Assembly: GCA_903893815.1 (NCBI GenBank) | Contig: CAITNS010000010.1 | Location: 1 to 64,000, forward strand | DNA length: 64,000 bases | Direction of reading: 5' to 3' | Source: an uncultured Bacteroidota bacterium | GTDB lineage: Bacteria > Bacteroidota > Bacteroidia > B-17B0 > Aurantibacillaceae | Shown: piece by piece, positions 1 through 64,000 of the stretch | Layout of the letters: the number at the start of each line of letters is the position of its first letter | Numbering within the stretch: the first letter of the stretch is position 1 | Made by a program: the position numbers and the translations under genes | Notes under the pieces: model-generated | Database searches by the model: none | What the model was told of the DNA's origin: nothing | What the model saw: only the letters and a program-made list of their open reading frames with translations

Positions 1-74
1 TTGCCCGAACGAAATTGCTCAAGGGTCTTTTTCTTTAAAGCTTCATAATCGAAGCTGTCTTTTTTATTTTCCAT
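1..74 (-). CDS. IS256-family transposase, N-terminal fragment (window edge)
   Basis: Twenty-four codons are visible from the ATG at 74-72: the protein opens MENKKDSFDYEALKKKTLEQ followed by FRSG. The KKKTLEQ-FRSG segment is characteristic of the start of Mutator/IS256-type DDE transposases of Bacteroidota. The catalytic DDE domain lies beyond the window edge, so intactness cannot be judged. Family assignment is from recognition of the N-terminus, supported by the inverted-repeat-like end just upstream. Confidence 0.7.
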   Translation of the reverse strand, partial: MENKKDSFDYEALKKKTLEQFRSG

Positions 75-124
75 TTCTTAAACCGTGTGTTAAAGTTCTA
101 TTATTTTTTAACTTGACACAGTTT
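1..124 (-). mobile_element. end of an IS256-family insertion sequence (cut by window edge)
   Basis: Read on the minus strand, the segment begins with ACTGTGTCAAGTTAAAAAAT (complement of 104-123), which resembles terminal inverted repeats of Bacteroidota IS256-family elements. About 50 bases later a transposase reading frame begins and runs off the window. The element end is placed near 123-126; the exact boundary and target duplication cannot be fixed because the other end is outside the window. It lies immediately downstream of an antitoxin gene and seems to interrupt the following toxin gene. Identification rests on the N-terminal transposase sequence plus the terminal-repeat-like end. Confidence 0.7.
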
Positions 125-127
125 AAT

Positions 128-160
128 TTACATCCTCATTAGTAATTTATAGGAAGCCAT
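128..160 (-). pseudogene. truncated toxin gene remnant (RelE/ParE-like start)
   Basis: One base after the antitoxin stop codon an ATG opens a ten-codon frame, MASYKLLMRM, then a TAA at the edge of the IS end. RelE/ParE toxins of Bacteroidota often begin with a similar M-x-YKLL-x-(K/R) beta strand and start at or next to the antitoxin stop. I infer that this is the 5' end of the toxin gene, separated from the rest by the insertion sequence. Ten residues are too few to assign a family firmly. Confidence 0.4.
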
Positions 161-161
161 T

Positions 162-398
162 TTAGCTCGACAACTTTTGTTTTACACGCTTACGAACTTC
201 AGATAAGGTGTAGGCTTTCATTTTACCTGTTTTATATAAGGCAGATCTTTTAAGCACTTCTTTTTGCTGTTCTTCTGATAATAAACTTGTATTACTCTGA
301 CGATAAACTTCAAGTAATTTATAAACTACTTCAAGCACATTACTATCTGCTTCATCTATATATTGATGTACCTTACTACGAATGGCTGTTGTTGTCAT
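162..398 (-). CDS. antitoxin-like protein of a toxin-antitoxin pair
   Basis: A 78-residue, highly charged, mostly helical protein. Its first part (about residues 4-33) looks like the N-terminal helix region of the addiction-module proteins that precede RelE/ParE toxins in Bacteroidota. The C-terminal part is lysine/arginine rich, and the middle carries an LLSEEQQKEVLKR segment like the toxin-binding helices of such antitoxins. The toxin frame expected downstream is cut after ten codons by an insertion sequence, so the antitoxin may now be an orphan. No DNA-binding motif can be asserted from sequence alone; the assignment is by size, composition and context. Confidence 0.55.
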   Translation of the reverse strand: MTTTAIRSKVHQYIDEADSNVLEVVYKLLEVYRQSNTSLLSEEQQKEVLKRSALYKTGKMKAYTLSEVRKRVKQKLSS

Positions 399-580
399 AT
401 AAAAATGTAATATTATTTAAAGTTACTGAATATTTTTTGTATTACAAATTGCTAAACTGAAATTTAAAAAGCGCTGGAAGAATTAGCGTTGGCTTGAATT
501 ATAGTTTTGCTAAGAAGGAGAAGGATTAATTTTTTGCAACTACGAAGAATTGCATGTTATGAGTTGGTTATTGTTATTTT

Positions 581-1063
581 TTATTTAAAGAATTTTTTAT
601 AATCAGGATTGTCTGGAGTAATAACTACATAAATTGTATCAATAACTTTTCCCGAATTTTTTTGCTGTTGATTTCCATTAAAAGCGTTTCCAAAATTCTT
701 TTCAAGTACTTCTACTTTGGTAATAAAATGACTGGTTTCACCTCTGTTACTAAACCAATTTTTGCCAGCCGTTTCATGATAAACTAATTTTACCTTCCAA
801 CCATATTGAGCTGCTGAATCAAGCTTTGTAATTATTTGTTGGTCTGGTTTATCATTATCAATTGAAAAATCAAAAGGAACACTACTATTCATTCCTGTTT
901 GAGTTACGTTTAAATGACCTTCCCAGCTTTTCCAAATTAAACCTGTTTCTGAAAATTGTGTAATTACTCCAATTCTTTCGCCATTTGAGTAATTCTCACT
1001 ACAACTTGATAAAAGAATTATACATGAGCATATTAAAACTGAAACACTTTTCACTTTTTTCAT
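581..1063 (-). CDS. exported lipoprotein, unknown function
   Basis: I choose the ATG at 1063 (160 residues), because it is followed at once by a lipoprotein signal peptide: KK, a hydrophobic core VSVLICSCIILL and the lipobox LSSC. The frame extends upstream to 1141, but that adds a charged segment unlike a signal peptide. The mature part begins YSNGERIGVITQFSETG followed by a WKSWEGHL stretch. I recognise this pattern from small Bacteroidota envelope proteins, some of which carry a misleading 6-phosphogluconate dehydrogenase label. No catalytic motif is visible. The gene stands alone, about 200 bases downstream of the gldH 3' end, in the same orientation. Confidence 0.65.
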   Translation of the reverse strand: MKKVKSVSVLICSCIILLSSCSENYSNGERIGVITQFSETGLIWKSWEGHLNVTQTGMNSSVPFDFSIDNDKPDQQIITKLDSAAQYGWKVKLVYHETAGKNWFSNRGETSHFITKVEVLEKNFGNAFNGNQQQKNSGKVIDTIYVVITPDNPDYKKFFK

Positions 1064-1260
1064 TTCTTTGATTTTTATATTTCCTACTCTTATGGCTTTT
1101 TGGAATACGCCCCGTTTTTTCATGTGAGTTCTGGTCTCCACTTTTTGAATTGCAATTTTTAAAACTTGCCCATAACGGTTACAGATGATTTTATCGCCCC
1201 AAGCGATCCGAATACTGTATATTGGAGTAGTTTTATCATCCCTAGTAGTTAAGCAAAAAA

Positions 1261-1731
1261 TTACTCAACCTTCTCAATCACCATTCCAAAATCTAAAATT
1301 AATGGTAATGGATTAGTGCGCATGCCTTGCTCAAACGTAAAGGTGTATTTACCAGCTTGAGGAAAAATTAAATTTTGTTTCAAAGGAATTTTATTGTCCC
1401 ATAAATCGCCTGCACCATCGCCTTGCCATTCGCCTTTTTTATTAGCCAACAAACATTCTAAGGTATCAACCGATATTTTGCCATTAGGATAAGTAGTGGT
1501 TAAAAACACAAAGAGGTTACTAAACGGATAAGAATCGGCATGACGCAACGTTAAAAACACATTGTGATAGGGTTTGTTATCTGCAATATCAACAGTGTAG
1601 GTTAATTTGTTTTCTGTTTTCCAGCCTTCTTCAGGTATTTTTGTGTACTCGCTAAACACTACATTTTTGTTGCAGCTTGCAAATAAAACACTTAACAAAC
1701 AAAAGCTTGCTAGCATAAAAAAATTACGCAT
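1261..1731 (-). CDS. gldH: gliding motility lipoprotein GldH
   Basis: GldH is an outer-envelope lipoprotein required for gliding in Flavobacterium and found with the T9SS/gliding machinery. The start at 1731 gives 156 residues with a signal peptide (MRNFFMLASFCLLSVLFAS) and lipobox cysteine (about residue 20). The family features seen are VFSEYTKIPEEGW near the mature N-terminus, a central NLFVFLTTTYPNG beta segment, the DTLE motif, and a GKYTFTFEQGMR stretch near the end. The start codon overlaps the last 8 bases of the upstream RicT-like gene, so translation is probably coupled. An upstream in-frame ATG at 1818 would add a signal-less extension inside the neighbour and is rejected. Confidence 0.85.
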   Translation of the reverse strand: MRNFFMLASFCLLSVLFASCNKNVVFSEYTKIPEEGWKTENKLTYTVDIADNKPYHNVFLTLRHADSYPFSNLFVFLTTTYPNGKISVDTLECLLANKKGEWQGDGAGDLWDNKIPLKQNLIFPQAGKYTFTFEQGMRTNPLPLILDFGMVIEKVE

Positions 1732-3151
1732 TACTGTTACCATCTGGTTTAGGTTTTGGTTTATGATTGTGAACTGGTTTCTTATGTTGTGGTTTTGGTC
1801 CTTGCCCTTGTTGCGCATTTTTTTGCGGCGGTTGTTTTAAAGGACCATTGTTCTGTTGTTTATTTTGATTAGGATTTTGCGGTTTGTTTTGGTTAGGGTT
1901 TTGTGGTTTGTGTTGCTGAATTGGTCTTTCCTTAACCTCCGCATTATTTTTGGCACCCTCTGCTTGTGGCTTTTGGTTTGGATTTGGTTTACGATTATTA
2001 TTGTTGTGTTTTGGTTTGTTATTATTGTTTTTCTTTTTTAAACTATCAAAACGCGTTAACGAGTCTTGACCAACTACATTTTCGTAATCAGGTTGTTTTA
2101 CAATTTCTAATTCTTTAAACTGTTTTGGTTCTAATAAGTCGGCAGGTTTAATGTTTTCTGCATTTAGTTTAAAAATTTCTTTCGTACGTGCTATCGATAA
2201 AGGAATAAATACATCTGGTTCGCTGGTATAACTCCACCAAATCACACGTTTAAAAATATCGGTCTTTTGATGAAATGCAAAACCTTTCTCTGTAGCTAAA
2301 CGTCGGTTATCAATTTCAGGAAATTCTTTTAAGGCATCCTGGTAACTATCTAACTCGTAATTTAAGCAACATTTTAATTTACCGCATTGTCCCGCTAACT
2401 TTAATGGATTCAACGATAGTTGCTGGTAACGAGCTGCTGAAGTAGAAACCGTTCTAAAATCATTTAACCAAGTTGAGCAACACAATTCTCTTCCGCATGA
2501 ACCAATGGCACCTAAACGAGCTGCCTCTTGTCGCGCACCAATTTGACGCATTTCAATACGCACTTTAAAGGTATCGGCCATTACTTTAATTAATTCTCTA
2601 AAGTCCACACGACCATCGGCTGTGTAATAAAACACAGCTTTACTTTTATCGCCTTGGTATTCTACGTCACTAATTTTCATTTGCAAGCCAAGTTTTAGAG
2701 CTAGTGTTCTCGATTTAAACATCGATTCCACTTCTAAAGCTTGTGCTTCTTTCCACTTATCAATATCTTGTTGTTTAGCCTTGCGATATATTTTTTTAAT
2801 TTCTTCGCTCGCGTAATTAATATTTTTCTTTTTTAACTGAAGTCGCACTAATTCACCTGTAATAGACACTACGCCAATGTCATGTCCTGGCGAAGATTCC
2901 GTAGCCACAATATCGCCAACGTTTAAGGTTAAATTATTGACGTTACGGTAAAATTCTTTTCGCGAATTTTTAAAGCGAACTTCAACAACGTCGCATGGTG
3001 CTTGACCTTCAGGCAAACTCATGTTTCCTAACCAGTCAAATACATTTAGTTTATTGCAGCCACCACCAGTGCCGCATGAACCATTGTTGTTACATCCTGC
3101 GGGGATTCCGCCATTTTTATCATCTCCTGTAGAGCAGGTACCACATGCCAT
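1724..3151 (-). CDS. PSP1-domain protein, RicT/YaaT-like
   Basis: A 475-residue protein with three parts. The N-terminus (1-35) is rich in Cys, Gly and Asn. A PSP1 domain (about 55-290) carries the conserved cysteine clusters IGSCGRELCCSTW and LAGQCGKLKCCLNYE, which in RicT proteins belong to an Fe-S-binding set. A low-complexity tail (about 375-475) is made of Lys, Asn, Gln and Pro, with NPNQNKPQ repeats. In Firmicutes RicT works with RicA/RicF in RNA processing and sporulation/biofilm control; the Bacteroidota role is not established. In gliding Bacteroidota I have seen this gene next to gldH, as here. The tail is probably disordered and could bind nucleic acid, which is inference. Confidence 0.8.
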   Translation of the reverse strand: MACGTCSTGDDKNGGIPAGCNNNGSCGTGGGCNKLNVFDWLGNMSLPEGQAPCDVVEVRFKNSRKEFYRNVNNLTLNVGDIVATESSPGHDIGVVSITGELVRLQLKKKNINYASEEIKKIYRKAKQQDIDKWKEAQALEVESMFKSRTLALKLGLQMKISDVEYQGDKSKAVFYYTADGRVDFRELIKVMADTFKVRIEMRQIGARQEAARLGAIGSCGRELCCSTWLNDFRTVSTSAARYQQLSLNPLKLAGQCGKLKCCLNYELDSYQDALKEFPEIDNRRLATEKGFAFHQKTDIFKRVIWWSYTSEPDVFIPLSIARTKEIFKLNAENIKPADLLEPKQFKELEIVKQPDYENVVGQDSLTRFDSLKKKNNNNKPKHNNNNRKPNPNQKPQAEGAKNNAEVKERPIQQHKPQNPNQNKPQNPNQNKQQNNGPLKQPPQKNAQQGQGPKPQHKKPVHNHKPKPKPDGNSNA

Positions 3152-3197
3152 ATTATATATATTTAGTAGTTTTTACTTTCTTGTCACTTGAGCTGTT

Positions 3198-3229
3198 ACA
3201 CTGAGCTTAGTCGAAGTGTTAGTCGAGAA
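3198..3229 (+). repeat. dispersed intergenic repeat (ACTGAGCnnAGTCGAAGT type), copy 1
   Basis: The core CTGAGC-TT-AGTCGAAGTGTTAGTCGAGAA is nearly identical to 14361-14392; shorter copies lie at 27758-27780 (reverse orientation) and 47366-47382. The repeat sits between the divergently transcribed RicT-like gene and the short-chain dehydrogenase. I know this type of sequence as a common short repeat in Bacteroidota intergenic regions; its function is unknown. Confidence 0.8.
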
Positions 3230-3373
3230 GCAAAAACTAGAACATTAAACTTAATTTTCTCAAAAAAGAGTTGGATAAATATACTTAATATTTTACATCA
3301 TTTTTTGACTGAAGTAAACTTTTATACACGACTACTTTTTTATATTTATCTTTACCAAATATATAAACACATT

Positions 3374-4123
3374 ATGATCGCATTAATTACAGGAGCAACT
3401 TCGGGTATAGGAAAATCAACCGCTTTGGAGTTTGCTAAACACGGATATAATTTAATAATTACAGGTAGAAGGCAAGAGCGCCTTGCAGAATTGAAAGTAG
3501 CCTTAGTAAAAGACTTTAAAATTAATGTGTTAGAATTATGTTTTGATGTTCGTGATGAAAAACAAGTGGCTGATGCTATTAATTCTATTCCATCAGATTT
3601 TAAAGCAATTGATGTGTTGGTTAATAATGCAGGTTTAGCAGCAGGTTTGTCAACTATTCAGGATGGAAAAATCAACCACTGGGAACAAATGATTGATACT
3701 AATATCAAAGGTTTGTTGTATGTCACAAAACATATTTCTCAAATCATGATTCAAAATAAAAAAGGCCACATTATCAATATTGGTTCTATTGCAGGAAAAG
3801 AAGTATACGCTAATGGAAATGTGTATTGCGCTACCAAACATGCAGTTGACGCCTTAAACAAAGGAATGCGTATTGATTTATTACCTCACGGCATCAAAGT
3901 TTCGGCAGTAAATCCTGGCATGGTAGAAACCGAATTTAGTATTGTGCGTTTTGATGGAGATGAAGAACGTGCTAAGAAAGTGTATGAAAACATTGTGCCT
4001 TTAAAACCAGAAGATATTGCCGAAACCATTTATTGGATGGCATCTCGCCCAGCGCATGTTAATATTAATGACATTTTAATTATGCCAAGCATTCAGGCAA
4101 ATTCCACTACAGTATTGAGGTAG
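3374..4123 (+). CDS. short-chain dehydrogenase/reductase (YdfG-like)
   Basis: An NAD(P)-dependent oxidoreductase of 250 residues from the ATG at 3374, where the Rossmann strand MIALITGATSGIGKS begins. An upstream in-frame extension to 3188 is repeat-derived and is not used. Visible motifs are the TGxxxGIG cofactor loop (residues 7-13), the NNAG motif (about 87-90), a catalytic Ser (IGSIAG) and the YCATK catalytic Tyr-Lys pair. The C-terminal PEDIAETIYWMASRPAHVN segment resembles YdfG-type 3-hydroxy acid dehydrogenases (serine/allo-threonine class), but the substrate cannot be fixed. The gene is monocistronic and convergent with the peroxidase gene. Confidence 0.85.
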   Translation: MIALITGATSGIGKSTALEFAKHGYNLIITGRRQERLAELKVALVKDFKINVLELCFDVRDEKQVADAINSIPSDFKAIDVLVNNAGLAAGLSTIQDGKINHWEQMIDTNIKGLLYVTKHISQIMIQNKKGHIINIGSIAGKEVYANGNVYCATKHAVDALNKGMRIDLLPHGIKVSAVNPGMVETEFSIVRFDGDEERAKKVYENIVPLKPEDIAETIYWMASRPAHVNINDILIMPSIQANSTTVLR

Positions 4124-4138
4124 CCTTCTCATCCCCAA

Positions 4139-4188
4139 CCCTTTTCCCGTTGGAGAAGGGAGTGCTTCCCTCTCCCTGAGGGAGAGGG
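4139..4188. repeat. tandem GC-rich hairpins between convergent genes
   Basis: There are two adjacent hairpins. 4139-4147 pairs with 4152-4160 (CCCTTTTCC / GGAGAAGGG, one mismatch), and 4168-4176 pairs perfectly with 4180-4188 (CCCTCTCCC, loop TGA, GGGAGAGGG). Flanking TCATCCCCAACCC and GGGATTGAGGGTGAGG are also roughly complementary, so the whole 4127-4201 block can fold as a larger cruciform. It is strikingly GC rich for this DNA and lies between two converging genes. It may act as a bidirectional terminator, although there is no T-tract. Confidence 0.7.
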
Positions 4189-4204
4189 ATTGAGGGTGAG
4201 GGAA

Positions 4205-4768
4205 TTACTTTCCCTCAATCCAATTCACAATCTTATCGCAATTTGGACTTTTAAAGGAGTTAACATTACCAACTAAAAAGCCATTTTCATCAATCATATA
4301 TTTTTGAAAGTTCCATTTCACAGAACTACTTTCTACACCATTTTTATCTTTAGAAGTTAACCAATTATAAATATCACAAATGCTATTGCCTTTCACATCT
4401 ACTTTTTCCATCATTGGAAATGTTACTCCGTAGTTTCTGGTACAAAACGATTTGATGTCGGAACTGCTTCCTGGCTCTTGATTTCCAAACTGATTACATG
4501 GGAATCCAACAATCACAAAATTTTTATCCTTGTACTTTTCATATAAAGCTTCTAAGTCTTTGTACTGGGGAGTGAATCCGCACTTGGAGGCAGTATTCAC
4601 TATTAGAATCTTTTTGCCTTTAAATGAAGAAAGGCTAACTTCATCACCGTCAATGTTTTTTGCTCTAAACTGATGAATAGATGAAGTAGGAGTTCCTTTT
4701 CGGCCAATAAAGGCGTACAAAATTACCGCTAATGAAATGAGCAATATGAGAACGACTAGTTTATTCAT
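4205..4768 (-). CDS. glutathione peroxidase-family thiol peroxidase, membrane anchored
   Basis: A 187-residue peroxidase reducing hydroperoxides, probably with thioredoxin-type donors rather than glutathione. Residues 1-22 form a hydrophobic N-terminal segment without a clear cleavage site, suggesting a membrane anchor facing the periplasm. The catalytic tetrad is visible: peroxidatic Cys63 (NTASKCGFTPQY), Gln93 (FPCNQFG), Trp152 and Asn153 (VKWNFQKYMID). Cys109 in FCTRNYGV matches the resolving cysteine of the thioredoxin-dependent class. The gene is divergent from the CHU_C protein gene at 4855 and convergent with the dehydrogenase. Confidence 0.9.
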   Translation of the reverse strand: MNKLVVLILLISLAVILYAFIGRKGTPTSSIHQFRAKNIDGDEVSLSSFKGKKILIVNTASKCGFTPQYKDLEALYEKYKDKNFVIVGFPCNQFGNQEPGSSSDIKSFCTRNYGVTFPMMEKVDVKGNSICDIYNWLTSKDKNGVESSSVKWNFQKYMIDENGFLVGNVNSFKSPNCDKIVNWIEGK

Positions 4769-4793
4769 TTAGCAGGGTTTAAAGATGTAGATA

Positions 4794-4828
4794 TTTGATT
4801 ACTAATTAATTAATTATTATTATGTTTG
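4794..4828 (+). promoter_or_regulatory. putative Bacteroidota-type promoter for the 4855 gene
   Basis: A perfect TAnnTTTG -7 box (TATGTTTG, 4821-4828) is preceded by TTTG at 4794-4797, 23 bases away, slightly longer than the usual spacing. The start codon lies 26 bases after the -7 box. This is a consensus match only. Confidence 0.5.
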
Positions 4829-4854
4829 AATCTTGAACCTAAAACAAAAATCAT

Positions 4855-7800
4855 ATGAAAAAGTTTAGATTAGTATTTGCATTGTTATTTGCGCTTACAA
4901 TTGTTAAAGCACAAACTATTTTAACAACTGAGCAAAATTACCAAAATTTAAAAGCAAACGGACAATTAATTCCAACTGCTAATTATAAAATGGTTAATAG
5001 CCCTGCTAATGCAGGTTCAATATCTAATAATCCAAAAGTTGCTGATGTTACTTTAAGTGCAGCATCGGCTGCTAAAACTAGTAGTGCAGGTGCTTGCCAG
5101 TGTATGGTGCCAGTTGACCCTACATTTACATTGGTTCCTATGAGCGGTTATACATCACCGTACAGAAATGATGATGGATCGTCAAACTCAATTCCTTTAG
5201 GATTTAGTTTTTGTTTTTACGGAACTACTTACAATAGTTTATTTATTAATAATAATGGTAATGTATCGTTTGGTAGTTCATATTCTACATTTAGTTCAAA
5301 CTCATTTCCTGATCCAAGTTTTGTAATGATTGCTCCTTTTTGGGGAGATGTTGATACAAGGGGTGCGGCTAGTGGTTTAGTGTATTTTAAACAAACCGCA
5401 ACGTCTTTAATTGTAAAATGGAGTAATGTTGGTTACTATAGTTCAATGACAGATAAATTAAACGATTTCCAATTAATTTTAACAGATGGTTCTGATCCAT
5501 TATTGCCAAACGGAAATAATATTGCCTTCTGTTATGGTGATATGCAATGGACAACAGGTTCGGCATCTCAAGGTGTTGGTGGCTTTGGAGGTGTTCCATC
5601 TACAGTTGGTGTAAATAAAGGAGATGGTGTAAATTTCGTTCAAATTGGCCGTTTTGATCAAGCGGGTATTTCTTATGATGGTCCTTATGGTTTAAATGAT
5701 GGTATTTCATTTTTAGACAATAAATCGTATTTCTTTAACTCTTGTGGTACAAATAATAACTTACCTCCAATTATTCAAGATGCAACTGGTGGAGGTTCTG
5801 CTTGTGGAGATACGATAAGAATTTGTTCGTTAGGAGATACGCTTGTTTATACAACTACTTTCTTGGCTCCAGAAAGTACACAATCTATCACAGTAAGTGG
5901 AAGTGCTCCAACTTTAGGCGCAAATTTTCAGCCATTAGGTGTTACTACAACTTCTGCAGGAACTACAACGTATGCTTGGATGGTGGTAGCTAGTCCAACA
6001 TTAACAGGAGTTCATACTGTAATAGTAACTGGTACAGATAATGGAACCCCACCTTTATCATCATCAGCCACTTATTTTATTAAAATCGAAAATTTAACTG
6101 TTCCGCAACCGTCTATCGTTTCTTCGCCAGCAGGCACAGTTTGTGCTTCACCTGGCGCAACTTTAACAGTATCCAATTGCGCAGCTTTTGATAATGTGTA
6201 TTGGAGTAATGGTGCCAATGGCTGCTCAACCGCGGCTAATACAACAGGTGTATATTTTGTTACTGTTAAAAAGTTCGGATGTTTTAAGTCTTCTTCCGAT
6301 TCTATTTTTGTATTCCCTAATCCGATTCCAGTAGTATTTGGCCCATTAAATTATTGTGCACCAGCTACTAGCACCACTTTATCTTTAAACCCTCCAACAG
6401 CGGGCATGGCGGCATATGCTACTTATACTTGGTCGCCTGGCCCTATTAATACAGCAACAGCAGCATTAACAGGTGGCGTAAAAACTGTTACTGTAACTGA
6501 TGTTAATGGTTGCTCGGGTTCTACAACATTTACAATATCTACTACATCACCAACTGTTGGTATTACAGCTAATCCAGCTTCTATTTGCGGCACAGGAACT
6601 TCTACATTAACAGCTTCAATTTCTGGTGCAACCAGTTATAGTTGGTCAAATGTAGCAACAGCTCAAACAACAACGGTTAATGTTGGCGGTGTCTATTCAG
6701 TAACGGTATCCGCTAATAATTGTGTTTCAACGGCATCAATCAATGTTTCTATTAATCCGACTCCAACAGTTGTAATTCCAGCTAACGTTGGTATATGTTC
6801 AGGTTCTAGTGCAACCGTTGCGGTGGTTTCTTTTTCGCCAATTGGTGCTTATACTTACACATGGAGCAATGGTTCAAATGCAAGTTCTTTAACCATTTCT
6901 ACTGCAACGGTGTTAACCTTACAAGTAACTAATAATGCTTCTGGATGCGTGAGTGCTATTTCTAATTCATGTAACGTAGTTACTGCGGCAAACCCTACAG
7001 TGGCAATGTCTGCTACACCAATTATATTCTGTAATGGTTCAAATGCAACATTAACACCAACAGTTACAGGTGGCCAAACAGCTTATACGTATTCTTGGAC
7101 TCCTTCTGTTTTAGGAACGGCATCTACAGCAACAACATCTAACCAAGGAGTTTATTCGGTTTTAGTACGTGATGCAAACTTATGTGTGGGTACTGCAACA
7201 GTAGCAACGGTTAAATCTACGCCATCTGTTACATTATCTTCTCCAGATTTAGTTATCTGTCCTAATGATTGTTCTGAAATTACAGCAGTAGGAACATCGT
7301 CTTTTGCCCCATTTACTTATGCTTGGTCAAATGATAATGCTTTTATTGGCGATTCAACTCTAATGTGTTCGTCTGGGATAGTTACTGTTACATTTACTGA
7401 TGCGCAAGGTTGTGTAGCAACTAATACAATTACTGTTGTGGATGATGTAATACCAGTGGCAAGTTTCACTTCTACACCTCCATCACCAGTTACACCAACT
7501 GTATTAATTGATTTTACAAGCACATCAACTATTGCTACTGGCTCTATTACAAGTTCGGTTTGGACTTTTGGAGATGGTAATGGATCAAGTGGTGTAAATG
7601 TGAATCATGCTTATATTACAGCTGGAACTTTCCCAATTGTATTAACGGTAACAGGTTCAAACGGATGTGCAAGTTCTTACACTGTCAATTATATTGTAGA
7701 TGCTGTATTGGAAATTCCAAATGTGTTTACTCCAAATGGAGATGGCGCTAATGATTTTTTAAAGTTTAAGAATTTAGAAGTGCTTGGAAGCAACAACTTA

Positions 7801-7959
7801 ACAATTTTTAACCGTTGGGGTAAAAAGATATTTGAACAGGATAACTATAAAAATGATTGGAACGGCGGCGGATATAATGATGGCACGTATTTCTTCATAT
7901 TAAGTGTTCCTATGGCTACACCTAATATTTATAAAGGATATGTGCAATTGATGCGATAA
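4855..7959 (+). CDS. T9SS-secreted NIDO-like/PKD protein with CHU_C C-terminal domain
   Basis: A 1034-residue surface or secreted protein. Order: signal peptide (1-20, ending VKAQ); an extracellular-type domain at about 90-300 that resembles a nidogen (NIDO) domain (IPLGFSFCFYG, NGNVSFG, IAPFWGDVDTR, LNDFQLIL); several Ig/adhesin-like Thr/Ser-rich modules (about 310-865); a PKD domain (about 868-945, VWTFGDGNGSSG with Asn-His-Ala-Tyr); and the gliding-motility-associated CHU_C domain (about 950-1034, PNVFTPNGDGANDF, FNRWGKKIFE, YNDGTYFFIL). CHU_C is a T9SS export and anchoring signal. The likely role is adhesion or matrix binding; the ligand is unknown. The gene has its own promoter and ends before the ccm run. 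Confidence 0.85.
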   Translation: MKKFRLVFALLFALTIVKAQTILTTEQNYQNLKANGQLIPTANYKMVNSPANAGSISNNPKVADVTLSAASAAKTSSAGACQCMVPVDPTFTLVPMSGYTSPYRNDDGSSNSIPLGFSFCFYGTTYNSLFINNNGNVSFGSSYSTFSSNSFPDPSFVMIAPFWGDVDTRGAASGLVYFKQTATSLIVKWSNVGYYSSMTDKLNDFQLILTDGSDPLLPNGNNIAFCYGDMQWTTGSASQGVGGFGGVPSTVGVNKGDGVNFVQIGRFDQAGISYDGPYGLNDGISFLDNKSYFFNSCGTNNNLPPIIQDATGGGSACGDTIRICSLGDTLVYTTTFLAPESTQSITVSGSAPTLGANFQPLGVTTTSAGTTTYAWMVVASPTLTGVHTVIVTGTDNGTPPLSSSATYFIKIENLTVPQPSIVSSPAGTVCASPGATLTVSNCAAFDNVYWSNGANGCSTAANTTGVYFVTVKKFGCFKSSSDSIFVFPNPIPVVFGPLNYCAPATSTTLSLNPPTAGMAAYATYTWSPGPINTATAALTGGVKTVTVTDVNGCSGSTTFTISTTSPTVGITANPASICGTGTSTLTASISGATSYSWSNVATAQTTTVNVGGVYSVTVSANNCVSTASINVSINPTPTVVIPANVGICSGSSATVAVVSFSPIGAYTYTWSNGSNASSLTISTATVLTLQVTNNASGCVSAISNSCNVVTAANPTVAMSATPIIFCNGSNATLTPTVTGGQTAYTYSWTPSVLGTASTATTSNQGVYSVLVRDANLCVGTATVATVKSTPSVTLSSPDLVICPNDCSEITAVGTSSFAPFTYAWSNDNAFIGDSTLMCSSGIVTVTFTDAQGCVATNTITVVDDVIPVASFTSTPPSPVTPTVLIDFTSTSTIATGSITSSVWTFGDGNGSSGVNVNHAYITAGTFPIVLTVTGSNGCASSYTVNYIVDAVLEIPNVFTPNGDGANDFLKFKNLEVLGSNNLTIFNRWGKKIFEQDNYKNDWNGGGYNDGTYFFILSVPMATPNIYKGYVQLMR

Positions 7960-7961
7960 AA

Positions 7962-7992
7962 TTGGGATTTTCAGTTATTGAGCGTAAATTTG
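7962..7992 (+). promoter_or_regulatory. putative promoter of the ccm operon
   Basis: TTG (7962-7964), 20 bases, then a perfect TAnnTTTG box (TAAATTTG, 7985-7992). The ccmB ATG begins at 8000, only 8 bases after the box, so transcription would start at or next to the start codon. An imperfect palindrome (ATTGAG...CTCAAT, 7977-8001) overlaps the box and the ATG. Confidence 0.5.
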
Positions 7993-7999
7993 CGCCTCA

Positions 8000-8659
8000 A
8001 TGAATACTCAATTACTATCTCAACTAATTAAAAAAGAATTTTTACTAGAATTCCGGCAAAAGTCAACTCTTGCCGGAATTTTAGTTTATATAGTTGCTAC
8101 AGTTTTCATTTCGGCTTTATGTTTCAAAAAGGTAATTCAACCAGCAGTTTGGAACGCTTTGTTTTGGGTTATTTTTATGTTTATCACAGTTAATGTTTCT
8201 AGCAAAAGTTTTATGCAGGAAACTAAAGGAAAGGGCTTATATAATTACCTCTATTATAATGCCCGAACGTTTATTTTAAGTAAAATTATCTATAATATGC
8301 TGTTAATGGCCGTGTTAAGTTTGTTAACTTTTTTCTTTTATTCATGGTTTGTTGGGAGTATGGTTCAGGATTTTGGCATGTTTTTATTGGCCTTGTTATT
8401 CAGTTCTTCGGCCTTTTCTGGTGTGTTAAGTTTAATGAGTGCTATTGCCTCAAAAGCTAATAATAATATCAGCTTAATGGCTATTTTGAGTTTTCCTGTA
8501 TTAATGCCATTATTGCTGGTTTCAGTAAAATTGAGTAAGCATGCTATTGATGGTTTAGCTTGGAGCGTAAGCTATAAATATCTGCTAATATTAATCATGC
8601 TAAATATTGTGGTAGTTGCTTTGGCAACGCTATTATTTAATTACCTTTGGAAAGAATAA
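8000..8659 (+). CDS. ccmB: heme exporter subunit CcmB
   Basis: The membrane permease subunit of the CcmABC complex of System I cytochrome c maturation. It is 219 residues with about six hydrophobic segments, and opens with the LIKKEFLLEFRQKSTLAG signature typical of CcmB (cytosolic K/R-E-x-x-x-E-x-R segment before the first helix). It is first in an apparent operon with ccmC, ccmD, ccmE and ccmF. The ATPase partner ccmA is not in the window and must be encoded elsewhere if present. No Shine-Dalgarno sequence precedes the ATG, and a -7 box lies only 8 bases upstream. Confidence 0.85.
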   Translation: MNTQLLSQLIKKEFLLEFRQKSTLAGILVYIVATVFISALCFKKVIQPAVWNALFWVIFMFITVNVSSKSFMQETKGKGLYNYLYYNARTFILSKIIYNMLLMAVLSLLTFFFYSWFVGSMVQDFGMFLLALLFSSSAFSGVLSLMSAIASKANNNISLMAILSFPVLMPLLLVSVKLSKHAIDGLAWSVSYKYLLILIMLNIVVVALATLLFNYLWKE

Positions 8660-8663
8660 GTTT

Positions 8664-9326
8664 ATGATAAAATGGTGGAAAATATTGGCTGCTTTGCTTA
8701 TCCTATACACACTAGTATGGGGTATGTTAGCGCCTGTGCCAAAGCTTAATATTTTATACGAAACTATTCGTAATTTATTTTACCATGTGCCTATTTGGTT
8801 TGCCATGTTGTTTATGATGGGCTATTCAGTTGTATTTGCAATTATTCATTTGGCAAAAAATAATTTACGATCAGATATAGTTAGTAACCAAGCAGCGCAA
8901 GTGGGTTTGTTTTTTGCTTTACCTGGTTTATTAACTGGTTGCATGTGGGCTAAATTTACTTGGGGTACTTGGTGGACTTTTGAAGATCCTAAACTGAATG
9001 GCGTTGCTATTGCTGTTTTAATTTACTTGGCTTATTTTATTTTAAGAAGTTCAATTGATGATGAACAAAAGCGTGCGCGTATTGCTGCGGTTTATAATAT
9101 TTTTGCCTTTGTGATGATGTTTGTATTCATTATGATTTTACCTCGATTAACAGATTCGTTACATCCTGGTAATGGTGGCAATCCTGCATTTGGTAAATAC
9201 GATTTAGATAATGGGATGCGTATGGTATTTTATCCGGCCGTTATTGGTTGGGTATTATTAAGTCTATGGATTTTAGATGTAAAGAAACGTTTAGCAATTT
9301 TAACTCATAAAAAAAATGAAGAATAA
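8664..9326 (+). CDS. ccmC: heme handling protein CcmC (CcsA/CcmC family)
   Basis: CcmC loads heme onto CcmE. The chosen ATG at 8664, four bases after the ccmB stop, gives 220 residues. An in-frame ATG at 8616 lies inside ccmB and would add a charged, non-membrane segment. Six hydrophobic helices are apparent. The tryptophan-rich heme motif appears as WGTWWTFEDPKLNG (about residues 97-110), a variant of WGxxWxWDxRLT with Phe-Glu in place of Trp-Asp. Conserved His residues flank it (FYHVPIWFAM; LTDSLHPG). It overlaps the next gene by 11 bases. Confidence 0.85.
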   Translation: MIKWWKILAALLILYTLVWGMLAPVPKLNILYETIRNLFYHVPIWFAMLFMMGYSVVFAIIHLAKNNLRSDIVSNQAAQVGLFFALPGLLTGCMWAKFTWGTWWTFEDPKLNGVAIAVLIYLAYFILRSSIDDEQKRARIAAVYNIFAFVMMFVFIMILPRLTDSLHPGNGGNPAFGKYDLDNGMRMVFYPAVIGWVLLSLWILDVKKRLAILTHKKNEE

Positions 9327-9528
9327 AATTATATTAATACTTGCAAGTTTATTGATTCCGTTTTTCGGAATAGCACAGGAAGCGACTGTTGAACCGCAAA
9401 TGGCAGATACGTTTAGAAGTGAAGGAAAGATATACGTTGTAATAACGGTTATATCCATCATCTTTATATGCTTGATTAGCTATTTGATTTACATCGATAT
9501 GAAATTAAGAAAACTAGAAAAAAAGTAA
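9316..9528 (+). CDS. ccmD: CcmD-like small membrane protein
   Basis: A 70-residue protein with an N-terminal signal-like segment ending GIAQ (about 1-20) and one C-terminal transmembrane helix (VVITVISIIFICLISYLIYI) followed by a basic, coiled tail (DMKLRKLEKK). This matches the CcmD pattern: a short protein between ccmC and ccmE with one helix and a charged end. CcmD releases holo-CcmE from CcmC. It starts inside the ccmC 3' end. Sequence similarity to proteobacterial CcmD is low, so the name rests on topology and position. Confidence 0.7.
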   Translation: MKNKIILILASLLIPFFGIAQEATVEPQMADTFRSEGKIYVVITVISIIFICLISYLIYIDMKLRKLEKK

Positions 9529-9611
9529 TTACGAATGGTATACGAATATACGAATCTAGATTTGCTAGCGCTTCATACACAGATTCGTACATTCGTAAAT
9601 AAATTCGTAAT
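9528..9611. repeat. long inverted repeat between ccmD and ccmE
   Basis: 9541-9557 (TACGAATATACGAATCT) pairs with 9581-9597 with one mismatch across a 23-base loop. An outer ATTACGAAT (9528-9536) pairs perfectly with ATTCGTAAT (9603-9611). Each arm is built from ACGAAT units. The outer arm begins at the ccmD stop codon. It could attenuate or stabilise the transcript between the two genes. Confidence 0.75.
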
Positions 9612-9632
9612 CATTAATTAAAGATTAAGAAA

Positions 9633-10016
9633 ATGAAAAAGATTCACATATTAGGAATAGTAGTTATTGCAGTTGCTATTGGAGTTATTTTTACTTCATT
9701 GCAAAGTAGCGCAACTTATTCAGATTTTACAGAGGCAGGTGCTAACCCTGAAACCGAATATCATGTAGTTGGAAAATTAAATAAGACAGTTCCTGTGCAA
9801 TACGATCCAAAAATTAATGCCGATCAATGTTCGTTTATGATGATTGATAATAAAGGCATTGAAAAACAAGTGGTACTTCATAAAAGTGTTCCTCAAGACA
9901 TTCAAAAATCAGAACAAATTGTATTGATTGGAAAAATGCAAGGCGACGTATTTGAGGCGGATGAAATTTTAATGAAGTGCCCAAGTAAATATAATGACGG
10001 AAAACCACAAGTTTAA
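9633..10016 (+). CDS. ccmE: heme chaperone CcmE, CxxxY variant
   Basis: CcmE carries heme in the periplasm from CcmC to CcmF. It is 127 residues: an N-terminal membrane anchor (about 4-22) followed by an OB-fold domain with the expected EYHVVGKLNK and QIVLIGKMQGDVFEADEIL strands. The canonical heme-binding HxxxY is replaced by Cys116-Pro-Ser-Lys-Tyr120, the CxxxY form described for archaeal and some bacterial CcmE of the variant System I. It lies 104 bases after ccmD, past a large inverted repeat, and 12 bases before the VOC gene. Confidence 0.9.
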   Translation: MKKIHILGIVVIAVAIGVIFTSLQSSATYSDFTEAGANPETEYHVVGKLNKTVPVQYDPKINADQCSFMMIDNKGIEKQVVLHKSVPQDIQKSEQIVLIGKMQGDVFEADEILMKCPSKYNDGKPQV

Positions 10017-10028
10017 ATCATAAAAGTA

Positions 10029-10427
10029 ATGGCAAAAATTACAGGTATTGGCGGAGTGTTTTTTAAAACACAGAATCCAAAAGAATTAGCAGATTGGTAT
10101 AAAACTAACTTAGGTTTAGATTTAGAAGCATGGGGCGGCTCTATCATAAAATGGCCAAACGACCAAGCCTCAGATAAAGGCTTAACCGTTTGGAGTGTTG
10201 CTCCTTCTGATACAAAATGGTTTGAACCAAGCACATCATCATTTATGATTAATTACCGTGTTGATAACATGGCAGAAATGTTGGTGCAACTAAAAGTAGG
10301 AAATGTTGAGGTTGTTAAGGGTCCTGAATATCACGAAAACGGAGTGTTTGCATGGATAATGGACCCTGCTGGAAATAAATTGGAGCTATGGGAACCTATG
10401 GCTTGGGACGAAAAAAATAAAAAATAA
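10029..10427 (+). CDS. VOC (glyoxalase/bleomycin-resistance) family protein
   Basis: A 132-residue vicinal oxygen chelate fold protein: GIGGVFFKTQNPKELADWYK opens the first beta-alpha-beta-beta-beta module, and YRVDNMAEMLVQLK with FAWIMDPAGNKLELWEP forms the second. The ending DPxGNxxELWEP is typical, with the Glu a likely metal ligand. The substrate is unknown. It sits between ccmE and ccmF in the same orientation, 8 bases before ccmF, so it is co-transcribed, although no link to heme handling is known to me. Confidence 0.8.
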   Translation: MAKITGIGGVFFKTQNPKELADWYKTNLGLDLEAWGGSIIKWPNDQASDKGLTVWSVAPSDTKWFEPSTSSFMINYRVDNMAEMLVQLKVGNVEVVKGPEYHENGVFAWIMDPAGNKLELWEPMAWDEKNKK

Positions 10428-10435
10428 ATTTATTA

Positions 10436-13018
10436 ATGGGTACTATAGGCGAGCATTTATGGGTTGGACAATTAGGTAATGCATTTATTGTACTATCTTT
10501 TATTGCCGCTTTATTTTCAGGAATTGGATATTATTTTTATTCGAAGGAAGTTCTAACTTCTGAATGGAAGAAATTTGCAAACACGGCGTTTTCAATCCAT
10601 TCACTTTCTATTCTTGGTATTGCTGGCACTTTGTTTTTTATGTTATTCAATCATTATTATGAATATGCGTATGTATATCAGCATAGTAATAATGAAATGC
10701 CCATGCAATACATTATGTCTTGTTTTTGGGAAGGACAAGAAGGAAGCTTTTTATTGTGGGCATTTTGGAATGTTGTATTAGGCAACATATTGCGTAAAAC
10801 TATTGACGCTAAGTGGGAAGCACCAACTATGGCTATTTTTGCATTAGTACAAGTATTTATTGCAAGTATGTTGTTGGGTATTTTTATTGGAGATTATAAA
10901 TTAGGTTCAAATCCCTTCTTGTTGCTGAGAGAACATTCTGAATATTCGAAGTTGCCTTTTTTAAATATCCCAGATTATTTAACTAAAATTAATGGTAGAG
11001 GACTAAATCCTTTATTAATGAATTATTGGATGACGATTCATCCACCAACTTTATTTTTAGGATTCTCATCCACTCTTGTGCCTTTTGTATTTGCAATAGC
11101 AGGTTTATGGAAACGTGATTTTACAACTTGGCAAAAACCAGCTTTAACATGGACGTTTTTTAGCATCATGATTTTAGGGACTGGTATTTTAATGGGAGGC
11201 GCTTGGGCCTACGAAGCGCTAAGTTTTGGTGGTTTTTGGGCATGGGATCCTGTAGAAAATTCTTCTTTAGTGCCTTGGCTAGTGATGGTGGGCGCAGGGC
11301 ATGTGATGATTATTAATAAAAATAAAGGTGGTTCCTTATTTATGACACATTTAATGGCTATTGCTTCTTTTTTATTAGTTCTTTACTCTACATTTTTAAC
11401 GCGAAGTGGAATACTTGGTAATAGCTCTGTACATGCTTTTACAGATTTAGGAATGCAAGGACAGTTAGTTGTATATGTGCTAACGTTTGTGTTTTTATGT
11501 GTGGTATTATTAATACACGATAAATTAATTCGCGTATCGTATGTAATGATTTCTTTATTAATGCTGTTTGTTGGTATTACATTTGGGTATAAAATTAATT
11601 TATTACTAACGTGGTTGGCACTAAGCTTTATAATTACTATTTATTCATATGTCAAATTTTTTCCAAAAGAGGAAGAGGAAGAAAGTTTGTATTCGAGAGA
11701 GTTTTGGATGTTTGTTGGCTCATTAGTGTTTTTATTATCATCTTTAGTTATTACTTATTTCACGTCTATTCCAGTGATGAATAAATTATTTCACATGGAA
11801 AAAGCGCCAATTAAAATTGCTGATTATAATTTATGGATGGTGCCATTTACAATTGTTGCCTTGATTTTAGTTGCTGTTACACAGTATTTTAAATACAAAA
11901 AGACAGACCCTAAACAATTTATAAAACACATTAGTTTGTCAGGAATATTGGCTGTTGTATTTGGTTTATCGGCAGTCATTCCTTTATACTTTTTAAAAGA
12001 TTACTCTTTAGCAAAGTCAATAGATAAATGGAATTTAATTTCTTATGGCTTGTTGTTTATTGCTGCTTTATTTGCGGTGTTCTGTAATTTAGATTATTGG
12101 ATTCGTGTATTAAAAGGCAAAACACGTCACGCTGGCTCCTCTATTGCGCATATTGGATTTGCTTTAATTTTATTAGGAGCATTAATTTCAACATCAAAAA
12201 AACAAACCATATCTCAAAATACTTCTTCTAAAAATGTTGCAAGCTTAGGTGAAAACTTTAACGCGCAAAAAAGCTTAGTACTTTCGGTAGGCGATACGTT
12301 ACCAATTGGAAATTATTTGGTAACCTATAAAGGCAAAGAGCGCAAAGGCATTGATGTGTTTTTTAACATGGATTATTTTACCAAAGATGCCAATGGCAAA
12401 TTGGTAAAAGCTTTTGAACTAAGTCCTAGATTAGAAGATAATCCAAAAATGGGTATATCATCACACCCAGACACTAAACATTTTTTAAGTAATGATATTT
12501 ACTCGCATATTACTTATGGTGTTGTAAGCGACACAAAAGAAGTTAAAAAAGATGCGTATAAAGAACCGACTAATTTTGTGGGGCACATGAATGATACTAT
12601 TTTTGCAGACAATGCCATTATAAAAATCGATAGCATCACGACTAACTTAACGGAAGATGAATATTCAAAAAACGATAGTTTACTAATTGTTACAGCTGTT
12701 TTAAAAGCAACAGATATTAATGGTAAAGTTTATAGAGCAACACCAAAATATATTTTAAAACAAAACATGGTAATGCCTGATGAATTTGTATTAGATGAGT
12801 TAGGTTTGAAATTTGTGTTTTGGAAAATAAATCCAAATGAAGGAAGTATCGAAATTCAAATGGCTGAAAAAGTAAGCAACGCAAAAGATTTTGTTGTGTT
12901 AGAAGCCTACATGTTTCCTTTTATTAATGTGTTGTGGCTTGGTTGTTTAGTAATGGTAATAGGTACTATAGTCGCTATTATTGAGAGAAGACGTTTAAAC
13001 AAATTAAAAGCTCAGTAA
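10436..13018 (+). CDS. ccmF: cytochrome c heme lyase CcmF
   Basis: CcmF takes heme from CcmE and attaches it to apocytochrome c. The protein has 860 residues, longer than the roughly 650 of Proteobacteria. It has many transmembrane helices; the tryptophan-rich WWD motif GGFWAWDPVENSSLVPWL at about 265-282; the preceding MTIHPPTLFLGF segment with a conserved His; and a large soluble C-terminal domain (about 600-830) before a final helix. The extra length lies mostly in this periplasmic region. It is the last ccm gene here and is followed three bases later by the DUF2520 gene. Confidence 0.9.
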   Translation: MGTIGEHLWVGQLGNAFIVLSFIAALFSGIGYYFYSKEVLTSEWKKFANTAFSIHSLSILGIAGTLFFMLFNHYYEYAYVYQHSNNEMPMQYIMSCFWEGQEGSFLLWAFWNVVLGNILRKTIDAKWEAPTMAIFALVQVFIASMLLGIFIGDYKLGSNPFLLLREHSEYSKLPFLNIPDYLTKINGRGLNPLLMNYWMTIHPPTLFLGFSSTLVPFVFAIAGLWKRDFTTWQKPALTWTFFSIMILGTGILMGGAWAYEALSFGGFWAWDPVENSSLVPWLVMVGAGHVMIINKNKGGSLFMTHLMAIASFLLVLYSTFLTRSGILGNSSVHAFTDLGMQGQLVVYVLTFVFLCVVLLIHDKLIRVSYVMISLLMLFVGITFGYKINLLLTWLALSFIITIYSYVKFFPKEEEEESLYSREFWMFVGSLVFLLSSLVITYFTSIPVMNKLFHMEKAPIKIADYNLWMVPFTIVALILVAVTQYFKYKKTDPKQFIKHISLSGILAVVFGLSAVIPLYFLKDYSLAKSIDKWNLISYGLLFIAALFAVFCNLDYWIRVLKGKTRHAGSSIAHIGFALILLGALISTSKKQTISQNTSSKNVASLGENFNAQKSLVLSVGDTLPIGNYLVTYKGKERKGIDVFFNMDYFTKDANGKLVKAFELSPRLEDNPKMGISSHPDTKHFLSNDIYSHITYGVVSDTKEVKKDAYKEPTNFVGHMNDTIFADNAIIKIDSITTNLTEDEYSKNDSLLIVTAVLKATDINGKVYRATPKYILKQNMVMPDEFVLDELGLKFVFWKINPNEGSIEIQMAEKVSNAKDFVVLEAYMFPFINVLWLGCLVMVIGTIVAIIERRRLNKLKAQ

Positions 13019-13021
13019 TCT

Positions 13022-13822
13022 TTGAGTCAGCCGTTAAAAATAGTAATTATGGGTACTGGCAATGTGGCTTATCATATTGCCCAATCTTTTCAATCAAATG
13101 CAAACGTTAACCTTATTCAAGTATTTAATCATCGTTATTCAAAAGAAGCTAAACAATTCTCAAAGCAGTTTCAATGTGATCTAGTTACTGATTATAAATC
13201 CATTCATCAAACAGCGGATATATATATTGTTGCCGTTAAAGATGATGCAATATCTGACGTGGCAAAACAATTGATTCCATTAAAATTAAATGGATTGGTT
13301 GTGCATTCCTCTGGAAGTGTTGAAGTGAATGTATTGAAAAATGTTTCCAAAACTATTGGCGTATATTACCCATTACAAACTTTTTATAAAGGTGCAAGTA
13401 TTGATTGGAATACTTCGCCTTTGCTAATTGAAGCCAATACAAAATCTTCTGTAACAAAATTGAAGCAATTAGCGAGTAGTGTTTCTAAAACAGTAAAAGT
13501 TGTTGACTCAAAAAATAGGTTGCAAATTCATTTAGCCGCTGTGTTTGCATGTAATTTTACAAACGCCATGTATGTGGCAGCTTATGAATTGCTTGAGAAT
13601 AATTTAAGAAAAAAAGATACAGAATTGTTGTTTCCTATTATGCAGCAGTCGTTTCAAAAATTACAAACCGTTCATCCTACAAAAGCTCAAACAGGGCCAG
13701 CTATGCGTAACGATAAACTAGTGATGAGAAAGCATTTACAATTATTGAAACAAGATAAACAGTTGTCGCATGTATATACTGTAATTTCTGATTTAATTAT
13801 GAGACAACAAAATCAAGACTAA
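13022..13822 (+). CDS. Rossmann-fold DUF2520 oxidoreductase-like protein
   Basis: 266 residues with an N-terminal NAD(P)-binding strand-loop (LKIVIMGTGNVAYHIAQSF), a GLVVHSSGSVEV segment and a helical C-terminal DUF2520 domain (LAAVFACNFTNAMYVAAYELL; HPTKAQTGPAMRND). These proteins resemble F420-dependent NADP reductase/ketopantoate reductase folds, but the reaction is not established. The start is a TTG at 13022, the first possible codon after the in-frame ccmF stop, so translation is likely coupled to ccmF. In related genomes this gene often precedes a KDO 8-phosphate phosphatase gene, as here. Confidence 0.8.
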   Translation: MSQPLKIVIMGTGNVAYHIAQSFQSNANVNLIQVFNHRYSKEAKQFSKQFQCDLVTDYKSIHQTADIYIVAVKDDAISDVAKQLIPLKLNGLVVHSSGSVEVNVLKNVSKTIGVYYPLQTFYKGASIDWNTSPLLIEANTKSSVTKLKQLASSVSKTVKVVDSKNRLQIHLAAVFACNFTNAMYVAAYELLENNLRKKDTELLFPIMQQSFQKLQTVHPTKAQTGPAMRNDKLVMRKHLQLLKQDKQLSHVYTVISDLIMRQQNQD

Positions 13823-13826
13823 CTCA

Positions 13827-14339
13827 ATGGAAAATTTCAAACAAAAATTAACGCGTATCAAAACTTTATTGTTTGATGTGGATGGTGTTTTAACTAACGG
13901 ACAAGTGTTTTTGATGGAAAGCGGAGAGTTTGTGAGAAACATGAATTCTAAAGATGGGTATGCTTTACAGTTAGCCGTTAAAAAAGGATATCGTATTGCT
14001 ATCATTACAGGCGGTAATAGCCAGATTGTGAAAAATGCCTTACATGGTTTAGGTATTGAAGATGTGTTTTTATCACAACACGATAAATTACAATGCTATA
14101 AAGATTACATCAATGAGAATGATTTAGTGGAGGATGAAATTTTATACATGGGCGATGATTTACCAGATTATGAAGTAATGAAAAGAGTAGGCTTAGCCGT
14201 ATGCCCGTTTAATGCTGCTCATGAAATAAAAGAGATTTGTACATACATTTCAGGTCGTAATGGGGGCGAAGCATGTGTGCGTGATGTTGTAGAACAAGTG
14301 ATGCGTTCGCAAGGAACTTGGGAAATAACTGGCTGGTAG
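13827..14339 (+). CDS. kdsC: 3-deoxy-D-manno-octulosonate 8-phosphate phosphatase (KdsC-type HAD)
   Basis: A 170-residue C0-type HAD phosphatase that makes KDO for lipopolysaccharide. The catalytic DxD is Asp17/Asp19 in LLFDVDGVLTNG; motif II is IITGGNS (about residues 57-63); the Mg-binding GDDLPDYEVM comes later; and the KdsC-specific ending GRNGGEACVRDVVEQVM is present. The lack of a cap domain fits the tetrameric KdsC class. It is four bases downstream of the DUF2520 gene and ends the run that starts with ccmB. It converges with the Nudix gene across a dispersed repeat. Confidence 0.9.
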   Translation: MENFKQKLTRIKTLLFDVDGVLTNGQVFLMESGEFVRNMNSKDGYALQLAVKKGYRIAIITGGNSQIVKNALHGLGIEDVFLSQHDKLQCYKDYINENDLVEDEILYMGDDLPDYEVMKRVGLAVCPFNAAHEIKEICTYISGRNGGEACVRDVVEQVMRSQGTWEITGW

Positions 14340-14360
14340 AATTTGTTAATTCGAGATGTC

Positions 14361-14392
14361 ACACTGAGCGGAGTCGAAGTGTTAGTCGAGAA
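14361..14392 (+). repeat. dispersed intergenic repeat (ACTGAGCnnAGTCGAAGT type), copy 2
   Basis: ACACTGAGCGGAGTCGAAGT followed by GTTAGTCGAGAA. It differs from the copy at 3198-3229 only in the two central bases (GG versus TT). It fills the 58-base gap between the converging kdsC and Nudix genes. Confidence 0.8.
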
Positions 14393-14397
14393 CTAAT

Positions 14398-14970
14398 TTA
14401 AGGTAGCTTCAAATCGCCATTATCAATTAAATATTTTACTTTAAAAATAGCGGCAACACTAATACCATCTGTTATTTCACCTTTCATTACCATATCAAAA
14501 GCTTCATTGATATGAACTTTTTTAACTTTTAAATCTTCTGTTTCTTCAGGTTCAGCCTCTTCAAATGTTAAATCGGTGGCTAAAAACACAAATGCATGCT
14601 CGTTGGTGGCTGAGTTGCTCAAATGCAATTGCATAATTTCCTCAAATTTTTGGGCCACAATGCCTGTTTCTTCTTTCAATTCCCTTACGGCTGTGTCAAT
14701 AGGAGCTTCGCCTAAAGGCCCGCCGCCTTCTGGTATTTCCCAGCTATAGGCATTTAAAGGATAACGCCATTGGCCAACTAGCCAAGTATAGCCGTCATCA
14801 CTTAACGGCAAAATACCGATGGCTAAATTTTTAAAATTCACAACGCTATAAACGGCAGGTTTGCCAGCTGGATTAATAGTTTGATGTTTATTTACGGCAA
14901 TCCAGGCCGATTCGTATACTAACTCTGTTGATAGAGTTTTCCATGAATTTAAAGGGTTTTCTATACTCAT
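14398..14970 (-). CDS. Nudix hydrolase (ADP-ribose pyrophosphatase-like)
   Basis: 190 residues. The Nudix box is complete: G-x5-E-x7-REL-x-EE-x-G (the first Gly lies in the EIPEGGGPLGEAP stretch, then VRELKEETG), about residues 80-105. The upstream WLVGQWRYPLNAYSWEIPEGG is typical of ADP-sugar diphosphatases, which hydrolyse ADP-ribose to AMP and ribose 5-phosphate. The gene is monocistronic. Exact substrate specificity is not readable from the sequence. Confidence 0.85.
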   Translation of the reverse strand: MSIENPLNSWKTLSTELVYESAWIAVNKHQTINPAGKPAVYSVVNFKNLAIGILPLSDDGYTWLVGQWRYPLNAYSWEIPEGGGPLGEAPIDTAVRELKEETGIVAQKFEEIMQLHLSNSATNEHAFVFLATDLTFEEAEPEETEDLKVKKVHINEAFDMVMKGEITDGISVAAIFKVKYLIDNGDLKLP

Positions 14971-15022
14971 AATTTATTAAAAAGGTTTTCAATCAGTTAA
15001 ACATAGGTTTCACACAGTTGAA

Positions 15023-15054
15023 TTGTTAATATTAGCCTTATTTTCCTATATTTA
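15023..15054 (+). promoter_or_regulatory. putative promoter of the giant SprB-like gene
   Basis: TTG (15023-15025), 21 bases, then TATATTTA (15047-15054), seven of eight matches to TAnnTTTG. The start codon follows 42 bases later. This is a consensus match only. Confidence 0.35.
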
Positions 15055-15096
15055 GAAACCTAATCTACATTAAATTCGTAAAAGTTAAAAATTGTT

Positions 15097-18000
15097 ATGT
15101 TGAGAAAACTGCTACTTTTTATTGTTCTTGTTGTAACGGGTTGTTTAAATGCTCAAACAATGCATTGGGTAGGTGGTTCTGGTTATTGGAACGACCCAGT
15201 TCACTGGTCATATATGAGTGGTGGTGCTTCGGCTAATGTCATTCCTTCATCAAATGCTAATGTTATTTTTGATAATGCTTCTTCGGTTTCAAATTTTACA
15301 ATACATGCTTTACATAGCTTTAATTTTAAGTCAATTACTTCTGAAAACACAAATTTTAAGATAGATGTCATTGGCTCTCCAAATGTTGACTTAACAATTA
15401 CAGGAGCAGTTAATTTGAACGAATATTTTTATTTTAAATTAAATGGAAAAATTAATTTAAATCCTCAATCTGCCACAAAGTATCAATTTTCTCACAATAA
15501 ATTTAATAGCGATATATTCTTAAACTCCCAATCAGATGTTGAGTTAGGAGTTTTGCATTCTGAAAAGAAATTAATTATTTCTGGAATTTTTAAATTGAAA
15601 AACTCGTCAATACTTGTTGATGATTTAATATTAACTAATTCTCAAATAGACTTATCGAACAATCTTATTCAGGCTTCCAATGGATTTAGTATTAATAATT
15701 CTCAAATTACAAATCTAAGTACGGTAAAATCAAAAATCATTTGTCAAAAAAATAATCTTTCTTCAGGGACATTACAATCGTTAACAAATATTTCTAATAT
15801 TTCAGTAACTCCACTCTCTCCCCAGGCATGTGCAGTCCCAAATCCAACGGTTACTTTTCCTACATGTCAGGGTGTTTGCAATGGCATAGCATTATTTGAC
15901 CTTTCAGGTTGTTCAAATCCACCCTTTATTATTCAATGGATTAACGGAGCTTGTCCGGCTGCTTTGCCACCGGCAGAGGGAGCATATGTTGGAGCTACAT
16001 ATTCTGTGAATACATTATGCGGTTGCTCTAGTCAATACCTCGTTATTTTTGAGAATACTCTTGGAGAACAAACTGCGGTTCCAGTTCCTATGGTCGATCC
16101 ACCAGCAACTATTTTAAATTTTTCTACTACACAACCAACATGTAATGGTTTGTGTAATGGTCAAATTCGTGCTTCTGTATTAACTGGCGCAGTCCCCTTC
16201 TCTATAAATTGGAATCCTCCTGCTGTAACACATCCCAATGTTATAACAAGGGATACTTTAAAAAATGCTTGTGCTGGTTCATATACTGTTACTGCAACAA
16301 ATGTAAACGGCTGCGTTAATACATTTACTACCACTCTGATCCAACCCACAATCTTATCAGCTAACGGTACAAGTAGCAGTGTCACCTGTAATGCTGCTTG
16401 TAATGGTTCTGCCTTAGCTACACCAATTGGCGGTACTGCACCATATACTTATTCTTGGACATCAGCATCATCTTCACCATCTTCAGCTACCACACAAACC
16501 ATAGGTAACCTTTGTCCAGGTGTTGTTACTATGACGGTGACTGATAGTAAAACATGTACTGCAACTTTTTCTACAACTATCACGCAACCACCTGCTATAA
16601 CATTAACAGTTACAAAAACTGATTTGAATTGTGGTAATATTTGTAATGGTGCAGCCACAGTAACCGCTACAGGAGGTGTAGGAACTTTTACTTATTCATG
16701 GTCGCCAAGTGGTGGTAGCGCGGCTATAGCCACTGGCTTATGTGCGGGAGATTATACTTGCACTGTAACAAATAATGGTAATTGTATTAAAACAATTACT
16801 GTTTCTATTTTATCTCCACCAACATTAACTGCAGCGCCTACTCAAACTAATATTTTATGTAATAGTGTTTGTAATGGAGCAATTAACTTAAATACTTCAG
16901 GAGGAACACCTAATTACTCCTATGTATGGTCGCCAAACATTTCAAATACCATAACTGCTTCTGCTTTATGTGACGGTGTTTATTCCTATACCATTACTGA
17001 TGCATTAGGCTGTAAATTCTCAAATTCTGTTACTATTACTGAGCCGCCAGCTGCAACCTTAACCATTGCTTCAACTAGCATTACTTGTAATTCAGCTTGT
17101 GATGGAACAGCTATTGGAAATATGAGTGGAGGCACACCGCTTTATACATTCAGCTGGACGCCTAGCGGTTTAACTACCCCATCAATTGGAGGTCTTTGTC
17201 CAAATACTTATACATTAAGAGTAACCGACGCCAATGGATGTTTGACAACAAGAACAGTTTCTATTACTCAACCAACTGCTATTTCTTTGGTAACTACTTC
17301 TACCTCTCCAACTTGTAATGGAGTATGTAACGGTTCAATCACTGCTACTCCAGGTGGTGGAACAGGTCCTTATACCTATACATTACAATCATCGGGAGCG
17401 CCTTCAACTAGTGGCCCAAGCGCTAATTCTTCTTTTACAAGTTTATGTGCTGGGTCTTACACGCTAACCGTGAGAGATACAAAAGGCTGCGTGCAAACTC
17501 GAACTATTAATTTAACACAACCAAATCCAATTACCTTAGCTTTACCTTTTACTCCAATTAATTGTTTTAATGCTTGTAATTCAACTATTTCAACAGTTGT
17601 TGGTGGTGGTACTGGGCCTTATACATTTACATGGAGCCCATCTGGGACTGGAAATTCTCAGGTTAATCAATGTGCAGGTGTTCATTCTGCTACTGTAACC
17701 GATTCAAAAGGCTGTCAAGCATCTGCTACTATTACGATTACTTCACTTCCTGATTTAACTGTAAGCATTGTTCCAACAAATCCTAATTGTAATTCTCAAT
17801 GCACAGGTATCGCCACAACAACCGTTACAGGAGGTACACCTAATTATACGATTAATTTTAGTAATGGTGCTTCAGGAAATATCATTAATAATTTATGTCA
17901 AGGAACTTACACAGCTACCGTTATTGATTTTTTTGGCTGTACAAAAACTCAAACCGTTGCTATTACAACTCCACCTGCTTTATCTTTAACCCCAACTAAC

Positions 18001-21000
18001 GGAACAGTAAGTTGTACTGGTTCTTGTGATGGAACCTTATCAGTGGTTGCAACAGGAGGTACTGCAGGTTATTTTTATAGCTGGTCACCCACTGCTCCGG
18101 TTCAAGCTGGTGCAACTGCAAATGGATTATGTGCTGGTAATTACATAGTAAGTGTTACGGATGCATTAGGTTGTATTGCTTCTACGGTAGCTGCAGTTGC
18201 GCAACCAACTGTTTTAACTGCCTCTATAGGAAATGTTCAACCTAGTTGTAATGTGTGTATTGGTTCAGCTACTGCAAATGGCATTGGTGGCACTCCGCCA
18301 TATACTTATGCTTGGGCACCTGGAGGACAAGTAGGCCCAACTCCTAATAATTTATGTGCAGGTGTTCAAACATTAACTGTTACTGACAGCAAAAACTGTA
18401 CAACTACACAAACTGTTCAAATTAATCAAACGGTTATTACTTTAATTACAACTAATGGAGGTACATTATCTTGTAACGGAGCATGTACAGGTCTGGCAAC
18501 AGCTAATCCTGTTGGAGGAGTAGCACCTTATTCTTATACTTGGACACCTTCTCCAGTTGCACCTACACAAACAACGCAAACTGCTAGTGGCTTATGTTTT
18601 GGCACACATACGGTTACAGTTTCTGACGCTCTAGGCTGTTCAAGTTCAAATACAGTTACCTTTATTAATCCTCCGGCTATTACATTAACGGTTAATCAAA
18701 CTAACGTAAATTGCAATGGCGCATGTAATGGTATCGCAAGTGCTAATGCAATTGGAGGGATTGGAGTTATCAGTTATTTATGGCAACCAGGTGGTCAAAC
18801 TACTTCAACAATAAATGGATTATGTGCTGGTGCGTATACAGTAACTGTTACTGATGGAAATAGTTGTTCTCAAACCCAAGTCGTTACCATTATCGAAAAT
18901 AGTTTATTAACAGCAATGTTTACGCCTAACAGTCCTTCAACTTGTACTTCTTCGGATGGCTCTATTACGGCTATTATTGGTGGAGGACTTCCTACTTATA
19001 CGCTTAATTGGTTGCCAATGAACTCATCTGCAAACCCATTAACTAATCTTGGTGCTGGATCCTACACTTTAAATATTATAGATGCAGCAGGTTGTACTCA
19101 AACTATTTCAACAACATTAAGTAATCCTACAGGGCCAACAGTTACTGCCGTTTCAAACTCTATCACTTGCTTTGGTGCATGCACTGGCTCAGCAACGCTT
19201 ACAATTTCAGGAACGGGACCGTTTAATGTGAATGGCAGTTTAATTGTAGGTAATACAACCACACTTTCTGGCTTATGTGCTGGTATTACTGCTCCTATTA
19301 TCACTGATGCAAATAACTGTGTTACTAATCAAACGGTTAACATAGCAGAGCCAACTCAACTTGCAGCAAATGGTGTCGTTACGCATGATCCTTGTAATGC
19401 ATCATGTACTGGGTCTGTTAATTTAACGCCCTCAGGTGGAACATTGCCTTATTCATATGTTTGGTCACCAGCGGGTGTAGGACAAGGTCCTACTAATTTA
19501 TGTGCAGGTAATTATACAGTTAATATTACAGATGGAAATAGTTGTGTGACAACAAACACCTATTTAGTTACTGAACCGCCGGCATTGACATTAAGCTTTA
19601 ATAAAAAAGATGTATTGTGTAACGGGCAGTGTACTGGTGGAGTTAGAGCTGTTCTTGTTGGCGGATCAAGCCCTTATACTTATACTTGGATACCTTCGCC
19701 ACCTTTTGCAGGGTCTAATATCGACACATTAGTTAATATCTGTTCAGGCATTTATACTGTTAGTGCAAGTGATGTAAATGGATGTATAATTACAGGAACT
19801 ATAGATATTGGACAACCAATCGCACTTACATCTACTATTACTTCTATTAATCAAAAATGTTTTGGACAATGTAACGGTTCTGCTACTATTACAGCTGTTG
19901 GTGGCGTTGCTCCTTATTCGTATAATTATAATACAACACCAATTACACCGACACAAACTATCGGTGGTTTATGTATTGGAACTTATACGGGCGGCGTATC
20001 TGATGCAAATGGTTGCGTAAGTTCAAATAGTTTTGTGATTTCACAACCTTTACCTATAGTTGTTACTACAACAATAAGTCATCCAACTTGTAATGCAGTT
20101 TGTAATGGAAGTGTTGCAACCACTGTAACGGGAGGAAATTCAAATTATAACTATAACTGGATTCCGGTTGGCGGACCAGTTTCAAGTCCAACAGGGCTAT
20201 GTGCAGGAAGTTATACGGTTATTGTGACAGATGATAGTTTGTGCACAGGACAAGCCTTGGTAACATTAATGGACCCTGCTATTTTATTAGCAAATACATC
20301 ATTTACTAATCCTAGTTGTAATGCAAGTTGTAACGGAGTAGTTACTGCAAATCCAATTGGAGGAATAGGACCTTTTAATTATTCATGGGCTACTCCGTTT
20401 GTTAATGCTCAAACAGTACCTAATTTATGTGCAGGAATTTATACACTCACTTTAAATGATGCAAACGGTTGTCAAGCAATACAAACTGTAACTTTAACAG
20501 ATCCCCCAGCAATTACTATTAATTCATCATTAGCACCAGCAACATGTAGTGTTTCTAATGGTTCTATTAATGCTACTGCCTCTAACGGAGTAGCGCCTTA
20601 CACTTATAATTGGCTTGATCCTTTAATTATTGTTTCAGGACAAGCTACTAATACTATGGTGACAAATATCCCTGCGGGTACATACACTGTCTTAGTAACT
20701 GATAATGTGGGTTGTTCAACAACCAGTGTTATTGCTTTAAGTAATGCAGATGGACCAACCGGAGCAACAATTACTTCAACTAATGTAACTTGTAATTCAC
20801 AATGTAATGGTGCTGCTGATGTTTCTAATGCTCTTGGCGGAACAGCGCCATACACTTTGAGTTGGATTAACCCGGCTTCTGCCTCTTCATCTGTTTCAGG
20901 TTTATGTGAAGGAACCTATACGGCAGAAATTGCAGATGCTAATAACTGTTTATTCTTTCAATCAGTAGTCATCACAGAGCCACAAACGATTGATGATAAT

Positions 21001-24000
21001 GAAATTATTACTCCTGCCGCTTGTTTAGGAAATTGTAATGGTTCTATTGCTTTAAATCCTTCTGGAGGAAATGCCGGTGCATACACGTATTCATGGTCGC
21101 CAGCATCAGCTACAGGAACAGTTTCAAATCTTTGTCCAGGTGCTTATACAGCTACTATTACTGACGTTCAAGGTTGTAAATTGGTAGCAACTTATATTCT
21201 TCCTAGTTTAACAACAATTACTAGTAGTACTTTTGCAACTAACAATACCTGTTTTGGAAGTTGTAATGGAAGTATATTAGCAACTAATATAGCAGGTGGA
21301 TTACCACCATATTCTTTTTCTTGGTCTGATCCTGCCGGACAATCAACAGTAATAGCTAGCAATTTATGTAATGGAAATTATTCGGTAACGATTACAGATG
21401 CAAACGGATGTTTTAATGTATTACCTTCTGTTATCAGTTCTCCTTCAGCAGTAACATTTACACCAACGGTTACTCAACCAAATTGTGGTTTATGTGATGG
21501 CTCGGCTTTTGTTAATCCGATTGGAGGAACAGCGGGTTATACATTTGTTTGGACTAATGGTCAAGTAATTAATACTGCTTCAAATTTATGTGCAGGTGTT
21601 TATGGTATACAAATAACAGATGCTAACGCTTGTGTCACTAGTTCAAATGTTATTATTAATAGTTCTTCCACTTTTACTGGCGAAACCATTACACAACAAA
21701 ATGTGTCATGTAGCGGTATATGCGATGGCACAGTAACAGTAACTGCTATTGGCGGAACAGCGCCAATTACATATCATTGGGTTCATAATGGATCTACCTC
21801 TCAAACATTAAATGGACTTTGTGCTGGAACCTATCTCTGCAATATGACAGATGCAAATGGTTGTACAAAAACAGCTAGTGTGGTAATTGGATCAACTACT
21901 AATTTTACGATTACTCCACAAATTTCTCAATCCTCATGTTCAGCTAATACAGGGTCTATTAATGTGAATGTAGTTGGCGGTAATGGCGGCCCTTATAATT
22001 ATGTTTGGATACCAGCAGCCGCTAATACTCCATCTTTAACAAATTTAGCTCCTGGTAATTATACATTAACCGTGTCTGATGGAAACTGTTCTCAAACACA
22101 GGTGTATTCTATTAATTCCGTTAACGGTCCAATAGTTACAGCTACGCAAAATGATGTGAGTTGTTCGGGACTTTGCGATGGAAGTATATCATTAGTAATA
22201 AACGGAGGCACGCCAGCTTATACTACTGCTTGGTCAAACGGTGCATCAATACCAAACATAAATGGACTTTGTGTTGGTGCATACTCTTATACAGTAACGG
22301 ATGGTGCGGGATGTAAAGCAGTACAAAGTTTCTCTTTAGCAACTGGAACTCCAATTGTATTTAGTGTACCTGATATTAATAATCCATTATGTAATAATAA
22401 TTGTAATGGAGTTGTGACTGCTATACCAAGTGGAGGAGCTTTGCCTTATACGTATAGTTGGGTTGTATCAACGTCTACTACTTCAATTGCAAATTCTCTT
22501 TGTGCTGGAAATTATTCAGTTATAGTAACAGATGCTAATGGGTGTTCATCTCAAGAAACGTATACGTTAACTGGCCCATCTACAATTAGTGTTACAGCTG
22601 TTGTGACGGACGCAAATTGTAATGGAGCAGCAACTGGTTCTATTAATTTAAGCGTTGTAGGTGGCGTTCCAGGACTGGGCTATACTTACAGTTGGACTCC
22701 AACAAATGCTGTTACTGAGGATATAAGTAATTTAACTAGTGGAACTTACAGTGTTATAATTACAGATGCAAATGGATGTAACGTTGATTCTAGTTTTGTA
22801 GTTGCTGAGCCAACAGCAGTTGTAGATAATTTTACCATTACATCTGCTGCGTGTTTTGGAAATTGTGATGGTACAATCACATTAGCTCCAACTGGCGGAA
22901 CTGGCCCATATTCTTATTCATGGACGCCGTCTGTTTCAAATACATTAACCGCTATAAATTTATGTCCTGGACCACAAACATCTACAATTACAGATGTGCA
23001 AGGCTGTGCCTTTGTATTTAATTATAACTTACCTAGTTTAACTACTATAACAACTTCCACATTGGCAGTTAATAATTTATGTTTTAATGATTGTAATGGA
23101 GTGTTAACTGCAACGACTATTACAGGTGGTGTCGCACCTTATACTATTCAATGGAACGATCCATTAGGACAAATAGGAAATACCGCTAGTGGATTATGCA
23201 ATGGAAGTTATTCGGCAACAATTACAGATGCTAATGGGTGCTTTAACAGAATTCCAGCAGACATAAGTTCAACTTCTCAAGTAACATTTACTCCTGCAAT
23301 TACTCAACCAAGCTGCGATCAATGTGATGGTTCGGCTATTGTAAATCCAATTGGTGGAACAGCGCCTTATAATTTTTTATGGAGTAATAATCAAATAGTA
23401 AATACAGCAACAAATTTATGTTCTGGTGTTTATGCTGTTCAAATTACGGATGGTAATGGTTGTGTAAACACAACGAATGTGGTTATTAATAGTTCAAGTG
23501 GAATTACTGGAGAAGCAGTTATCTCAACTAATGTAGCTTGTGACGCTAGCGCTTGCGATGGTTCAGCTAATGTAACTGCTGTGGGTGGTGTAGCTCCAAT
23601 TTCATATAATTGGGTGCATGATAATTCAACATCACAAACTGTTAATGGTTTATGTGCTGGAACGTATTTCTGTAATATGACAGATGCTAATGGTTGTTCG
23701 AGAACAGCAAGTGTAGTTATTGGAGCTGTAACTACATTAACTATTTCATCTCAAGTAACTCAATCTTCTTGTTCTTCGTCTACTGGGTCAGTTACGGTTA
23801 ATGTAAGTGGCGGTACTGGCGGTCCATATACTTACACTTGGCTTCCAGCAGGAAGTACGCCAACAGTAAGTAATTTAGCTCCTGGAAGCTATACGTTAAC
23901 CGTTAGTGATGGCAATTGTTCTAAAACTCAAATCTTCACTATTCAGTCTATCAATTCCCCAGTAATTACATCCACTAAAAAAGATATTTCTTGCAGCGGT

Positions 24001-25398
24001 GTATGTGATGGAAATATTGCGATAACTATTGTTGGTGGAACACCTGGATACACGACCTTATGGTCTAATGGAGCTTCAACCCCGAGCATAAGCGCATTAT
24101 GTGCGGGAGCTTATTCGGTTGAAGTAACTGATGCAGCAGGATGTAAAGCCGTTCGTAATTTCTCATTAACAACAGTAAGTCCAATAGCATTTAGTGTACC
24201 TGATTTAGATGGCCCTCAATGTCATGATGCGTGTGATGGCACCTTAACTGCCATTCCTATTGGAGGAACTATGCCATATTTATTTACATGGACACCAAAC
24301 AATGTAAACACAGCAACAATTAATAGTTTATGTACAGGCAATTATTCAATTACTGTTTCTGATGCTAATGGTTGTAGTCTATCTAATAATTATTCATTAA
24401 TCAATCCACCTGCATTAACATTAACTGCTACATCTATTGATGCAAGTTGTAATACGGCTTTAGATGGAGCTATGACTACAACTGTTACAGGAGGCATTTC
24501 TCCATTTACATATAGTTGGACTCCTGGTGCAGTTATAACATCAAGTTTAACTAATGTGTTAGCGGGAACATATACTTTAATTGTAACTGATAATTTTGGG
24601 TGTGTAATTGATACTGCTTTAACCATTAATTCAACATTATCGGTAAATGCTTTAGCAGGAAATGATACATTATTCTGTCAAAACGGAACTCTTTTATTAG
24701 ATGGGTCTAACTCAAATAGCACTTTTGGAACTAACACCTACGAATGGTTTGTTGTGCCAGCGGTTGCAGCCTTTTCAAATTCAATTTCAACTACTGTTTC
24801 ACCGTCTGTTGGAACCTCTACTTATGTTCTAGTTGCAACTAATGGCGTTTGTATTGATAGTGATACGATTGTAGTTAATTCAAACCCGCTTCCTAATGTA
24901 GATGCTGGACCAACACTAAGCATTCCATTATTTTCTTCAGCAACAATTGGAGGAAATCCAACTAGCTCAACAGCTACTACATTTAGCTGGTCTCCAGTAA
25001 TAGGATTAGATAATCTATCAGGAACAAATCCAGTATCTGGTACAACGGTTACAACTATTTATACGGTATCAGTTATTGATGTGAACGGTTGCTTTAATTC
25101 TGATACAGTAACAGTTTACGTTTACCCTGAAATTAAAATTCCAAATGGATTCTCTCCAAATGGAGATGGTAAAAATGATGTATGGCAAATTGATTTTATT
25201 GATCAGTTCCCAGATTGTGAAGTGGAAGTGTATAATCGTTGGGGTGAGCAATTGTTCTACTCTAAAGGATATGCCATACCATTTAACGGGCAATACAAAG
25301 GAAAAAATTTACCAGTGGGAACGTATTATTATGTTGTGAAGTTGAATCATCCTAACTACCCAAAACCATATACAAGCCCATTAACCATATTTAGATAA
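15097..25398 (+). CDS. giant SprB-like adhesin, T9SS substrate with CHU_C domain
   Basis: 3433 residues. Order: signal peptide (1-20, GCLNAQ); the WVGGSGYWNDPVHWS motif and a beta-helix-like region rich in Asn/Ser (about 25-245); about 38 tandem SprB-type repeats of 70-80 residues (about 255-3184); two or three Ig-like modules; and a CHU_C domain (about 3345-3433, IPNGFSPNGDGKNDVW, YNRWGEQLFYS). A typical repeat reads x-C-N-x-x-C-N-G, GG(T/I)xPYTYSW, LCAGxYTVTVTDANGC, so it has four conserved cysteines. SprB in Flavobacterium johnsoniae is a mobile surface adhesin driven along the cell by the gliding motor; this protein is about half its length. It is followed after three bases by an SprF-family gene. 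Repeats 22-29 and 30-37 are duplicates of each other as a block. Confidence 0.9.
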   Translation: MLRKLLLFIVLVVTGCLNAQTMHWVGGSGYWNDPVHWSYMSGGASANVIPSSNANVIFDNASSVSNFTIHALHSFNFKSITSENTNFKIDVIGSPNVDLTITGAVNLNEYFYFKLNGKINLNPQSATKYQFSHNKFNSDIFLNSQSDVELGVLHSEKKLIISGIFKLKNSSILVDDLILTNSQIDLSNNLIQASNGFSINNSQITNLSTVKSKIICQKNNLSSGTLQSLTNISNISVTPLSPQACAVPNPTVTFPTCQGVCNGIALFDLSGCSNPPFIIQWINGACPAALPPAEGAYVGATYSVNTLCGCSSQYLVIFENTLGEQTAVPVPMVDPPATILNFSTTQPTCNGLCNGQIRASVLTGAVPFSINWNPPAVTHPNVITRDTLKNACAGSYTVTATNVNGCVNTFTTTLIQPTILSANGTSSSVTCNAACNGSALATPIGGTAPYTYSWTSASSSPSSATTQTIGNLCPGVVTMTVTDSKTCTATFSTTITQPPAITLTVTKTDLNCGNICNGAATVTATGGVGTFTYSWSPSGGSAAIATGLCAGDYTCTVTNNGNCIKTITVSILSPPTLTAAPTQTNILCNSVCNGAINLNTSGGTPNYSYVWSPNISNTITASALCDGVYSYTITDALGCKFSNSVTITEPPAATLTIASTSITCNSACDGTAIGNMSGGTPLYTFSWTPSGLTTPSIGGLCPNTYTLRVTDANGCLTTRTVSITQPTAISLVTTSTSPTCNGVCNGSITATPGGGTGPYTYTLQSSGAPSTSGPSANSSFTSLCAGSYTLTVRDTKGCVQTRTINLTQPNPITLALPFTPINCFNACNSTISTVVGGGTGPYTFTWSPSGTGNSQVNQCAGVHSATVTDSKGCQASATITITSLPDLTVSIVPTNPNCNSQCTGIATTTVTGGTPNYTINFSNGASGNIINNLCQGTYTATVIDFFGCTKTQTVAITTPPALSLTPTNGTVSCTGSCDGTLSVVATGGTAGYFYSWSPTAPVQAGATANGLCAGNYIVSVTDALGCIASTVAAVAQPTVLTASIGNVQPSCNVCIGSATANGIGGTPPYTYAWAPGGQVGPTPNNLCAGVQTLTVTDSKNCTTTQTVQINQTVITLITTNGGTLSCNGACTGLATANPVGGVAPYSYTWTPSPVAPTQTTQTASGLCFGTHTVTVSDALGCSSSNTVTFINPPAITLTVNQTNVNCNGACNGIASANAIGGIGVISYLWQPGGQTTSTINGLCAGAYTVTVTDGNSCSQTQVVTIIENSLLTAMFTPNSPSTCTSSDGSITAIIGGGLPTYTLNWLPMNSSANPLTNLGAGSYTLNIIDAAGCTQTISTTLSNPTGPTVTAVSNSITCFGACTGSATLTISGTGPFNVNGSLIVGNTTTLSGLCAGITAPIITDANNCVTNQTVNIAEPTQLAANGVVTHDPCNASCTGSVNLTPSGGTLPYSYVWSPAGVGQGPTNLCAGNYTVNITDGNSCVTTNTYLVTEPPALTLSFNKKDVLCNGQCTGGVRAVLVGGSSPYTYTWIPSPPFAGSNIDTLVNICSGIYTVSASDVNGCIITGTIDIGQPIALTSTITSINQKCFGQCNGSATITAVGGVAPYSYNYNTTPITPTQTIGGLCIGTYTGGVSDANGCVSSNSFVISQPLPIVVTTTISHPTCNAVCNGSVATTVTGGNSNYNYNWIPVGGPVSSPTGLCAGSYTVIVTDDSLCTGQALVTLMDPAILLANTSFTNPSCNASCNGVVTANPIGGIGPFNYSWATPFVNAQTVPNLCAGIYTLTLNDANGCQAIQTVTLTDPPAITINSSLAPATCSVSNGSINATASNGVAPYTYNWLDPLIIVSGQATNTMVTNIPAGTYTVLVTDNVGCSTTSVIALSNADGPTGATITSTNVTCNSQCNGAADVSNALGGTAPYTLSWINPASASSSVSGLCEGTYTAEIADANNCLFFQSVVITEPQTIDDNEIITPAACLGNCNGSIALNPSGGNAGAYTYSWSPASATGTVSNLCPGAYTATITDVQGCKLVATYILPSLTTITSSTFATNNTCFGSCNGSILATNIAGGLPPYSFSWSDPAGQSTVIASNLCNGNYSVTITDANGCFNVLPSVISSPSAVTFTPTVTQPNCGLCDGSAFVNPIGGTAGYTFVWTNGQVINTASNLCAGVYGIQITDANACVTSSNVIINSSSTFTGETITQQNVSCSGICDGTVTVTAIGGTAPITYHWVHNGSTSQTLNGLCAGTYLCNMTDANGCTKTASVVIGSTTNFTITPQISQSSCSANTGSINVNVVGGNGGPYNYVWIPAAANTPSLTNLAPGNYTLTVSDGNCSQTQVYSINSVNGPIVTATQNDVSCSGLCDGSISLVINGGTPAYTTAWSNGASIPNINGLCVGAYSYTVTDGAGCKAVQSFSLATGTPIVFSVPDINNPLCNNNCNGVVTAIPSGGALPYTYSWVVSTSTTSIANSLCAGNYSVIVTDANGCSSQETYTLTGPSTISVTAVVTDANCNGAATGSINLSVVGGVPGLGYTYSWTPTNAVTEDISNLTSGTYSVIITDANGCNVDSSFVVAEPTAVVDNFTITSAACFGNCDGTITLAPTGGTGPYSYSWTPSVSNTLTAINLCPGPQTSTITDVQGCAFVFNYNLPSLTTITTSTLAVNNLCFNDCNGVLTATTITGGVAPYTIQWNDPLGQIGNTASGLCNGSYSATITDANGCFNRIPADISSTSQVTFTPAITQPSCDQCDGSAIVNPIGGTAPYNFLWSNNQIVNTATNLCSGVYAVQITDGNGCVNTTNVVINSSSGITGEAVISTNVACDASACDGSANVTAVGGVAPISYNWVHDNSTSQTVNGLCAGTYFCNMTDANGCSRTASVVIGAVTTLTISSQVTQSSCSSSTGSVTVNVSGGTGGPYTYTWLPAGSTPTVSNLAPGSYTLTVSDGNCSKTQIFTIQSINSPVITSTKKDISCSGVCDGNIAITIVGGTPGYTTLWSNGASTPSISALCAGAYSVEVTDAAGCKAVRNFSLTTVSPIAFSVPDLDGPQCHDACDGTLTAIPIGGTMPYLFTWTPNNVNTATINSLCTGNYSITVSDANGCSLSNNYSLINPPALTLTATSIDASCNTALDGAMTTTVTGGISPFTYSWTPGAVITSSLTNVLAGTYTLIVTDNFGCVIDTALTINSTLSVNALAGNDTLFCQNGTLLLDGSNSNSTFGTNTYEWFVVPAVAAFSNSISTTVSPSVGTSTYVLVATNGVCIDSDTIVVNSNPLPNVDAGPTLSIPLFSSATIGGNPTSSTATTFSWSPVIGLDNLSGTNPVSGTTVTTIYTVSVIDVNGCFNSDTVTVYVYPEIKIPNGFSPNGDGKNDVWQIDFIDQFPDCEVEVYNRWGEQLFYSKGYAIPFNGQYKGKNLPVGTYYYVVKLNHPNYPKPYTSPLTIFR
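20785..24430 (+). repeat. tandem duplication of an eight-repeat block inside the SprB-like gene
   Basis: Protein repeats 23, 24, 25, 26, 27, 28 and 29 match repeats 31 to 37 one for one (for example ILPSLTTITSSTFATN against NLPSLTTITTSTLAVN, and VNPIGGTAGYTFVWTNGQVI against VNPIGGTAPYNFLWSNNQIV). Repeat 22 and repeat 30 share the segment leading into the block. The period is about 1830 bases (for example 21016 to 22846). Copies have diverged at the DNA level, so the duplication is not recent. Boundaries are approximate. Confidence 0.8.
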
Positions 25399-25401
25399 AA
25401 G

Positions 25402-26325
25402 ATGAAGAAATTTTTATATATAACGGTTATCGCGTTGCTTGTAACTAATTTACAGGCTCAGCAACTGCAACAGTATACGCAGTATATGTTAAATGATTTG
25501 GCAATTAATCCTGCGGTAGCTGGGAAAGATAATTTTGCAGACATGCGTTCTAATAATCGCTACCAATGGGTAGGTATGACAGATGCGCCTAGAACTTATA
25601 TGTTGACTTTACATAGTCCTTTAAAAAATCGACACATGGGTTTAGGAACACATATCTACACTGATATTGTAGGTCCAACCAGACGAGTAGGTATTAGTTT
25701 AGCCTATGCTTACCATATTAAGATTGCAGAAAAAACGAGGTTATCATTAGGGCTGAATGCAGGAATACAACAATGGGGAATTGATGGACATAAATTGTAT
25801 TTGCACGATGCAGGTGATGATAATCTATTAACGCAATATCAAACTAGAATTGTTCCTGATTTTGGAGCAGGTATATATGTTCATAATGAAAAATGGTATC
25901 TGGGATTTAGTGCACCTCAATTATATCAAAGTCCTATTAAATTGTATCCAGATGGAGATCATAAAGGAACATTGGTGACTCATTTTTTATTAAATGGAGC
26001 TTATAAATTCGATATCAATGATGATTTTAAAGTAGAACCTTCTTTCTTAGCTAAATATGCAAATCCAGCACCGATTAAGGTGGATATTGGAGTTCGTGTT
26101 ATTTATCAAGAGCAAGTTTGGTTGGGAGTTGGCTACAGACATAATGATGCGCTTACAGCTTTAGTTGGATTTATGTATAAAAATTATTTAATGATAGGTT
26201 ACTCTTATGATTTTACAACAACTAATCTTAAAAATTACTCTTCGGGCACACATGAGTTAATGTTAGGTCTTCGCTTTTCAAAACAACAATCCAAGCATTG
26301 GAAAGATGATGTTGAAGTAAAATAA
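25402..26325 (+). CDS. PorP/SprF-family T9SS outer membrane protein
   Basis: 307 residues: signal peptide (1-19, LQAQ), the family signature QYTQYMLNDLAINPAVAGK immediately after it, and a beta-barrel-like remainder ending in LMLGLRFSK. PorP/SprF proteins bind T9SS cargo with CHU_C-type C-termini and help it to the surface; SprF is needed for SprB localisation in Flavobacterium. The gene begins three bases after the giant adhesin's stop codon, the same sprB-sprF order, so it is probably the dedicated partner of that protein. The last strand is followed by a short charged tail. Confidence 0.9.
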   Translation: MKKFLYITVIALLVTNLQAQQLQQYTQYMLNDLAINPAVAGKDNFADMRSNNRYQWVGMTDAPRTYMLTLHSPLKNRHMGLGTHIYTDIVGPTRRVGISLAYAYHIKIAEKTRLSLGLNAGIQQWGIDGHKLYLHDAGDDNLLTQYQTRIVPDFGAGIYVHNEKWYLGFSAPQLYQSPIKLYPDGDHKGTLVTHFLLNGAYKFDINDDFKVEPSFLAKYANPAPIKVDIGVRVIYQEQVWLGVGYRHNDALTALVGFMYKNYLMIGYSYDFTTTNLKNYSSGTHELMLGLRFSKQQSKHWKDDVEVK

Positions 26326-26372
26326 CTTCCCATAATTATTATTAATATCTTATTTTTACAGTTTTATATACT

Positions 26373-27032
26373 ATGAAATTTCATAAAGAAGGTTACCCTA
26401 CATTATTAGTTACCATATTGTTTAGTACTATCATTATTAGCATTGCCAAATTAGTATTTCCTGAGTTCGCTATTGCACATTGGTTCGCTTATGTGTTATC
26501 AGGTTTTTTATTAATTGTGGTGATTCAATTTTTTCGCCACCCAAGTCGTGTGCATACGATTAATGATTATGCGATTATTGCTCCAGCAGATGGTAAAGTA
26601 GTAGTGATAGAAGAAACAGAAGAAGGCGAATACTTTAAAGATAAACGTATTCAGGTATCAATTTTTATGTCGCCTATTAATGTGCATGTCAATCGTTACC
26701 CAATTGCAGGAGATGTGACTTATGCAAAATACCATGCGGGTAAATTTATGGTAGCTTCTTTACCAAAAGCAAGTACTGAGAATGAACGCACGAGCGTTGT
26801 CGTGAAACATCCAAACAATGGCAAATCTGTTTTATTCAGACAAGTTGCTGGGGCTTTAGCGCGCCGTATTGTGATGTATAGCAAAGAAGGCGATAAAGCG
26901 ACACAGTGCGGAGAAATGGGATTTATTAAATTTGGTTCTCGTGTTGATTTGTATTTGCCTTTAGACGCTAAACTTAAAGTGAAAATTGGTGATGTGGTAA
27001 CAGGCTCACAAACGGTTATCGCAGAGTTTTAA
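26373..27032 (+). CDS. psd: phosphatidylserine decarboxylase proenzyme
   Basis: 219 residues of the short PSD class. Two hydrophobic N-terminal helices (about 10-28 and 36-54) anchor it in the inner membrane. Then come FFRHPSR, APADGKVVVIEE, the IFMSPINVHVNRYP motif with conserved His, a YHAGKF segment, and the self-cleavage site FGSRVDL, where Ser189 would become the pyruvoyl group. It converts phosphatidylserine to phosphatidylethanolamine. No pssA is adjacent. The 3' end overlaps the convergent gene at 27029 by four bases. Confidence 0.9.
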   Translation: MKFHKEGYPTLLVTILFSTIIISIAKLVFPEFAIAHWFAYVLSGFLLIVVIQFFRHPSRVHTINDYAIIAPADGKVVVIEETEEGEYFKDKRIQVSIFMSPINVHVNRYPIAGDVTYAKYHAGKFMVASLPKASTENERTSVVVKHPNNGKSVLFRQVAGALARRIVMYSKEGDKATQCGEMGFIKFGSRVDLYLPLDAKLKVKIGDVVTGSQTVIAEF

Positions 27033-27829
27033 TAAACATACTGTTTAACTTCTGTAGGAATCACAAAAGCCTTATTTTTATTGTAAAAATCTGAAAAGGT
27101 CGTATTCATTTTTTTAACATAGTCTGCATATTTCTTTACAGAGTAACCTTGTTGGTAATAAGGAAATGGTTTGTTTAGTTGAATAAAAAATCGATTTTTA
27201 ATTATCATAAATACTTCTTTTGCAGGAGTGCCTTTTTCTGATGCTTTACTAGCTTGCGCTTCTGACACTAATCCTAATGATGAATCATAAATAGTACCTT
27301 GTTCAGCTACTAAATAAAATGGAGCGTCGCAAACGATACTTGAATTAACAACTAAATTAGAGTCTACAAATATTCCTGAAAGACTTTTATGTTTTACAGA
27401 GTCAGAGCAATCTGAATTAAAAAAATAAACGGGGCAAAATTTAAATTCATTGCTGTAGGCTCTAATGATAGCTTTATTATTAACACGAGTTTCTCTTTCT
27501 ACCTGGGTTGCCAAATCAATACTTCCTGCTGCTTTTAAACGGTTAATGGTATTGGCATTTGTTTTTAAACGCACTAATAAAGCGCCTCCATTTTTTAAGG
27601 AAATGATTTGTGCTTTAGCAACACTTTCGCGGTATTTACTAAATGCAATAAAAGAGGAGTCTCCTTTAAAGTTATTTACTTTAGGAGGTTTGGTGTCATC
27701 TTCTTGTGCAAGAAAGTTGAAAGACAAAAAGAAAATAATAAATGATGTCAATAAAAGACTTCGACTCCGCTCAGTCTGACAATCTTCGTTTTGAGATAAG
27801 TATTTAAAATTATTTAACTTCAGAACCAT
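27029..27829 (-). CDS. exported protein of unknown function
   Basis: 266 residues if started at the ATG at 27829, which overlaps the metG 3' end by 20 bases. The hydrophobic core [18 protein letters not shown] ends in a plausible cleavage site before EDDTKPP. A TTG at 27751 is an alternative start giving a compact signal peptide (MTSFIIFF...). The upstream 26 codons are largely encoded by the dispersed repeat at 27758-27780 (peptide QTERSRS), which favours the TTG or a recently extended N-terminus. The mature protein has several Cys ([20 protein letters not shown]) and no motif I recognise. It is likely co-transcribed with metG. Confidence 0.6.
27758..27780 (-). repeat. dispersed intergenic repeat (ACTGAGCnnAGTCGAAGT type), copy 3
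   Basis: On the minus strand it reads GTCAGACTGAGCGGAGTCGA followed by AGT. It lies just inside or upstream of the exported-protein gene ending at 27029, in frame with it, and encodes the peptide CQTERSRS when the ATG at 27829 is used. Confidence 0.8.
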
Positions 27830-29861
27830 TATTAAAATCAGGTTTGGTTGCTGTCATAAAACTTAATTCCCCAGCACTATTAGAGGCCATTAAAATCATT
27901 CCTTGACTTTCGATACCTTTAATTTTACGTGGCGCAAGGTTTGCCAACATACACACTTTCTGTCCAATAATATCTTCAGGTTTATACCATTCGGCAATAC
28001 CACTTACCACAGTGCGCAGGTCAAGGCCAGTATCGAGCTTTAGTTTTAATAATTTATCTGTTTTTGGAACGCGCTCTGCTTCTAAAATAGTAGCAGTACG
28101 AATATCCATTTTATTAAAATCATCAAAACTGGTTTCAGGTTTAGCAGGAGCAATAGCAGTAACGGCATTTGCAGAAGCATTCGCACTTTTACTAGCATTT
28201 AATTTATCAATCTGTGCTTGTATTTCTGTATCTTCAATTTTAGCAAATAATAATCCTTCTTTATTAATAACATGCCCTGCTGCCATGTTGCTAGTTTGTT
28301 TAGCAGCATGCCATTTTAAAATAGGCATATTTAACATCGTAAATAATTTAGTTGATGTAAAAGGCAAGAACGGTTCACAAACTACCGCTAAGTTGCAAGT
28401 AATTTGTAAAGCGATATTCATAATCGTTTTTACACGTTGCTCATCCATTTTAATCAATTTCCATGGCTCGGTTTCAGCTAGGTATTTATTTCCTAAACGA
28501 GCCAAGTTCATCATCTCTGCTAAGGCTTCTCTAAATTTAAAGTTTTCAATAGAAGCAGATATTTTATTTGGAAATGCTGCCAATTGCTCTAAAATCAATA
28601 AATCTTCTTTAGTATAAGTGTCAGCAGAAGGTACAGAACCATTGTAGTATTTGTGAGTCAACACTAAAGTACGGTTTACAAAATTCCCTAAAATTGCAAC
28701 TAATTCAGAATTATTTTTGGTTTGAAAATCTGCCCAGGTAAAATCGTTATCTTTAGTTTCTGGAGCGTTAGAACATAAAGTATAACGCAGCACATCTTGT
28801 TGATTTTTAAAATCAATTAAATACTCGTGTAACCACACCGCCCAATTACGTGAGGTGGAAATTTTATCACCTTCTAAATTTAAAAATTCATTGGCTGGAA
28901 CATTATCTGCTAAAATAAAATCGCCGTGCTCCATTAACATGGCAGGGAAAATAATACAGTGAAATACAATATTATCTTTTCCAATAAAATGAATTAAACG
29001 GGTTTCTTTATCTTTCCAATATAATTCCCAATCGTTTGGTCTTAATTCTTTAGTAGCAGAGATATATCCGATTGGTGCATCAAACCAAACATACAACACT
29101 TTTCCTTCAGCACCTTTAACTGGTACTGGTACACCCCAATCTAAATCACGAGTCATGGCACGAGGCTGTAATCCATCACCACTATCTAACCAACTTTTAC
29201 ATTGTCCATAAACATTGGTTTTCCAATCTTTATGTTGGTCTAAGTATGCTTGTATTTTTGGCTGTAATTTATCTAAAGGCAAAAACCAATTTTTCGTTTC
29301 TTTTAAAACAGGTTTTGCCCCACTTAATGTTGATTTTGGATCAATTAACTCCGTTGCGCTTAAGGTGCTTCCGCATTTCTCGCATTGGTCGCCATAAGCA
29401 TTTGGATTAGCACATTTAGGACAAGTACCCGTAATATAACGGTCTGCTAAAAACTGCTTGGCTTCTTCGTCATAATACTGTTCGGTGACTTCTTCTGTAA
29501 AAACACCTTTATCGTAAAGTGTTTTAAAGAAATCAGAAGCTGTTTCGTGATGAATTTTATTGGAGGTTCGTGAGTACACATCAAATGAAATTCCAAACTC
29601 TTTAAAAGAGTCACCCATCATTTTATGGTATTTATCTACCACATCCTGCGGATTAACTCCTTCTTTTTTGGCTTTAATAGTAATAGGCACGCCATGCTCG
29701 TCGCTACCACAAATAAACATAACGTCCTCGCCTTTACTTCTTTTGTATCTCACAAAAATATCGGAAGGCAAATAGCAGCCCGCTAGATGACCAATATGAA
29801 CTGGACCATTTGCATAAGGTAGGGCGGAAGTAACAAGTGTACGTTTATAAGTAGTTGACAT
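27810..29861 (-). CDS. metG: methionyl-tRNA synthetase
   Basis: 683 residues from the ATG at 29861; the in-frame ATG at 29924 adds an unlikely hydrophobic extension. Class I signature: [11 protein letters not shown] (HIGH at 22-25) and the KMSKS-equivalent [13 protein letters not shown] (about 330-340). A zinc knuckle with four Cys sits at about 147-165 ([19 protein letters not shown]). The C-terminal tRNA-binding OB domain (about 580-683, [32 protein letters not shown]) gives a dimeric long-form enzyme, joined by an Ala/Ser-rich linker. It is divergent from the HNH-type gene across 77 bases. Confidence 0.95.
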
Positions 29862-29938
29862 AGTGTTTATTAAATAACTAAAATACTGTAAAATTGTGTA
29901 AAGATAACATTTAACTTTATTCATTAAAAATCAAATCT

Positions 29939-30793
29939 ATGGCAGCAAACGACAAAGAAATTTGGAAACCGGTGACTCACATTAAAGGAAAAACTAGTAA
30001 AAAATACGCTGTGTCGTCAAAAGGCCGCTTAGCGTCTTACGACAAGAATATTGAAGACAGATACGTGTTAAAACAACATTTGAACGGTGGCTTTCCTATG
30101 GCAACTATTCATGTGGAAGGTAAGTCTAGAGCCTTATTTTCACATCAAGCTATTGGCGCTTCTTTTTTAAAGAAACATAGCCCGAAATGCAAATTTGTGA
30201 TTCATTTAGATCATAATAAGGCTAATAACGATATTTCTAACTTAAAATGGGCTACAAAAGATGAACAAGTAGAACATAGTAAAAAAAGTCCTTATGTGTT
30301 ACAAGCAGCAGCTCGTAAAGTATATACTGGCGCTACTGCTCGTAAGTTAGATGAGAAAAAAGTAATTGCACTTAAAAAAGAAATTTGGAATCCAAAACGT
30401 AAAGCAAGCTTAAAACAAATTGCTGCTAAATATGGTATTGCCGAAATGAATTTATACCGTATTAAAAATGGTGAATTATGGTTTCATGTGCATATTGAAG
30501 GCGAACCAATTTTCCCTAAATACAAAGCACAATTAAAAAATATTGAGTTCCATGAAAAGGTGGCTGCTAAAGTGAAAAAAGCTGCTCCGAAAAAAGTAGT
30601 TAAGAAAGCAGCACCTAAAAAGGCGGTTAAAAAAGCGGCTCCTAAAAAAGCAGTTAAGAAGGCTACTCCAAAGAAGTCAAGCCAAAGCGTGACTAAAAAA
30701 CCTGTAGTAGTTGTGAAAGCTAAAAAAGTAAAAGCCAAGAAAGAAAAGAAGGGTAAAAAAGACAAAAAAGGTAAAAAGAAAAATAAAAAATAA
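29939..30793 (+). CDS. NUMOD4/HNH/HTH homing-endonuclease-like protein with histone H1-like tail
   Basis: 284 residues. Order: a NUMOD4-like segment (about 7-45, EIWKPVTHIKGK with YAVSSKGRLASYD); an HNH_3-type core (about 84-130) with VIHLDHNKANNDISNLKWAT matching the H-x-D-x2-K-x-NN-x3-NL-x-W-x-T signature, although the Asn usually before the His is Ile; a predicted helix-turn-helix (about 134-183, KLDEKKVIALKKEI then LKQIAAKYGIAEMNLYRIKNG ending LWFHV), like the DNA-binding tails of intron endonucleases; and a Lys/Ala/Pro tail (about 205-284) with four KKA(A/T)PKK units. The stop overlaps the next start by one base. I infer a domesticated DNA-binding or nucleoid protein; nuclease activity is uncertain. 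Confidence 0.7.
   Translation: MAANDKEIWKPVTHIKGKTSKKYAVSSKGRLASYDKNIEDRYVLKQHLNGGFPMATIHVEGKSRALFSHQAIGASFLKKHSPKCKFVIHLDHNKANNDISNLKWATKDEQVEHSKKSPYVLQAAARKVYTGATARKLDEKKVIALKKEIWNPKRKASLKQIAAKYGIAEMNLYRIKNGELWFHVHIEGEPIFPKYKAQLKNIEFHEKVAAKVKKAAPKKVVKKAAPKKAVKKAAPKKAVKKATPKKSSQSVTKKPVVVVKAKKVKAKKEKKGKKDKKGKKKNKK
30575..30676 (+). repeat. 27-base tandem coding repeat (H1-like tail)
   Basis: Four copies of a nine-codon unit encoding KKAAPKKAV (last copy KKATPKK, truncated). Third positions vary between copies, so the repeat is maintained at protein level and not as recent slippage. Confidence 0.8.
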
Positions 30794-31683
30794 TGGTACT
30801 ACCTTCTTATTTAAATAAAGGAGATACAGTGGCAATCATTGCTACAGCTCGTAAAGTAAGTAAAGAAGAAATACAACCGGCCGTAGCTTTTTTCGAAAGT
30901 TACGGCCTTTCTGTTGTGTTGGGCAAAAATTTATTTGAGTCGAGCAATCAATATGCTGGCACAGATACACAACGAACAGAAGATTTGCAATGGGCTTTAA
31001 ATGATAAAACTATTAAAGCCATTATCATTGCACGTGGCGGTTATGGTTCTGTGAGAACAATAGAACAAATTGATTTTACGGAATTTAAAAAACATCCAAA
31101 ATGGATGGTGGGTTATAGTGATGTAACGGTATTACACAATGCTATTCATAAAATTGGTGTAGCAACCTTACACGCTACCATGCCTTTAAATTTCACTAAG
31201 AATGAAGAAGCGACTAAAAGTATGGTAGACGCTTTATTTGGTAAATTAATTCAAGTTGAAACCGAAGAAAATTATTCGAATATATCTGGAACAGCCAAAG
31301 GACAATTAGTAGGAGGAAATTTATCTTTGATTTATTCCTTATCAGGAACGCCTTTTGATATTGATACAAGAGATAAAATTTTATTCATTGAAGATTTGGA
31401 TGAATATTTATATCACATTGACAGAATGATGATGCAATTGAAATTATCTGGAAAGCTAAAAGGGTTAAAAGGTTTAATTGTTGGTGGCATGACAGACATG
31501 AAAGATAATGCTATTCCTTTTGGAAAATTTCCAGAAGATATTATTTTAGATGCCGTAAAAGAATATAACTATCCTGTTTGCTTTGATTTCCCCGCTGGAC
31601 ATATTGATAGAAATTTAGCCATGTATTTTGGACGAGAAGTAGAATTGACTGTATCGGATAATGCCACTTTAAAATTTCTTTAG
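30793..31683 (+). CDS. ldcA: LD-carboxypeptidase (murein tetrapeptide carboxypeptidase, S66)
   Basis: 296 residues; removes the terminal D-Ala from murein tetrapeptides during peptidoglycan recycling. The Ser-Glu-His set is visible: Ser109 in WMVGYSDVT, the Glu in LFIEDLDEYLYHIDRM (about 200), and the His in DFPAGHIDRN (about 270). The IIIARGGYGSVR motif (about 77-88) is also typical. No signal peptide is seen, so it is cytoplasmic. The ATG overlaps the stop codon of the HNH/H1-tail gene (TAATG), implying translational coupling. Confidence 0.9.
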   Translation: MVLPSYLNKGDTVAIIATARKVSKEEIQPAVAFFESYGLSVVLGKNLFESSNQYAGTDTQRTEDLQWALNDKTIKAIIIARGGYGSVRTIEQIDFTEFKKHPKWMVGYSDVTVLHNAIHKIGVATLHATMPLNFTKNEEATKSMVDALFGKLIQVETEENYSNISGTAKGQLVGGNLSLIYSLSGTPFDIDTRDKILFIEDLDEYLYHIDRMMMQLKLSGKLKGLKGLIVGGMTDMKDNAIPFGKFPEDIILDAVKEYNYPVCFDFPAGHIDRNLAMYFGREVELTVSDNATLKFL

Positions 31684-31687
31684 TTTT

Positions 31688-31827
31688 TTAGCCACATAGA
31701 AACATAGATTATTTGGTCTTATAAGTCTTGGATAGGAAGCTTCGCTTCTCAAACAGATACTATGTGAAAAAACATGTTTTCTATCTATTACTTTTCTACA
31801 CTTTACAACTATGTGTCTATGTGGTAA
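31688..31827. repeat. inverted repeat pair of the CACATAGnnACATAG type
   Basis: TTAGCCACATAGAAACATAG (31688-31707) is the near-complement of CTATGTGTCTATGTGGTAA (31809-31827), with about 100 bases between. The arms resemble the perfect palindrome at 41921-41963. The left arm lies directly after the ldcA stop codon. The interior carries no gene. Confidence 0.7.
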
Positions 31828-31858
31828 TTTTATTAATTCTACAATAATTAATTTTCCG

Positions 31859-31866
31859 TAAATTTG
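31859..31866 (+). promoter_or_regulatory. putative -7 box for the alpha/beta hydrolase gene
   Basis: A perfect TAnnTTTG match (TAAATTTG), 39 bases before the ATG at 31906. No convincing TTG -33 element is seen at the normal spacing. Confidence 0.35.
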
Positions 31867-31905
31867 AATATCTATCATTTGTACTAGGGAAATAATTTTT
31901 ATAAT

Positions 31906-32709
31906 ATGATTTGCAAAACCACCGACAACCTAAATATTTACTTTGAGGTACAAGGTAATGAGAGTGCTAAGGAAACCATCGTTTTTTTAAATGGACTCTC
32001 TCAATCTACCATTTCTTGGATTTTAACGACGCCGCATTTTAAAAATGATCATAGAATAGTATTGATTGATTTTATTTTTCAAGGGCAAAGTGATAAAACT
32101 GGCGAATGGCGTAATTTTGATGTGCATGCTCGCGACGTTATTAGTGTATTAGATATTTTAAAGATTGATAAAGCTATTATCGCCGGTTTATCTTACGGAA
32201 GTTTAGTGGCTCAATATCTAGGAGTGCATTACGGCAATCGAATTTCTAAATTAATTTTAATGTCGACTTTTGCTGTTAAAACACCTTATTACGAAGCCAT
32301 TGAATTATCATGGTGGCGTGCTTTAGAAATGGGTGGTTATGGATTAATGTTAGACATTATGTTACCAAATGTTTTAAGTGAAGGTTATTTTAAAAATCCA
32401 TTATTTCCAATTGATTTAATGAAACAAACCCGTCAGGAAGCTAATGACGATAAGCAAGCTTTGTTTAAATTAATGCGCGCAACAAAAGAACGTCCGGACT
32501 ATCGACCTGAATTAAAAAAAATCTCTACACCAACTATTATTATTCAAGGCGAAAAAGATACTTTGTTTCCAGTTCATATGGCGCAGGAAGTAGCTGATTC
32601 AATTCCAAATAGCAAATTGGTAGTTATTCCTTTTGCAGGACATACGCTAAACTTAGAGGCAATTCCTCAAATGGTAAAAGCTATAAAGGAGTTTATTTTA
32701 GCTTCTTAA
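31906..32709 (+). CDS. alpha/beta hydrolase
   Basis: 267 residues of the classic alpha/beta fold: oxyanion-hole region IVFLNGLSQSTISW (about 25-38), nucleophile elbow GLSYGS with Ser96, an acid in IIIQGEKDTLFP and a catalytic His in FAGHTLNLEAIP. The sequence between elbow and acid contains a cap region with ELSWWRALEMGGYG. It could be an esterase, haloperoxidase-like or lipid-related hydrolase; the substrate is not readable. No signal peptide, so cytoplasmic. It is followed by a large palindromic element. Confidence 0.85.
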   Translation: MICKTTDNLNIYFEVQGNESAKETIVFLNGLSQSTISWILTTPHFKNDHRIVLIDFIFQGQSDKTGEWRNFDVHARDVISVLDILKIDKAIIAGLSYGSLVAQYLGVHYGNRISKLILMSTFAVKTPYYEAIELSWWRALEMGGYGLMLDIMLPNVLSEGYFKNPLFPIDLMKQTRQEANDDKQALFKLMRATKERPDYRPELKKISTPTIIIQGEKDTLFPVHMAQEVADSIPNSKLVVIPFAGHTLNLEAIPQMVKAIKEFILAS

Positions 32710-33020
32710 AAAGTAGGTTATTTTAATCTTTTTTATGGCGTGTCCCTCTGGGTCGGGCTGTCGCTTCAATCTTTTGCAGGAGGCAGGCAAAAGGATTTAC
32801 GCTTGCATCCCTCACGCAATATTGGCATTTAAACCTGCGTTAGGGATTGAACGAAAATCCTTTTACGCAACGGAGTGAAGTAAAAGATTGCAGTGAAAGC
32901 CCGGGCCAGAGGCAACGCCCCAACTGAAATAAATCTAAACCAGTATAATATTTCAATTAAATATTATATTACAAATAGCGAAAAAAATTCACTAATTATT
33001 TCTATTTTTGAAACACAAAT
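32710..33020. other. 311-base gene-free stretch holding a palindromic element
   Basis: This gap between the hydrolase and tyrS has no reading frame with coding character. Its central part (32737-32919) is a large, GC-richer, four-armed palindromic element listed separately. The last 100 bases are very AT rich and contain a TATTTTTG box (33003-33010) just upstream of tyrS. Confidence 0.8.
32737..32919. repeat. large palindromic element that can fold as a four-armed cross
   Basis: The outer arms GGCGTGTCCCTCTGGGTCGG (from 32737, continuing GCT) and AGCCCGGGCCAGAGGCAACG (ending CC at 32919) are complementary with a few mismatches. Inside are three further stems: CTTTTGC/GCAAAAG (about 32771-32793), AAAGGATT..GCATCCCT with AGGGATT..AAAATCCTTT (about 32789-32812 with 32842-32864), and CTTTTAC/GTAAAAG (about 32860-32886). 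I recognise similar elements in intergenic regions of other Bacteroidota, but know no assigned function. Confidence 0.7.
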
Positions 33021-34307
33021 ATGAAAACAAATTTTATAGAAGAATTAACATGGCGTGGCATCTTGCATGATGTGATGCCTGGTACAGAAGAATTACTAAA
33101 TAAAGAAGTTGTTACTGGATATATTGGATTTGATCCAACAGCAGATAGTTTACATGTTGGGAGTTTAGCTCAAATCATGACTTTATTACGTTTTCAATTA
33201 GCAGGACATAAGCCCTTAGCTTTGGTTGGCGGTGCCACTGGTATGGTGGGTGATCCAAGCGGAAAATCAGCAGAGCGTAATTTGTTAGATGCAGATACTT
33301 TAAATAAAAATGTGGAGGGAATTAAAAAACAATTAAGTCAGTTTTTAGATTTTAATTGTGGAGCAAATAGTGCGGAGTTAGTAAACAATTACGATTGGTT
33401 TAAAAATTATTCTTTCTTGGATTTCATTCGTGATGCTGGTAAACATATCACAGTAAATTACATGATGGCTAAGGATTCTGTAAAGAACCGCATCAATGGT
33501 GATTCTGGAATGTCCTTTACAGAATTTAGTTACCAGTTAATTCAAGGTTACGATTTTTATTATTTGTGGAAAGAACGCAATTGTAAAATTCAAATGGGCG
33601 GATCTGATCAGTGGGGTAATATTACAACGGGTACTGAGTTTATTCGTCGTAAGGCAAGCGGAGAAGCTTTTGCATTAACCACTCAATTAATTAAAAAATC
33701 AGACGGAACTAAATTCGGAAAATCTGAAGGAGGAAACATTTGGTTAGATAGAGAAAAAACATCGCCCTATAAATTTTACCAGTTTTGGTTAAACGTGAGT
33801 GATGATGATGCGAAAACGTATGTGAGAATTTTTACTTTATTAAGCAAATCAGAAATTGAAGAATTAGAAGCAAAACATGCTTCAGTGCCGCACGAACGTC
33901 ATTTACAAAAAGCTTTAGCTAAAGAAATTACAATTAGAGTTCATAGTGAAGCGGATTATTTGCAAGCGATTGAAACCGCTGAATTTTTATTCAAATCTAA
34001 AGCCGAAGATGTAGCTAATTTAAACCCAGATGCCTTTGAAAAAATGTTAGGTGGTATTGATACGTTTGAAGTAAACAAAACAGATGTTGCTAATGGAATC
34101 AATTTGGTTGATTTGTTAGTAGATAAAGCATCTGTATTTCCTAGTAAAACCGAAGCTCGTAAAATGTTTACAGGTAATGCTGTGAGTATAAGTAAAGCTA
34201 AAGTTACGGATGTAAATGTTACTATTAATTTAGAGGCTTTTAACGGGGGTAAATATTTACTAGTAAGTAAAGGAAAAAAAGAAAATTATTTAATTAAGTT
34301 AGTTTAA
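33021..34307 (+). CDS. tyrS: tyrosyl-tRNA synthetase
   Basis: 428 residues, class I. The HIGH-equivalent lies in [14 protein letters not shown] (about 33-46). The tyrosine-site region has the YDFYYLW and [12 protein letters not shown] motifs. The KMSKS-equivalent is [16 protein letters not shown]-terminal S4-like RNA-binding domain (about 355-428) contains [18 protein letters not shown]. It charges tRNA-Tyr. A TATTTTTG -7-like box ends 10 bases before the ATG, so the leader must be very short. Confidence 0.95.
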
Positions 34308-34313
34308 AATACT

Positions 34314-34348
34314 CTGCGCTCTTTGCGCAAAATCTCCGCGTTTTTGCG
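34314..34348 (+). repeat. short CTTTGCG/CGCAAA-rich intergenic repeat
   Basis: The gap between tyrS and the next gene consists of CTGCGCTCTTTGCGCAAAAT followed by CTCCGCGTTTTTGCGGTTAAA. It resembles a common bacterial intergenic repeat family (CTCTGCGTnTTTGCGG). Only one copy was noticed here. Function unknown. Confidence 0.45.
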
Positions 34349-34366
34349 GTTAAATTTAGTAGCACA

Positions 34367-34765
34367 ATGATAAAAGACATCGTAATTCCAGAAGTATTTG
34401 ACGTAGCAATTGCTATTGTTCAGGAGTTTGAAGGCTTGGATGAATACAATGCTTATATTTTTAATTTTAAAGAAGAGAGTATTAAAAATGTATTAATTAC
34501 TTCCACTGGTTATGGCGTCATTAATGATGTAAAGAAAAAAACAAGTACGCTCCGTCATTTTTTCGAAGAAATAGAAACCCTAGATTATAAATTAATTGAA
34601 CCAGTATCAAAAGAAGTATTTGGTTTAAGTAATGAATATTGGATAAGCTTTACTTTAAACGGACAATTATTAGATAAACAATTTATCTTTTTACCAGAAT
34701 CTATTATCGAATCTAATTTTCAAATGATTCCTTTTTTAGATAAAATGGGAGTTATTATTAAATAG
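34367..34765 (+). CDS. conserved hypothetical protein
   Basis: 132 residues, acidic, no signal peptide or membrane segment. The pattern is alternating strands and helices: YIFNFKEESIKNVLITSTGYG, then a helix DVKKKTSTLRHFFEEIETL, then WISFTLNGQLLDKQFIFLPESI. I do not recognise a characterised family. It is 59 bases downstream of tyrS in the same orientation and ends at a strong terminator, so it may share the tyrS transcript. Confidence 0.6.
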   Translation: MIKDIVIPEVFDVAIAIVQEFEGLDEYNAYIFNFKEESIKNVLITSTGYGVINDVKKKTSTLRHFFEEIETLDYKLIEPVSKEVFGLSNEYWISFTLNGQLLDKQFIFLPESIIESNFQMIPFLDKMGVIIK

Positions 34766-34812
34766 TAAGCAATTCATTCATTTAAAACCTACCTTTTCTT
34801 TAAAAATTAGAC

Positions 34813-34841
34813 AAACATCCTATTTTTAGGGATGTTTTTTT
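34813..34841 (+). terminator. rho-independent terminator
   Basis: Stem AAACATCC (34813-34820) with GGATGTTT (34829-34836), loop TATTTTTA, and a run of T to 34841. It ends the tyrS/hypothetical transcript. Confidence 0.75.
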
Positions 34842-34895
34842 GTGTGAAATAAAGTAAATTTTATATATTTAATACTTTAAGTTTACAAAATTTAC

Positions 34896-36989
34896 ATGGC
34901 TACTACAATTTTAGAATCCACTTCAGTGAAAGAAAAAATATCGATTGATACTCTTAAAAAAGCTTACACCTTAATGTGCACTGCTAAAAGTATGGCGGAG
35001 TTATACGAAGCTAATAAAGAAATAACGGCAAAGTATGTACATGCTACGTCTCGTGGGCATGAGGCCATTCAATTAGCGATGGGTTTGCAATTGTTGCCTC
35101 AAGATTTTGTGAGTCCCTATTACCGTGATGACAGTATGTTATTGGGTATTGGAATGTCTCCATTTGAATTAATGTTGCAATTATTAGCCAAGCGTAACGA
35201 TCCATTTTCTGGTGGAAGAACTTATTATGCGCATCCAAGTTTACGTAGAGATGATATGCCTAAAATTCCTCATCAATCAAGTGCTACGGGAATGCAGGCT
35301 ATTCCTACAACAGGGGTTGCGATGGGCTTGCAATATTTGGAATTAAATAATTTACAACAAGATTTTAACGGAAAAAATCCAGTAGCAGTTTGCTCTTTAG
35401 GTGATGCTTGTATTACCGAGGGTGAAGTGTCAGAAGCTTTTCAAATGGCAACTTTAAAGAAGTTACCAATTTTATATTTAGTGCAAGATAATGAATGGGA
35501 TATTTCGGCACATGCTCGCGAAATTCGTTCTCAGGATGCAACTGATTATGCCAAAGGGTTTAAAGGATTAGAAACTCGCACGATTGATGGGACGGATTTT
35601 ATTGCATCCTACAATACGATTAATGAGTGCTTAGAAATTATTCGTAAAGAACGTCGCCCAATGTTGATTCATGCAAAGGTGCCATTGTTAAATCATCATA
35701 CATCAGGTGTTCGTAAAGAGTGGTATAGAGATGATTTAGAAGAGTGTGCGAAGAGAGATCCATTACCTCGTTTACGTAATCAATTAATTATTGCAGGTGT
35801 TGATGCTTCTGAGATAAAAAAAATTGAAGAAAACGCTGTAGCTTTTGTAGAGTCTGAATATCAAAAAGCATTATTAGAAGAAGATCCTCGTCCCGAAGAT
35901 TTATTATTACATGATTTTGCTCCAACTCCAATTACTGAAGAAAAAGGAAATAGAGCTCCTAGCGGCAAAGAGAAAACCGTTATGGTAGATAGCGCTTTAT
36001 TTGCTATCAGAGAAATTATGGAGAAATATCCCAATGCTTTACTATATGGACAAGATGTTGGAAAACGTTTAGGTGGTGTATTTAGAGAGGCTGCAACTTT
36101 AGCGCAGACATTTGGAGACGATCGCGTATTTAATACACCAATTCAAGAAGCATTTATTATTGGTAGCACCGTTGGTATGAGTGCCGTTGGGTTAAAACCA
36201 ATTGTGGAGGTTCAGTTTGCCGATTATATCTGGCCGGGCTTAAATCAATTATTTACAGAGGTAAGCCGCTCTTGTTATTTAAGTAATGGGAAGTGGCCAG
36301 TAAGTTGTATTATACGTGTACCAATTGGTGCTTACGGTAGCGGCGGACCATATCATTCCAGTTCTGTAGAAAGTGTATTAGCAAATATCAAAGGAATTAA
36401 AATTGCCTATCCAAGTACAGGAGCCGATTTAAAAGGTTTAATGAAATCTGCGTTTTATGATCCAAATCCAGTTGTGATGTTGGAGCATAAGGGATTGTAT
36501 TGGAGTAAAATTAAAGGTACGGAAGATGCAAAAACCATTGAGCCAGATGAGGATTATATCATCCCTTTTGGTAAAGGTAGAGTAGTGCAGGAAGCCTCTG
36601 AAGAAAATATATCTAAAGGTAAATCTTTAACCGTGATTACTTATGGTATGGGAGTTTATTGGGCAAAGAGCGCTGCTAAAAAGTTTGAAGGTCAAATTGA
36701 AATTATTGATTTAAGAACGATTGCACCAGTTGATGAAGAATTAATGTTTGCAAGTGCGAGTAAGCATGGTAAATGTTTAGTGTTAACAGAAGAGCCAGTA
36801 TTTAATGGTTTTGCTCAAAGTATCGCTGCCCGTATTTCTGAAAATTGTTTTAAGAAATTAGACGGGCCAGTAAGAGTGATTGGTGCTGAAAATTTACCAG
36901 CCATTCCTTTAAACTCTATTTTAGAAAAAACGATGTTGCCTAACGCTGATAAAGTAGAAAAAGCATTAGAAGATTTATTGAATTATTAG
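34896..36989 (+). CDS. 2-oxo acid dehydrogenase E1, fused alpha and beta subunits
   Basis: 697 residues joining a thiamine-binding alpha part (about 1-345) to a beta part (about 360-697). The alpha part carries the TPP motif, here GDACITEGEV..VQDN (about 169-200, GDA in place of GDG). The beta part has GQDVGKRLGGVF, FNTPIQEAFIIGSTVGMS, VEVQFADYIWPGLNQLF and GAYGSGGPYHSSSVE. It decarboxylates a 2-oxo acid (branched-chain or pyruvate) and passes the acyl group to a lipoyl E2. No E2 or E3 gene is adjacent. The linker (about 340-360) contains APSGKEKT. The fusion is common in Bacteroidota. Confidence 0.85.
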   Translation: MATTILESTSVKEKISIDTLKKAYTLMCTAKSMAELYEANKEITAKYVHATSRGHEAIQLAMGLQLLPQDFVSPYYRDDSMLLGIGMSPFELMLQLLAKRNDPFSGGRTYYAHPSLRRDDMPKIPHQSSATGMQAIPTTGVAMGLQYLELNNLQQDFNGKNPVAVCSLGDACITEGEVSEAFQMATLKKLPILYLVQDNEWDISAHAREIRSQDATDYAKGFKGLETRTIDGTDFIASYNTINECLEIIRKERRPMLIHAKVPLLNHHTSGVRKEWYRDDLEECAKRDPLPRLRNQLIIAGVDASEIKKIEENAVAFVESEYQKALLEEDPRPEDLLLHDFAPTPITEEKGNRAPSGKEKTVMVDSALFAIREIMEKYPNALLYGQDVGKRLGGVFREAATLAQTFGDDRVFNTPIQEAFIIGSTVGMSAVGLKPIVEVQFADYIWPGLNQLFTEVSRSCYLSNGKWPVSCIIRVPIGAYGSGGPYHSSSVESVLANIKGIKIAYPSTGADLKGLMKSAFYDPNPVVMLEHKGLYWSKIKGTEDAKTIEPDEDYIIPFGKGRVVQEASEENISKGKSLTVITYGMGVYWAKSAAKKFEGQIEIIDLRTIAPVDEELMFASASKHGKCLVLTEEPVFNGFAQSIAARISENCFKKLDGPVRVIGAENLPAIPLNSILEKTMLPNADKVEKALEDLLNY

Positions 36990-36991
36990 TT

Positions 36992-37711
36992 TTAGCAAGT
37001 ATATTTATCCTCTACTGAATGCCATTCGTGCTCGACGTTTGTCATAAGAAGAGCATTATCAAACTGAACTGAACCTTTTGGAAAATTGGTTTCATTAGCA
37101 AAGAAACTTGAAACTACCGATTTAACTTCTAACGCTTCCACCTTCCATTGGTTGGTTTTAAGCCACATGCCATCAAATTTTGTTTTGCCATTGGGGGAAT
37201 ACCCTATTCGTCCGTTTTCGAAAAAATCGGATACTGCGCTAAGATTTTGAAAGATTGAGTTACTGTTAAAGCTGTTTGTTTTTTTAGCCTCTATCGCAAT
37301 ACTCGTGTTGTCTGAACTTTTAAATGAGATTGCATAATTCCCATTGCTTTCTTCTACGTTGAATTTTGCTAAACAATGTTCTCCTGGAAAAATGCGTCCG
37401 CCAACTATATTGTTTATTAGCGAAGAGGTGTCTCGTCTTGGAATATACACGCCATTTTTTACTTCACCATTTTCATCCCATTCAACCGCAATTCTGTGTG
37501 CTCCATTTTCGGAAGATAAGCCAACAAATGCTGGAAGACCTTTCGGACGAATATGTTTTAAACGTATTAAACAAATACCTACTATAGCTTTGCCCTTATA
37601 TACATGAGGACGAAATGGTTTCGGAATTAATTTGGCTATTATTTCTGGATCAACTGTATAGTTAATGAGAACTCTTCTATCAATTATTCCTTTTATTGTT
37701 GGTATTTTCAT
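36992..37711 (-). CDS. DUF2071 (YqjF-like, acetoacetate decarboxylase fold) protein
   Basis: 239 residues with the DUF2071 hallmarks: RRVLINYTVDPEIIAKLIPKPFRPHV near the start, VGICLIRLKHIRPKGLP, and VYIPRRDTSSLINNIVGGRIFPGEH in the centre. The fold is that of acetoacetate decarboxylase, but no catalytic activity is established for the family. It converges with the E1 gene (two-base gap) and lies 10 bases downstream of the DUF2147 gene at 37722 in the same orientation, so the two may be co-transcribed. Confidence 0.8.
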   Translation of the reverse strand: MKIPTIKGIIDRRVLINYTVDPEIIAKLIPKPFRPHVYKGKAIVGICLIRLKHIRPKGLPAFVGLSSENGAHRIAVEWDENGEVKNGVYIPRRDTSSLINNIVGGRIFPGEHCLAKFNVEESNGNYAISFKSSDNTSIAIEAKKTNSFNSNSIFQNLSAVSDFFENGRIGYSPNGKTKFDGMWLKTNQWKVEALEVKSVVSSFFANETNFPKGSVQFDNALLMTNVEHEWHSVEDKYTC

Positions 37712-37721
37712 GCTATTAATT

Positions 37722-38135
37722 TTATTTCACTTTCACCCAAAAAGTAGTTCGGCCAAGCATGGATACACCAATGTAACCGCGAACATTTAAGTTTCCTTTC
37801 TCGTCGCGAGTAATTTTGCAGCTATAAGTTTTTCCATTTTTTGGATCGTAGATAGTGCCGTTATGCCATAAATCTTTTCCATCATATACAAAATCTTTTA
37901 AAATTTCTTTTCCAGCAAGCTTATCGGTTTGTTGTTTTTTATCTGGATTGTTTAAGTCTAATTTCCCAGGAAATTTTGTCCATGTAAGCGTACCATAGTA
38001 TTTAGTACCTTTTTTAATAATATCCACCATACCTTCATTTTTATCTGTCATATAGGTTCCAATTAGCGCATCTCCATTTTGAGAGATAAGTGAAAAGGAA
38101 ATAAATAGAAGAGTTAAAGAAAATAGTTTTTTCAT
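37722..38135 (-). CDS. exported DUF2147 protein (copy 1)
   Basis: 137 residues: signal peptide (1-18, SLISQ), then a small beta-rich domain with IGTYMTDKNEGMVDI, the LDLNNPDKKQ segment, GTIYDPKNGKTYSCKI and the signature VRGYIGVSMLGRTTFWVKV. DUF2147 proteins are periplasmic, lipocalin-like proteins without an assigned reaction. A paralogue lies divergently at 38315. A TATATTTG box sits 15 bases upstream of the ATG. Confidence 0.8.
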   Translation of the reverse strand: MKKLFSLTLLFISFSLISQNGDALIGTYMTDKNEGMVDIIKKGTKYYGTLTWTKFPGKLDLNNPDKKQQTDKLAGKEILKDFVYDGKDLWHNGTIYDPKNGKTYSCKITRDEKGNLNVRGYIGVSMLGRTTFWVKVK

Positions 38136-38149
38136 GTATTTTTTATAGC

Positions 38150-38176
38150 CAAATATACAATTTTATGTAGAATCAA
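38150..38176 (-). promoter_or_regulatory. putative promoter of the minus-strand DUF2147 gene
   Basis: On the minus strand TTG (38176-38174) is followed after 16 bases by a perfect TAnnTTTG box, TATATTTG (38157-38150). The spacing is a little short. The start codon lies 15 bases on. Confidence 0.4.
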
Positions 38177-38314
38177 CTTTCACATTAAAAATAGGAGGCT
38201 ATTTATGTAATTTTTGACATCTTTTTAGTATGTTTGTTATGAACTGTAAAGTTTTTTGGAGTGGCTTTGCAATATATAATTATTCACCCCATCAATTATT
38301 AATATATACTTAGC

Positions 38315-38776
38315 ATGAAAAAATACATTTATTTAATGATGAGCATTTTGATTTTAAATATTTCTAAAGCTCAAACTACTGAAGTATTAGAATCTGATAA
38401 AATTGTTGGAGTATGGGAAGTTGGAAGTGGTAAAGCTCGCGTTAAAGTAACAAAGTACGGGGATAAATTTGGAGGCAAAATAGTTTGGTTAAAAGAACCT
38501 ACTTATCCAGATGGAACTAAAAAAGTGGATAAAAATAATCCTGACGAAACTAAAAGAACTGTGCCTTTATTAGGGTATAACAATTTATTAGGATTCTCCT
38601 ACAAAGGCAAATCAGAATATGATGGAGGTACCATTTATGATCCTGAAAATGGAAGTGTTTATAATTGCAATATTTTTTTAAAAGATGATAATACACTAGA
38701 GGTAAGAGGATACATTGGTGTTTCTTTATTTGGAAGAACAGATACGTGGAAACGAGTTACAATAAAGGCTAAGTAA
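38315..38776 (+). CDS. exported DUF2147 protein (copy 2)
   Basis: 153 residues: signal peptide (1-19, ISKAQ), VGVWEVGSGKARVKVTKYG, the KNNPDETKR segment, GGTIYDPENGSVYNCNI and VRGYIGVSLFGRTDTWKRV. It is clearly paralogous to the divergent gene ending at 37722, sharing the Asn-Pro-Asp insertion and the C-terminal signature but with more charged surfaces. It is followed 18 bases later by a beta-barrel gene in the same orientation. Function unknown. Confidence 0.8.
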   Translation: MKKYIYLMMSILILNISKAQTTEVLESDKIVGVWEVGSGKARVKVTKYGDKFGGKIVWLKEPTYPDGTKKVDKNNPDETKRTVPLLGYNNLLGFSYKGKSEYDGGTIYDPENGSVYNCNIFLKDDNTLEVRGYIGVSLFGRTDTWKRVTIKAK

Positions 38777-38794
38777 AATCACATATTATAACAC

Positions 38795-39856
38795 ATGTAT
38801 ATGAAATACAATATTTTACTTATATCCATTTTTTTCTCATCTATAACTCTGGCTCAAACTCCAGTAGATACAGCTAAAACAGAAGAAGAGGATTTTTCGA
38901 TGTATGCCGATGTGGTTGATGCTCCTTCCACTAATAAATCAAAAGTGTATTGCTCACAAAAAATATTAGGATTAAGTCCATCAAAATTAATTTCCATTGG
39001 TTTTGATTTTGTTGGAGCTAATTCAATTGAGGTTGATACCATGGGCGCTTACTTTGGTAATACGGCTGATGTAAAATATAATACGGGCACTCGTTTTTCG
39101 GCCAATTTTCCTGTTATCTCAAACACTAAAATGATTTTGAGTTTGGGCGTTAATTACTTGGATTTTAAATACACCGTATCGAGCCCAGTAAACACTGTGC
39201 ATCCACTTATCAATGCGTTAAATAAAAACGGATTGCGTTCTTATGGCATAAATGCTACATTGTTTAAACCTTTCAACGCTAAATTATTTGGAATTTTACA
39301 ATTAGCAGCAGACCATAATAATGCGGGGAAATTAGACCAATTTCATGCCAACGCACTAAAATATAGTGGAGCAGCTATCTTGGGTCGTAAACCACATGAT
39401 AGATTGCAATATGGGGTTGGAATAACGCAGGCTTATCGTGGAGGTGGACTTAATTATTTTCCTGTTGTATTGTATAATTATACGTTTAAAAATAAAAAAT
39501 GGGGTTTAGAAATGCTATTGCCAGCAAGAGCTAATGTTCGTTATGCAATTAATCCTCGTAATTTATTAATGGCAGGATTTGAATTAGAAGGTAATTCATA
39601 TTATATGGATCCAATGATTGATAAATACAATTTAGGCTATAAAAATTTACAACTACATCGTAGCGAAATTCGCCCACGTTTAACTTATGAATTTAGTATC
39701 TATAATTTTATTTGGATGAGTATTCAGGCTGGATATCGTTTAAGTTATAAGTATAATGTTGATGACGTGGATTACAAGGCTGATCCAGTAATTATGAACA
39801 ATAAAGTTGGTGGTTCGTATTATTTTAATGTTTCGTTAAATTTAGTTTCGCCTTAA
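38795..39856 (+). CDS. outer membrane beta-barrel protein (DUF6268-like)
   Basis: 353 residues: signal peptide (about 1-20, ITLAQ), an acidic linker (TAKTEEEDFSMYADVVD), then repeated amphipathic strands with aromatic residues, such as KMILSLGVNYLDFKY, GLRSYGINATLFKPF, FGILQLAADHNN and FIWMSIQAGYRLSYKY, ending in YYFNVSLNLVSP. This matches the DUF6268 outer membrane proteins of Bacteroidota, whose function is unknown. It is probably co-transcribed with the DUF2147 gene upstream. A strong terminator follows. Confidence 0.7.
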   Translation: MYMKYNILLISIFFSSITLAQTPVDTAKTEEEDFSMYADVVDAPSTNKSKVYCSQKILGLSPSKLISIGFDFVGANSIEVDTMGAYFGNTADVKYNTGTRFSANFPVISNTKMILSLGVNYLDFKYTVSSPVNTVHPLINALNKNGLRSYGINATLFKPFNAKLFGILQLAADHNNAGKLDQFHANALKYSGAAILGRKPHDRLQYGVGITQAYRGGGLNYFPVVLYNYTFKNKKWGLEMLLPARANVRYAINPRNLLMAGFELEGNSYYMDPMIDKYNLGYKNLQLHRSEIRPRLTYEFSIYNFIWMSIQAGYRLSYKYNVDDVDYKADPVIMNNKVGGSYYFNVSLNLVSP

Positions 39857-39873
39857 ATTTAGTTTATTCACTT

Positions 39874-39908
39874 AACAGCGCTTTCATTCATTTGGAAGCG
39901 CTGTTTTT
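39874..39908 (+). terminator. rho-independent terminator
   Basis: Stem AACAGCGCTTTC (39874-39885) with GGAAGCGCTGTT (39894-39905), one mismatch, loop ATTCATTT, then T residues to 39908. It ends the DUF2147/beta-barrel transcript. Confidence 0.8.
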
Positions 39909-40034
39909 GTTTGTTATTATTTTGTTATTTTTAAGGAAATTTATTTCCATGAAATACTCATCATTCTAAAAAAATAAATTCTAATGAATATGAAGAGTAT
40001 ACCATATGACAACTAAAAAAAATAATATCTACTT

Positions 40035-41912
40035 ATGAAAAAACTATTCGTACTCTCTTTTTTAGTAGCTCAATTTTCCATATTTGCGCAAATCATTAAC
40101 GAAACATGGGTAAAAGAAAATTACACTAAAAAAGAATATACCATCACCATGCGTGACGGCGTCAAATTATTTACAACAGTGTATGCTCCAAAAAATAATT
40201 CTGAAAAACACCCTTTTTTAATAACGCGCACACCTTATTCTTGTGCCCCATATGGAGAAGATAAATATCAATCTCGTTTGTGGAATTTTCATTGGAGAGA
40301 ATATTTAAAGGAAGGATACATTTTTGTATTTCAAGATGTGCGAGGAAGATGGATGAGTGAAGGCACATTTATGGATGTTCGTCCGTTTAATCCAAATAAA
40401 AAAACAAAAAAAGATATTGACGAAGCCAGCGACACTTACGATGCGGTTGATTGGTTAGTGAAAAATATCCCAAACAATAATGGAAACGTTGGTGTATTTG
40501 GAACGTCTTATCCAGGGTTTTATTCTACCATGGCAGCTTTAAGCGGACATCCAGCAATAAAAGCCGTTAGTCCGCAAGCACCAGTAACAGAGTGGTTTAA
40601 GGGCGATGACTTTCATCACAACGGAGCATTTATGTTATGTGATGCATTTAATTTTTATTCTGGTTTTGGGCAGCCGCGCCCTAAGCCAACAACAGTTGGT
40701 CCTAAAGAATTTGAACATTATACAAATGATATTTATAAATATTATTTAGAAGTTGGGGCATTAAAAAACTTCAGCAAGTTAATGGGTGATAGTATTTTGT
40801 TTTGGAACGATTTAATGAATCATCCTAATTATGACGAGTGGTGGAAAGCGCGTGATGCGCGTGTTGGTTGCAAAAATGTTAAACCTGCAATGCTAACTGT
40901 TGGTGGTTTATTTGATGCAGAAGATTGTTTTGGTGCTTGGCGTTTATATGAAGCCATTGAAAATCAAAGTCCGACAACCAATAATAAAATTGTGATGGGA
41001 CCTTGGTTTCATGGCGGCTGGAGCAAAGGTGATGGGAGCTTTTTAGGAAATGTACGTTTTGGAAGTAAGACTTCTAACTACTTTCAAAACAATATTGAAA
41101 TTCCTTTTTTTAATTATCATTTAAAAGGAAAAGGTAATATTGATAAACTAGCAGAGGCCTCTATCTTTTTTACTGGAGAGAATGCATGGAGAAGTTTATC
41201 AACTTGGCCACCAAAAGAAATGATGCCAACACCTATTTATTTTAATGACAAATCTTCTTTATCATTTAATAAATCTTCATCTCAAAATAGTTCTACTAAT
41301 TACGTGAGCGATCCTTCAAAGCCTGTTCCATTTACCGAAGATGTATTAGATGGAAGAACGAGAGAATACATGACAGATGATCAACGCTTTGCTAGTAGAA
41401 GAACTGATGTGATTACATTTAAAACTTCTGTTTTAGAAAATGATTTGACGCTAGCTGGACCTGTTATTGCTGATTTAAAAGTCGCTATCTCTACAACTGA
41501 TGGGGATTTTGTAGTGAAAGTGATTGACGTGTTTCCTGATGGATTTGTGTATGATACTTTAGTTTATACTTCTGATAAAGAGAATAATTACTTAATGGAT
41601 GGTTACGAAATGTTGGTACGTGGAGAAATTATGCGCGGACGTTATAGAAATAGTTTTGAAAAACCTGACGCATTTGAACCAAATAAAATTACCAACGTAA
41701 AGTTTGAATTACCAGATGTGGCACATACTTTTAAAAAAGGACATCGTTTAATGATACAGGTGCAAAGTACTTGGTTTCCGCTAGCAGATAGAAATCCTCA
41801 GCAATTTGTAGATATTTACCATTGTGAGGATAAAGATTTTATTAAATCAGAAATTAAATTATTTCATGATGCGACGAATGCATCGAATTTAATTTTGCCG
41901 ATTCTGAAATAG
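40035..41912 (+). CDS. secreted CocE/NonD family hydrolase (peptidase S15 type)
   Basis: 625 residues: signal peptide (1-19, FSIFAQ), an alpha/beta hydrolase domain with the oxyanion/Tyr region VFQDVRGRWMSEG, the nucleophile elbow GTSYPGFY (Ser about 158), acid in GGLFDAEDCFG and His in GPWFHGGWSKGDG, and a C-terminal jelly-roll domain (about 400-625; APEs of the X-Pro dipeptidyl-peptidase C-terminal type). Relatives include cocaine esterase, X-Pro dipeptidyl peptidase and glutaryl-7-ACA acylase; the natural substrate here is unknown. The gene is monocistronic and ends at a perfect palindrome. Confidence 0.88.
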   Translation: MKKLFVLSFLVAQFSIFAQIINETWVKENYTKKEYTITMRDGVKLFTTVYAPKNNSEKHPFLITRTPYSCAPYGEDKYQSRLWNFHWREYLKEGYIFVFQDVRGRWMSEGTFMDVRPFNPNKKTKKDIDEASDTYDAVDWLVKNIPNNNGNVGVFGTSYPGFYSTMAALSGHPAIKAVSPQAPVTEWFKGDDFHHNGAFMLCDAFNFYSGFGQPRPKPTTVGPKEFEHYTNDIYKYYLEVGALKNFSKLMGDSILFWNDLMNHPNYDEWWKARDARVGCKNVKPAMLTVGGLFDAEDCFGAWRLYEAIENQSPTTNNKIVMGPWFHGGWSKGDGSFLGNVRFGSKTSNYFQNNIEIPFFNYHLKGKGNIDKLAEASIFFTGENAWRSLSTWPPKEMMPTPIYFNDKSSLSFNKSSSQNSSTNYVSDPSKPVPFTEDVLDGRTREYMTDDQRFASRRTDVITFKTSVLENDLTLAGPVIADLKVAISTTDGDFVVKVIDVFPDGFVYDTLVYTSDKENNYLMDGYEMLVRGEIMRGRYRNSFEKPDAFEPNKITNVKFELPDVAHTFKKGHRLMIQVQSTWFPLADRNPQQFVDIYHCEDKDFIKSEIKLFHDATNASNLILPILK

Positions 41913-41920
41913 AAGAATTA

Positions 41921-41963
41921 AACACATAGTCACATAGATAGAATTCCTATGTGACTATGTGTT
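41921..41963. terminator. perfect palindrome/bidirectional terminator (CACATAG family)
   Basis: AACACATAGTCACATAG (41921-41937) pairs perfectly with CTATGTGACTATGTGTT (41947-41963) around a nine-base loop. It lies between the converging hydrolase and hemL genes and is followed by TTTAAAAAG. It shares its sequence with the arms at 31688-31827, so it may be a member of a repeat family used as a terminator. Confidence 0.7.
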
Positions 41964-41975
41964 TTAAAAAGTTTA

Positions 41976-43253
41976 CTATAACTTCTCAAAAGCAATCTCA
42001 AAAGCCTTAATGGTTTTTTCAATATCTTCTTGAGTATGCGCTTCGCTCATAAAACCAACTTCATAACCAGATGGTCCAGAGTAAATGTTGTTGTGTAATA
42101 AAGCATGATATAAAATTTTGAAATGTTTCATGCTATCTGCATCAATATCCTCGGCGCATCTAATAGCTTTTTTATCTGTAAAGGCTAACCAAAATATAGA
42201 ACCAACACTAAAAACAGTAAAGTTATGTTTCGTGTTCTTTTTTAATCCTGCAATTAAGGTTTGTGTTTTAGCTTCTAGGTCTTGATAGAAATTAGGTTTT
42301 AAACATTCGGTTAATTGAGCAATACCAGCTGTCATAGCTACAGGATTTCCACTCAAAGTACCAGCTTGATAAACGTTACCTTCGGGCGAAATGGACGACA
42401 TAATTTCTTTACTTGCTCCATAAGCACCAACCGGAAAACCACCTCCAATAATTTTTCCATAAGTAATGATGTCTGGTTTTATTGAGTAGTATCCTGCGGC
42501 GCCACAAAAACAAATTCTAAATCCACTAATTACTTCATCAAATAAAAGCAGTGTGTTATTTTTTGTACATATATCTCTTAAAAATTGTAGGTATTCTTTT
42601 TCTTGCAATAATAATCCGTTGTTTGCTGGAATTGGTTCAATAATTACGCAGGCAATTTCATCTTTAAATTGCGAAAAGGCTTGTTCAACCGCTTCTTTAT
42701 TATTTAAAGGAACTACAATCGTTTCTTTTACAAAACTTTCTGGCACACCTGCAGAGGAAGTTTCTCCAAAAGTCACTAATCCTGAACCAGCTTTTACTAA
42801 TAACGAATCAGAGTGGCCATGATAACAGCCTTCAAATTTTAAAATTTTATTTCTTCCTGTGTATCCTCTTGCTAAACGAATGGCGCTCATTACTGCCTCT
42901 GTGCCACTACTTACAAAACGGATTTTTTCGATATAAGAATTAAAGGTTAAAATAAGTTCCGCTAATTCATTTTCTAAACGAGTAGGTGCACCAAAAGATG
43001 TTCCGTTACGCATGGTTTTTTCTACGGCATTTAATACGTTATCGTTGGCGTGCCCTAAAATTAATGGTCCCCAACTAGCACAGTAATCAATATATTCGTT
43101 CCCGTCAGCATCCCACACATGCGAACCTTTTCCTTTATCAATAAATATAGGTGTCCCTCCTACGCTTCTAAATGCTCGTACTGGAGAGTTTACGCCACCT
43201 GGAAAAAAAGCTTTTGCTTTTTCAAATAATTGAGCTGATACTTGATTGTTCAT
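41976..43253 (-). CDS. hemL: glutamate-1-semialdehyde 2,1-aminomutase
   Basis: 425 residues, PLP-dependent; makes 5-aminolevulinate from glutamate-1-semialdehyde in heme synthesis. Visible: FPGGVNSPVRAFRSVGGTP near the N-terminus, SSGTEAVMSAIRLARGYTGR, the GCYHGHSDSLLVKAGSG segment, LLFDEVISGFR, and the Schiff-base Lys at about 266 in ITYGKIIGGGFPVGAYG. The ending includes YEVGFMSEAHTQEDIEKT. It is monocistronic here and follows the T9SS gene in the same orientation after a terminator. Confidence 0.95.
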   Translation of the reverse strand: MNNQVSAQLFEKAKAFFPGGVNSPVRAFRSVGGTPIFIDKGKGSHVWDADGNEYIDYCASWGPLILGHANDNVLNAVEKTMRNGTSFGAPTRLENELAELILTFNSYIEKIRFVSSGTEAVMSAIRLARGYTGRNKILKFEGCYHGHSDSLLVKAGSGLVTFGETSSAGVPESFVKETIVVPLNNKEAVEQAFSQFKDEIACVIIEPIPANNGLLLQEKEYLQFLRDICTKNNTLLLFDEVISGFRICFCGAAGYYSIKPDIITYGKIIGGGFPVGAYGASKEIMSSISPEGNVYQAGTLSGNPVAMTAGIAQLTECLKPNFYQDLEAKTQTLIAGLKKNTKHNFTVFSVGSIFWLAFTDKKAIRCAEDIDADSMKHFKILYHALLHNNIYSGPSGYEVGFMSEAHTQEDIEKTIKAFEIAFEKL

Positions 43254-43313
43254 TTCTGGAAATTTTGTAGCAAAGATAAAGGTTTGATGGATATATTTTA
43301 ATTTCTTTCCAAT

Positions 43314-43342
43314 AAAAAAGGCTACCCAATCGGGTAGCCTTT
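43314..43342 (-). terminator. rho-independent terminator of the T9SS protein gene
   Basis: Stem AAAGGCTACCC (43317-43327) with GGGTAGCCTTT (43332-43342), loop AATC, and on the minus strand a T run (43319-43314). It lies 21 bases after the stop codon of the gene ending at 43363. Confidence 0.85.
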
Positions 43343-43362
43343 AAAGATAGTTATAGAACTAA

Positions 43363-46300
43363 TTAGTGCTTAATAATTTTACCAATTTTAATGGCTTTGT
43401 TATTATTAATTACTTTATAAACATACATACCATCTGTTAATTTAGAAGTATTGATAGTTGTAGTTTCATTAGTTAATGTTTCTTTAACTACTAATTTTCC
43501 AAGAGCATCATAAACTTCAATTGAAGTATTACCAGCTAATTCAGAAGAGATAGCAATATTTAAGATACCATTTGTTGGGTTAGGATATACGTCGATTCCG
43601 TTTGATACAGAAGCAACTGTATTAATACCTGTACAAGTTTGAACATCAACAAAAATAGTAGTTGTTGCTCCACAATTCCCATCATTTACAGTTACTGTAT
43701 ATGTTGTAGCAACTGTAGGAGTAACAGATGTTGTCATTGTATTTGCGCCATTAGACCAAGTGTATGAAGTAGCCGATGTAGATGCTGTTAATACAGCAGT
43801 TTCGCCTAAGTCAGCACATACTAATGTATTTGATGCAGTAGCAGAAACTGTTGGTAAATTATTTACACCCACCGAAACAGTTACTGTTTTAGAACAACCT
43901 AATGCTTCACCAGTTACAGTGTAAATAGAAGCAGAACTAGGAGTAACAACTTCAGTTGAAACATTCCCGCCAGCAGTCCAAGTATAGTTAGTTGCACCAC
44001 CAGCAGTTAACGTAGCAGATGAACCAGCACATACAGATGCACTAGAAGCAATCGCTGTAACTGAAGGAGCAGGAATAACAATAGTTGTAGAAGCTGTTCT
44101 ACAAGCAACTAATGAATTATTATAGGTTACTGTATATGTTCCTGCAGTTGATGCCGAGAAAGATGTTACAGATGCAGCAGAAGTGTTGATTGTAAATACC
44201 CCACCAGTAACTACTGGCGTTAACGAAGAACTTCCTGTTGGTAAACAGTAGTTTGCTGCTAATCCAGTAAATGAAGCATCATAAGCACCTAAGTCAGTAA
44301 TGATAATGGTTGTTGCATCTCCAGCTGAAGCAGCTACATATGTATCTAATTGAATATAATACATAGCACCAGGAGTTAAGCAAGCAGCGCGAACATATGA
44401 AGAATATTGTGCGCCAATGTTTGTTGTATAATTTGCGTCATCATCATTGGCAGCAATTAACGTTGCACCTACAGGAGCAGTTGGAGTTGCTTGACCAATT
44501 AAATTAGCACAGTTGGTTGTGCTCCATACTGCTAATTGAGGATCATTATTACCCGCATTCATAGCAGTTGGAGCTTGAATAGAAACGTTACCCGAAGCAG
44601 GGGCTACAAATGTAAACCACATACTATTTGTTAAATTACTATTTCCCCAACCTGTATTTGTTGAGAAACCAGTTGCAGGAGGAGCAACTTCACCTGTTTG
44701 TGTAGTAGCTCCAAATAAACTATATAATGGAGATGTACCAATAGTTAATGGAATAGCATCACATGCATTATCTCCTGGGAAAATTATATTTACTTCTAAA
44801 GGAACATTTGCTGTATCAGCTGGACATCCTAAAGAACTTGCAATAACTGTATAATAAACTGTACCAGAACCAACAGCTGTAATAGTTTGCGTTGCAGATG
44901 TTGCTCCAGCTATTGAATTCCATGGGCCACTTGCAGAAGTTGAAGAATACCATTGAAGAGTTCCTGTTGTAGGAGCAACAGAATAAGAATCAACAGAACC
45001 TACTGTTGTAGAGTTGGTTCCTGTAATTACACCAGCAACTGGGGGAGTAGAACAAACTGCTGTATATATATTTAAACTATCAACACCCATATCGTCATTA
45101 CCATAATCAGAAATACCACGGAAACGAACAACACAGCTAGAAGAACCAACGGCACCTAAATTAATTACTTGTTTAGTCCATGAACCAGCAGTTAAATACT
45201 GACCTTTTTTTACAAAACTACCCCCACCATTTGTAGATAACCAAACCTGAATAGTATCATTACCTGATAAGTTATAGTTGTAAAAAGACATTTCATAATT
45301 AGATGTTGAGCTATTCATATCAACAAATAAATCTAAATCCCCTGTTTGATTCGCAGTCGCGCCATAAGAGTGAAAGTTAGCGGCACCAGTTCCCATTGGT
45401 GGCACTGGACCTGTTGGTAAAAAGCCCCAAGCTGCAGTAGCCCCGGCATCTTGTCTTCTCCAAGAGTTATTTCCAGTTGAAGGATTTGATGCCCAGAAAG
45501 AAGTTGTTGGAACGTTTTGGTTATCACAACGATTTTGCCATGCATTATCAAATGCCTCTAAGAAAGGAACAGTTGCATATGCATTTACACCAACCAAATT
45601 AATTTGTACTGGTGTTGAAGATGCTGTGTTTGACGCACATCCTAAAATTGCTTGATAATACGTCACACCTGTAATTGTTTGAGTTAAAACAGATGTTGTT
45701 GCAGAAGGAACAGAAGTCCAAGTTGAGCCATCAGGAGACGATTGCCATTGGTAAGTTAATCCTGGAGCAGAAGAAGCTCCTGTTAAATTAATAGACACAG
45801 ATTGGCCAACACACGCTAAAGATGATGAAGCAGTTGTTGTTCCTCCGTTAGGAGTTGCTCCTAAGTTTACAGTAACTGTGCTAGAAGTTGCTACATCTGT
45901 TCCGCAAGCAACAGCACATTGATAATATGTAGTTCCCGTAACTGATTGGGTAGTTGCAATTGTAGTTGCAGTAGGAATTGGACTCCATGATAATCCATCT
46001 GGAGAAGACAACCACTGGTAAGATAAGCCTGAAGCAGAGGTTGATCCAGTTAAAGATAAATTCACATTTTGAGGCGTACAAAATAATGTGTTAGAAGCAA
46101 CAACAGTTCCTGCTGTTGGCATACCAGAGCATGCAGGAGGAGGAGTAAAAGTAATTCTGATATTAGGACGGTTACCATATGTTGTCATATTAGTTGCGCC
46201 AGTTAATGCAGCACCAGAAGAACTACCACCAACTCTATTTGCAACTAAAGAAGTGTTAAAAGCAAAACCTGCAGTAGCTGGATTTCCTGCAACAGCAGAA

Positions 46301-46797
46301 ATGTCCCAATCTGTTAAGATTTCTAAAGCACCACCTGTATAAAGAAATGATGTTGATAAATTAAAAGGCAAGAAACCTGTAGTTGCAGGAATTACTTGAG
46401 CTGTAGTTCCATATACTGCAGTTGCACCTGTACTTAAAGTACCCCAAGTTGAAGCTGCAGAATAAGTAGTTGCACTAGAGTTTTTCATCAAAATATTAAA
46501 TACAACCGCAGCTGTTGAAGCTACAGTAGCACCAGTATTAGATTTATCCCATTCTATTTTAGTAATAGTTGCCCCACTTGGCACACCTGCTGCTGTTAGC
46601 TCTGTTTGGCCAAATAAATAGTATGCACGACTAAAGTCAAATGCGCTACCTGCACTTGAACGGTAAATTGGGTTGTAATTTTGGCCAGTAGCTGCTGCTG
46701 TACCTGTTCCGATTGTTACTACCGTTTGTCCATTTATGTTGGAAATAATTCCAAGCCCACAGGCAATTCCTAGTAAGGATTTGTAAATTTTTTTCAT
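43363..46797 (-). CDS. T9SS type A secreted multi-domain protein
   Basis: 1144 residues from the ATG at 46797, where a signal peptide begins (1-23, SNINGQ); the upstream ATG at 46833 adds 12 unlikely residues. Order: a beta domain (about 24-215); two similar Ig-like modules (SGLSYQWLSSPDGLSWSPI and APGLTYQWQSSPDGSTWTSV); a MAM/CBM-like module (about 405-570, FLEAFDNAWQNRCD, then GDLDLFVDMNSS and VVRFRGISDYGNDDMGVDSL); further Ig and pre-peptidase-like modules (about 640-850); Ig-like repeats; and the type A sorting domain (about 1068-1144, VYPNPTNGILNI, VYDALGKLVVKE, KLTDGMYVYKV). Probably a cell-surface or released adhesin; no catalytic domain is seen. Confidence 0.88.
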   Translation of the reverse strand: MKKIYKSLLGIACGLGIISNINGQTVVTIGTGTAAATGQNYNPIYRSSAGSAFDFSRAYYLFGQTELTAAGVPSGATITKIEWDKSNTGATVASTAAVVFNILMKNSSATTYSAASTWGTLSTGATAVYGTTAQVIPATTGFLPFNLSTSFLYTGGALEILTDWDISAVAGNPATAGFAFNTSLVANRVGGSSSGAALTGATNMTTYGNRPNIRITFTPPPACSGMPTAGTVVASNTLFCTPQNVNLSLTGSTSASGLSYQWLSSPDGLSWSPIPTATTIATTQSVTGTTYYQCAVACGTDVATSSTVTVNLGATPNGGTTTASSSLACVGQSVSINLTGASSAPGLTYQWQSSPDGSTWTSVPSATTSVLTQTITGVTYYQAILGCASNTASSTPVQINLVGVNAYATVPFLEAFDNAWQNRCDNQNVPTTSFWASNPSTGNNSWRRQDAGATAAWGFLPTGPVPPMGTGAANFHSYGATANQTGDLDLFVDMNSSTSNYEMSFYNYNLSGNDTIQVWLSTNGGGSFVKKGQYLTAGSWTKQVINLGAVGSSSCVVRFRGISDYGNDDMGVDSLNIYTAVCSTPPVAGVITGTNSTTVGSVDSYSVAPTTGTLQWYSSTSASGPWNSIAGATSATQTITAVGSGTVYYTVIASSLGCPADTANVPLEVNIIFPGDNACDAIPLTIGTSPLYSLFGATTQTGEVAPPATGFSTNTGWGNSNLTNSMWFTFVAPASGNVSIQAPTAMNAGNNDPQLAVWSTTNCANLIGQATPTAPVGATLIAANDDDANYTTNIGAQYSSYVRAACLTPGAMYYIQLDTYVAASAGDATTIIITDLGAYDASFTGLAANYCLPTGSSSLTPVVTGGVFTINTSAASVTSFSASTAGTYTVTYNNSLVACRTASTTIVIPAPSVTAIASSASVCAGSSATLTAGGATNYTWTAGGNVSTEVVTPSSASIYTVTGEALGCSKTVTVSVGVNNLPTVSATASNTLVCADLGETAVLTASTSATSYTWSNGANTMTTSVTPTVATTYTVTVNDGNCGATTTIFVDVQTCTGINTVASVSNGIDVYPNPTNGILNIAISSELAGNTSIEVYDALGKLVVKETLTNETTTINTSKLTDGMYVYKVINNNKAIKIGKIIKH

Positions 46798-46977
46798 AGT
46801 TTTAAATTTTAATAAGTCGACGAAGTTAAACAATAATAAATTCTAATCGTTCAATTTTTAAAGAAAAATACTGATTATTGTCAACAAATCACATCATTTA
46901 ACAATCTAAATTTTTAGTTTTTGTTAATTATATGTTATTTCATAATTATTAAAACAATAAGTTAATTTGAATCAAAT

Positions 46978-47334
46978 ATGTTTTTAGAGGAAATTAGAGA
47001 GTATTGTTTGTTAAAAAAAGGAGTGGAAGAGGCTTTCCCTTTTGGTGCTGATACACTAGTATTTAAAGTAATGGGAAAATTGTTTCTGTTAACTGGAATT
47101 GATGCTCAGCCAGTTCAATTTAACGTGAAATGCGATCCTGAAAAAGCGATTGAGTTAAGAGAGAAATTTTCTTGCATTTTACCGGGATATTACATGAATA
47201 AACAGCATTGGAATACTATTATTTGTGATGGATCTGCAAACAGAAAACAAATTCAAGAATGGATAGATGATAGTTACCATTTAGTAGTGAGTAGTTTAAC
47301 TAAAAAGTTAAAAACACAATTAGAGAGTTTGTAA
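46978..47334 (+). CDS. MmcQ/YjbR family protein
   Basis: 118 residues with the family pattern: an N-terminal helix (EIREYCLLKKGVEEAFPFGADTLVFKVMGKLFLL), the NVKCDPEKAIELREKF segment, LPGYYMNKQHWNTI and a final helix. These small proteins have a double-wing CyaY-like fold and are often called DNA-binding, but the function is not settled. The gene is monocistronic and converges with the SpoIID-like gene across a dispersed repeat. Confidence 0.85.
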   Translation: MFLEEIREYCLLKKGVEEAFPFGADTLVFKVMGKLFLLTGIDAQPVQFNVKCDPEKAIELREKFSCILPGYYMNKQHWNTIICDGSANRKQIQEWIDDSYHLVVSSLTKKLKTQLESL

Positions 47335-47365
47335 TCTTGCTAGCTGAGCCTATTGAAATTGATAG

Positions 47366-47382
47366 CTGAGCGGAGTCGAAGT
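47366..47382 (+). repeat. dispersed intergenic repeat (ACTGAGCnnAGTCGAAGT type), copy 4
   Basis: Core CTGAGCGGAGTCGAAGT, in the 47-base gap between the converging YjbR-family and SpoIID-like genes and touching the stop codon of the latter. Confidence 0.75.
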
Positions 47383-48623
47383 TATTCATCCTTAAAAAAA
47401 TTCAGCTTATGTAAATCAACCAACTGAGTTTTTTGGTAGTAAAAATTTATCATCTCTGGACATTTATAACCTAATTTTGCCATACGCATAGCACCTTCTT
47501 GGCACATACCAACTCCATGTCCAAAACCACGCCCTTTTAAAATAACAGTATCGCCAACAGCTACTACACTGAAAAAGCTTGATTTTAGTTGCAAATCAGT
47601 TCTTACGTTTTTTAAAGGTACTCTTACATTGTTTGCTTCTAAAAATGGCTTCCTAATATCTTGTTTAAAATTGAGTGCTAACCATCTCGCATTAGAATCT
47701 TGAATAGGATAATTATGTTTTAATTTTAAATACGACAACCAATCTTCTTTGGGCATTTTGCGTTCCCATTTTGCATTAGGCATTTTTGTGCTAAATGTAT
47801 CATTCACACTTCGTAAATACGATAATTTGCTTCCCCATACGTCTTCAGAATTCGCTGTTTGTCCTCCACTATTACTATGAAAAGCGGCATCAATTAAATT
47901 CAAGTTATCATCTACTACAACTTTGCCTTTCGTATCAGTCACTGCTTTCATAATATCTAACTCCGTTGTTTTGCCAAAGTATGCTTGGCAGTGTGTATGA
48001 TCACATAAGTTAAAATCTTCAGGTGCATGTTTTTGTAAATGAGATAAAGCAAATGTTCTTGCTAAAATGGCTTGTACTTTATAAAATTCCTGAAATGATC
48101 TTCTTCCAGATTCAGCCTGAACAACACCGGCAATATAGTTATCTAATGATATTTCGTTTAAACATTTTAAGTCGCCAAATTCTGTTGTTACATACAAATT
48201 ATCTTCATAAAAACGAGGCTTTCGGTCTGGAGAAATTAATTTCATGCGGAAAGATTTTACAAAATCAGGGCTAGAAATTTTCACGCGTTTGTATTTTCCA
48301 ATCACATTTTCAAATGTTTTTACTTCAACCGAATCATTTACATAAGTAAGTTTAATTAGTGGCGATTGTTTAGTTTTTGCAACTTCAACGCCATTGGCCC
48401 AAATACTGTAATTGCCTGCTTCTGCGCTAAATGTAAATGATTGTACTTTTATTTGAGAGAAGATTTTTATGTTTACAGTTTCGTCAACAGCATATTTTTT
48501 TGAAACGTTAACCACTGCATTTTTTGTCACACTTGAATAGGATGATTTTACCGGCATATCCATTACATGCCACGAGGCAAATAAAAACAATACACTTATG
48601 ATGATGATATTATTTTTTAGCAT
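47382..48623 (-). CDS. SpoIID/LytB-domain exported protein
   Basis: 413 residues: an N-terminal signal or anchor (about 5-17), a beta-rich region (about 25-150), then a SpoIID domain (about 150-400) with LDNYIAGVVQAESGRRSFQEFYKVQAILARTFAL, HTHCQAYFG, AAFHSNSGGQTANSEDVWG and GRGFGHGVGMCQEGAMRMA. SpoIID enzymes are lytic transglycosylases; the Glu in QAESG matches the catalytic residue, so peptidoglycan glycan cleavage is plausible in this non-sporulating lineage. The start overlaps the lpxB stop by 14 bases, so it is translationally linked to lpxB. Confidence 0.85.
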   Translation of the reverse strand: MLKNNIIIISVLFLFASWHVMDMPVKSSYSSVTKNAVVNVSKKYAVDETVNIKIFSQIKVQSFTFSAEAGNYSIWANGVEVAKTKQSPLIKLTYVNDSVEVKTFENVIGKYKRVKISSPDFVKSFRMKLISPDRKPRFYEDNLYVTTEFGDLKCLNEISLDNYIAGVVQAESGRRSFQEFYKVQAILARTFALSHLQKHAPEDFNLCDHTHCQAYFGKTTELDIMKAVTDTKGKVVVDDNLNLIDAAFHSNSGGQTANSEDVWGSKLSYLRSVNDTFSTKMPNAKWERKMPKEDWLSYLKLKHNYPIQDSNARWLALNFKQDIRKPFLEANNVRVPLKNVRTDLQLKSSFFSVVAVGDTVILKGRGFGHGVGMCQEGAMRMAKLGYKCPEMINFYYQKTQLVDLHKLNFFKDE

Positions 48624-49740
48624 GAATGTGATTGTACATTAATTCGGCTACTTTTTTAGAAGCGCCACTATTTCCTAACAGTTTTATTAAACCATCATAT
48701 TCTTTCAACATTTCTTCTCTAACTGGCCCTGAAATGATTTTAGTTAACTCCTCCTTTAAATTTTTGGCATTTAAATCTGTTTGAATTAATTCTTTAACCA
48801 CAGGTTTATCTAAAATTAAATTTGGCAAACCTATGTATTTAACTCTACCGCCAACAACCATTTTAGCAATAGAGTAAGATACAGTTCCACCTTTATAACA
48901 AACCACTTGAGGCAATCTAAATAGCGCACTTTCTAACGTTGAGGTGCCTGACTTAATAATACCAGCATATGCATTGTGCATTAAAGCATAAGTTTGACCA
49001 AACACCACTTTTAATCCCATATCAATTGCCATTTGGTATGCTTCTTTAGGCAAATTTGTAGTCCCAGCAATCACAAATTGATACTCTTTAAAATCATTTA
49101 CTACATCCAACATAATAGAAAACATGCGTTCTATTTCTTGCTTCCTACTACCTGGTAACACTGCAATAATTGGTCGTTGGTCTAAATTATTTTTTTCAAT
49201 AAAAGTGGCTTTGTTGGGAAGCGTAGCTTTTTCTTGTTCAATCGCATCTAGTAATGGGTGACCTGCATAATCTGCTTCGTAACCATGTTTTTTATAAACT
49301 GCCACTTCAAACGGCAATATCACAAACATTTTTTCTACACTGCGTTTAATAATTTCCACTCGATCTTCTTTCCATGCCCAAATAGTTGGAGAGATATAAT
49401 AAAACACTCTAATGCCTTGTTGTTTTGCCCAATCTGCAATACGTAGGTTAAAACCAGGATAATCTACTAAGATTAAAATTTCGGGTTTAAAATCTAAAAT
49501 ATCTTGTTTACAAAAAGCAATGTTTTTAAAAATAGTACGAATGTTTTTTGCTACTTCTACAAAACCCATAAAAGCTAAATCTTTAATATGCTTTCTTGGT
49601 TTTTGATGGGTGACAGCTTCCATTAAATCTCCACCCCAAAATCGGAATTCAATGCTACTATCAAGTAACAACAATTCTTTCATCATATTGGATGCGTGTA
49701 AATCTCCAGATGGTTCACCAGCTATAACGTAGTACTTCAT
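48610..49740 (-). CDS. lpxB: lipid-A-disaccharide synthase
   Basis: 376 residues, GT19 glycosyltransferase joining UDP-2,3-diacylglucosamine to lipid X. Visible: YYVIAGEPSGDLHASNMM at the N-terminus, RFWGGDLM, DYPGFNLRIADW, YYISPTIWAWKEDRVEIIK, AVLPGSRKQEIERM and SGTSTLESALFRLPQVVCYK. The full domain is present at the usual length. It is in a cluster surE, small membrane protein, lpxB, SpoIID-like, transcribed leftward. Confidence 0.95.
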   Translation of the reverse strand: MKYYVIAGEPSGDLHASNMMKELLLLDSSIEFRFWGGDLMEAVTHQKPRKHIKDLAFMGFVEVAKNIRTIFKNIAFCKQDILDFKPEILILVDYPGFNLRIADWAKQQGIRVFYYISPTIWAWKEDRVEIIKRSVEKMFVILPFEVAVYKKHGYEADYAGHPLLDAIEQEKATLPNKATFIEKNNLDQRPIIAVLPGSRKQEIERMFSIMLDVVNDFKEYQFVIAGTTNLPKEAYQMAIDMGLKVVFGQTYALMHNAYAGIIKSGTSTLESALFRLPQVVCYKGGTVSYSIAKMVVGGRVKYIGLPNLILDKPVVKELIQTDLNAKNLKEELTKIISGPVREEMLKEYDGLIKLLGNSGASKKVAELMYNHIHAKK

Positions 49741-49747
49741 GTAAGTT

Positions 49748-50041
49748 TTAAAGTAGTGAAATGTATAATACTAATCCTACATACAAGAATGTGGCAATAA
49801 TTAAACCTCTGCCAAAATCAAATATTTTTTTATTCAGAGATAAATAAAAAATCGCTAAGTTGGCTATAACACAAACAATGGCTACTTCTTGAAACATATT
49901 CCCGGCGCGTAGATATCTGATAAATCCATTAGGGAAGTTCAATTGATTATGAAAAAACAACCAATAGCAAAAAAAACATAGTGAAGGAAAAATGGCTCCA
50001 AATAAAAAGCCTATCCATTTTTTATCCATTTTATCTAACAT
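49748..50041 (-). CDS. small three-helix membrane protein, unknown function
   Basis: 97 residues: cytoplasmic basic start (MLDKMDKKW), three hydrophobic helices (about 10-30, 48-65 and 76-96) and a short polar loop (FHNQLNFPNGFIRYLRAGN). I know no characterised family. It sits between surE (one-base gap) and lpxB (seven-base gap), so it is part of the same transcript, and an envelope-biogenesis role is possible but only inferred from position. Confidence 0.7.
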   Translation of the reverse strand: MLDKMDKKWIGFLFGAIFPSLCFFCYWLFFHNQLNFPNGFIRYLRAGNMFQEVAIVCVIANLAIFYLSLNKKIFDFGRGLIIATFLYVGLVLYISLL

Positions 50042-50042
50042 G

Positions 50043-50813
50043 TTATAATGTATTTTTTAAGTGAGTAATATAATTATGTGCTGTTAAATCATGCATAATT
50101 GGAACAACCGACACATAGCCATTAGCTAAAGCCCATTCATCCGTATCTTTAGCATCGGGTTCAAAGTTCACAAATTTACCTGTTAACCAATAGTACGAGC
50201 GACCGTATGGATCTTTTCTTTCTTCAAAATCTTCTACCCAATTTGCTTTTGCTTGGCGGCAAACTTTAAGTCCGCTAATTTCATCGGATTTGAGTTTAGG
50301 GAAGTTCACATTTAAACAAACTCCTTTCGGAAGTTCATCTTTTAATACTGATGCTGTGATCTTTTCAATATAAGAAGAAGTTGCACTAAAATCAGCATTT
50401 ATATCATAATCGCTCAAACTAAAACCAATAGCAGAAGTTCCTTCTAAAGAGCCTTCAATAGCCGCGCTCATGGTGCCTGAATAAATCACGTTGATAGAGC
50501 TATTACTACCATGATTAATCCCTGATAGTACTAAATCTGGCTTGCGAGGCAGCAATTTACTAATAGCCATTTTCACGCAATCTACAGGTGTGCCTGTGCA
50601 GCTATATTCTTCAATTACTCCTGCGTGATAATTTGTTTTTTGGATGCGCAACATAGCATTAATCGTAATGGCATGCCCCATCCCAGATTGAGGTTTATCA
50701 GGTGCGATTACATAAACATCGCCAAATTTTTTAGCGATAGATGATAAATGTAAAATGCCAGGAGCGCTCACTCCGTCATCGTTGGTTACTAATATTAATG
50801 GTTTTTGTTGCAT
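50043..50813 (-). CDS. surE: 5'/3'-nucleotidase SurE
   Basis: 256 residues. Metal-site residues are Asp12-Asp13 (LVTNDDGVSAPG), Ser (GMGHAIT region, about 43) and Asn in LVLSGINHGSNSSINVIYSG. The GTMSAAIEG motif follows. SurE dephosphorylates nucleoside monophosphates and is part of the stationary-phase survival set. It is first gene of the leftward surE-lpxB-SpoIID cluster and divergent from ridA. Confidence 0.92.
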   Translation of the reverse strand: MQQKPLILVTNDDGVSAPGILHLSSIAKKFGDVYVIAPDKPQSGMGHAITINAMLRIQKTNYHAGVIEEYSCTGTPVDCVKMAISKLLPRKPDLVLSGINHGSNSSINVIYSGTMSAAIEGSLEGTSAIGFSLSDYDINADFSATSSYIEKITASVLKDELPKGVCLNVNFPKLKSDEISGLKVCRQAKANWVEDFEERKDPYGRSYYWLTGKFVNFEPDAKDTDEWALANGYVSVVPIMHDLTAHNYITHLKNTL

Positions 50814-50918
50814 CTTGGTAAATCTATTGATTTTATAACTGATTTTAGTGAATAAAATGAGTTTTTTACTAAATTAACAGTATTGAATTCTACCAGTTAT
50901 TTTTAAACTTTTTTTTAC

Positions 50919-50926
50919 TATTTTTG
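50919..50926 (+). promoter_or_regulatory. putative -7 box of the ridA promoter
   Basis: TATTTTTG, a perfect TAnnTTTG match 22 bases before the ridA ATG. The -33 region lacks a clear TTG at normal spacing. Confidence 0.4.
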
Positions 50927-50948
50927 CATAACTAACTAAACAATTATT

Positions 50949-51329
50949 ATGAAGAAAATTATTAAAACAGCCAATGCCCCTGCTCCAATTGGACCATATA
51001 ACCAAGCTGTACAAGTTGGTGATTGCGTTTATGTTTCAGGTACTATTGCTATGGATTTAGCATCTAAGCAGTTAATTAAAACCAATATTAAAGAAGAAAC
51101 TAAAATAGTGATGGATTATTTAGGTGCTGTTTTAATAGAAGCAGGTTTAACTTATGACAATATTGTAAAGACTACTATTTTCTTAGCGGATATGAATAAT
51201 TTTGTACACGTTAATGAGGTTTATAGCAGTTATTTTAAAGGAGATTATCCTGCACGTGCAACAATTCAAGCAGATAGGTTACCAAAAGATGCTAATGTTG
51301 AAATTAGCGTTGAGGCTAAAGTTTTTTAA
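50949..51329 (+). CDS. ridA: RidA family reactive intermediate deaminase
   Basis: 126 residues, full length. It hydrolyses enamine/imine intermediates from PLP enzymes. Family marks: APAPIGPYNQAV at the N-terminus, VYVSGTIAMD, IVKTTIFLADMNNFVHVNEVY, and the catalytic Arg103 in DYPARATIQADRLP, with VEISVEAKVF at the end. It forms cytoplasmic trimers. Monocistronic, with its own -7 box and a probable terminator. Confidence 0.93.
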   Translation: MKKIIKTANAPAPIGPYNQAVQVGDCVYVSGTIAMDLASKQLIKTNIKEETKIVMDYLGAVLIEAGLTYDNIVKTTIFLADMNNFVHVNEVYSSYFKGDYPARATIQADRLPKDANVEISVEAKVF

Positions 51330-51358
51330 TAAAACTATACTTTTTTAACAAATTTCAT

Positions 51359-51399
51359 GAGATTTACAGTACTTTATCGCTAAAAATCTCCTTTTTTTT
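51359..51399 (+). terminator. possible terminator of ridA
   Basis: GAGATTT (51359-51365) pairs with AAATCTC (51384-51390) across an 18-base loop, followed by CTTTTTTTT. The stem is AT rich and weak. Confidence 0.45.
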
Positions 51400-51523
51400 G
51401 CCTGAAATTGAAATTGAAAATTAAATTCATGCGTTTATTTTTAGATCTAAAAAATTAGAGGTTAAAAAATGCCTTTGCTCGATAAAAAAGTTTTATTCAA
51501 CGAAAAATTACTTGCCAAAATAG

Positions 51524-51553
51524 TTGTTTATTAAATTTTTTGTTATAATTTTA
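51524..51553 (+). promoter_or_regulatory. putative promoter of the RRM protein gene
   Basis: TTG (51524-51526), 19 bases, then TAATTTTA (51546-51553), seven of eight matches to TAnnTTTG. The ATG is 25 bases further on. Confidence 0.35.
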
Positions 51554-51578
51554 CTATAACTAAATAAAATTTTACGTT

Positions 51579-51839
51579 ATGAACATTTTTGTAAGCAACA
51601 TCAGCTTTAAAGTTAGAGAACAAGCACTAAGTGAACTTTTTTCTCAGTATGGCGAGGTTACCTCGGTTAGAATTATTAAAGACAAAGAAACAAAACGAAG
51701 TCGTGGATTTGGTTTTGTGGAAATGGCAAGCGACGACGATGGGCAAAAAGCCATTGATGCGTTAAACGGAACAGAGCATTATGAACGTGCTATTGTTGTG
51801 TCGCAAGCTAAAGGTAAACCGGAAAACGCAAGCGCATAA
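51579..51839 (+). CDS. RNA-binding protein with a single RRM
   Basis: 86 residues made of one RNA recognition motif: RNP2 in NIFVSNISF (2-10), RNP1 in KRSRGFGFVEM (about 38-48), and the alternation beta-alpha-beta-beta-alpha-beta in between. Such proteins are common in Bacteroidota and Cyanobacteria, often cold-inducible, and are thought to act as RNA chaperones. The gene stands alone after a 249-base gap that contains the ridA terminator and a promoter-like site, and is followed by a perfect 20-bp terminator. Confidence 0.9.
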   Translation: MNIFVSNISFKVREQALSELFSQYGEVTSVRIIKDKETKRSRGFGFVEMASDDDGQKAIDALNGTEHYERAIVVSQAKGKPENASA

Positions 51840-51849
51840 TATATTTACT

Positions 51850-51900
51850 ATATAAAAACAAAAAAGTCCCGATTTAATCAGGACTTTTTTGTTTTTATAT
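51850..51900. terminator. bidirectional terminator, perfect 20-bp stem
   Basis: 51850-51869 pairs perfectly with 51881-51900 around an 11-base loop. The stem core GTCC/GGAC is flanked by A and T tracts on both sides, so it can terminate the RRM gene and the convergent lipoprotein gene. Confidence 0.9.
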
Positions 51901-51907
51901 AAATTCG

Positions 51908-52354
51908 TTAGTTTCTAATAGTTAAAGTATTAATGCCATCAAATACAGCATTATACAATCTTAAATTTTGAGATGCCCCCGAAATAATTCCGCCATCAAA
52001 AATTTGCCATTTAGCACCACTAATTGTATCTTTCAGTGTAAAGCTATCTGATTGTACTTTTACTTTTGCATTTGGGTCGTTGGGTAAAACTGTTGAGGTT
52101 CTCTCTATAGCTACAAAATCTGTAGGAGCGTTAGTAGCTGTTTTTCTATAAACAATGATGCCATTTACACCACCATTAATATACAACCAACCACCTGCGG
52201 TTTGTAAATTAAAGTATAAAGGATCGTTAGGGTATATGGTAACATTTACGGTTTGGTAAGCAATATTATCCTGAACGGTTTGATTTTTCTTCTTACAAAA
52301 AGAAAAAACAAAAGCCATCATGAATAAAAATAATATGCTAATTTTTCTAAACAT
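51908..52354 (-). CDS. Rieske-like lipoprotein lacking cluster-binding cysteines
   Basis: 148 residues from the ATG at 52354 with a lipoprotein signal (MFRKISILFLFMMAFVFSFC). The mature part follows the layout of small Bacteroidota lipoproteins with a Rieske-like fold: PLYFNLQTAGGWLYINGG, NGIIVYRKT, FVAIERTST, then KWQIFDGGIISGASQNLRLYNAVF and LTIRN. In cluster-carrying relatives the ERTST position is D-R-x-C-x-H-like and a second Cys/His pair follows; both are absent here. Divergent from the CtpA gene. No Fe-S binding is expected; the role is unknown. Confidence 0.55.
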   Translation of the reverse strand: MFRKISILFLFMMAFVFSFCKKKNQTVQDNIAYQTVNVTIYPNDPLYFNLQTAGGWLYINGGVNGIIVYRKTATNAPTDFVAIERTSTVLPNDPNAKVKVQSDSFTLKDTISGAKWQIFDGGIISGASQNLRLYNAVFDGINTLTIRN

Positions 52355-52379
52355 TATTAAACAGTATAGGTTAAACAAA

Positions 52380-52387
52380 TACCTTTG
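52380..52387 (+). promoter_or_regulatory. putative -7 box for the S41 protease gene
   Basis: TACCTTTG, a perfect TAnnTTTG match, 22 bases before the ATG at 52410. No clear -33 element. Confidence 0.35.
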
Positions 52388-52409
52388 TACACAAATATAA
52401 AAATTTTCT

Positions 52410-54038
52410 ATGGACTTTCACGAACCAACACCGCCCAAAAAACATAACGTTTTTTTGCCTATTATATTGTCGTTGGTTTTAGTGTTAGGAGTTTGGCTTG
52501 GTTATTTTTTATCTAAACAAATTGATAGAGGATCAACGTATAGTCAAAGTCGTCATGGTTCTACAAATGATAAAATAAATAGTTTGTTAGAGTATATTGA
52601 ATATCAATACGTGGATACTATTAATAAAAAAGATTTAGTAGAAAAAACAGTAACATCCATGTTGCAAAGTTTAGATCCGCACTCTGCCTACATTCCAGCT
52701 AGTGATTTTGAATCAGTAAATGAGCCGTTAGAAGGTAACTTCGATGGAATAGGCGTAGAGTTTAACATCATTAAAGATACCATCCGAGTTATTAGCCCTA
52801 TCGAGGGAGGACCTTCTGAGAAAATAGGAATTAGAGCAGGCGATCGGTTGATAAAAGTCGAAGGTAAAAACGTTGCAGGTGTTAAAATTACGAATAAGGA
52901 AGTTTTTGAAAAATTAAGAGGCAAAAGTGGAACGGTTGTAGCTGTTACTATTTTAAGAAGTGGCATACAAAAGCCTTTGCAATTTAAAATAACGCGTGAT
53001 GCTATTCCATTATATAGCTTGGACGCATCTTATATGGTAAAACTAGACATTGGTTATATTAAAATTAGTAAGTTTTCCGCTACTACCTATCAAGAATATT
53101 TAAAAGCGTTTAATGCTTTAAGTAAGCAAGGCATGAAAAAATTAATTTTGGATTTACGTGGAAACCCTGGCGGATACTTAAATGCAGCCGTTGATATATC
53201 GGATGAATTTTTGGCTAATGGTTTGCAAATAGTTTACACGCAAGGCAAAGCTAATCCTAAAAAAGTATACAAAGCTACTGAACATGGTAGTTTTGAAAAT
53301 AATCCGTTAGTTGTATTAATAGACGAAGGTTCTGCAAGTGCTAGCGAAATTGTTGCTGGAGCTGTTCAAGATAATGATAGAGCTACTGTTATCGGTCGCC
53401 GAAGTTTTGGTAAAGGTTTAGTGCAAGACCAAATGCAATTGCCTGATGGTTCTGCGATTCGTTTAACTATAGCAAGATATTATACCCCAACAGGACGCTG
53501 TATTCAAAAACCTTATTCGGATGATAAAGATCAATATTATAGTGAGGAATATGATAGATATACAAATGGAGAATTATTAAATGAAGACAGCATTAAGTTA
53601 GATAAAACAAAACAATATAAAACACCTGAAGGAAAAATTGTTTACGGTGGTGGTGGAGTTATGCCCGATGTGTTTGTACCTATTGATACAGCTAGGTCTA
53701 ACGCATTTTTAAATAAGATATTTTATTCAGGTTATATCAATACATTTGCTTTTGAGTATGCCGATAAAAACAGAGTAAAATTAAAGGCTTATGGGTCTGC
53801 TAAAAATTATATTGATAGGTTCGAGATTAGCCAAGCTATTTTAGAAGAATTTTACACTTATTGTGCCGACAAGGATTTGCCCTTGAATCTTAAAATGAAA
53901 ACAATGACGAGTGAGGCGCTAAAACCTTACTTAAAAGCCTTTATAGGTCGAGATGTGTTTGATAAAGATGCCTACTATCCTATTTTGAATCAAAAAGATA
54001 AATGTATTTTAAAAGCTACAGAAGTATTATCTAAATAA
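52410..54038 (+). CDS. S41 family C-terminal processing protease (CtpA-like)
   Basis: 542 residues: a membrane anchor (about 14-34), an N-terminal helical region, a PDZ domain (about 95-185, GIGVEFNIIKDTIRVISPIEGGPSEKIGIRAGD), the S41 peptidase core (about 200-380) with LILDLRGNPGGYLNAAVDISDEF, the nucleophile region GSASASEIVAGA (Ser about 308-312) and the Lys in RRSFGKGLVQ, then a C-terminal extension (about 400-542). It degrades or trims periplasmic proteins. It is followed 24 bases later by a lipoprotein and then another exported protein. Confidence 0.92.
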   Translation: MDFHEPTPPKKHNVFLPIILSLVLVLGVWLGYFLSKQIDRGSTYSQSRHGSTNDKINSLLEYIEYQYVDTINKKDLVEKTVTSMLQSLDPHSAYIPASDFESVNEPLEGNFDGIGVEFNIIKDTIRVISPIEGGPSEKIGIRAGDRLIKVEGKNVAGVKITNKEVFEKLRGKSGTVVAVTILRSGIQKPLQFKITRDAIPLYSLDASYMVKLDIGYIKISKFSATTYQEYLKAFNALSKQGMKKLILDLRGNPGGYLNAAVDISDEFLANGLQIVYTQGKANPKKVYKATEHGSFENNPLVVLIDEGSASASEIVAGAVQDNDRATVIGRRSFGKGLVQDQMQLPDGSAIRLTIARYYTPTGRCIQKPYSDDKDQYYSEEYDRYTNGELLNEDSIKLDKTKQYKTPEGKIVYGGGGVMPDVFVPIDTARSNAFLNKIFYSGYINTFAFEYADKNRVKLKAYGSAKNYIDRFEISQAILEEFYTYCADKDLPLNLKMKTMTSEALKPYLKAFIGRDVFDKDAYYPILNQKDKCILKATEVLSK

Positions 54039-54062
54039 AAAAATTGTACTTTTGGTTGAAAT

Positions 54063-54962
54063 ATGAAAGTAAATATGAATACCAAATTTTTAGTAATCCC
54101 ATTAATTGCCATTTCTTTAGCATTTGTTTCTTGTGGAGGAAATTCAGAAGGCGCAAAAAGTAAAGAAAGCGCAAGTGTTTCAGATACTGTTTTAGTTTCA
54201 GACACTGTTTCTTTATCTACAGATGATAACGAAGTATCTTATAATCTTCCTTCCGCTTTACAAATTGCTTATGTATTTAAAAAATCTGGAGCAGGATTTG
54301 TGCCATCATTACTAAATGATAAAGAAAGTACAAATAAGTATAATACAAATAATTATAAGCGCGCTGTTAACTTCGGTATTTATAGTGCTGATTTAGCTTA
54401 TTGTTTATTTAATAAAAAGTATCAAGAATCAAAAGAGTATTTAAAAGCATGTAAAAACATGGGAGCCTCTTTAGGTTTAAATTCTGCGTTTGAAAGTGAC
54501 AATATGGCTCAACGTTTCGATAAAAATATAGCTAACGAAGATTCAGTGATTAAAATCGTATCTAGCGTTCAATTAAAAACAGATGTGATGTTTGAACAAA
54601 ATAAGCAAAAGCACGTTACCGTTATTGCTTTTACTGGCGCTTGGACAGAAAGCATGTATATTGCTTTAGAAGTTTACGCTAAGGATAAAAATAAAAAAGT
54701 ATTAGGAAGTTTATTAGAGCAATTGTTACTATCTGAAACTGTTGTTAAAGCTTTAAAAAGCCACCAAGCTTCAGAACCAGAAATGCCAACACTTATATCT
54801 GCTGTAGAAAACATTAATACTCAGTTTAATGCCATTACTGACGTAAAATCTGCTATTGAAAAAGATGAAGAAATGGATTTTAATGCAATGTCGATTTCTG
54901 ATAGGGAATTGAAAACAATCTCAGAGTCGGTTAAATCTTTAAGAACAAGTATGATAAACTAA
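54063..54962 (+). CDS. lipoprotein of unknown function
   Basis: 299 residues (295 if started at the ATG at 54075, which gives a cleaner signal peptide and a longer distance from a TACTTTTG box at 54047-54054). Signal peptide with lipobox SLAFVSC, then a Ser/Thr/Asp-rich linker, then an all-helical domain (about 55-299) with YNLPSALQIAYVFKKSGAGFVPSLL and RAVNFGIYSADLAYC. I recognise similar uncharacterised lipoproteins in Bacteroidota but no function. The gene lies just after the CtpA-like protease and five bases before the next exported protein, suggesting a functional set at the envelope. Confidence 0.65.
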   Translation: MKVNMNTKFLVIPLIAISLAFVSCGGNSEGAKSKESASVSDTVLVSDTVSLSTDDNEVSYNLPSALQIAYVFKKSGAGFVPSLLNDKESTNKYNTNNYKRAVNFGIYSADLAYCLFNKKYQESKEYLKACKNMGASLGLNSAFESDNMAQRFDKNIANEDSVIKIVSSVQLKTDVMFEQNKQKHVTVIAFTGAWTESMYIALEVYAKDKNKKVLGSLLEQLLLSETVVKALKSHQASEPEMPTLISAVENINTQFNAITDVKSAIEKDEEMDFNAMSISDRELKTISESVKSLRTSMIN

Positions 54963-54967
54963 ATAGT

Positions 54968-55429
54968 ATGACAATGACAAAAATTATAAAACCTATAGTA
55001 AGTATCGTTATTGTATTTGTTTTAATGGCATTTCAAGGTGGCGACGTTTTATGTAACTCTAAAGAATTGAAAGAAAAAGCTAAAATGGCATTAGAGCCAT
55101 ATAAATATGATAGTTCGGAATTAACACGTATTTTGTATAAAGCAAAAGAAACGGTAAAAGAGGTGGAAGTTCCTTTATTTATTGGTGAAAAATACCGTAT
55201 AGTATTTGAATTGGAAGCGCTACCAAAACAAGTTGAGGTTCAAATCTACAACAAAGACAAAGACTCTAAAAATAGAAAATTATTATTTTCATCTAAAGAT
55301 ATGGGAGACAAAAAAGAGTTTCAGTTTGAAGTTTCAAAAGTACGTCACGTGTATGTAGATTATGCCATTCCTCAAACAGAGACTGGTTCATATAGCGGTT
55401 GCGCTGTATTTATGGTAGGATATAAATAA
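54968..55429 (+). CDS. exported protein of unknown function
   Basis: 153 residues: signal peptide (about 1-23), a helical segment with SKELKEKAKMALEPYKYDSSELTRI, then a beta-sandwich-like region (EVPLFIGEKYRIVFELEALPKQVEVQIYNKD; KKEFQFEVSKVRHVYVDYAIPQTETGSYSGCAVFMVGYK). The C-terminal half looks like a small carbohydrate- or protein-binding jelly roll, without a family I can name. It is in one transcript with the upstream lipoprotein. Confidence 0.65.
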   Translation: MTMTKIIKPIVSIVIVFVLMAFQGGDVLCNSKELKEKAKMALEPYKYDSSELTRILYKAKETVKEVEVPLFIGEKYRIVFELEALPKQVEVQIYNKDKDSKNRKLLFSSKDMGDKKEFQFEVSKVRHVYVDYAIPQTETGSYSGCAVFMVGYK

Positions 55430-55470
55430 TTGTCATACTGAAAAGAGTGAAAGCCTATTTTTTTGTTCTT

Positions 55471-55857
55471 TTATTTTTTTGTTTCTACTTCAAATCCTTT
55501 TTTCTTCCAATCGTCAAATCCTTTTTCAAGATTGACTACATGTGTAAATCCTTCTTTTTTCATTAAATCTGCACATTCACCACTACGACCGCCTCCGGCA
55601 CAATAAATTAAATAGGTTTTTGTTTTGTCTAATTTTGAAATTACCATTTCAGCATCTTTCTTAAAATAATCAATTTGAGCAGCACCTTTAATAAATCCTT
55701 TGTTTTTCAATTCATCATCGGTGCGTAAATCAATTAAGTATGATTTCTTCTCATCAATTAATTTTTTGAAAGTAGCAGCATCCACATTTTCAATTTTAGT
55801 TTGCGAAAAACTAAGAACAGATACAAAAAGAGCTAAAGCGGTAATTATTTTTTTCAT
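55471..55857 (-). CDS. exported rhodanese-like protein
   Basis: 128 residues: signal peptide (1-19, VLSFSQ) and one rhodanese domain with IDLRTDDELKNKGFIKGAAQIDYF and the active loop LIYCAGGGRSGECADLM (Cys about 90). The Cys suggests persulfide or thiosulfate sulfurtransferase chemistry in the periplasm; the exact donor is unknown. The domain ends VVNLEKGFDDWKKKGFEVE as usual. It lies 16 bases after the STAS-like gene at 55874 in the same orientation and converges with the exported protein gene ending at 55429. Confidence 0.88.
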   Translation of the reverse strand: MKKIITALALFVSVLSFSQTKIENVDAATFKKLIDEKKSYLIDLRTDDELKNKGFIKGAAQIDYFKKDAEMVISKLDKTKTYLIYCAGGGRSGECADLMKKEGFTHVVNLEKGFDDWKKKGFEVETKK

Positions 55858-55873
55858 AGTAAAATTTTAATTT

Positions 55874-56287
55874 TTATTTAAAAGTAAGTAGCCAGTCAAT
55901 TGCTTTATGTTTATCGTCAAACATTTTCATTTTCATACTTTGATGGTGAGTGAATTTTATTATAAAATTGATAATCAAGCGATGTGCTAATGATTTCACA
56001 ATGACTGCCATTGCTTTTGTCATTTCATTTGATTCGGGCTTTGCACTAAATTCCCTAGCTTCTTTTGAAATGGAAGTGTCATTTCCTGTTTCAACCAAAA
56101 CAAGATGTTTGTTGATATGATTGTATTTGGACTTTAAAAAATGATACTGGTTTTGAGCATCTTCTATTTCAATAGTAACATTATCTTTTAGTTTAATGAA
56201 TACAATTCCATTATCCCAAAATTCAACTTTAGAAGTTCGATCATCCGCTGAATCTACTAAATTATATTTTACAGAATCTAATGTCAA
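55874..56287 (-). CDS. small STAS-like (DUF7793-like) protein
   Basis: 137 residues, cytoplasmic. The pattern FWDNGIVFIKLKDNVTIEIEDAQNQYHFLKSKY, KHLVLVETGNDTSISKEAREFSA and KAMAVIVKSLAHRLIINFIIKF, ending DDKHKAIDWLLTFK, resembles the SpoIIAA/STAS-like proteins of unknown function common in Bacteroidota. The assignment is by pattern only. It lies 15 bases downstream of the rRNA methyltransferase gene and 16 bases upstream of the rhodanese gene, all leftward. Confidence 0.55.
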   Translation of the reverse strand: MTLDSVKYNLVDSADDRTSKVEFWDNGIVFIKLKDNVTIEIEDAQNQYHFLKSKYNHINKHLVLVETGNDTSISKEAREFSAKPESNEMTKAMAVIVKSLAHRLIINFIIKFTHHQSMKMKMFDDKHKAIDWLLTFK

Positions 56288-56302
56288 GATAAGTAAATTT
56301 AA

Positions 56303-57514
56303 TTATTTTTTTCGTTTTATCAAAGCCATATAAAAGCCATCAAAACCCTGGCTTGGTAGTATAGTTTGATCTTTAATCAACTCAAAATTTGAATTATTTG
56401 CTAAAAATTCATCCACCTGTTTTCTGTTTTCGCTAGGTAATACGCTGCAAGTAGAATATACTAATTGTCCGCCCACTTTTGTCATGATAGAATATTCGCT
56501 CAATATTTTTTGTTGAATAGCTTTTGTTCTATCAATAAATTCTAAGTTTAATTTCCATTTAGCATCTGGGTTACGTTTAATAACACCGCTACCACTACAA
56601 GGTACATCTAATAATAATCTATCAGCCGTATTTTCTAAACGTTTAATAGTTTTGGTACCCTCAATTAGGCGGGGTTCCACATTACTTGCTGTTGCGCGGC
56701 GAGCACGTTTTTTTAATTCATCTAATTTCCATTGTGTAATGTCCATCGAAATAATACGACCTTTATTTTGCATTAAAGCGGCAATGTGTAAGGTTTTTCC
56801 GCCACCGCCAGCGCAAGCATCAATCACACGCATACCAGGCTCAACACCTAAAAATTCTGAAATATGTTGTGAGCCGGCATCTTGTAATTCAAATAAACCT
56901 AATTTGAATAAGGGGTTTTGAAATAAATTTTGACGATGCGATAACAATAATGCATCCGTATATCCATCTAAAAAATCAACTTCAATTTCTTGTTCCGCTA
57001 AATGTTGTTTTAAAATTTCTTTTTTAGTTTTTAAAGTATTTACTCGTAAAACAACTTCTGCTTGTTTGTTTAAAGCTTTTGCTTCATTTTCCCAAACGTC
57101 TTTTCCTAATTCACTTTCACATAAATCCCATAACCAATCTGGATATGATTGTAGAATTTTTTGGTCTTTAATGGCTTTGTATTTATCTATTATTGTTTTT
57201 TCGTTGAGGTTTTTAAAATCACGTTCATCAGGCATTGGCAAATGTCTGATAATAAAATAAACACCCAATATTTCCCAAAAACCAGTTTCGCTTCCTGCTA
57301 AATGGCTTAATAAACGGTAATTGCGTACAATATCATACGTGGTTTCAGCAATAAAACGTCTGTCTCTGCCACCAAATTTCGGATTCTCTTTTAAGGTTTT
57401 TTCAATGACTTTATCTGCGTATTTATTATCAGTAAATATGGTGGTTAACGCATTAACAACAGCTTGTAATAAAATACGATGTGGTTTGGCTTGTTTTAGT
57501 ATTTTCTTGCCCAT
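56303..57514 (-). CDS. RsmB/NOP2-family RNA (cytosine-C5) methyltransferase
   Basis: 403 residues: an N-terminal NusB-like helical domain (about 1-130) and a SAM-dependent methyltransferase domain with motif I VIDACAGGGGKTLHIA, motif IV LLLDVPCSGSGV and motif VI YSTCSVLPSEN, the latter two providing the two catalytic cysteines of m5C methyltransferases. It probably methylates 16S rRNA, as RsmB does at C967, but the target cannot be proven from sequence. It leads a leftward three-gene run with the STAS-like and rhodanese genes. Confidence 0.9.
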   Translation of the reverse strand: MGKKILKQAKPHRILLQAVVNALTTIFTDNKYADKVIEKTLKENPKFGGRDRRFIAETTYDIVRNYRLLSHLAGSETGFWEILGVYFIIRHLPMPDERDFKNLNEKTIIDKYKAIKDQKILQSYPDWLWDLCESELGKDVWENEAKALNKQAEVVLRVNTLKTKKEILKQHLAEQEIEVDFLDGYTDALLLSHRQNLFQNPLFKLGLFELQDAGSQHISEFLGVEPGMRVIDACAGGGGKTLHIAALMQNKGRIISMDITQWKLDELKKRARRATASNVEPRLIEGTKTIKRLENTADRLLLDVPCSGSGVIKRNPDAKWKLNLEFIDRTKAIQQKILSEYSIMTKVGGQLVYSTCSVLPSENRKQVDEFLANNSNFELIKDQTILPSQGFDGFYMALIKRKK

Positions 57515-57700
57515 GAATCCTTAAAATTTAAGCCTCTAAGTTACTTTATTTTTTTTATATGTATAAGTTATTGTTTGTAGTCGCCATAACTAGTGCCGCG
57601 CTACTCGGTATGGAATAATCCTCGTAAAAGTTACTCGTGTTTGTTCTTTTTGAATGATGATTATTTATTATATTTACCTATTACCAATCTTACAGAAACT

Positions 57701-58984
57701 ATGACTAAATTTTTTCTTTCGTTTATATTTCTTTCTAGCTTTTTAGTGGCTCAAAATAAAAAACGCATTTTATTAAAAAATGCCATAGCTCATATTGGCA
57801 ATGGTCAGGTGCTTGACAATAGCTATGTATCCATTAAAGATGGGAAGATTGATATGGTTGCTGATGCAAGAGTCACTAAAATTGATCCATCCCAATTTGA
57901 TACAACGATAGATTTATCTGGCAAACATATTTACCCAGGTTTAATTGCACCAAATTGTATTTTAGGGTTACAAGAGGCAGAGGCAGTTCGTCAAACGAGT
58001 GATTATTATGAGGTTGGAGAGTTTAACCCACATGTGAGGAGCTTAATTGCCTACAATGCTGAGAGCAAAATTTTGGAAACAGTAAAAGCAAATGGTGTAT
58101 TATACACACAATCAACTCCAAGAGGAGGAAGAATTGCTGGTACATCTTCTATTTTAGCAACGGATGGTTGGAATTGGGAAGACGCAGTCATTAAAACAGA
58201 TGACGGAGTGCATGTTAACTTTCCAAACACCATTCAAAAACATGGTTGGTGGGCAGAACCAGAACCAAGCGACAAAAACCCAAAATATACAGAGCAAGTA
58301 AATGAATTGACTACTTTTTTTAATAATGCTTTGGCGTACTACAATACAAAAAATGCGACTGATAAAAATTTACGTTTTGAAGCGATGAAAGGTATTTTTG
58401 ATGGCACTAAAAATTTATATATCCGTGCCGATTATGTAAAAGATATTATTGGCGCCATTAATTTTTCTAAAAAATTCAACATAAAAAAAATAGTGATTGT
58501 TGGCGGAAAAGACAGCCACAAAATTACTAAGCTATTAAAAGAAAATAATGTGGCAGTGATGTTAAATCGTTTACATGATTTGCCAGATTTACCAGAAGCA
58601 GAAACAGATTTGATTTTTAAACTACCTTATTTATTACAAAAAGACTCCGTGTTATTTTGTTTGCAAAATCAAGGAGACATGGAAGCTATGAATGCGCGTA
58701 ATTTAGCATTTTTAGCAGGGACGGCTGCTGCTTATGGCTTAACAAAAGAACAAGCCTTGCAAAGTGTGACCTTAAGTTCAGCTAAAATATTAGGCATTGA
58801 TAATTTAGTGGGAAGCATTGAAACTGGCAAACTGGCTTCTTTAGTTGTTTCGGAAGGCGATATTTTGGATATGAAAACCAATAAAATTATTCTGGCATAC
58901 GTTAATGGAAGAAGTATTAAACTTTCTAATTTTCAAAACGACTTAAATAAAAAGTATTCGGATAAATTGGGAATTAAGGAATAG
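57701..58984 (+). CDS. exported amidohydrolase-fold protein without the HxH metal motif
   Basis: 428 residues from the ATG at 57701, where the signal peptide starts (MTKFFLSFIFLSSFLVAQ); an upstream in-frame ATG at 57593 gives an unlikely N-terminus. The imidazolonepropionase-like composite fold is clear: KRILLKNAIAHIGNGQVLDN, SGKHIYPGLIAPN, and the C-terminal RNLAFLAGTAAAYGLTKEQALQSVTLSSAKILGI with IETGKLASLVVSEGD. Where active enzymes have PGLIDxHxH, this protein has PGLIAPNCILGL, and the later HxHAD-like motif is LYIRAD. It is probably catalytically inactive or of altered function. Such proteins form a known subfamily in Bacteroidota. Confidence 0.75.
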   Translation: MTKFFLSFIFLSSFLVAQNKKRILLKNAIAHIGNGQVLDNSYVSIKDGKIDMVADARVTKIDPSQFDTTIDLSGKHIYPGLIAPNCILGLQEAEAVRQTSDYYEVGEFNPHVRSLIAYNAESKILETVKANGVLYTQSTPRGGRIAGTSSILATDGWNWEDAVIKTDDGVHVNFPNTIQKHGWWAEPEPSDKNPKYTEQVNELTTFFNNALAYYNTKNATDKNLRFEAMKGIFDGTKNLYIRADYVKDIIGAINFSKKFNIKKIVIVGGKDSHKITKLLKENNVAVMLNRLHDLPDLPEAETDLIFKLPYLLQKDSVLFCLQNQGDMEAMNARNLAFLAGTAAAYGLTKEQALQSVTLSSAKILGIDNLVGSIETGKLASLVVSEGDILDMKTNKIILAYVNGRSIKLSNFQNDLNKKYSDKLGIKE

Positions 58985-59009
58985 CACATATGCTATTGTT
59001 TTAATATAT

Positions 59010-59597
59010 TTAGTTTTTAGAAATATTATTTGAGAGATGTAAAAAAGTCATTTCCTTTAAAAAGTTAAGCTCATTCTCGCTAATTTCTAATCCTTCTATT
59101 TTACCTAAATCGTCCCAAAGTCTTACTTGAATATGATCTTTAAAATAGTTGTCACACTCAAATTTTCTAGCTTCAATTTTTGTCATTATACCTCCTTGAA
59201 ATTCTAACGTTTCCCTACTTGCCTCTGATAGCCCTTCCAAATATCCTGGTTTTGAAAAGGTTAAATACCTTTTAGCATTAACGTGTCCTGCAACCAATTG
59301 AGTAATTTTATCAGAGAAACCTAGTTTTGCTAAAAATTCTCCACCAAAATAATCATGCTTTTCTAATCCCCATTTACCCATTTTTTCCATAGTATTTTCT
59401 GACTCTAATAAGTGCCCAATATCATGAAAAAAAGCAGCAAGTATCAGTTCATCGTCCGCCCCATCTTTTTTTGCAATTTGAGCACATTGTAACATGTGTT
59501 GCAACTGTGTTACATTTTCACCATAAGATTCATTTCCATAAGATTCATATAATTTGAAAATGCTGTCTACTTTATTTTTTATTTCTTCTGTGATCAT
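59010..59597 (-). CDS. HD-domain diiron oxygenase, PhnZ-like (phosphonate degradation)
   Basis: 195 residues. The metal-site residues of PhnZ, 2-amino-1-hydroxyethylphosphonate dioxygenase, are present at matching positions: His34 (VTQLQHMLQCA), His58-Asp59 (FFHDIGH), His81, His105 and Lys109 (VAGHVNAKRYL) and an Asp at 162/163 (RLWDDLG). Glu27 is in YGENVTQ. PhnZ splits (R)-1-hydroxy-2-aminoethylphosphonate to glycine and phosphate. In PhnZ proteins I recall Tyr-x-Gly-Glu; here it is Tyr-Gly-Glu, so the substrate-gating Tyr is displaced by one. The phosphonate genes to the right support this role. Confidence 0.75.
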   Translation of the reverse strand: MITEEIKNKVDSIFKLYESYGNESYGENVTQLQHMLQCAQIAKKDGADDELILAAFFHDIGHLLESENTMEKMGKWGLEKHDYFGGEFLAKLGFSDKITQLVAGHVNAKRYLTFSKPGYLEGLSEASRETLEFQGGIMTKIEARKFECDNYFKDHIQVRLWDDLGKIEGLEISENELNFLKEMTFLHLSNNISKN

Positions 59598-59955
59598 ATT
59601 ATTTTTATAAAAAGCTAAATATAATAAAATTATATTCCTGAGGTATTTTGTATTATTGGCTTATGCCTGAGGATTATTTTATCGAAATATTTTTTTAGCA
59701 GTTTATTAGAATTTAATACACTAAATAAATATTACGTTTTAGTTATTAATTTACGTTAATCTAAAATCCTCCAAATGTGCTTTATAAGTAAATTTTTTCG
59801 CCAATTATTTCTACTGTAATTAACAATTAATTTAATTTAAACGATATTTTGTTAACTTTCATAACATTTACTATTAGTAACATTATAGCATTAAAGTTTT
59901 ATTAATATTCAACTTTGGCTTTGTTTGTTTCCATTTATGACACTAACTTTAGTGT
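59598..59955. other. 358-base AT-rich intergenic region between divergent genes
   Basis: No reading frame or RNA gene is seen. It holds the promoters of the PhnZ-like gene (leftward) and the LamG protein gene (rightward). A 7-base CCTGAGG motif occurs twice about 30 bases apart (near 59638 and 59670). A CAACTTTG site (59910-59917) is one mismatch from TAnnTTTG upstream of the LamG gene. Otherwise it is low-complexity A/T. Confidence 0.6.
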
Positions 59956-61683
59956 ATGAAAACGAAAATATTATTTTTTATTAGCACACTATTTTGCTGT
60001 ATAATATATACTTTTTGTTATTCACAAAATTTGATAGTAAACCCAAGTTTTGAGTTGGCAACACCAGCTTATTCAACAGCAATTGTTCCTGCATCATGGC
60101 CAAGTTTAAGAGGGCTTTGGAAATTTGATAATACAGCAAGTCCCTTAGTGGCAACTGTTGGAACTAATTTAACATTGGCTGGCACGCATACTACTATTGC
60201 TGGTTATTCAGGTACAGATAACGCGGTAAGAATTGGACCTGGAAGTAATTATTCTGTATTACATGGGATGCCTGGTAATGGAGGAAGCGCAACATTGGTC
60301 AATCAATATACCATATTAGTAGATTTTAGAGTTGCATCTCTTGGAAGTTGGAAAACATTTTATCAAACCAACAATACAAATTCAAACGATGCTGATTTAT
60401 GGGTTAGAGATAGTGATGGCATGATTGGAGTTGGTGCTGCAGGTTATAGCATAGAGGGAGCTATTCCGAATGTTTGGCACAGAATGATTTTATCAGTAAA
60501 TAATGGTTCATTTTTTAAGATTTATTTAGATGGGAGAGTGATTTTAAATGGAACAATACAAGCTGTTAATGGTCGTTTTTCACTCGACCCAAGAACTTAC
60601 TTTATGTCTGATGATAATGGTGAAGATGGATTAATAGATGTTTCTACTATTGCTTTATTTAACAGCGCTTTAACCCAAACAGAAGTTGAAAGTTTAGGAA
60701 GATGGACATGCAATAATTGGATAGGAATGGGCAATTATCAGCAACGAGTAAGAAATGGCGGTTATCCCTCTGCCTTTGCGGGTACATATTATCTATATGC
60801 AGGCTCTGAAACTAATTCAGATGCTTACCAAGATGTAAATGTGAGTGGCGATGCAGTAGCCATAGATGCTGGATTAGGAACCTATGCTTTTTCTGGAAGG
60901 ATTCAAACCTATAACCAAAACCCTCAAGATCAAGGACAAATTATTGTAGAATATAGGAATTCATTAGGAACTGTTTTATCATCATATAACACGGGTTTAC
61001 AAACTACAGCATCTGCATGGATAAATTTTTCGGATACACGAACAGCTCCAGGATTAACTAGAACTATAAGAATTAGATTAATATCAAAAAAAAATAATGG
61101 TACTTCAAATGATGCGTATTATGATGATTTTTCATTAACTAAATTATTTATTTTAAGTATAAACGATATTGATTTAAAAGATTTAATAGTTGATAACAGC
61201 GAATGCAAATTAAATTGGGTATATAGTGGAAGTGAGTCTTTAGAGAATTTTGAAATTGAACGGAGTCAAGATTTTGTTAGTTGGGAAAGTATACGTTCAA
61301 TTAAGTTTGCTTCTGATGAAAAAAAATATAGTGACACAGATTTTTTAACTACAGGCAACACCTATTATTATCGCATCAAAGGAAATACAATCAATCAAAA
61401 AACACTGTATTCAAAAATAAAATCAATAAACGGCAACAATGTGTCAGATTTTTATTTGCATCTTGCTTTTGAAAATCCCATTAATGTTAACGAAGAATTT
61501 AATATAGTTGCTAATCAATTGAATTGTGATTTACTAATTTATGATTTAGGAGGAAAAGTAATTTATGAAAGTAAATCGAATCCCACGAATAATTTTACGT
61601 ATCAATTTAATTCGCAAGGAATATATATTTTAAAGGTAATACATCAAAATAAAATAATTACTAAAAAAGTAATAGTTAGATAA
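59956..61683 (+). CDS. T9SS type A secreted protein with LamG-like domain
   Basis: 575 residues: signal peptide (1-24, FCYSQ), NLIVNPSFELATPAYS, a concanavalin-like LamG domain (about 50-255, LRGLWKFDNTASP, YTILVDFRVAS, RMILSVNNGSFFKIYLDGR, STIALFNSALTQTEVESLG), a second beta-sandwich of the carbohydrate-binding type (about 260-400, GTYYLYAGSET, YNQNPQDQGQIIVEYRNS, DAYYDDFSL), an FnIII-like linker, and a T9SS type A sorting domain (about 495-575, LLIYDLGGKVIYE, GIYILKVIHQNK). It probably binds glycans at the cell surface; no catalytic residues recognised. It overlaps the FAD oxidoreductase gene tail to tail by 8 bases and lies inside the phosphonate cluster. Confidence 0.8.
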   Translation: MKTKILFFISTLFCCIIYTFCYSQNLIVNPSFELATPAYSTAIVPASWPSLRGLWKFDNTASPLVATVGTNLTLAGTHTTIAGYSGTDNAVRIGPGSNYSVLHGMPGNGGSATLVNQYTILVDFRVASLGSWKTFYQTNNTNSNDADLWVRDSDGMIGVGAAGYSIEGAIPNVWHRMILSVNNGSFFKIYLDGRVILNGTIQAVNGRFSLDPRTYFMSDDNGEDGLIDVSTIALFNSALTQTEVESLGRWTCNNWIGMGNYQQRVRNGGYPSAFAGTYYLYAGSETNSDAYQDVNVSGDAVAIDAGLGTYAFSGRIQTYNQNPQDQGQIIVEYRNSLGTVLSSYNTGLQTTASAWINFSDTRTAPGLTRTIRIRLISKKNNGTSNDAYYDDFSLTKLFILSINDIDLKDLIVDNSECKLNWVYSGSESLENFEIERSQDFVSWESIRSIKFASDEKKYSDTDFLTTGNTYYYRIKGNTINQKTLYSKIKSINGNNVSDFYLHLAFENPINVNEEFNIVANQLNCDLLIYDLGGKVIYESKSNPTNNFTYQFNSQGIYILKVIHQNKIITKKVIVR

Positions 61684-62785
61684 AGCTACTTATTGCTTTT
61701 TTAGCTAAACCAAAGCTTAATGTCATTCCTGCGCCAGCCATGGCATTTACAATTAGCACGTTTTTTTTAGGATCTTCGATAATAAATTTTTTATTAGATG
61801 ATTTAGCATAAACACCGTGCCATCTTTCTTTAATGTTTATGTCTGTAGTTGGCAAAATTCTTTTTAAACCTGATATAATTAAATGATCAATTTCTTCTTT
61901 ATTAAAAGGGTTTACTGACTCATCATATTCATGGGAGTCGCCAATGAGTAATTCATTATAATTATTTTGAGCCACTAGTAAATTAATCCCATAGTATAAA
62001 TACTGTGGTTGTTCTTTTTTTATTCTTGTTCTAATTACCTCTAATGTTTTACATTTACTAAAAGAAGCATAATGAATAAATGATGTTGCCGTATACAAGG
62101 CAGGAGTAATTACTGTATTAGAAGCTTCCGTTTTGAGCATTTGTAATTTGCATTTGGTAATCTTTGCATTTTTGTAGACTTCAGGAAACAATAATTCAAA
62201 ATCAGCACCAGTGCTAATGATTAATTTAGCCGCTTTAATACTACTTTTGTTTGTATAAATAGTTGGTAATTTTTCGCTGATAACGGTGGTGTCAAATAGA
62301 AAGTCTACTTTATATTTTTTTGTCAACCATTCAGCAATGGCAGGAATGCTTTCTCTGCTATAAAGCGTGATTTCATTCTCGCTATATAAAGCTCCTTTTA
62401 AATTTTTTGAATTCACATAAGGATATTTTTTTAAAACATCTTTGTGATTTAGAATATGGTGATTTTTGTTGGTATATAATTTGCTATATTCATTAATGAG
62501 TTCCATTTCATCATCATTATAAGCAAGCCCTAATGACCCCCCATTTTTGTTCCAAGTTTTTGTGTCTTCAAAAAATTCGGTCCAAATTTTTTTGGAATCA
62601 GCTACTAATCCTTTGTATTTTTCTTCTTGTCCAATTTCCCAAAATAAACCAAAGTTCCTGACGGACGCTCCTTGGCACGTATGGTTTTTTTCAACGACAA
62701 TTACTTTTAATCCCTTTTTTGCTGCCCAGTAAGCATGAGCCATGCCAACAATTCCTGCACCAACAATACAAATATCGTATTTCAT
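61676..62785 (-). CDS. FAD-dependent oxidoreductase linked to aminophosphonate catabolism
   Basis: 369 residues of the D-amino acid oxidase/glycine oxidase fold: FAD site YDICIVGAGIVGMAHAYWAAKKG (about 3-25) with VVEK at the end of strand 2, ASVRNFGLFWEIGQ (about 40-53), and the C-terminal NVLIVNAMAGAGMTLSFGLAKKA. This matches the TIGR03364 clade known to travel with phosphonate genes and thought to oxidise aminophosphonates related to 2-aminoethylphosphonate, such as hydroxylated or N-methylated forms. It starts five bases after the phnW stop, so it is co-transcribed. Its 3' end overlaps the LamG gene by 8 bases. Confidence 0.8.
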   Translation of the reverse strand: MKYDICIVGAGIVGMAHAYWAAKKGLKVIVVEKNHTCQGASVRNFGLFWEIGQEEKYKGLVADSKKIWTEFFEDTKTWNKNGGSLGLAYNDDEMELINEYSKLYTNKNHHILNHKDVLKKYPYVNSKNLKGALYSENEITLYSRESIPAIAEWLTKKYKVDFLFDTTVISEKLPTIYTNKSSIKAAKLIISTGADFELLFPEVYKNAKITKCKLQMLKTEASNTVITPALYTATSFIHYASFSKCKTLEVIRTRIKKEQPQYLYYGINLLVAQNNYNELLIGDSHEYDESVNPFNKEEIDHLIISGLKRILPTTDINIKERWHGVYAKSSNKKFIIEDPKKNVLIVNAMAGAGMTLSFGLAKKAISSFI

Positions 62786-62790
62786 AACGT

Positions 62791-63894
62791 TTAGGCAGTT
62801 ACCACTATTTTTTCTTCCTCAAATACCTCGATCATACATTTAACGAGATAGTTCATATCCTCTTCAAATAACTGACCAATATTACCAATTCTAAAGGCAT
62901 TCACTTTGCTTAATTTACCAGGATAAATTACGCAGCCTTTGTCATTTAATTTTTTATAAAAGCGATCAAAATTAAAATTAGGCTGTTTAGGATATAAAAA
63001 TGAATTGATGATATGCCCTTGAATTTCTTGAGGTAAATATTCTTCAAGACCCATAGCGCGCGTTCCTTTTAATAAAACTTGCTGATTGTTTCTATAACGT
63101 AGTTCTCTTGCACTCACTCCGCCTTCTTTCACTAATTCTGAAATAGCCTGTTGAAAAGCCATAATGGCTAGTGTAGGCGGCGTAAATCTAAATTGTCCGT
63201 TCTGTTCTAATCCTTTCCATTGCTCGAATAAATCTAAACTAACGGTTGGCGAATTTCCTTCACATTGATTTAAACTTTCTCGTTTACAAATTGCAAACGA
63301 AAAACCTGGAACACCTTCAATACATTTGTTGGAAGAAGATACTAAAAAGTCAATATTATTTTCTTCTACCTGCATGGTTACACCGCCAAAACTACTCATG
63401 GCATCAACGATATAGGTTTTATCATATTGTTTACATAATTTACCAATGGTAGCAATTGGATTAAAAAGCCCTGTAGTTGTTTCGCTATGAATCATTGCAA
63501 CATGCGTAATGTGAGGTTGTGATTTTAATACATCTTCAACAATGGTTGGATTCACTAATTCATTTTCTTCAAAACGTAAAACTTCGGTTGCTATATGATG
63601 AGTAGTAGCAATTTTTAAAATTCTTTCTCCATAGGCGCCATTGATAAGTATAAGTAGATTATCATTAGGTTTTAAAGCGCATGAAATAATGCTTTCTATT
63701 CCAAAAGTACCTGAGCCCTGAATAATAACAGTGGTATAATTATTTTTATCTACGATGGCAATATCTAATAAATGGCTTCTAATTTCTTGAACTGCATTAG
63801 TAAATTCTAGATCTCTTGATCCAACATCAACAAACATTGCTTGTTTCACTTTTGCACTGGTGTTAAGTGGACCAGGTGTAAATAATTTCTTCAT
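62791..63894 (-). CDS. phnW: 2-aminoethylphosphonate-pyruvate transaminase
   Basis: 367 residues, PLP-dependent. It transfers the amino group of 2-aminoethylphosphonate to pyruvate, giving phosphonoacetaldehyde and alanine. Visible: LFTPGPLNTSAKVKQAM, DVGSRDLEF, IIQGSGTFGIE, HSETTTGLFNPI, DAMSSFGGV and the Schiff-base Lys in SSSNKCIEGVPGFSF. The region RFTPPTLAIMAFQQAI is also typical. It starts three bases after the stop codon of the HAD phosphonatase-like gene, in the same leftward transcript. Confidence 0.92.
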   Translation of the reverse strand: MKKLFTPGPLNTSAKVKQAMFVDVGSRDLEFTNAVQEIRSHLLDIAIVDKNNYTTVIIQGSGTFGIESIISCALKPNDNLLILINGAYGERILKIATTHHIATEVLRFEENELVNPTIVEDVLKSQPHITHVAMIHSETTTGLFNPIATIGKLCKQYDKTYIVDAMSSFGGVTMQVEENNIDFLVSSSNKCIEGVPGFSFAICKRESLNQCEGNSPTVSLDLFEQWKGLEQNGQFRFTPPTLAIMAFQQAISELVKEGGVSARELRYRNNQQVLLKGTRAMGLEEYLPQEIQGHIINSFLYPKQPNFNFDRFYKKLNDKGCVIYPGKLSKVNAFRIGNIGQLFEEDMNYLVKCMIEVFEEEKIVVTA

Positions 63895-63897
63895 ATT

Positions 63898-64000
63898 TTA
63901 ACTAGCCGCAATAGTTTCTAATAGTTCCGGTATATATTTTACGCTTTTGATAATATGTGTATGAGGGTGTTTTTCTAATTCTTCTTGTTTTGTTGCTCCA
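63898..64000 (-). CDS. phosphonatase-like HAD hydrolase, C-terminal fragment (window edge)
   Basis: Thirty-four codons plus one base are in the window, ending in TAA at 63900-63898. The peptide GATKQEELEKHPHTHIIKS followed by VKYIPELLETIAAS matches the C-terminal tail of the TIGR03351 PhnX-like HAD proteins (PHTHI-x-x-SV-x-x-(I/L)P-x-LL). Those act on, or are linked to, phosphonoacetaldehyde-type substrates. The active site is outside the window. Its three-base spacing from phnW puts it first in the visible operon. Confidence 0.65.
   Translation of the reverse strand, partial: GATKQEELEKHPHTHIIKSVKYIPELLETIAAS

Follow-up and report, generated by a model that had tools for sequence, protein, structure and literature searches.

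A probable non-cutting descendant of NUMOD4-HNH homing endonucleases in Bacteroidota, with WhiA-like features and a lineage-specific lysine-rich tail

Endonucleases of the I-HmuI type (PDB 1u3e; phage free-standing HNH genes, PHROG 59/959) are arranged in the module order NUMOD4-HNH-HTH, and the catalytic residues conserved among I-HmuI-like enzymes are D74, H75, and N96 (PMC12724721). WhiA (DUF199), a domesticated homing endonuclease of Gram-positive bacteria, is a degenerate LAGLIDADG protein that has lost its metal-binding and catalytic residues and binds DNA through a C-terminal HTH (PMC3781837). Bacterial histone H1-like proteins, among them AlgP and Hc2, carry a repetitive Lys/Ala/Pro-rich C-terminal tail, which in Hc2 is a Lys-rich repeat tail varying in size with repeat number (PMC2848022). 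A gene at positions 29939 to 30793 of the window, i.e., the whole 64,000-nucleotide stretch of Bacteroidota DNA analyzed here, resembles each of these systems in part. Its product has the module order of the I-HmuI-type enzymes; however, D/N74 and N96 are replaced, the gene is fixed, single-copy, and chromosomal, outside any intron or phage, and one clade of its family has an additional Lys-rich tail. A degenerate active site together with a conserved HTH is reminiscent of WhiA. In contrast to the LAGLIDADG fold of WhiA, the nuclease part is of the HNH beta-beta-alpha-metal type, and the protein is therefore not a WhiA-family member; moreover, the gene is found in Bacteroidota, is patchy and dispensable, and probably inherited its HTH from the ancestral enzyme. 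By analogy, the product would work like WhiA without belonging to the WhiA family. As compared to the H1-like proteins, the similar tail repeats were recently added to a folded DNA-binding core and are missing outside one clade.

The preferred reading, to which we assign a probability of roughly 0.6, is that the gene encodes a domesticated, WhiA-like, non-cutting DNA-binding protein derived from the HNH/NUMOD4 class, probably a regulator. Taken separately, domestication with loss of cutting is very probable, and a regulatory role is about an even proposition. The features of the locus are as follows.

27810–29924, minus strand: metG, the divergent upstream neighbor
29862–29938, no strand assigned: divergent metG/gene spacer, which holds TGTAAAATTGTGTAAAG
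29939–30793, plus strand: whole gene, encoding a pseudo-HNH NUMOD4-HNH-HTH protein with a Lys-rich tail, 284 aa
29957–30091, plus strand: NUMOD4 motif, residues 7–51 (Pfam PF07463, E 7.8e-9)
30140–30289, plus strand: HNH (beta-beta-alpha-Me) domain, residues 68–117 (HNH_3 core 82–110)
30350–30487, plus strand: C-terminal helix-turn-helix, residues 138–183, the most conserved part of the family
30554–30790, plus strand: predicted disordered Lys-rich tail, residues 206–284, with KKAAPKKAV repeats; limited to the metG/ldcA clade
30571–30676, plus strand: 27-nt tandem repeat in four copies, coding the KKAAPKKAV units
30793–31683, plus strand: ldcA (LD-carboxypeptidase, Peptidase_S66), overlapping the gene by 1 nt; downstream neighbor conserved in the clade

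The open reading frame starts with ATG and encodes 284 residues; an antisense frame at 30484–30765 was discarded as an artefact of the Lys-rich tail. Profile searches proposed in the earlier note placed both modules above the Pfam cut-offs (NUMOD4 at residues 7–51, 36.1 bits against 23.4; HNH_3 at residues 82–110, 29.7 bits against 24.8, E 5.1e-7), so the NUMOD/HNH similarity whose absence would have spoken against that note is present. The PHROG HNH endonuclease families 59 and 959 also matched (E 8.6e-25 and 4.9e-18, respectively), PADLOC applied the generic label homing endonuclease, and NCBIfam returned no family match. An AlphaFold model built with 60 sequences exhibited pLDDT values mostly above 90 over residues 11–170, dipping to 74–78 at 121–140, with HTH helices at 139–149, 158–165, and 169–176, and with values of ∼47–67 in the tail. 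Model residues 7–117 superposed by VIA-align onto I-HmuI 1–103 with Z 12.5 and rmsd 2.9 over 102 residues at 26% identity, the runner-up being I-PpoI (Z ∼3.7), and I-HmuI was likewise the top PDB sequence match (1u3e, E 0.008). The HTH part gave weak matches, Z ∼3, to sigma-region-4 and other HTH folds. The NUMOD4-HNH-HTH architecture first proposed from the letters alone is thus supported by profile matches, superposition, and the modeled helices.

In the PDB sequence-match alignment, D74, H75, and N96 of I-HmuI pair with I88, H89, and Q110 of the gene product, such that the metal-ligand positions D74 and N96 are occupied by I88 and Q110 while H89 and N101 are retained. Among 121 distinct relatives, position 88 was occupied by I in 91, L in 25, G in 2, and V, A, or S in one each, and never by D or N; position 110 was M in 58, Q in 22, H in 17, and N in 4, with other residues in the remainder. 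H89, equivalent to the general-base His75 of I-HmuI, was retained in 116 of the 121, and N101 (the central Asn87 of I-HmuI) and H113 in every one. Phage homologues, taken as a control, carried N,H,N,N at 88/89/101/110 in 10 of 10 cases, I-HmuI itself having D,H,N,N, and clear HNH_3 enzymes elsewhere in Bacteroidota (e.g., L162, L163, L165, L168, and L170) had D or N first and N last. Of the His/Asp/Asn residues singled out in the earlier note, the His and the central Asn are therefore conserved and the metal-ligand positions are lost. Since both ligand positions are replaced, loss of cleavage is likely, and the alignment and predicted structure together indicate that the gene product and its Bacteroidota family most likely no longer cut DNA. 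Two HNH relatives of 270–272 aa (L171 and L183) exhibited A,H,N,N, with the first ligand alone lost, and possibly represent intermediates on the path from active to inactive enzyme.

An unlikely alternative, which accounts for part of these data, is that the enzyme still nicks or homes by coordinating metal differently (through H89, H113, and Q/H110) and spreads slowly, or that it serves the host as a nuclease in repair or defense. H89, N101, and H113 are nearly or fully invariant, and the PADLOC and PHROG models name a homing endonuclease. Retention of H89 and N101 argues against an unused active site, yet both may have structural roles, and the His (17/121) or Gln (22/121) at position 110 might still bind metal. 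However, neither classic ligand position is preserved, and the replacements are often poor metal binders (I, L, V, Y, and M). An active enzyme would also fit the several different genomic loci within the family and the metG/ldcA sites that are empty in genus g2; against it, the locus types mostly form single clades that show no recurrent invasion, and viral copies of the subfamily are almost absent, as set out below.

One copy each was found in the source genome and 18 of 19 genus relatives (G001–G019), i.e., in 19 of 20 genus genomes, the gene not being found in G010. Elsewhere in the family, the gene occurs in genera g6 and g8, whereas no match was obtained in g2, g3, g4, g5, g7, g9, or g10, so its distribution among genera is patchy. 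One genome, G043, has two copies. A scan of the genome collection yielded at least 484 relatives in bacterial genomes, and the best 80 of these bore Bacteroidota names with the exception of one labeled Chlorobiota and one labeled “bacterium”; when the phylum was sampled evenly, 45 of 395 genomes matched, some of them through weak matches that are probably other HNH proteins. Relatives were encoded at two loci among 2.9 million viral contigs. Distant homologues in phages amounted to 443 records, with identities of ∼26–31% among the matches listed and alignment over up to residues 6–200 of the core.

A gene tree of 126 rows, whose long branches are joined with uncertainty, resolved four of five context groups as single clades: metG/ldcA (42 rows, support 100), argC-argD-X-proC-proB (27 rows, support 96), ligA (5 rows, support 100), and der (2 rows, support 99), the lpdA group being the exception. 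The ligA, der, and lpdA neighbors are presumed identities, named by eye from sequence. Context changed 8 times on the tree versus 69 in shuffles, and pairwise tree distances of the gene correlated with those of ldcA (Pearson 0.80) and metG (0.68) to an extent comparable to metG with ldcA (0.71). Given these context clades and the tracking of ldcA and metG distances, the gene is vertically inherited after few relocations, at fixed, lineage-specific chromosomal positions, although past mobility would give the same pattern of different loci in different lineages. Signs of mobility sought as recurrent invasion or as phage or intron carriage were not observed, there being one copy, one clade here, and two viral loci. 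The earlier note would have taken a patchy distribution with multiple mobile copies as the mark of a selfish element; copies are single within the genus, yet presence is patchy between genera. An Rfam scan of 27000–34500 detected neither an intron nor another RNA, consistent with the absence of an intron or phage context noted initially.

All copies in the metG/ldcA group are oriented divergently to metG and are followed by ldcA whenever the contig extends beyond them, and in the window the stop codon TAA (30791–30793) and the ldcA ATG share 1 nt. The tight linkage to ldcA, and the conserved single copy beside it, thus hold for this clade but not as a general context, because other lineages have it within an arg-pro operon or downstream of ligA or der. 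The same neighbors led to rejection of ldcA coupling as a general clue to a cell-wall function, and a common regulon is unreadable from context since neighbors differ between lineages. In Carboxylicivirga marina (L100), the Pfam-checked order is argG-argC-argD-X-proC-proB-proA; 27 loci of Marinilabiliaceae-type genomes (within L088–L131) place a member at the arg/pro junction of this operon, the full order being that of L100.

Three g2 genomes present empty sites: the gene is missing, and metG and ldcA lie adjacent and divergent at a distance of ∼100–150 nt. G010 retains an intact spacer as far as the position of the start codon, where ATAGGGC replaces ATGGC, and the rest of the gene was not found. 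Given these empty sites and this loss, the gene is dispensable. Between ldcA and metG, G010 (L253, G010:C14, ∼1570–7380) has ∼5.8 kb containing a PLD-like ORF and other ORFs. Across 11 genus members with proteins that share 62–81% identity with that of the window, the spacer at 29862–29938 is ∼90% identical; it is probably the metG promoter region. The true metG start is probably MSTTYK near 29861. A sigma-70 promoter scan gave scores no better than shuffles. Within the spacer, TGTAAAATTGTGTAAAG carries two TGTAAA copies 10 nt apart and occurs in almost every examined genus member that has the gene; G010 retains it with one change. The spacer may serve metG alone, as it is also retained in this gene-less genome. 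As a candidate operator of the protein, TGTAAAATTGTGTAAAG was dropped, since it persists in G010 and overlaps the likely metG promoter.

Strong purifying selection acts on the core, with dN/dS of 0.02–0.12 in computable pairs (NG86 counting; several pairs saturated). Mean column entropy was lowest in the HTH (1.15 bits), followed by HNH (1.57) and NUMOD4 (1.94), and K146, R154, A162, E169, R174, I175, G178, and W181 were invariant in 60 sequences. That the HTH stays invariant even though the neighbors differ between lineages may point to a shared DNA target. The proposal in the earlier note that a selfish nuclease had been domesticated is supported by loss of both ligands, single copy, fixed location, and purifying selection.

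The Lys-rich, H1-like tail was also described correctly at the outset: Lys makes up 48% of the last 60 residues as compared to 18% in the next-highest ORF, a rarity assessed within the 64-kb window, and KKAAPKKAV repeats are present. A stand-alone 58-aa H1-like ORF of KKAAPKKAV repeats is found in the same genome (L002, 1447–1623 of G000:C43). On the strength of the tail, the earlier note had allowed for a nucleoid protein, and a mainly nucleoid-associated or architectural H1-like protein in which the tail does the work is a rival reading. The Lys content, the separate 58-aa protein, whose DNA is 89% identical to that of the tail over 83 nt, and the basic character of family members throughout (pI ∼10) are all in keeping with such a role. 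However, the stretch following the HTH ranges from ∼25 to 174 residues within the metG/ldcA clade, mostly with 20–40% Lys, whereas the arg-operon and other relatives mostly stop 4–20 residues past the HTH (35 in L029; 19 sequences lacked the landmark motif and were unmeasured). The tail is also nearly unconstrained in the closest pair (L003/L004; dN/dS 0.57 versus 0.02 for the core), with values of 0.13 and 0.22 in two other pairs, and conservation resides in the HTH and the HNH fold. The tail is a late, fast-evolving addition in this clade, and its H1-like block is a recent decoration on an older basic tail rather than a family-defining part. As a lineage-specific, fast-evolving element absent from most relatives, the tail does not represent the ancestral function, and a primarily nucleoid role, for which it was the sole basis, is improbable.

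A degenerating homing-endonuclease remnant without host function, undergoing slow loss, would explain the missing catalytic ligands, the patchy presence in the family, and the loss in G010, but is the least probable account given the open reading frames of the genus copies, the low core dN/dS, and residues invariant across a phylum-wide family.

Under the preferred reading of a domesticated DNA-binding protein, the ancestor would have been an I-HmuI-type homing endonuclease encoded by a free-standing gene and built as NUMOD4-HNH-HTH. Both HNH metal-ligand positions would have been replaced in the Bacteroidota family (88 to I/L; 110 to M/Q/H and others), with retention of the fold, the general-base His, and the recognition modules, and the gene would then have passed vertically at its lineage-specific positions. 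The product would bind DNA sequence-specifically through the near-invariant C-terminal HTH, with help from NUMOD4 and from the inactivated HNH fold, and this binding would regulate transcription, as in WhiA. Acquisition of the disordered Lys-rich tail by the metG/ldcA clade would have followed, probably strengthening non-specific DNA contact. More tentatively, and at somewhat below even odds, the phylum-wide inactive HNH/NUMOD4 family may be a host regulator with one DNA target common to all lineages, constituting an independent second WhiA-like domestication onto which one lineage later grafted an H1-like tail.

Profile libraries name these proteins HNH endonucleases, yet the evidence indicates that the Bacteroidota family as a whole lacks the metal site while its fold and HTH are under strong selection. 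If the product is a regulator, it would represent a second case, beside WhiA, of a selfish nuclease becoming a DNA-binding protein of the host, and the possible part-way forms L171 and L183 (A,H,N,N) render the steps of domestication testable. Carriers with named strains include Marinilabilia, Carboxylicivirga, and Prolixibacter, in which the gene is part of the arginine-proline operon or a neighbor of der. No paper in the part of the literature covered pairs NUMOD4 with Bacteroidetes, and the papers mentioning NUMOD4 appear to be mainly phage genomics; within the same coverage, no account of the Bacteroidota family came to light among work on inactive or domesticated HNH proteins, and earlier mention in reviews is possible.

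Elsewhere in the window, 15097–26325 encodes a 3433-aa repeat protein, presumably secreted, with the C terminus PNGFSPNGDGKNDVW, which by its sequence we take to be of the gliding-motility type; the next gene is presumably PorP/SprF-like.

Follow-up and report, generated by a model that had tools for sequence, protein, structure and literature searches.

The window analysed here is a stretch of 64,000 nt, and the feature under study lies in it between an upstream alpha/beta-hydrolase-like ORF (stop at 32709) and a downstream tyrosyl-tRNA-synthetase-like ORF (start at 33021), both named from our reading of the sequence. The covariance model R1, which describes half of the element in 89 positions and 24 pairs, resolves window 32736-32920 into two units of about 82-84 nt in inverted orientation, with their 3' ends facing. 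Both units are among the 32 training sequences of R1 (its seed alignment holds 32 of 62 units found). The halves also matched the Rfam family Flavo-1 in a permissive scan; the default scan missed them.

32736..32817, plus strand: unit A (half element), a full-length R1 match (87.5 bits, model 1-89) whose parts are, in order, terminal stem P1, hairpin P2, P3 with a C.T mismatch, a 2-bp step and hairpin P4
32738..32742, plus strand: 5' strand of P1 in unit A (GCGTG), pairing with 32813-32817 (CACGC)
32744..32752, plus strand: hairpin P2 of unit A, CCC..GGG here and highly variable among copies
32755..32760, plus strand: 5' strand of P3 in unit A (GGGCTG), pairing with 32806-32811 (CATCCC)
32758/32808: the conserved C.T mismatch in P3 of unit A
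32763..32764, plus strand: isolated 2-bp step of unit A (GC), pairing with 32801-32802
32768..32797, plus strand: hairpin P4 of unit A, AATCTTTTGC...GCAAAAGGATT, with a bulged G at 32793
32818..32836, no strand: 19-nt spacer between the 3' ends of units A and B, from R1 coordinates
32837..32920, minus strand: unit B (half element), inverted, 3' end towards unit A (R1 79.1 bits, model 1-89)
32747..32822, minus strand: match to Rfam Flavo-1 (RF01705), 41.8 bits (gathering 42), E 8.1e-8
32828..32910, plus strand: match to Rfam Flavo-1 (RF01705), 39.1 bits (gathering 42), E 4.5e-7

A preliminary description had placed and sized this feature correctly and called it GC-rich, non-coding and foldable in either orientation, all of which is borne out: the halves have 57% and 51% GC versus 33% in the surrounding 3.2 kb, the ORF listing holds no ORF of 60 aa or more inside the element, the RNA fold of 32717-32939 reaches -87 kcal/mol (z -6.5; 0 of 200 shuffles equally good), and the DNA fold of the other strand likewise gives z -6.5. 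Its architecture, a single four-armed cross with an outer stem of about 22 bp, did not stand. The minimum-energy fold of the window sequence is a long stem across the halves. At the 329 differing pair positions of 42 inverted pairs, Watson-Crick pairing held in 530 of 658 cells within halves, a figure favoured by the fit of this alignment to the within-half fold, versus 100 of 658 cells across halves. This comparison shows that each half folds by itself, and that the conserved feature is not the 22-bp stem joining the two.

The repeat's basic unit is the half, found solo, in direct arrays (with periods of, e.g., 128 nt) and in inverted pairs. Searching with the 188-base window element gave 30 matches across the 3.69 Mb of its own genome, and 19 of 41 genomes of relatives had at least one. 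With R1, the own genome gave 43 unit matches. Of 20 genomes in the genus, 19 were positive, with as many as 119 units in a congener; in a sample of 296 genomes from the phylum, units turned up in at least 43, the scoring having been confined to 14 candidates from each genome. Similar sequences do occur in other Bacteroidota, as the preliminary description had suggested. A pattern scan of named genomes yielded at least 119 stretches with the unit pattern. The 80 stretches listed all hold a unit by R1 (80/80; 88 matches), and their hosts include Flavobacterium, Polaribacter, Pedobacter, Chryseobacterium, Cyclobacterium, Ferruginibacter and several Spirochaetales or Spirochaetaceae MAGs; isolate names of this kind point to termite guts as the source of these MAGs. 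Two of the spirochaete MAGs listed, G335 and G336, contain at least 150 and at least 139 units, respectively, with 150 candidates scored. The window element had no match at E 0.001 in plasmid and phage records. Six putatively viral IMG/VR contigs (L568-L573) carry a unit.

P1 closes the unit, reading GCGTG/CACGC in the window and GCGTT/AACGC, GCGCC/GGCGC and others elsewhere; P3 has the form GGGCTN/N'ATCCC with a constant C.T mismatch and is followed by the 2-bp step and by P4 with its bulged G. In alignment A2 (143 rows, or 134 once repeats of one place were removed), both-sided changes occur at 21 of 24 pairs: 445 cells changed on both sides versus 128 (sd 9) in shuffles, a level reached by 0 of 500, while slid structures gave 20-54 such cells. 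Alignment A5, whose 88 rows lie outside the R1 training set and come from 80 of 119 fetched stretches, gave 274 cells versus 72 (sd 8) in shuffles, under a selection pattern that fixed parts of P3 and P4 and nothing of P1. P1 changed on both sides at 5 of 5 pairs in A2 and again in A5; its covariation in A1 is partly circular because the 62 units were chosen partly by complementarity of their ends, a circularity from which A5 is free. The two pairs of the 2-bp step changed on both sides in 29 and 42 cells (134 rows), and the last pair of P3 is TA in 62, GC in 46 and AU in 23 of 134. The covariance-model check for compensatory changes proposed in the preliminary description thus finds strongly covarying stems and many other copies, where that account would have fallen had there been neither.

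Several positions are fixed: the P3 mismatch has C in 115 and T in 134 of 134 units, the bulged G of P4 is present in 126 of 134, and the 5' GG of the unit falls with these two features in the range of 115-134 of 134. Of the 84 solo units considered, 62-72 carry T at each of the positions -1 to -3, just ahead of that GG. The halves of inverted pairs are mostly of unlike subtypes, with the same N:N' letters on both halves in 4 of the 41 pairs listed, which include related copies from genome G017.

The window halves lie 0.2 and 2.9 bits below the Flavo-1 gathering score, and each of 20 chosen loci has a Flavo-1 match (27 matches, 15 at or above the cut-off, up to 70.4 bits). The Rfam model, a single stem of 76 positions with P3, the 2-bp step and P4, corresponds to the P3-P4 core on the minus strand of each unit; it includes neither P1 nor hairpin P2, and says nothing of the paired arrangement, copy number or MITE settings. 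Flavo-1 is counted among the most abundant bacterial sRNA families in the available text of one study (PMC9029176), and a 2010 study, in its accessible part, judged it likely to be an RNA, though not a cis-regulatory one (PMC2864571). In the F. psychrophilum transcriptome, as far as the available text goes, Flavo-1 hits lie sense or antisense alike and many fall outside transcribed regions, several 5' transcribed regions coincide with hits, and the authors, noting hits in both senses, report no clue to function (PMC9723704). In the openly accessible journal papers searched, we found none treating Flavo-1 as a mobile DNA repeat.

The covariation is nearly all from Watson-Crick to Watson-Crick. 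The 3170 pair cells of A2 comprise 2970 Watson-Crick, 38 G.T (1.2%) and 55 A.C, and the 2063 cells of A5 comprise 1982 Watson-Crick, 13 G.T (0.6%) and 21 A.C, such that G.T does not exceed A.C in either alignment. RNA stems evolve via G.U, and A.C is the wobble of the opposite strand. In 18 tRNAs from the same DNA, G.U made up 29 of 373 pairs (7.8%), a control limited to pairs drawn by ARAGORN, in which A.C cannot appear. Since G.T and A.C are both scarce, neither strand carries wobble, which is what a fold of importance at the DNA level would predict; the pair changes typical of RNA, G.U among them, that an RNA reading of Flavo-1 entails were not seen. The fixed C.T mismatch, bulged G and 5' GG with its preceding T's argue against mere palindrome correction.

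Units showed no strand preference relative to neighbouring co-directional genes (34 versus 40). They lie between convergent gene pairs in 30 cases versus divergent pairs in 17, a mild excess, and their median distance is shorter to gene 3' ends (73 nt) than to gene 5' ends (110 nt); 8 of 134 fall within an ORF call, mostly short ORFs. The arrangements counted were 71 solo, 25 inverted and 10 direct junctions. In all 25 inverted pairs the 3' ends face each other, across spacers of 19 nt (four pairs), 26 nt (one), 42-61 nt (eighteen), and 175 and 220 nt (one each). On the G237 chromosome (L528-L547), 16 units form two opposite-strand blocks on the circle, 9 on the minus strand from 0.92 to 2.21 Mb and 7 on the plus strand elsewhere, for which our own arithmetic, applied after the fact, gives a chance of about 0.0014. 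The strand switches do not coincide with the GC-skew changes (about 1.5 and 3.4 Mb); in G209, orientation is mixed, and in neither of these two chromosomes does it follow GC skew.

Twenty-two sites of the own genome were anchored in four congeners. A manual tally, in which each place was counted once, covers 41 site-by-genome comparisons with both flanks present; R1 found no unit in 16, and in 12 of these the gap was 72 nt or less. Some orthologous sites alternate between pair and solo. The comparison of empty and filled sites advocated earlier was productive to this extent; it gave no exact insertion boundaries, the intergenic regions being too diverged. At the window's own site in congener G019, the pair is reversed relative to the window, with flanks that are 90-93% identical; at two other G019 sites whose halves could be resolved (L005 and L025), orientation is kept. 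Instead of inverting in place, the pair may have been replaced by a different copy facing the other way, as units belonging to one subtype resemble each other from site to site.

Three families with terminal inverted repeats (TIRs) hold the unit inside MITEs, one in G017 and two (S1 and S2) in the spirochaete G335, and all three combine TIRs with target-site duplications. In G017, the sequence shared by a young subfamily runs on past the units and terminates in inverted ends (GGGATTGTTGTAGAATAATGTAGGTT or close to it). This end pattern has 37 matches in G017, against 0-1 in three other genomes and 0-1 for controls with the reversed pattern, and direct repeats of at least 7 nt stand outside the ends in 9 of 17 elements versus 1.5 expected; some G017 elements retain merely a remnant hairpin of the unit. 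S1 is a 153-154-bp element with ends GGGTGCACCAATTTTTTCCGTGC (142 end matches, control 0) and perfect 9-bp target repeats in 6 of 9 elements, plus an 8-bp repeat in one, versus 0 expected. S2 has GAGCCTGTT ends, and 6 of 6 elements carry 3-bp target repeats (TNA); from these ends it is presumed to be an IS5-type MITE, and no transposase was found for it. A search for an autonomous partner with G017 or S1 ends found none.

The window element and its solo or paired relatives do not share these properties. Whereas the G017 and G335 elements have, like other bacterial MITEs, TIRs and target-site duplications around the unit, the window pair and most other copies are without such ends, and no target-site duplications were found outside G017 and the spirochaete. 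With 45-nt flanks, direct repeats of at least 8 nt occurred in 1 of 28 inverted pairs (2.6 expected) and in 16 of 90 solos (9.3 expected), the latter partly tandem arrays. In G193, the solo unit alone is a dispersed repeat, nine copies sharing sequence between about TTTGGGCG and CACGCAA but not outside these limits; outside G017, likeness between copies commonly stops 0-4 nt beyond the unit. As separate observations, L253, L265 and other G017 copies carry the palindrome TCCGCCAGCTGGCGGA both as P2 and where part of P4 would normally be, as though hairpin modules could swap positions, and L511 694-1104 is a 411-bp S1 element with more hairpins nested in the unit and a 9-bp repeat at its flanks.

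No mobilising enzyme was found among Y1_Tnp loci, ORFs between units or autonomous MITE partners. A full unit lay within about 1.2-1.5 kb of 1 of 32 and 0 of 40 Y1_Tnp loci, with one partial unit match (25.7 bits) at the L428 locus. Five congeners with 22-67 units (G006, G009, G015, G016 and G019) had no Y1_Tnp match, nor had 7 of the 43 unit-positive genomes of the phylum sample, and the matches in the two spirochaete MAGs were partial only. ORFs between distant units in L017, L131, L064 and L272 were considered as transposase candidates and rejected on reading. At L086 1100-2160, a Y1 transposase gene is flanked, by reading, by other short palindromes (CAACCCCTGAGGGGTTGA-like).

The unit is a covarying, dispersed, strand-neutral DNA repeat with a Flavo-1 core that forms REPIN-like pairs and at times sits in MITEs. 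In our best reading, Flavo-1 is a REP/REPIN-like mobile hairpin acting at the DNA level and not primarily an RNA gene. We assign a probability of roughly 60% to the window element being a REPIN-like inverted pair of the Flavo-1 repeat (about 80-130 nt), itself a non-autonomous mobile DNA hairpin. Non-autonomous mobility, one of the possibilities raised in the preliminary description, is supported by copies that are multiple, intergenic, absent at orthologous sites and, in two other hosts, lodged in MITEs with target-site duplications. Like REPs and REPINs, as defined in the accessible text of two papers (PMC6006769, PMC3733652), the unit is a short, imperfect DNA palindrome that has a 5' foot, occurs in many intergenic copies and forms inverted pairs whose feet point outward. 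It differs in being longer, in having two hairpins, in its foot (TTTGG in place of the tetranucleotide GT[AG]G at the base of the REP hairpin) and in lacking an adjoining cognate tnpA-REP gene flanked by the repeat. A protein that recognises the bulges, the mismatches and the 5' TTTGG foot may read the fold in single-stranded or cruciform DNA; copies would then spread in trans, either singly or paired, and units may also hitchhike within transposase-driven MITEs. The unlike subtypes of paired halves would prevent a long perfect palindrome. A more far-reaching version, which we consider less likely than not, is that Flavo-1 represents a new class of single-stranded DNA hairpin, moved by something other than a Y1 TnpA-REP enzyme, that spreads alone, as outward-footed unlike pairs and into unrelated MITEs, and might thereby have crossed between Bacteroidota and spirochaetes.

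Among the alternatives, the strongest is still unlikely: all copies could be decayed MITEs of DDE transposases, with the unit as their conserved middle and the window copy having lost its ends. The TIR elements with target repeats in G017 and G335 are as this would predict, yet the three families have a common unit despite unlike ends and target-repeat lengths, the nine G193 solo copies are alike across the unit and not past it, and the same limit of 0-4 nt applies widely outside G017. Somewhat less probable again is a purely mutational origin of the covariation, in which template switching in quasi-palindromes would generate the paired changes and the units would be neutral DNA, bidirectional terminators or stabilisers of mRNA 3' ends. 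Changes from Watson-Crick to Watson-Crick, the shorter distance to gene 3' ends and the excess of convergent neighbours are compatible with such an origin; however, blind correction would erase the C.T mismatch, bulged G and 5' GG, which are fixed, and the copies prefer neither strand.

We consider it improbable that Flavo-1 is a small RNA or a structured element in transcripts, its copies being RNA genes or parts of UTRs. The structured RNA offered as an option in the preliminary description agrees with the filing of this sequence as Flavo-1: both halves score near the cut-off, 15 of 27 matches in the 20 loci exceed it, the 2010 rating favours RNA (PMC2864571, available part), and several F. 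psychrophilum 5' transcribed regions coincide with hits (PMC9723704, available part). Nevertheless, G.T is rarer than A.C and far rarer than G.U in tRNAs, the copies lack a gene-strand preference, transcriptome hits are sense or antisense alike in that same text, and some genomes hold more than 100 copies that vary in presence at orthologous sites. Equally doubtful is movement by TnpA-REP (RAYT, a Y1 HUH transposase), as proposed for E. coli REPs and suggested for this element at the outset. The layout is REP-like (5' foot, imperfect bulged hairpin, inverted pairs with feet outward), one Flavo-1-like unit lies about 190 bp from the L086 Y1 gene, and TnpA-REP subclass 2.6 of Bacteroidetes is described, in the available text, as flanked by atypical structures with copies elsewhere (PMC6006769). 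Against this, full units are nearly absent from Y1 loci, unit-rich congeners and other positive genomes lack Y1_Tnp, and the L086 gene is flanked by palindromes of another kind.

If Flavo-1 is a DNA-level mobile sequence, an abundant "sRNA" family needs re-filing, and the lack of a clear RNA role would be explained. The wobble test would then be a cheap way to separate DNA palindromes from RNAs in orphan families, and the unit-rich spirochaete MAGs would be a good place to seek the enzyme.

The window contains several other features. A DUF805 RNA (RF03081) matches 1077-1146 on the minus strand with 72.4 bits, above its cut-off. A short dispersed repeat around CACTGAGCGGAGTCGAAGTG occurs in both orientations at 3190-3229, 14353-14392, 27751-27781 and 47366-47389, and units in L009 and L023 have a similar stretch in their P4 loop. 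Window 16134-24380 looks like a large repetitive surface protein gene: it is filled with imperfect repeats at intervals of about 225-240 nt, among them 25 copies of a 61-nt core. Finally, 51849-51901 is a 26-bp inverted repeat, 96% complementary, with its arms 1 nt apart.
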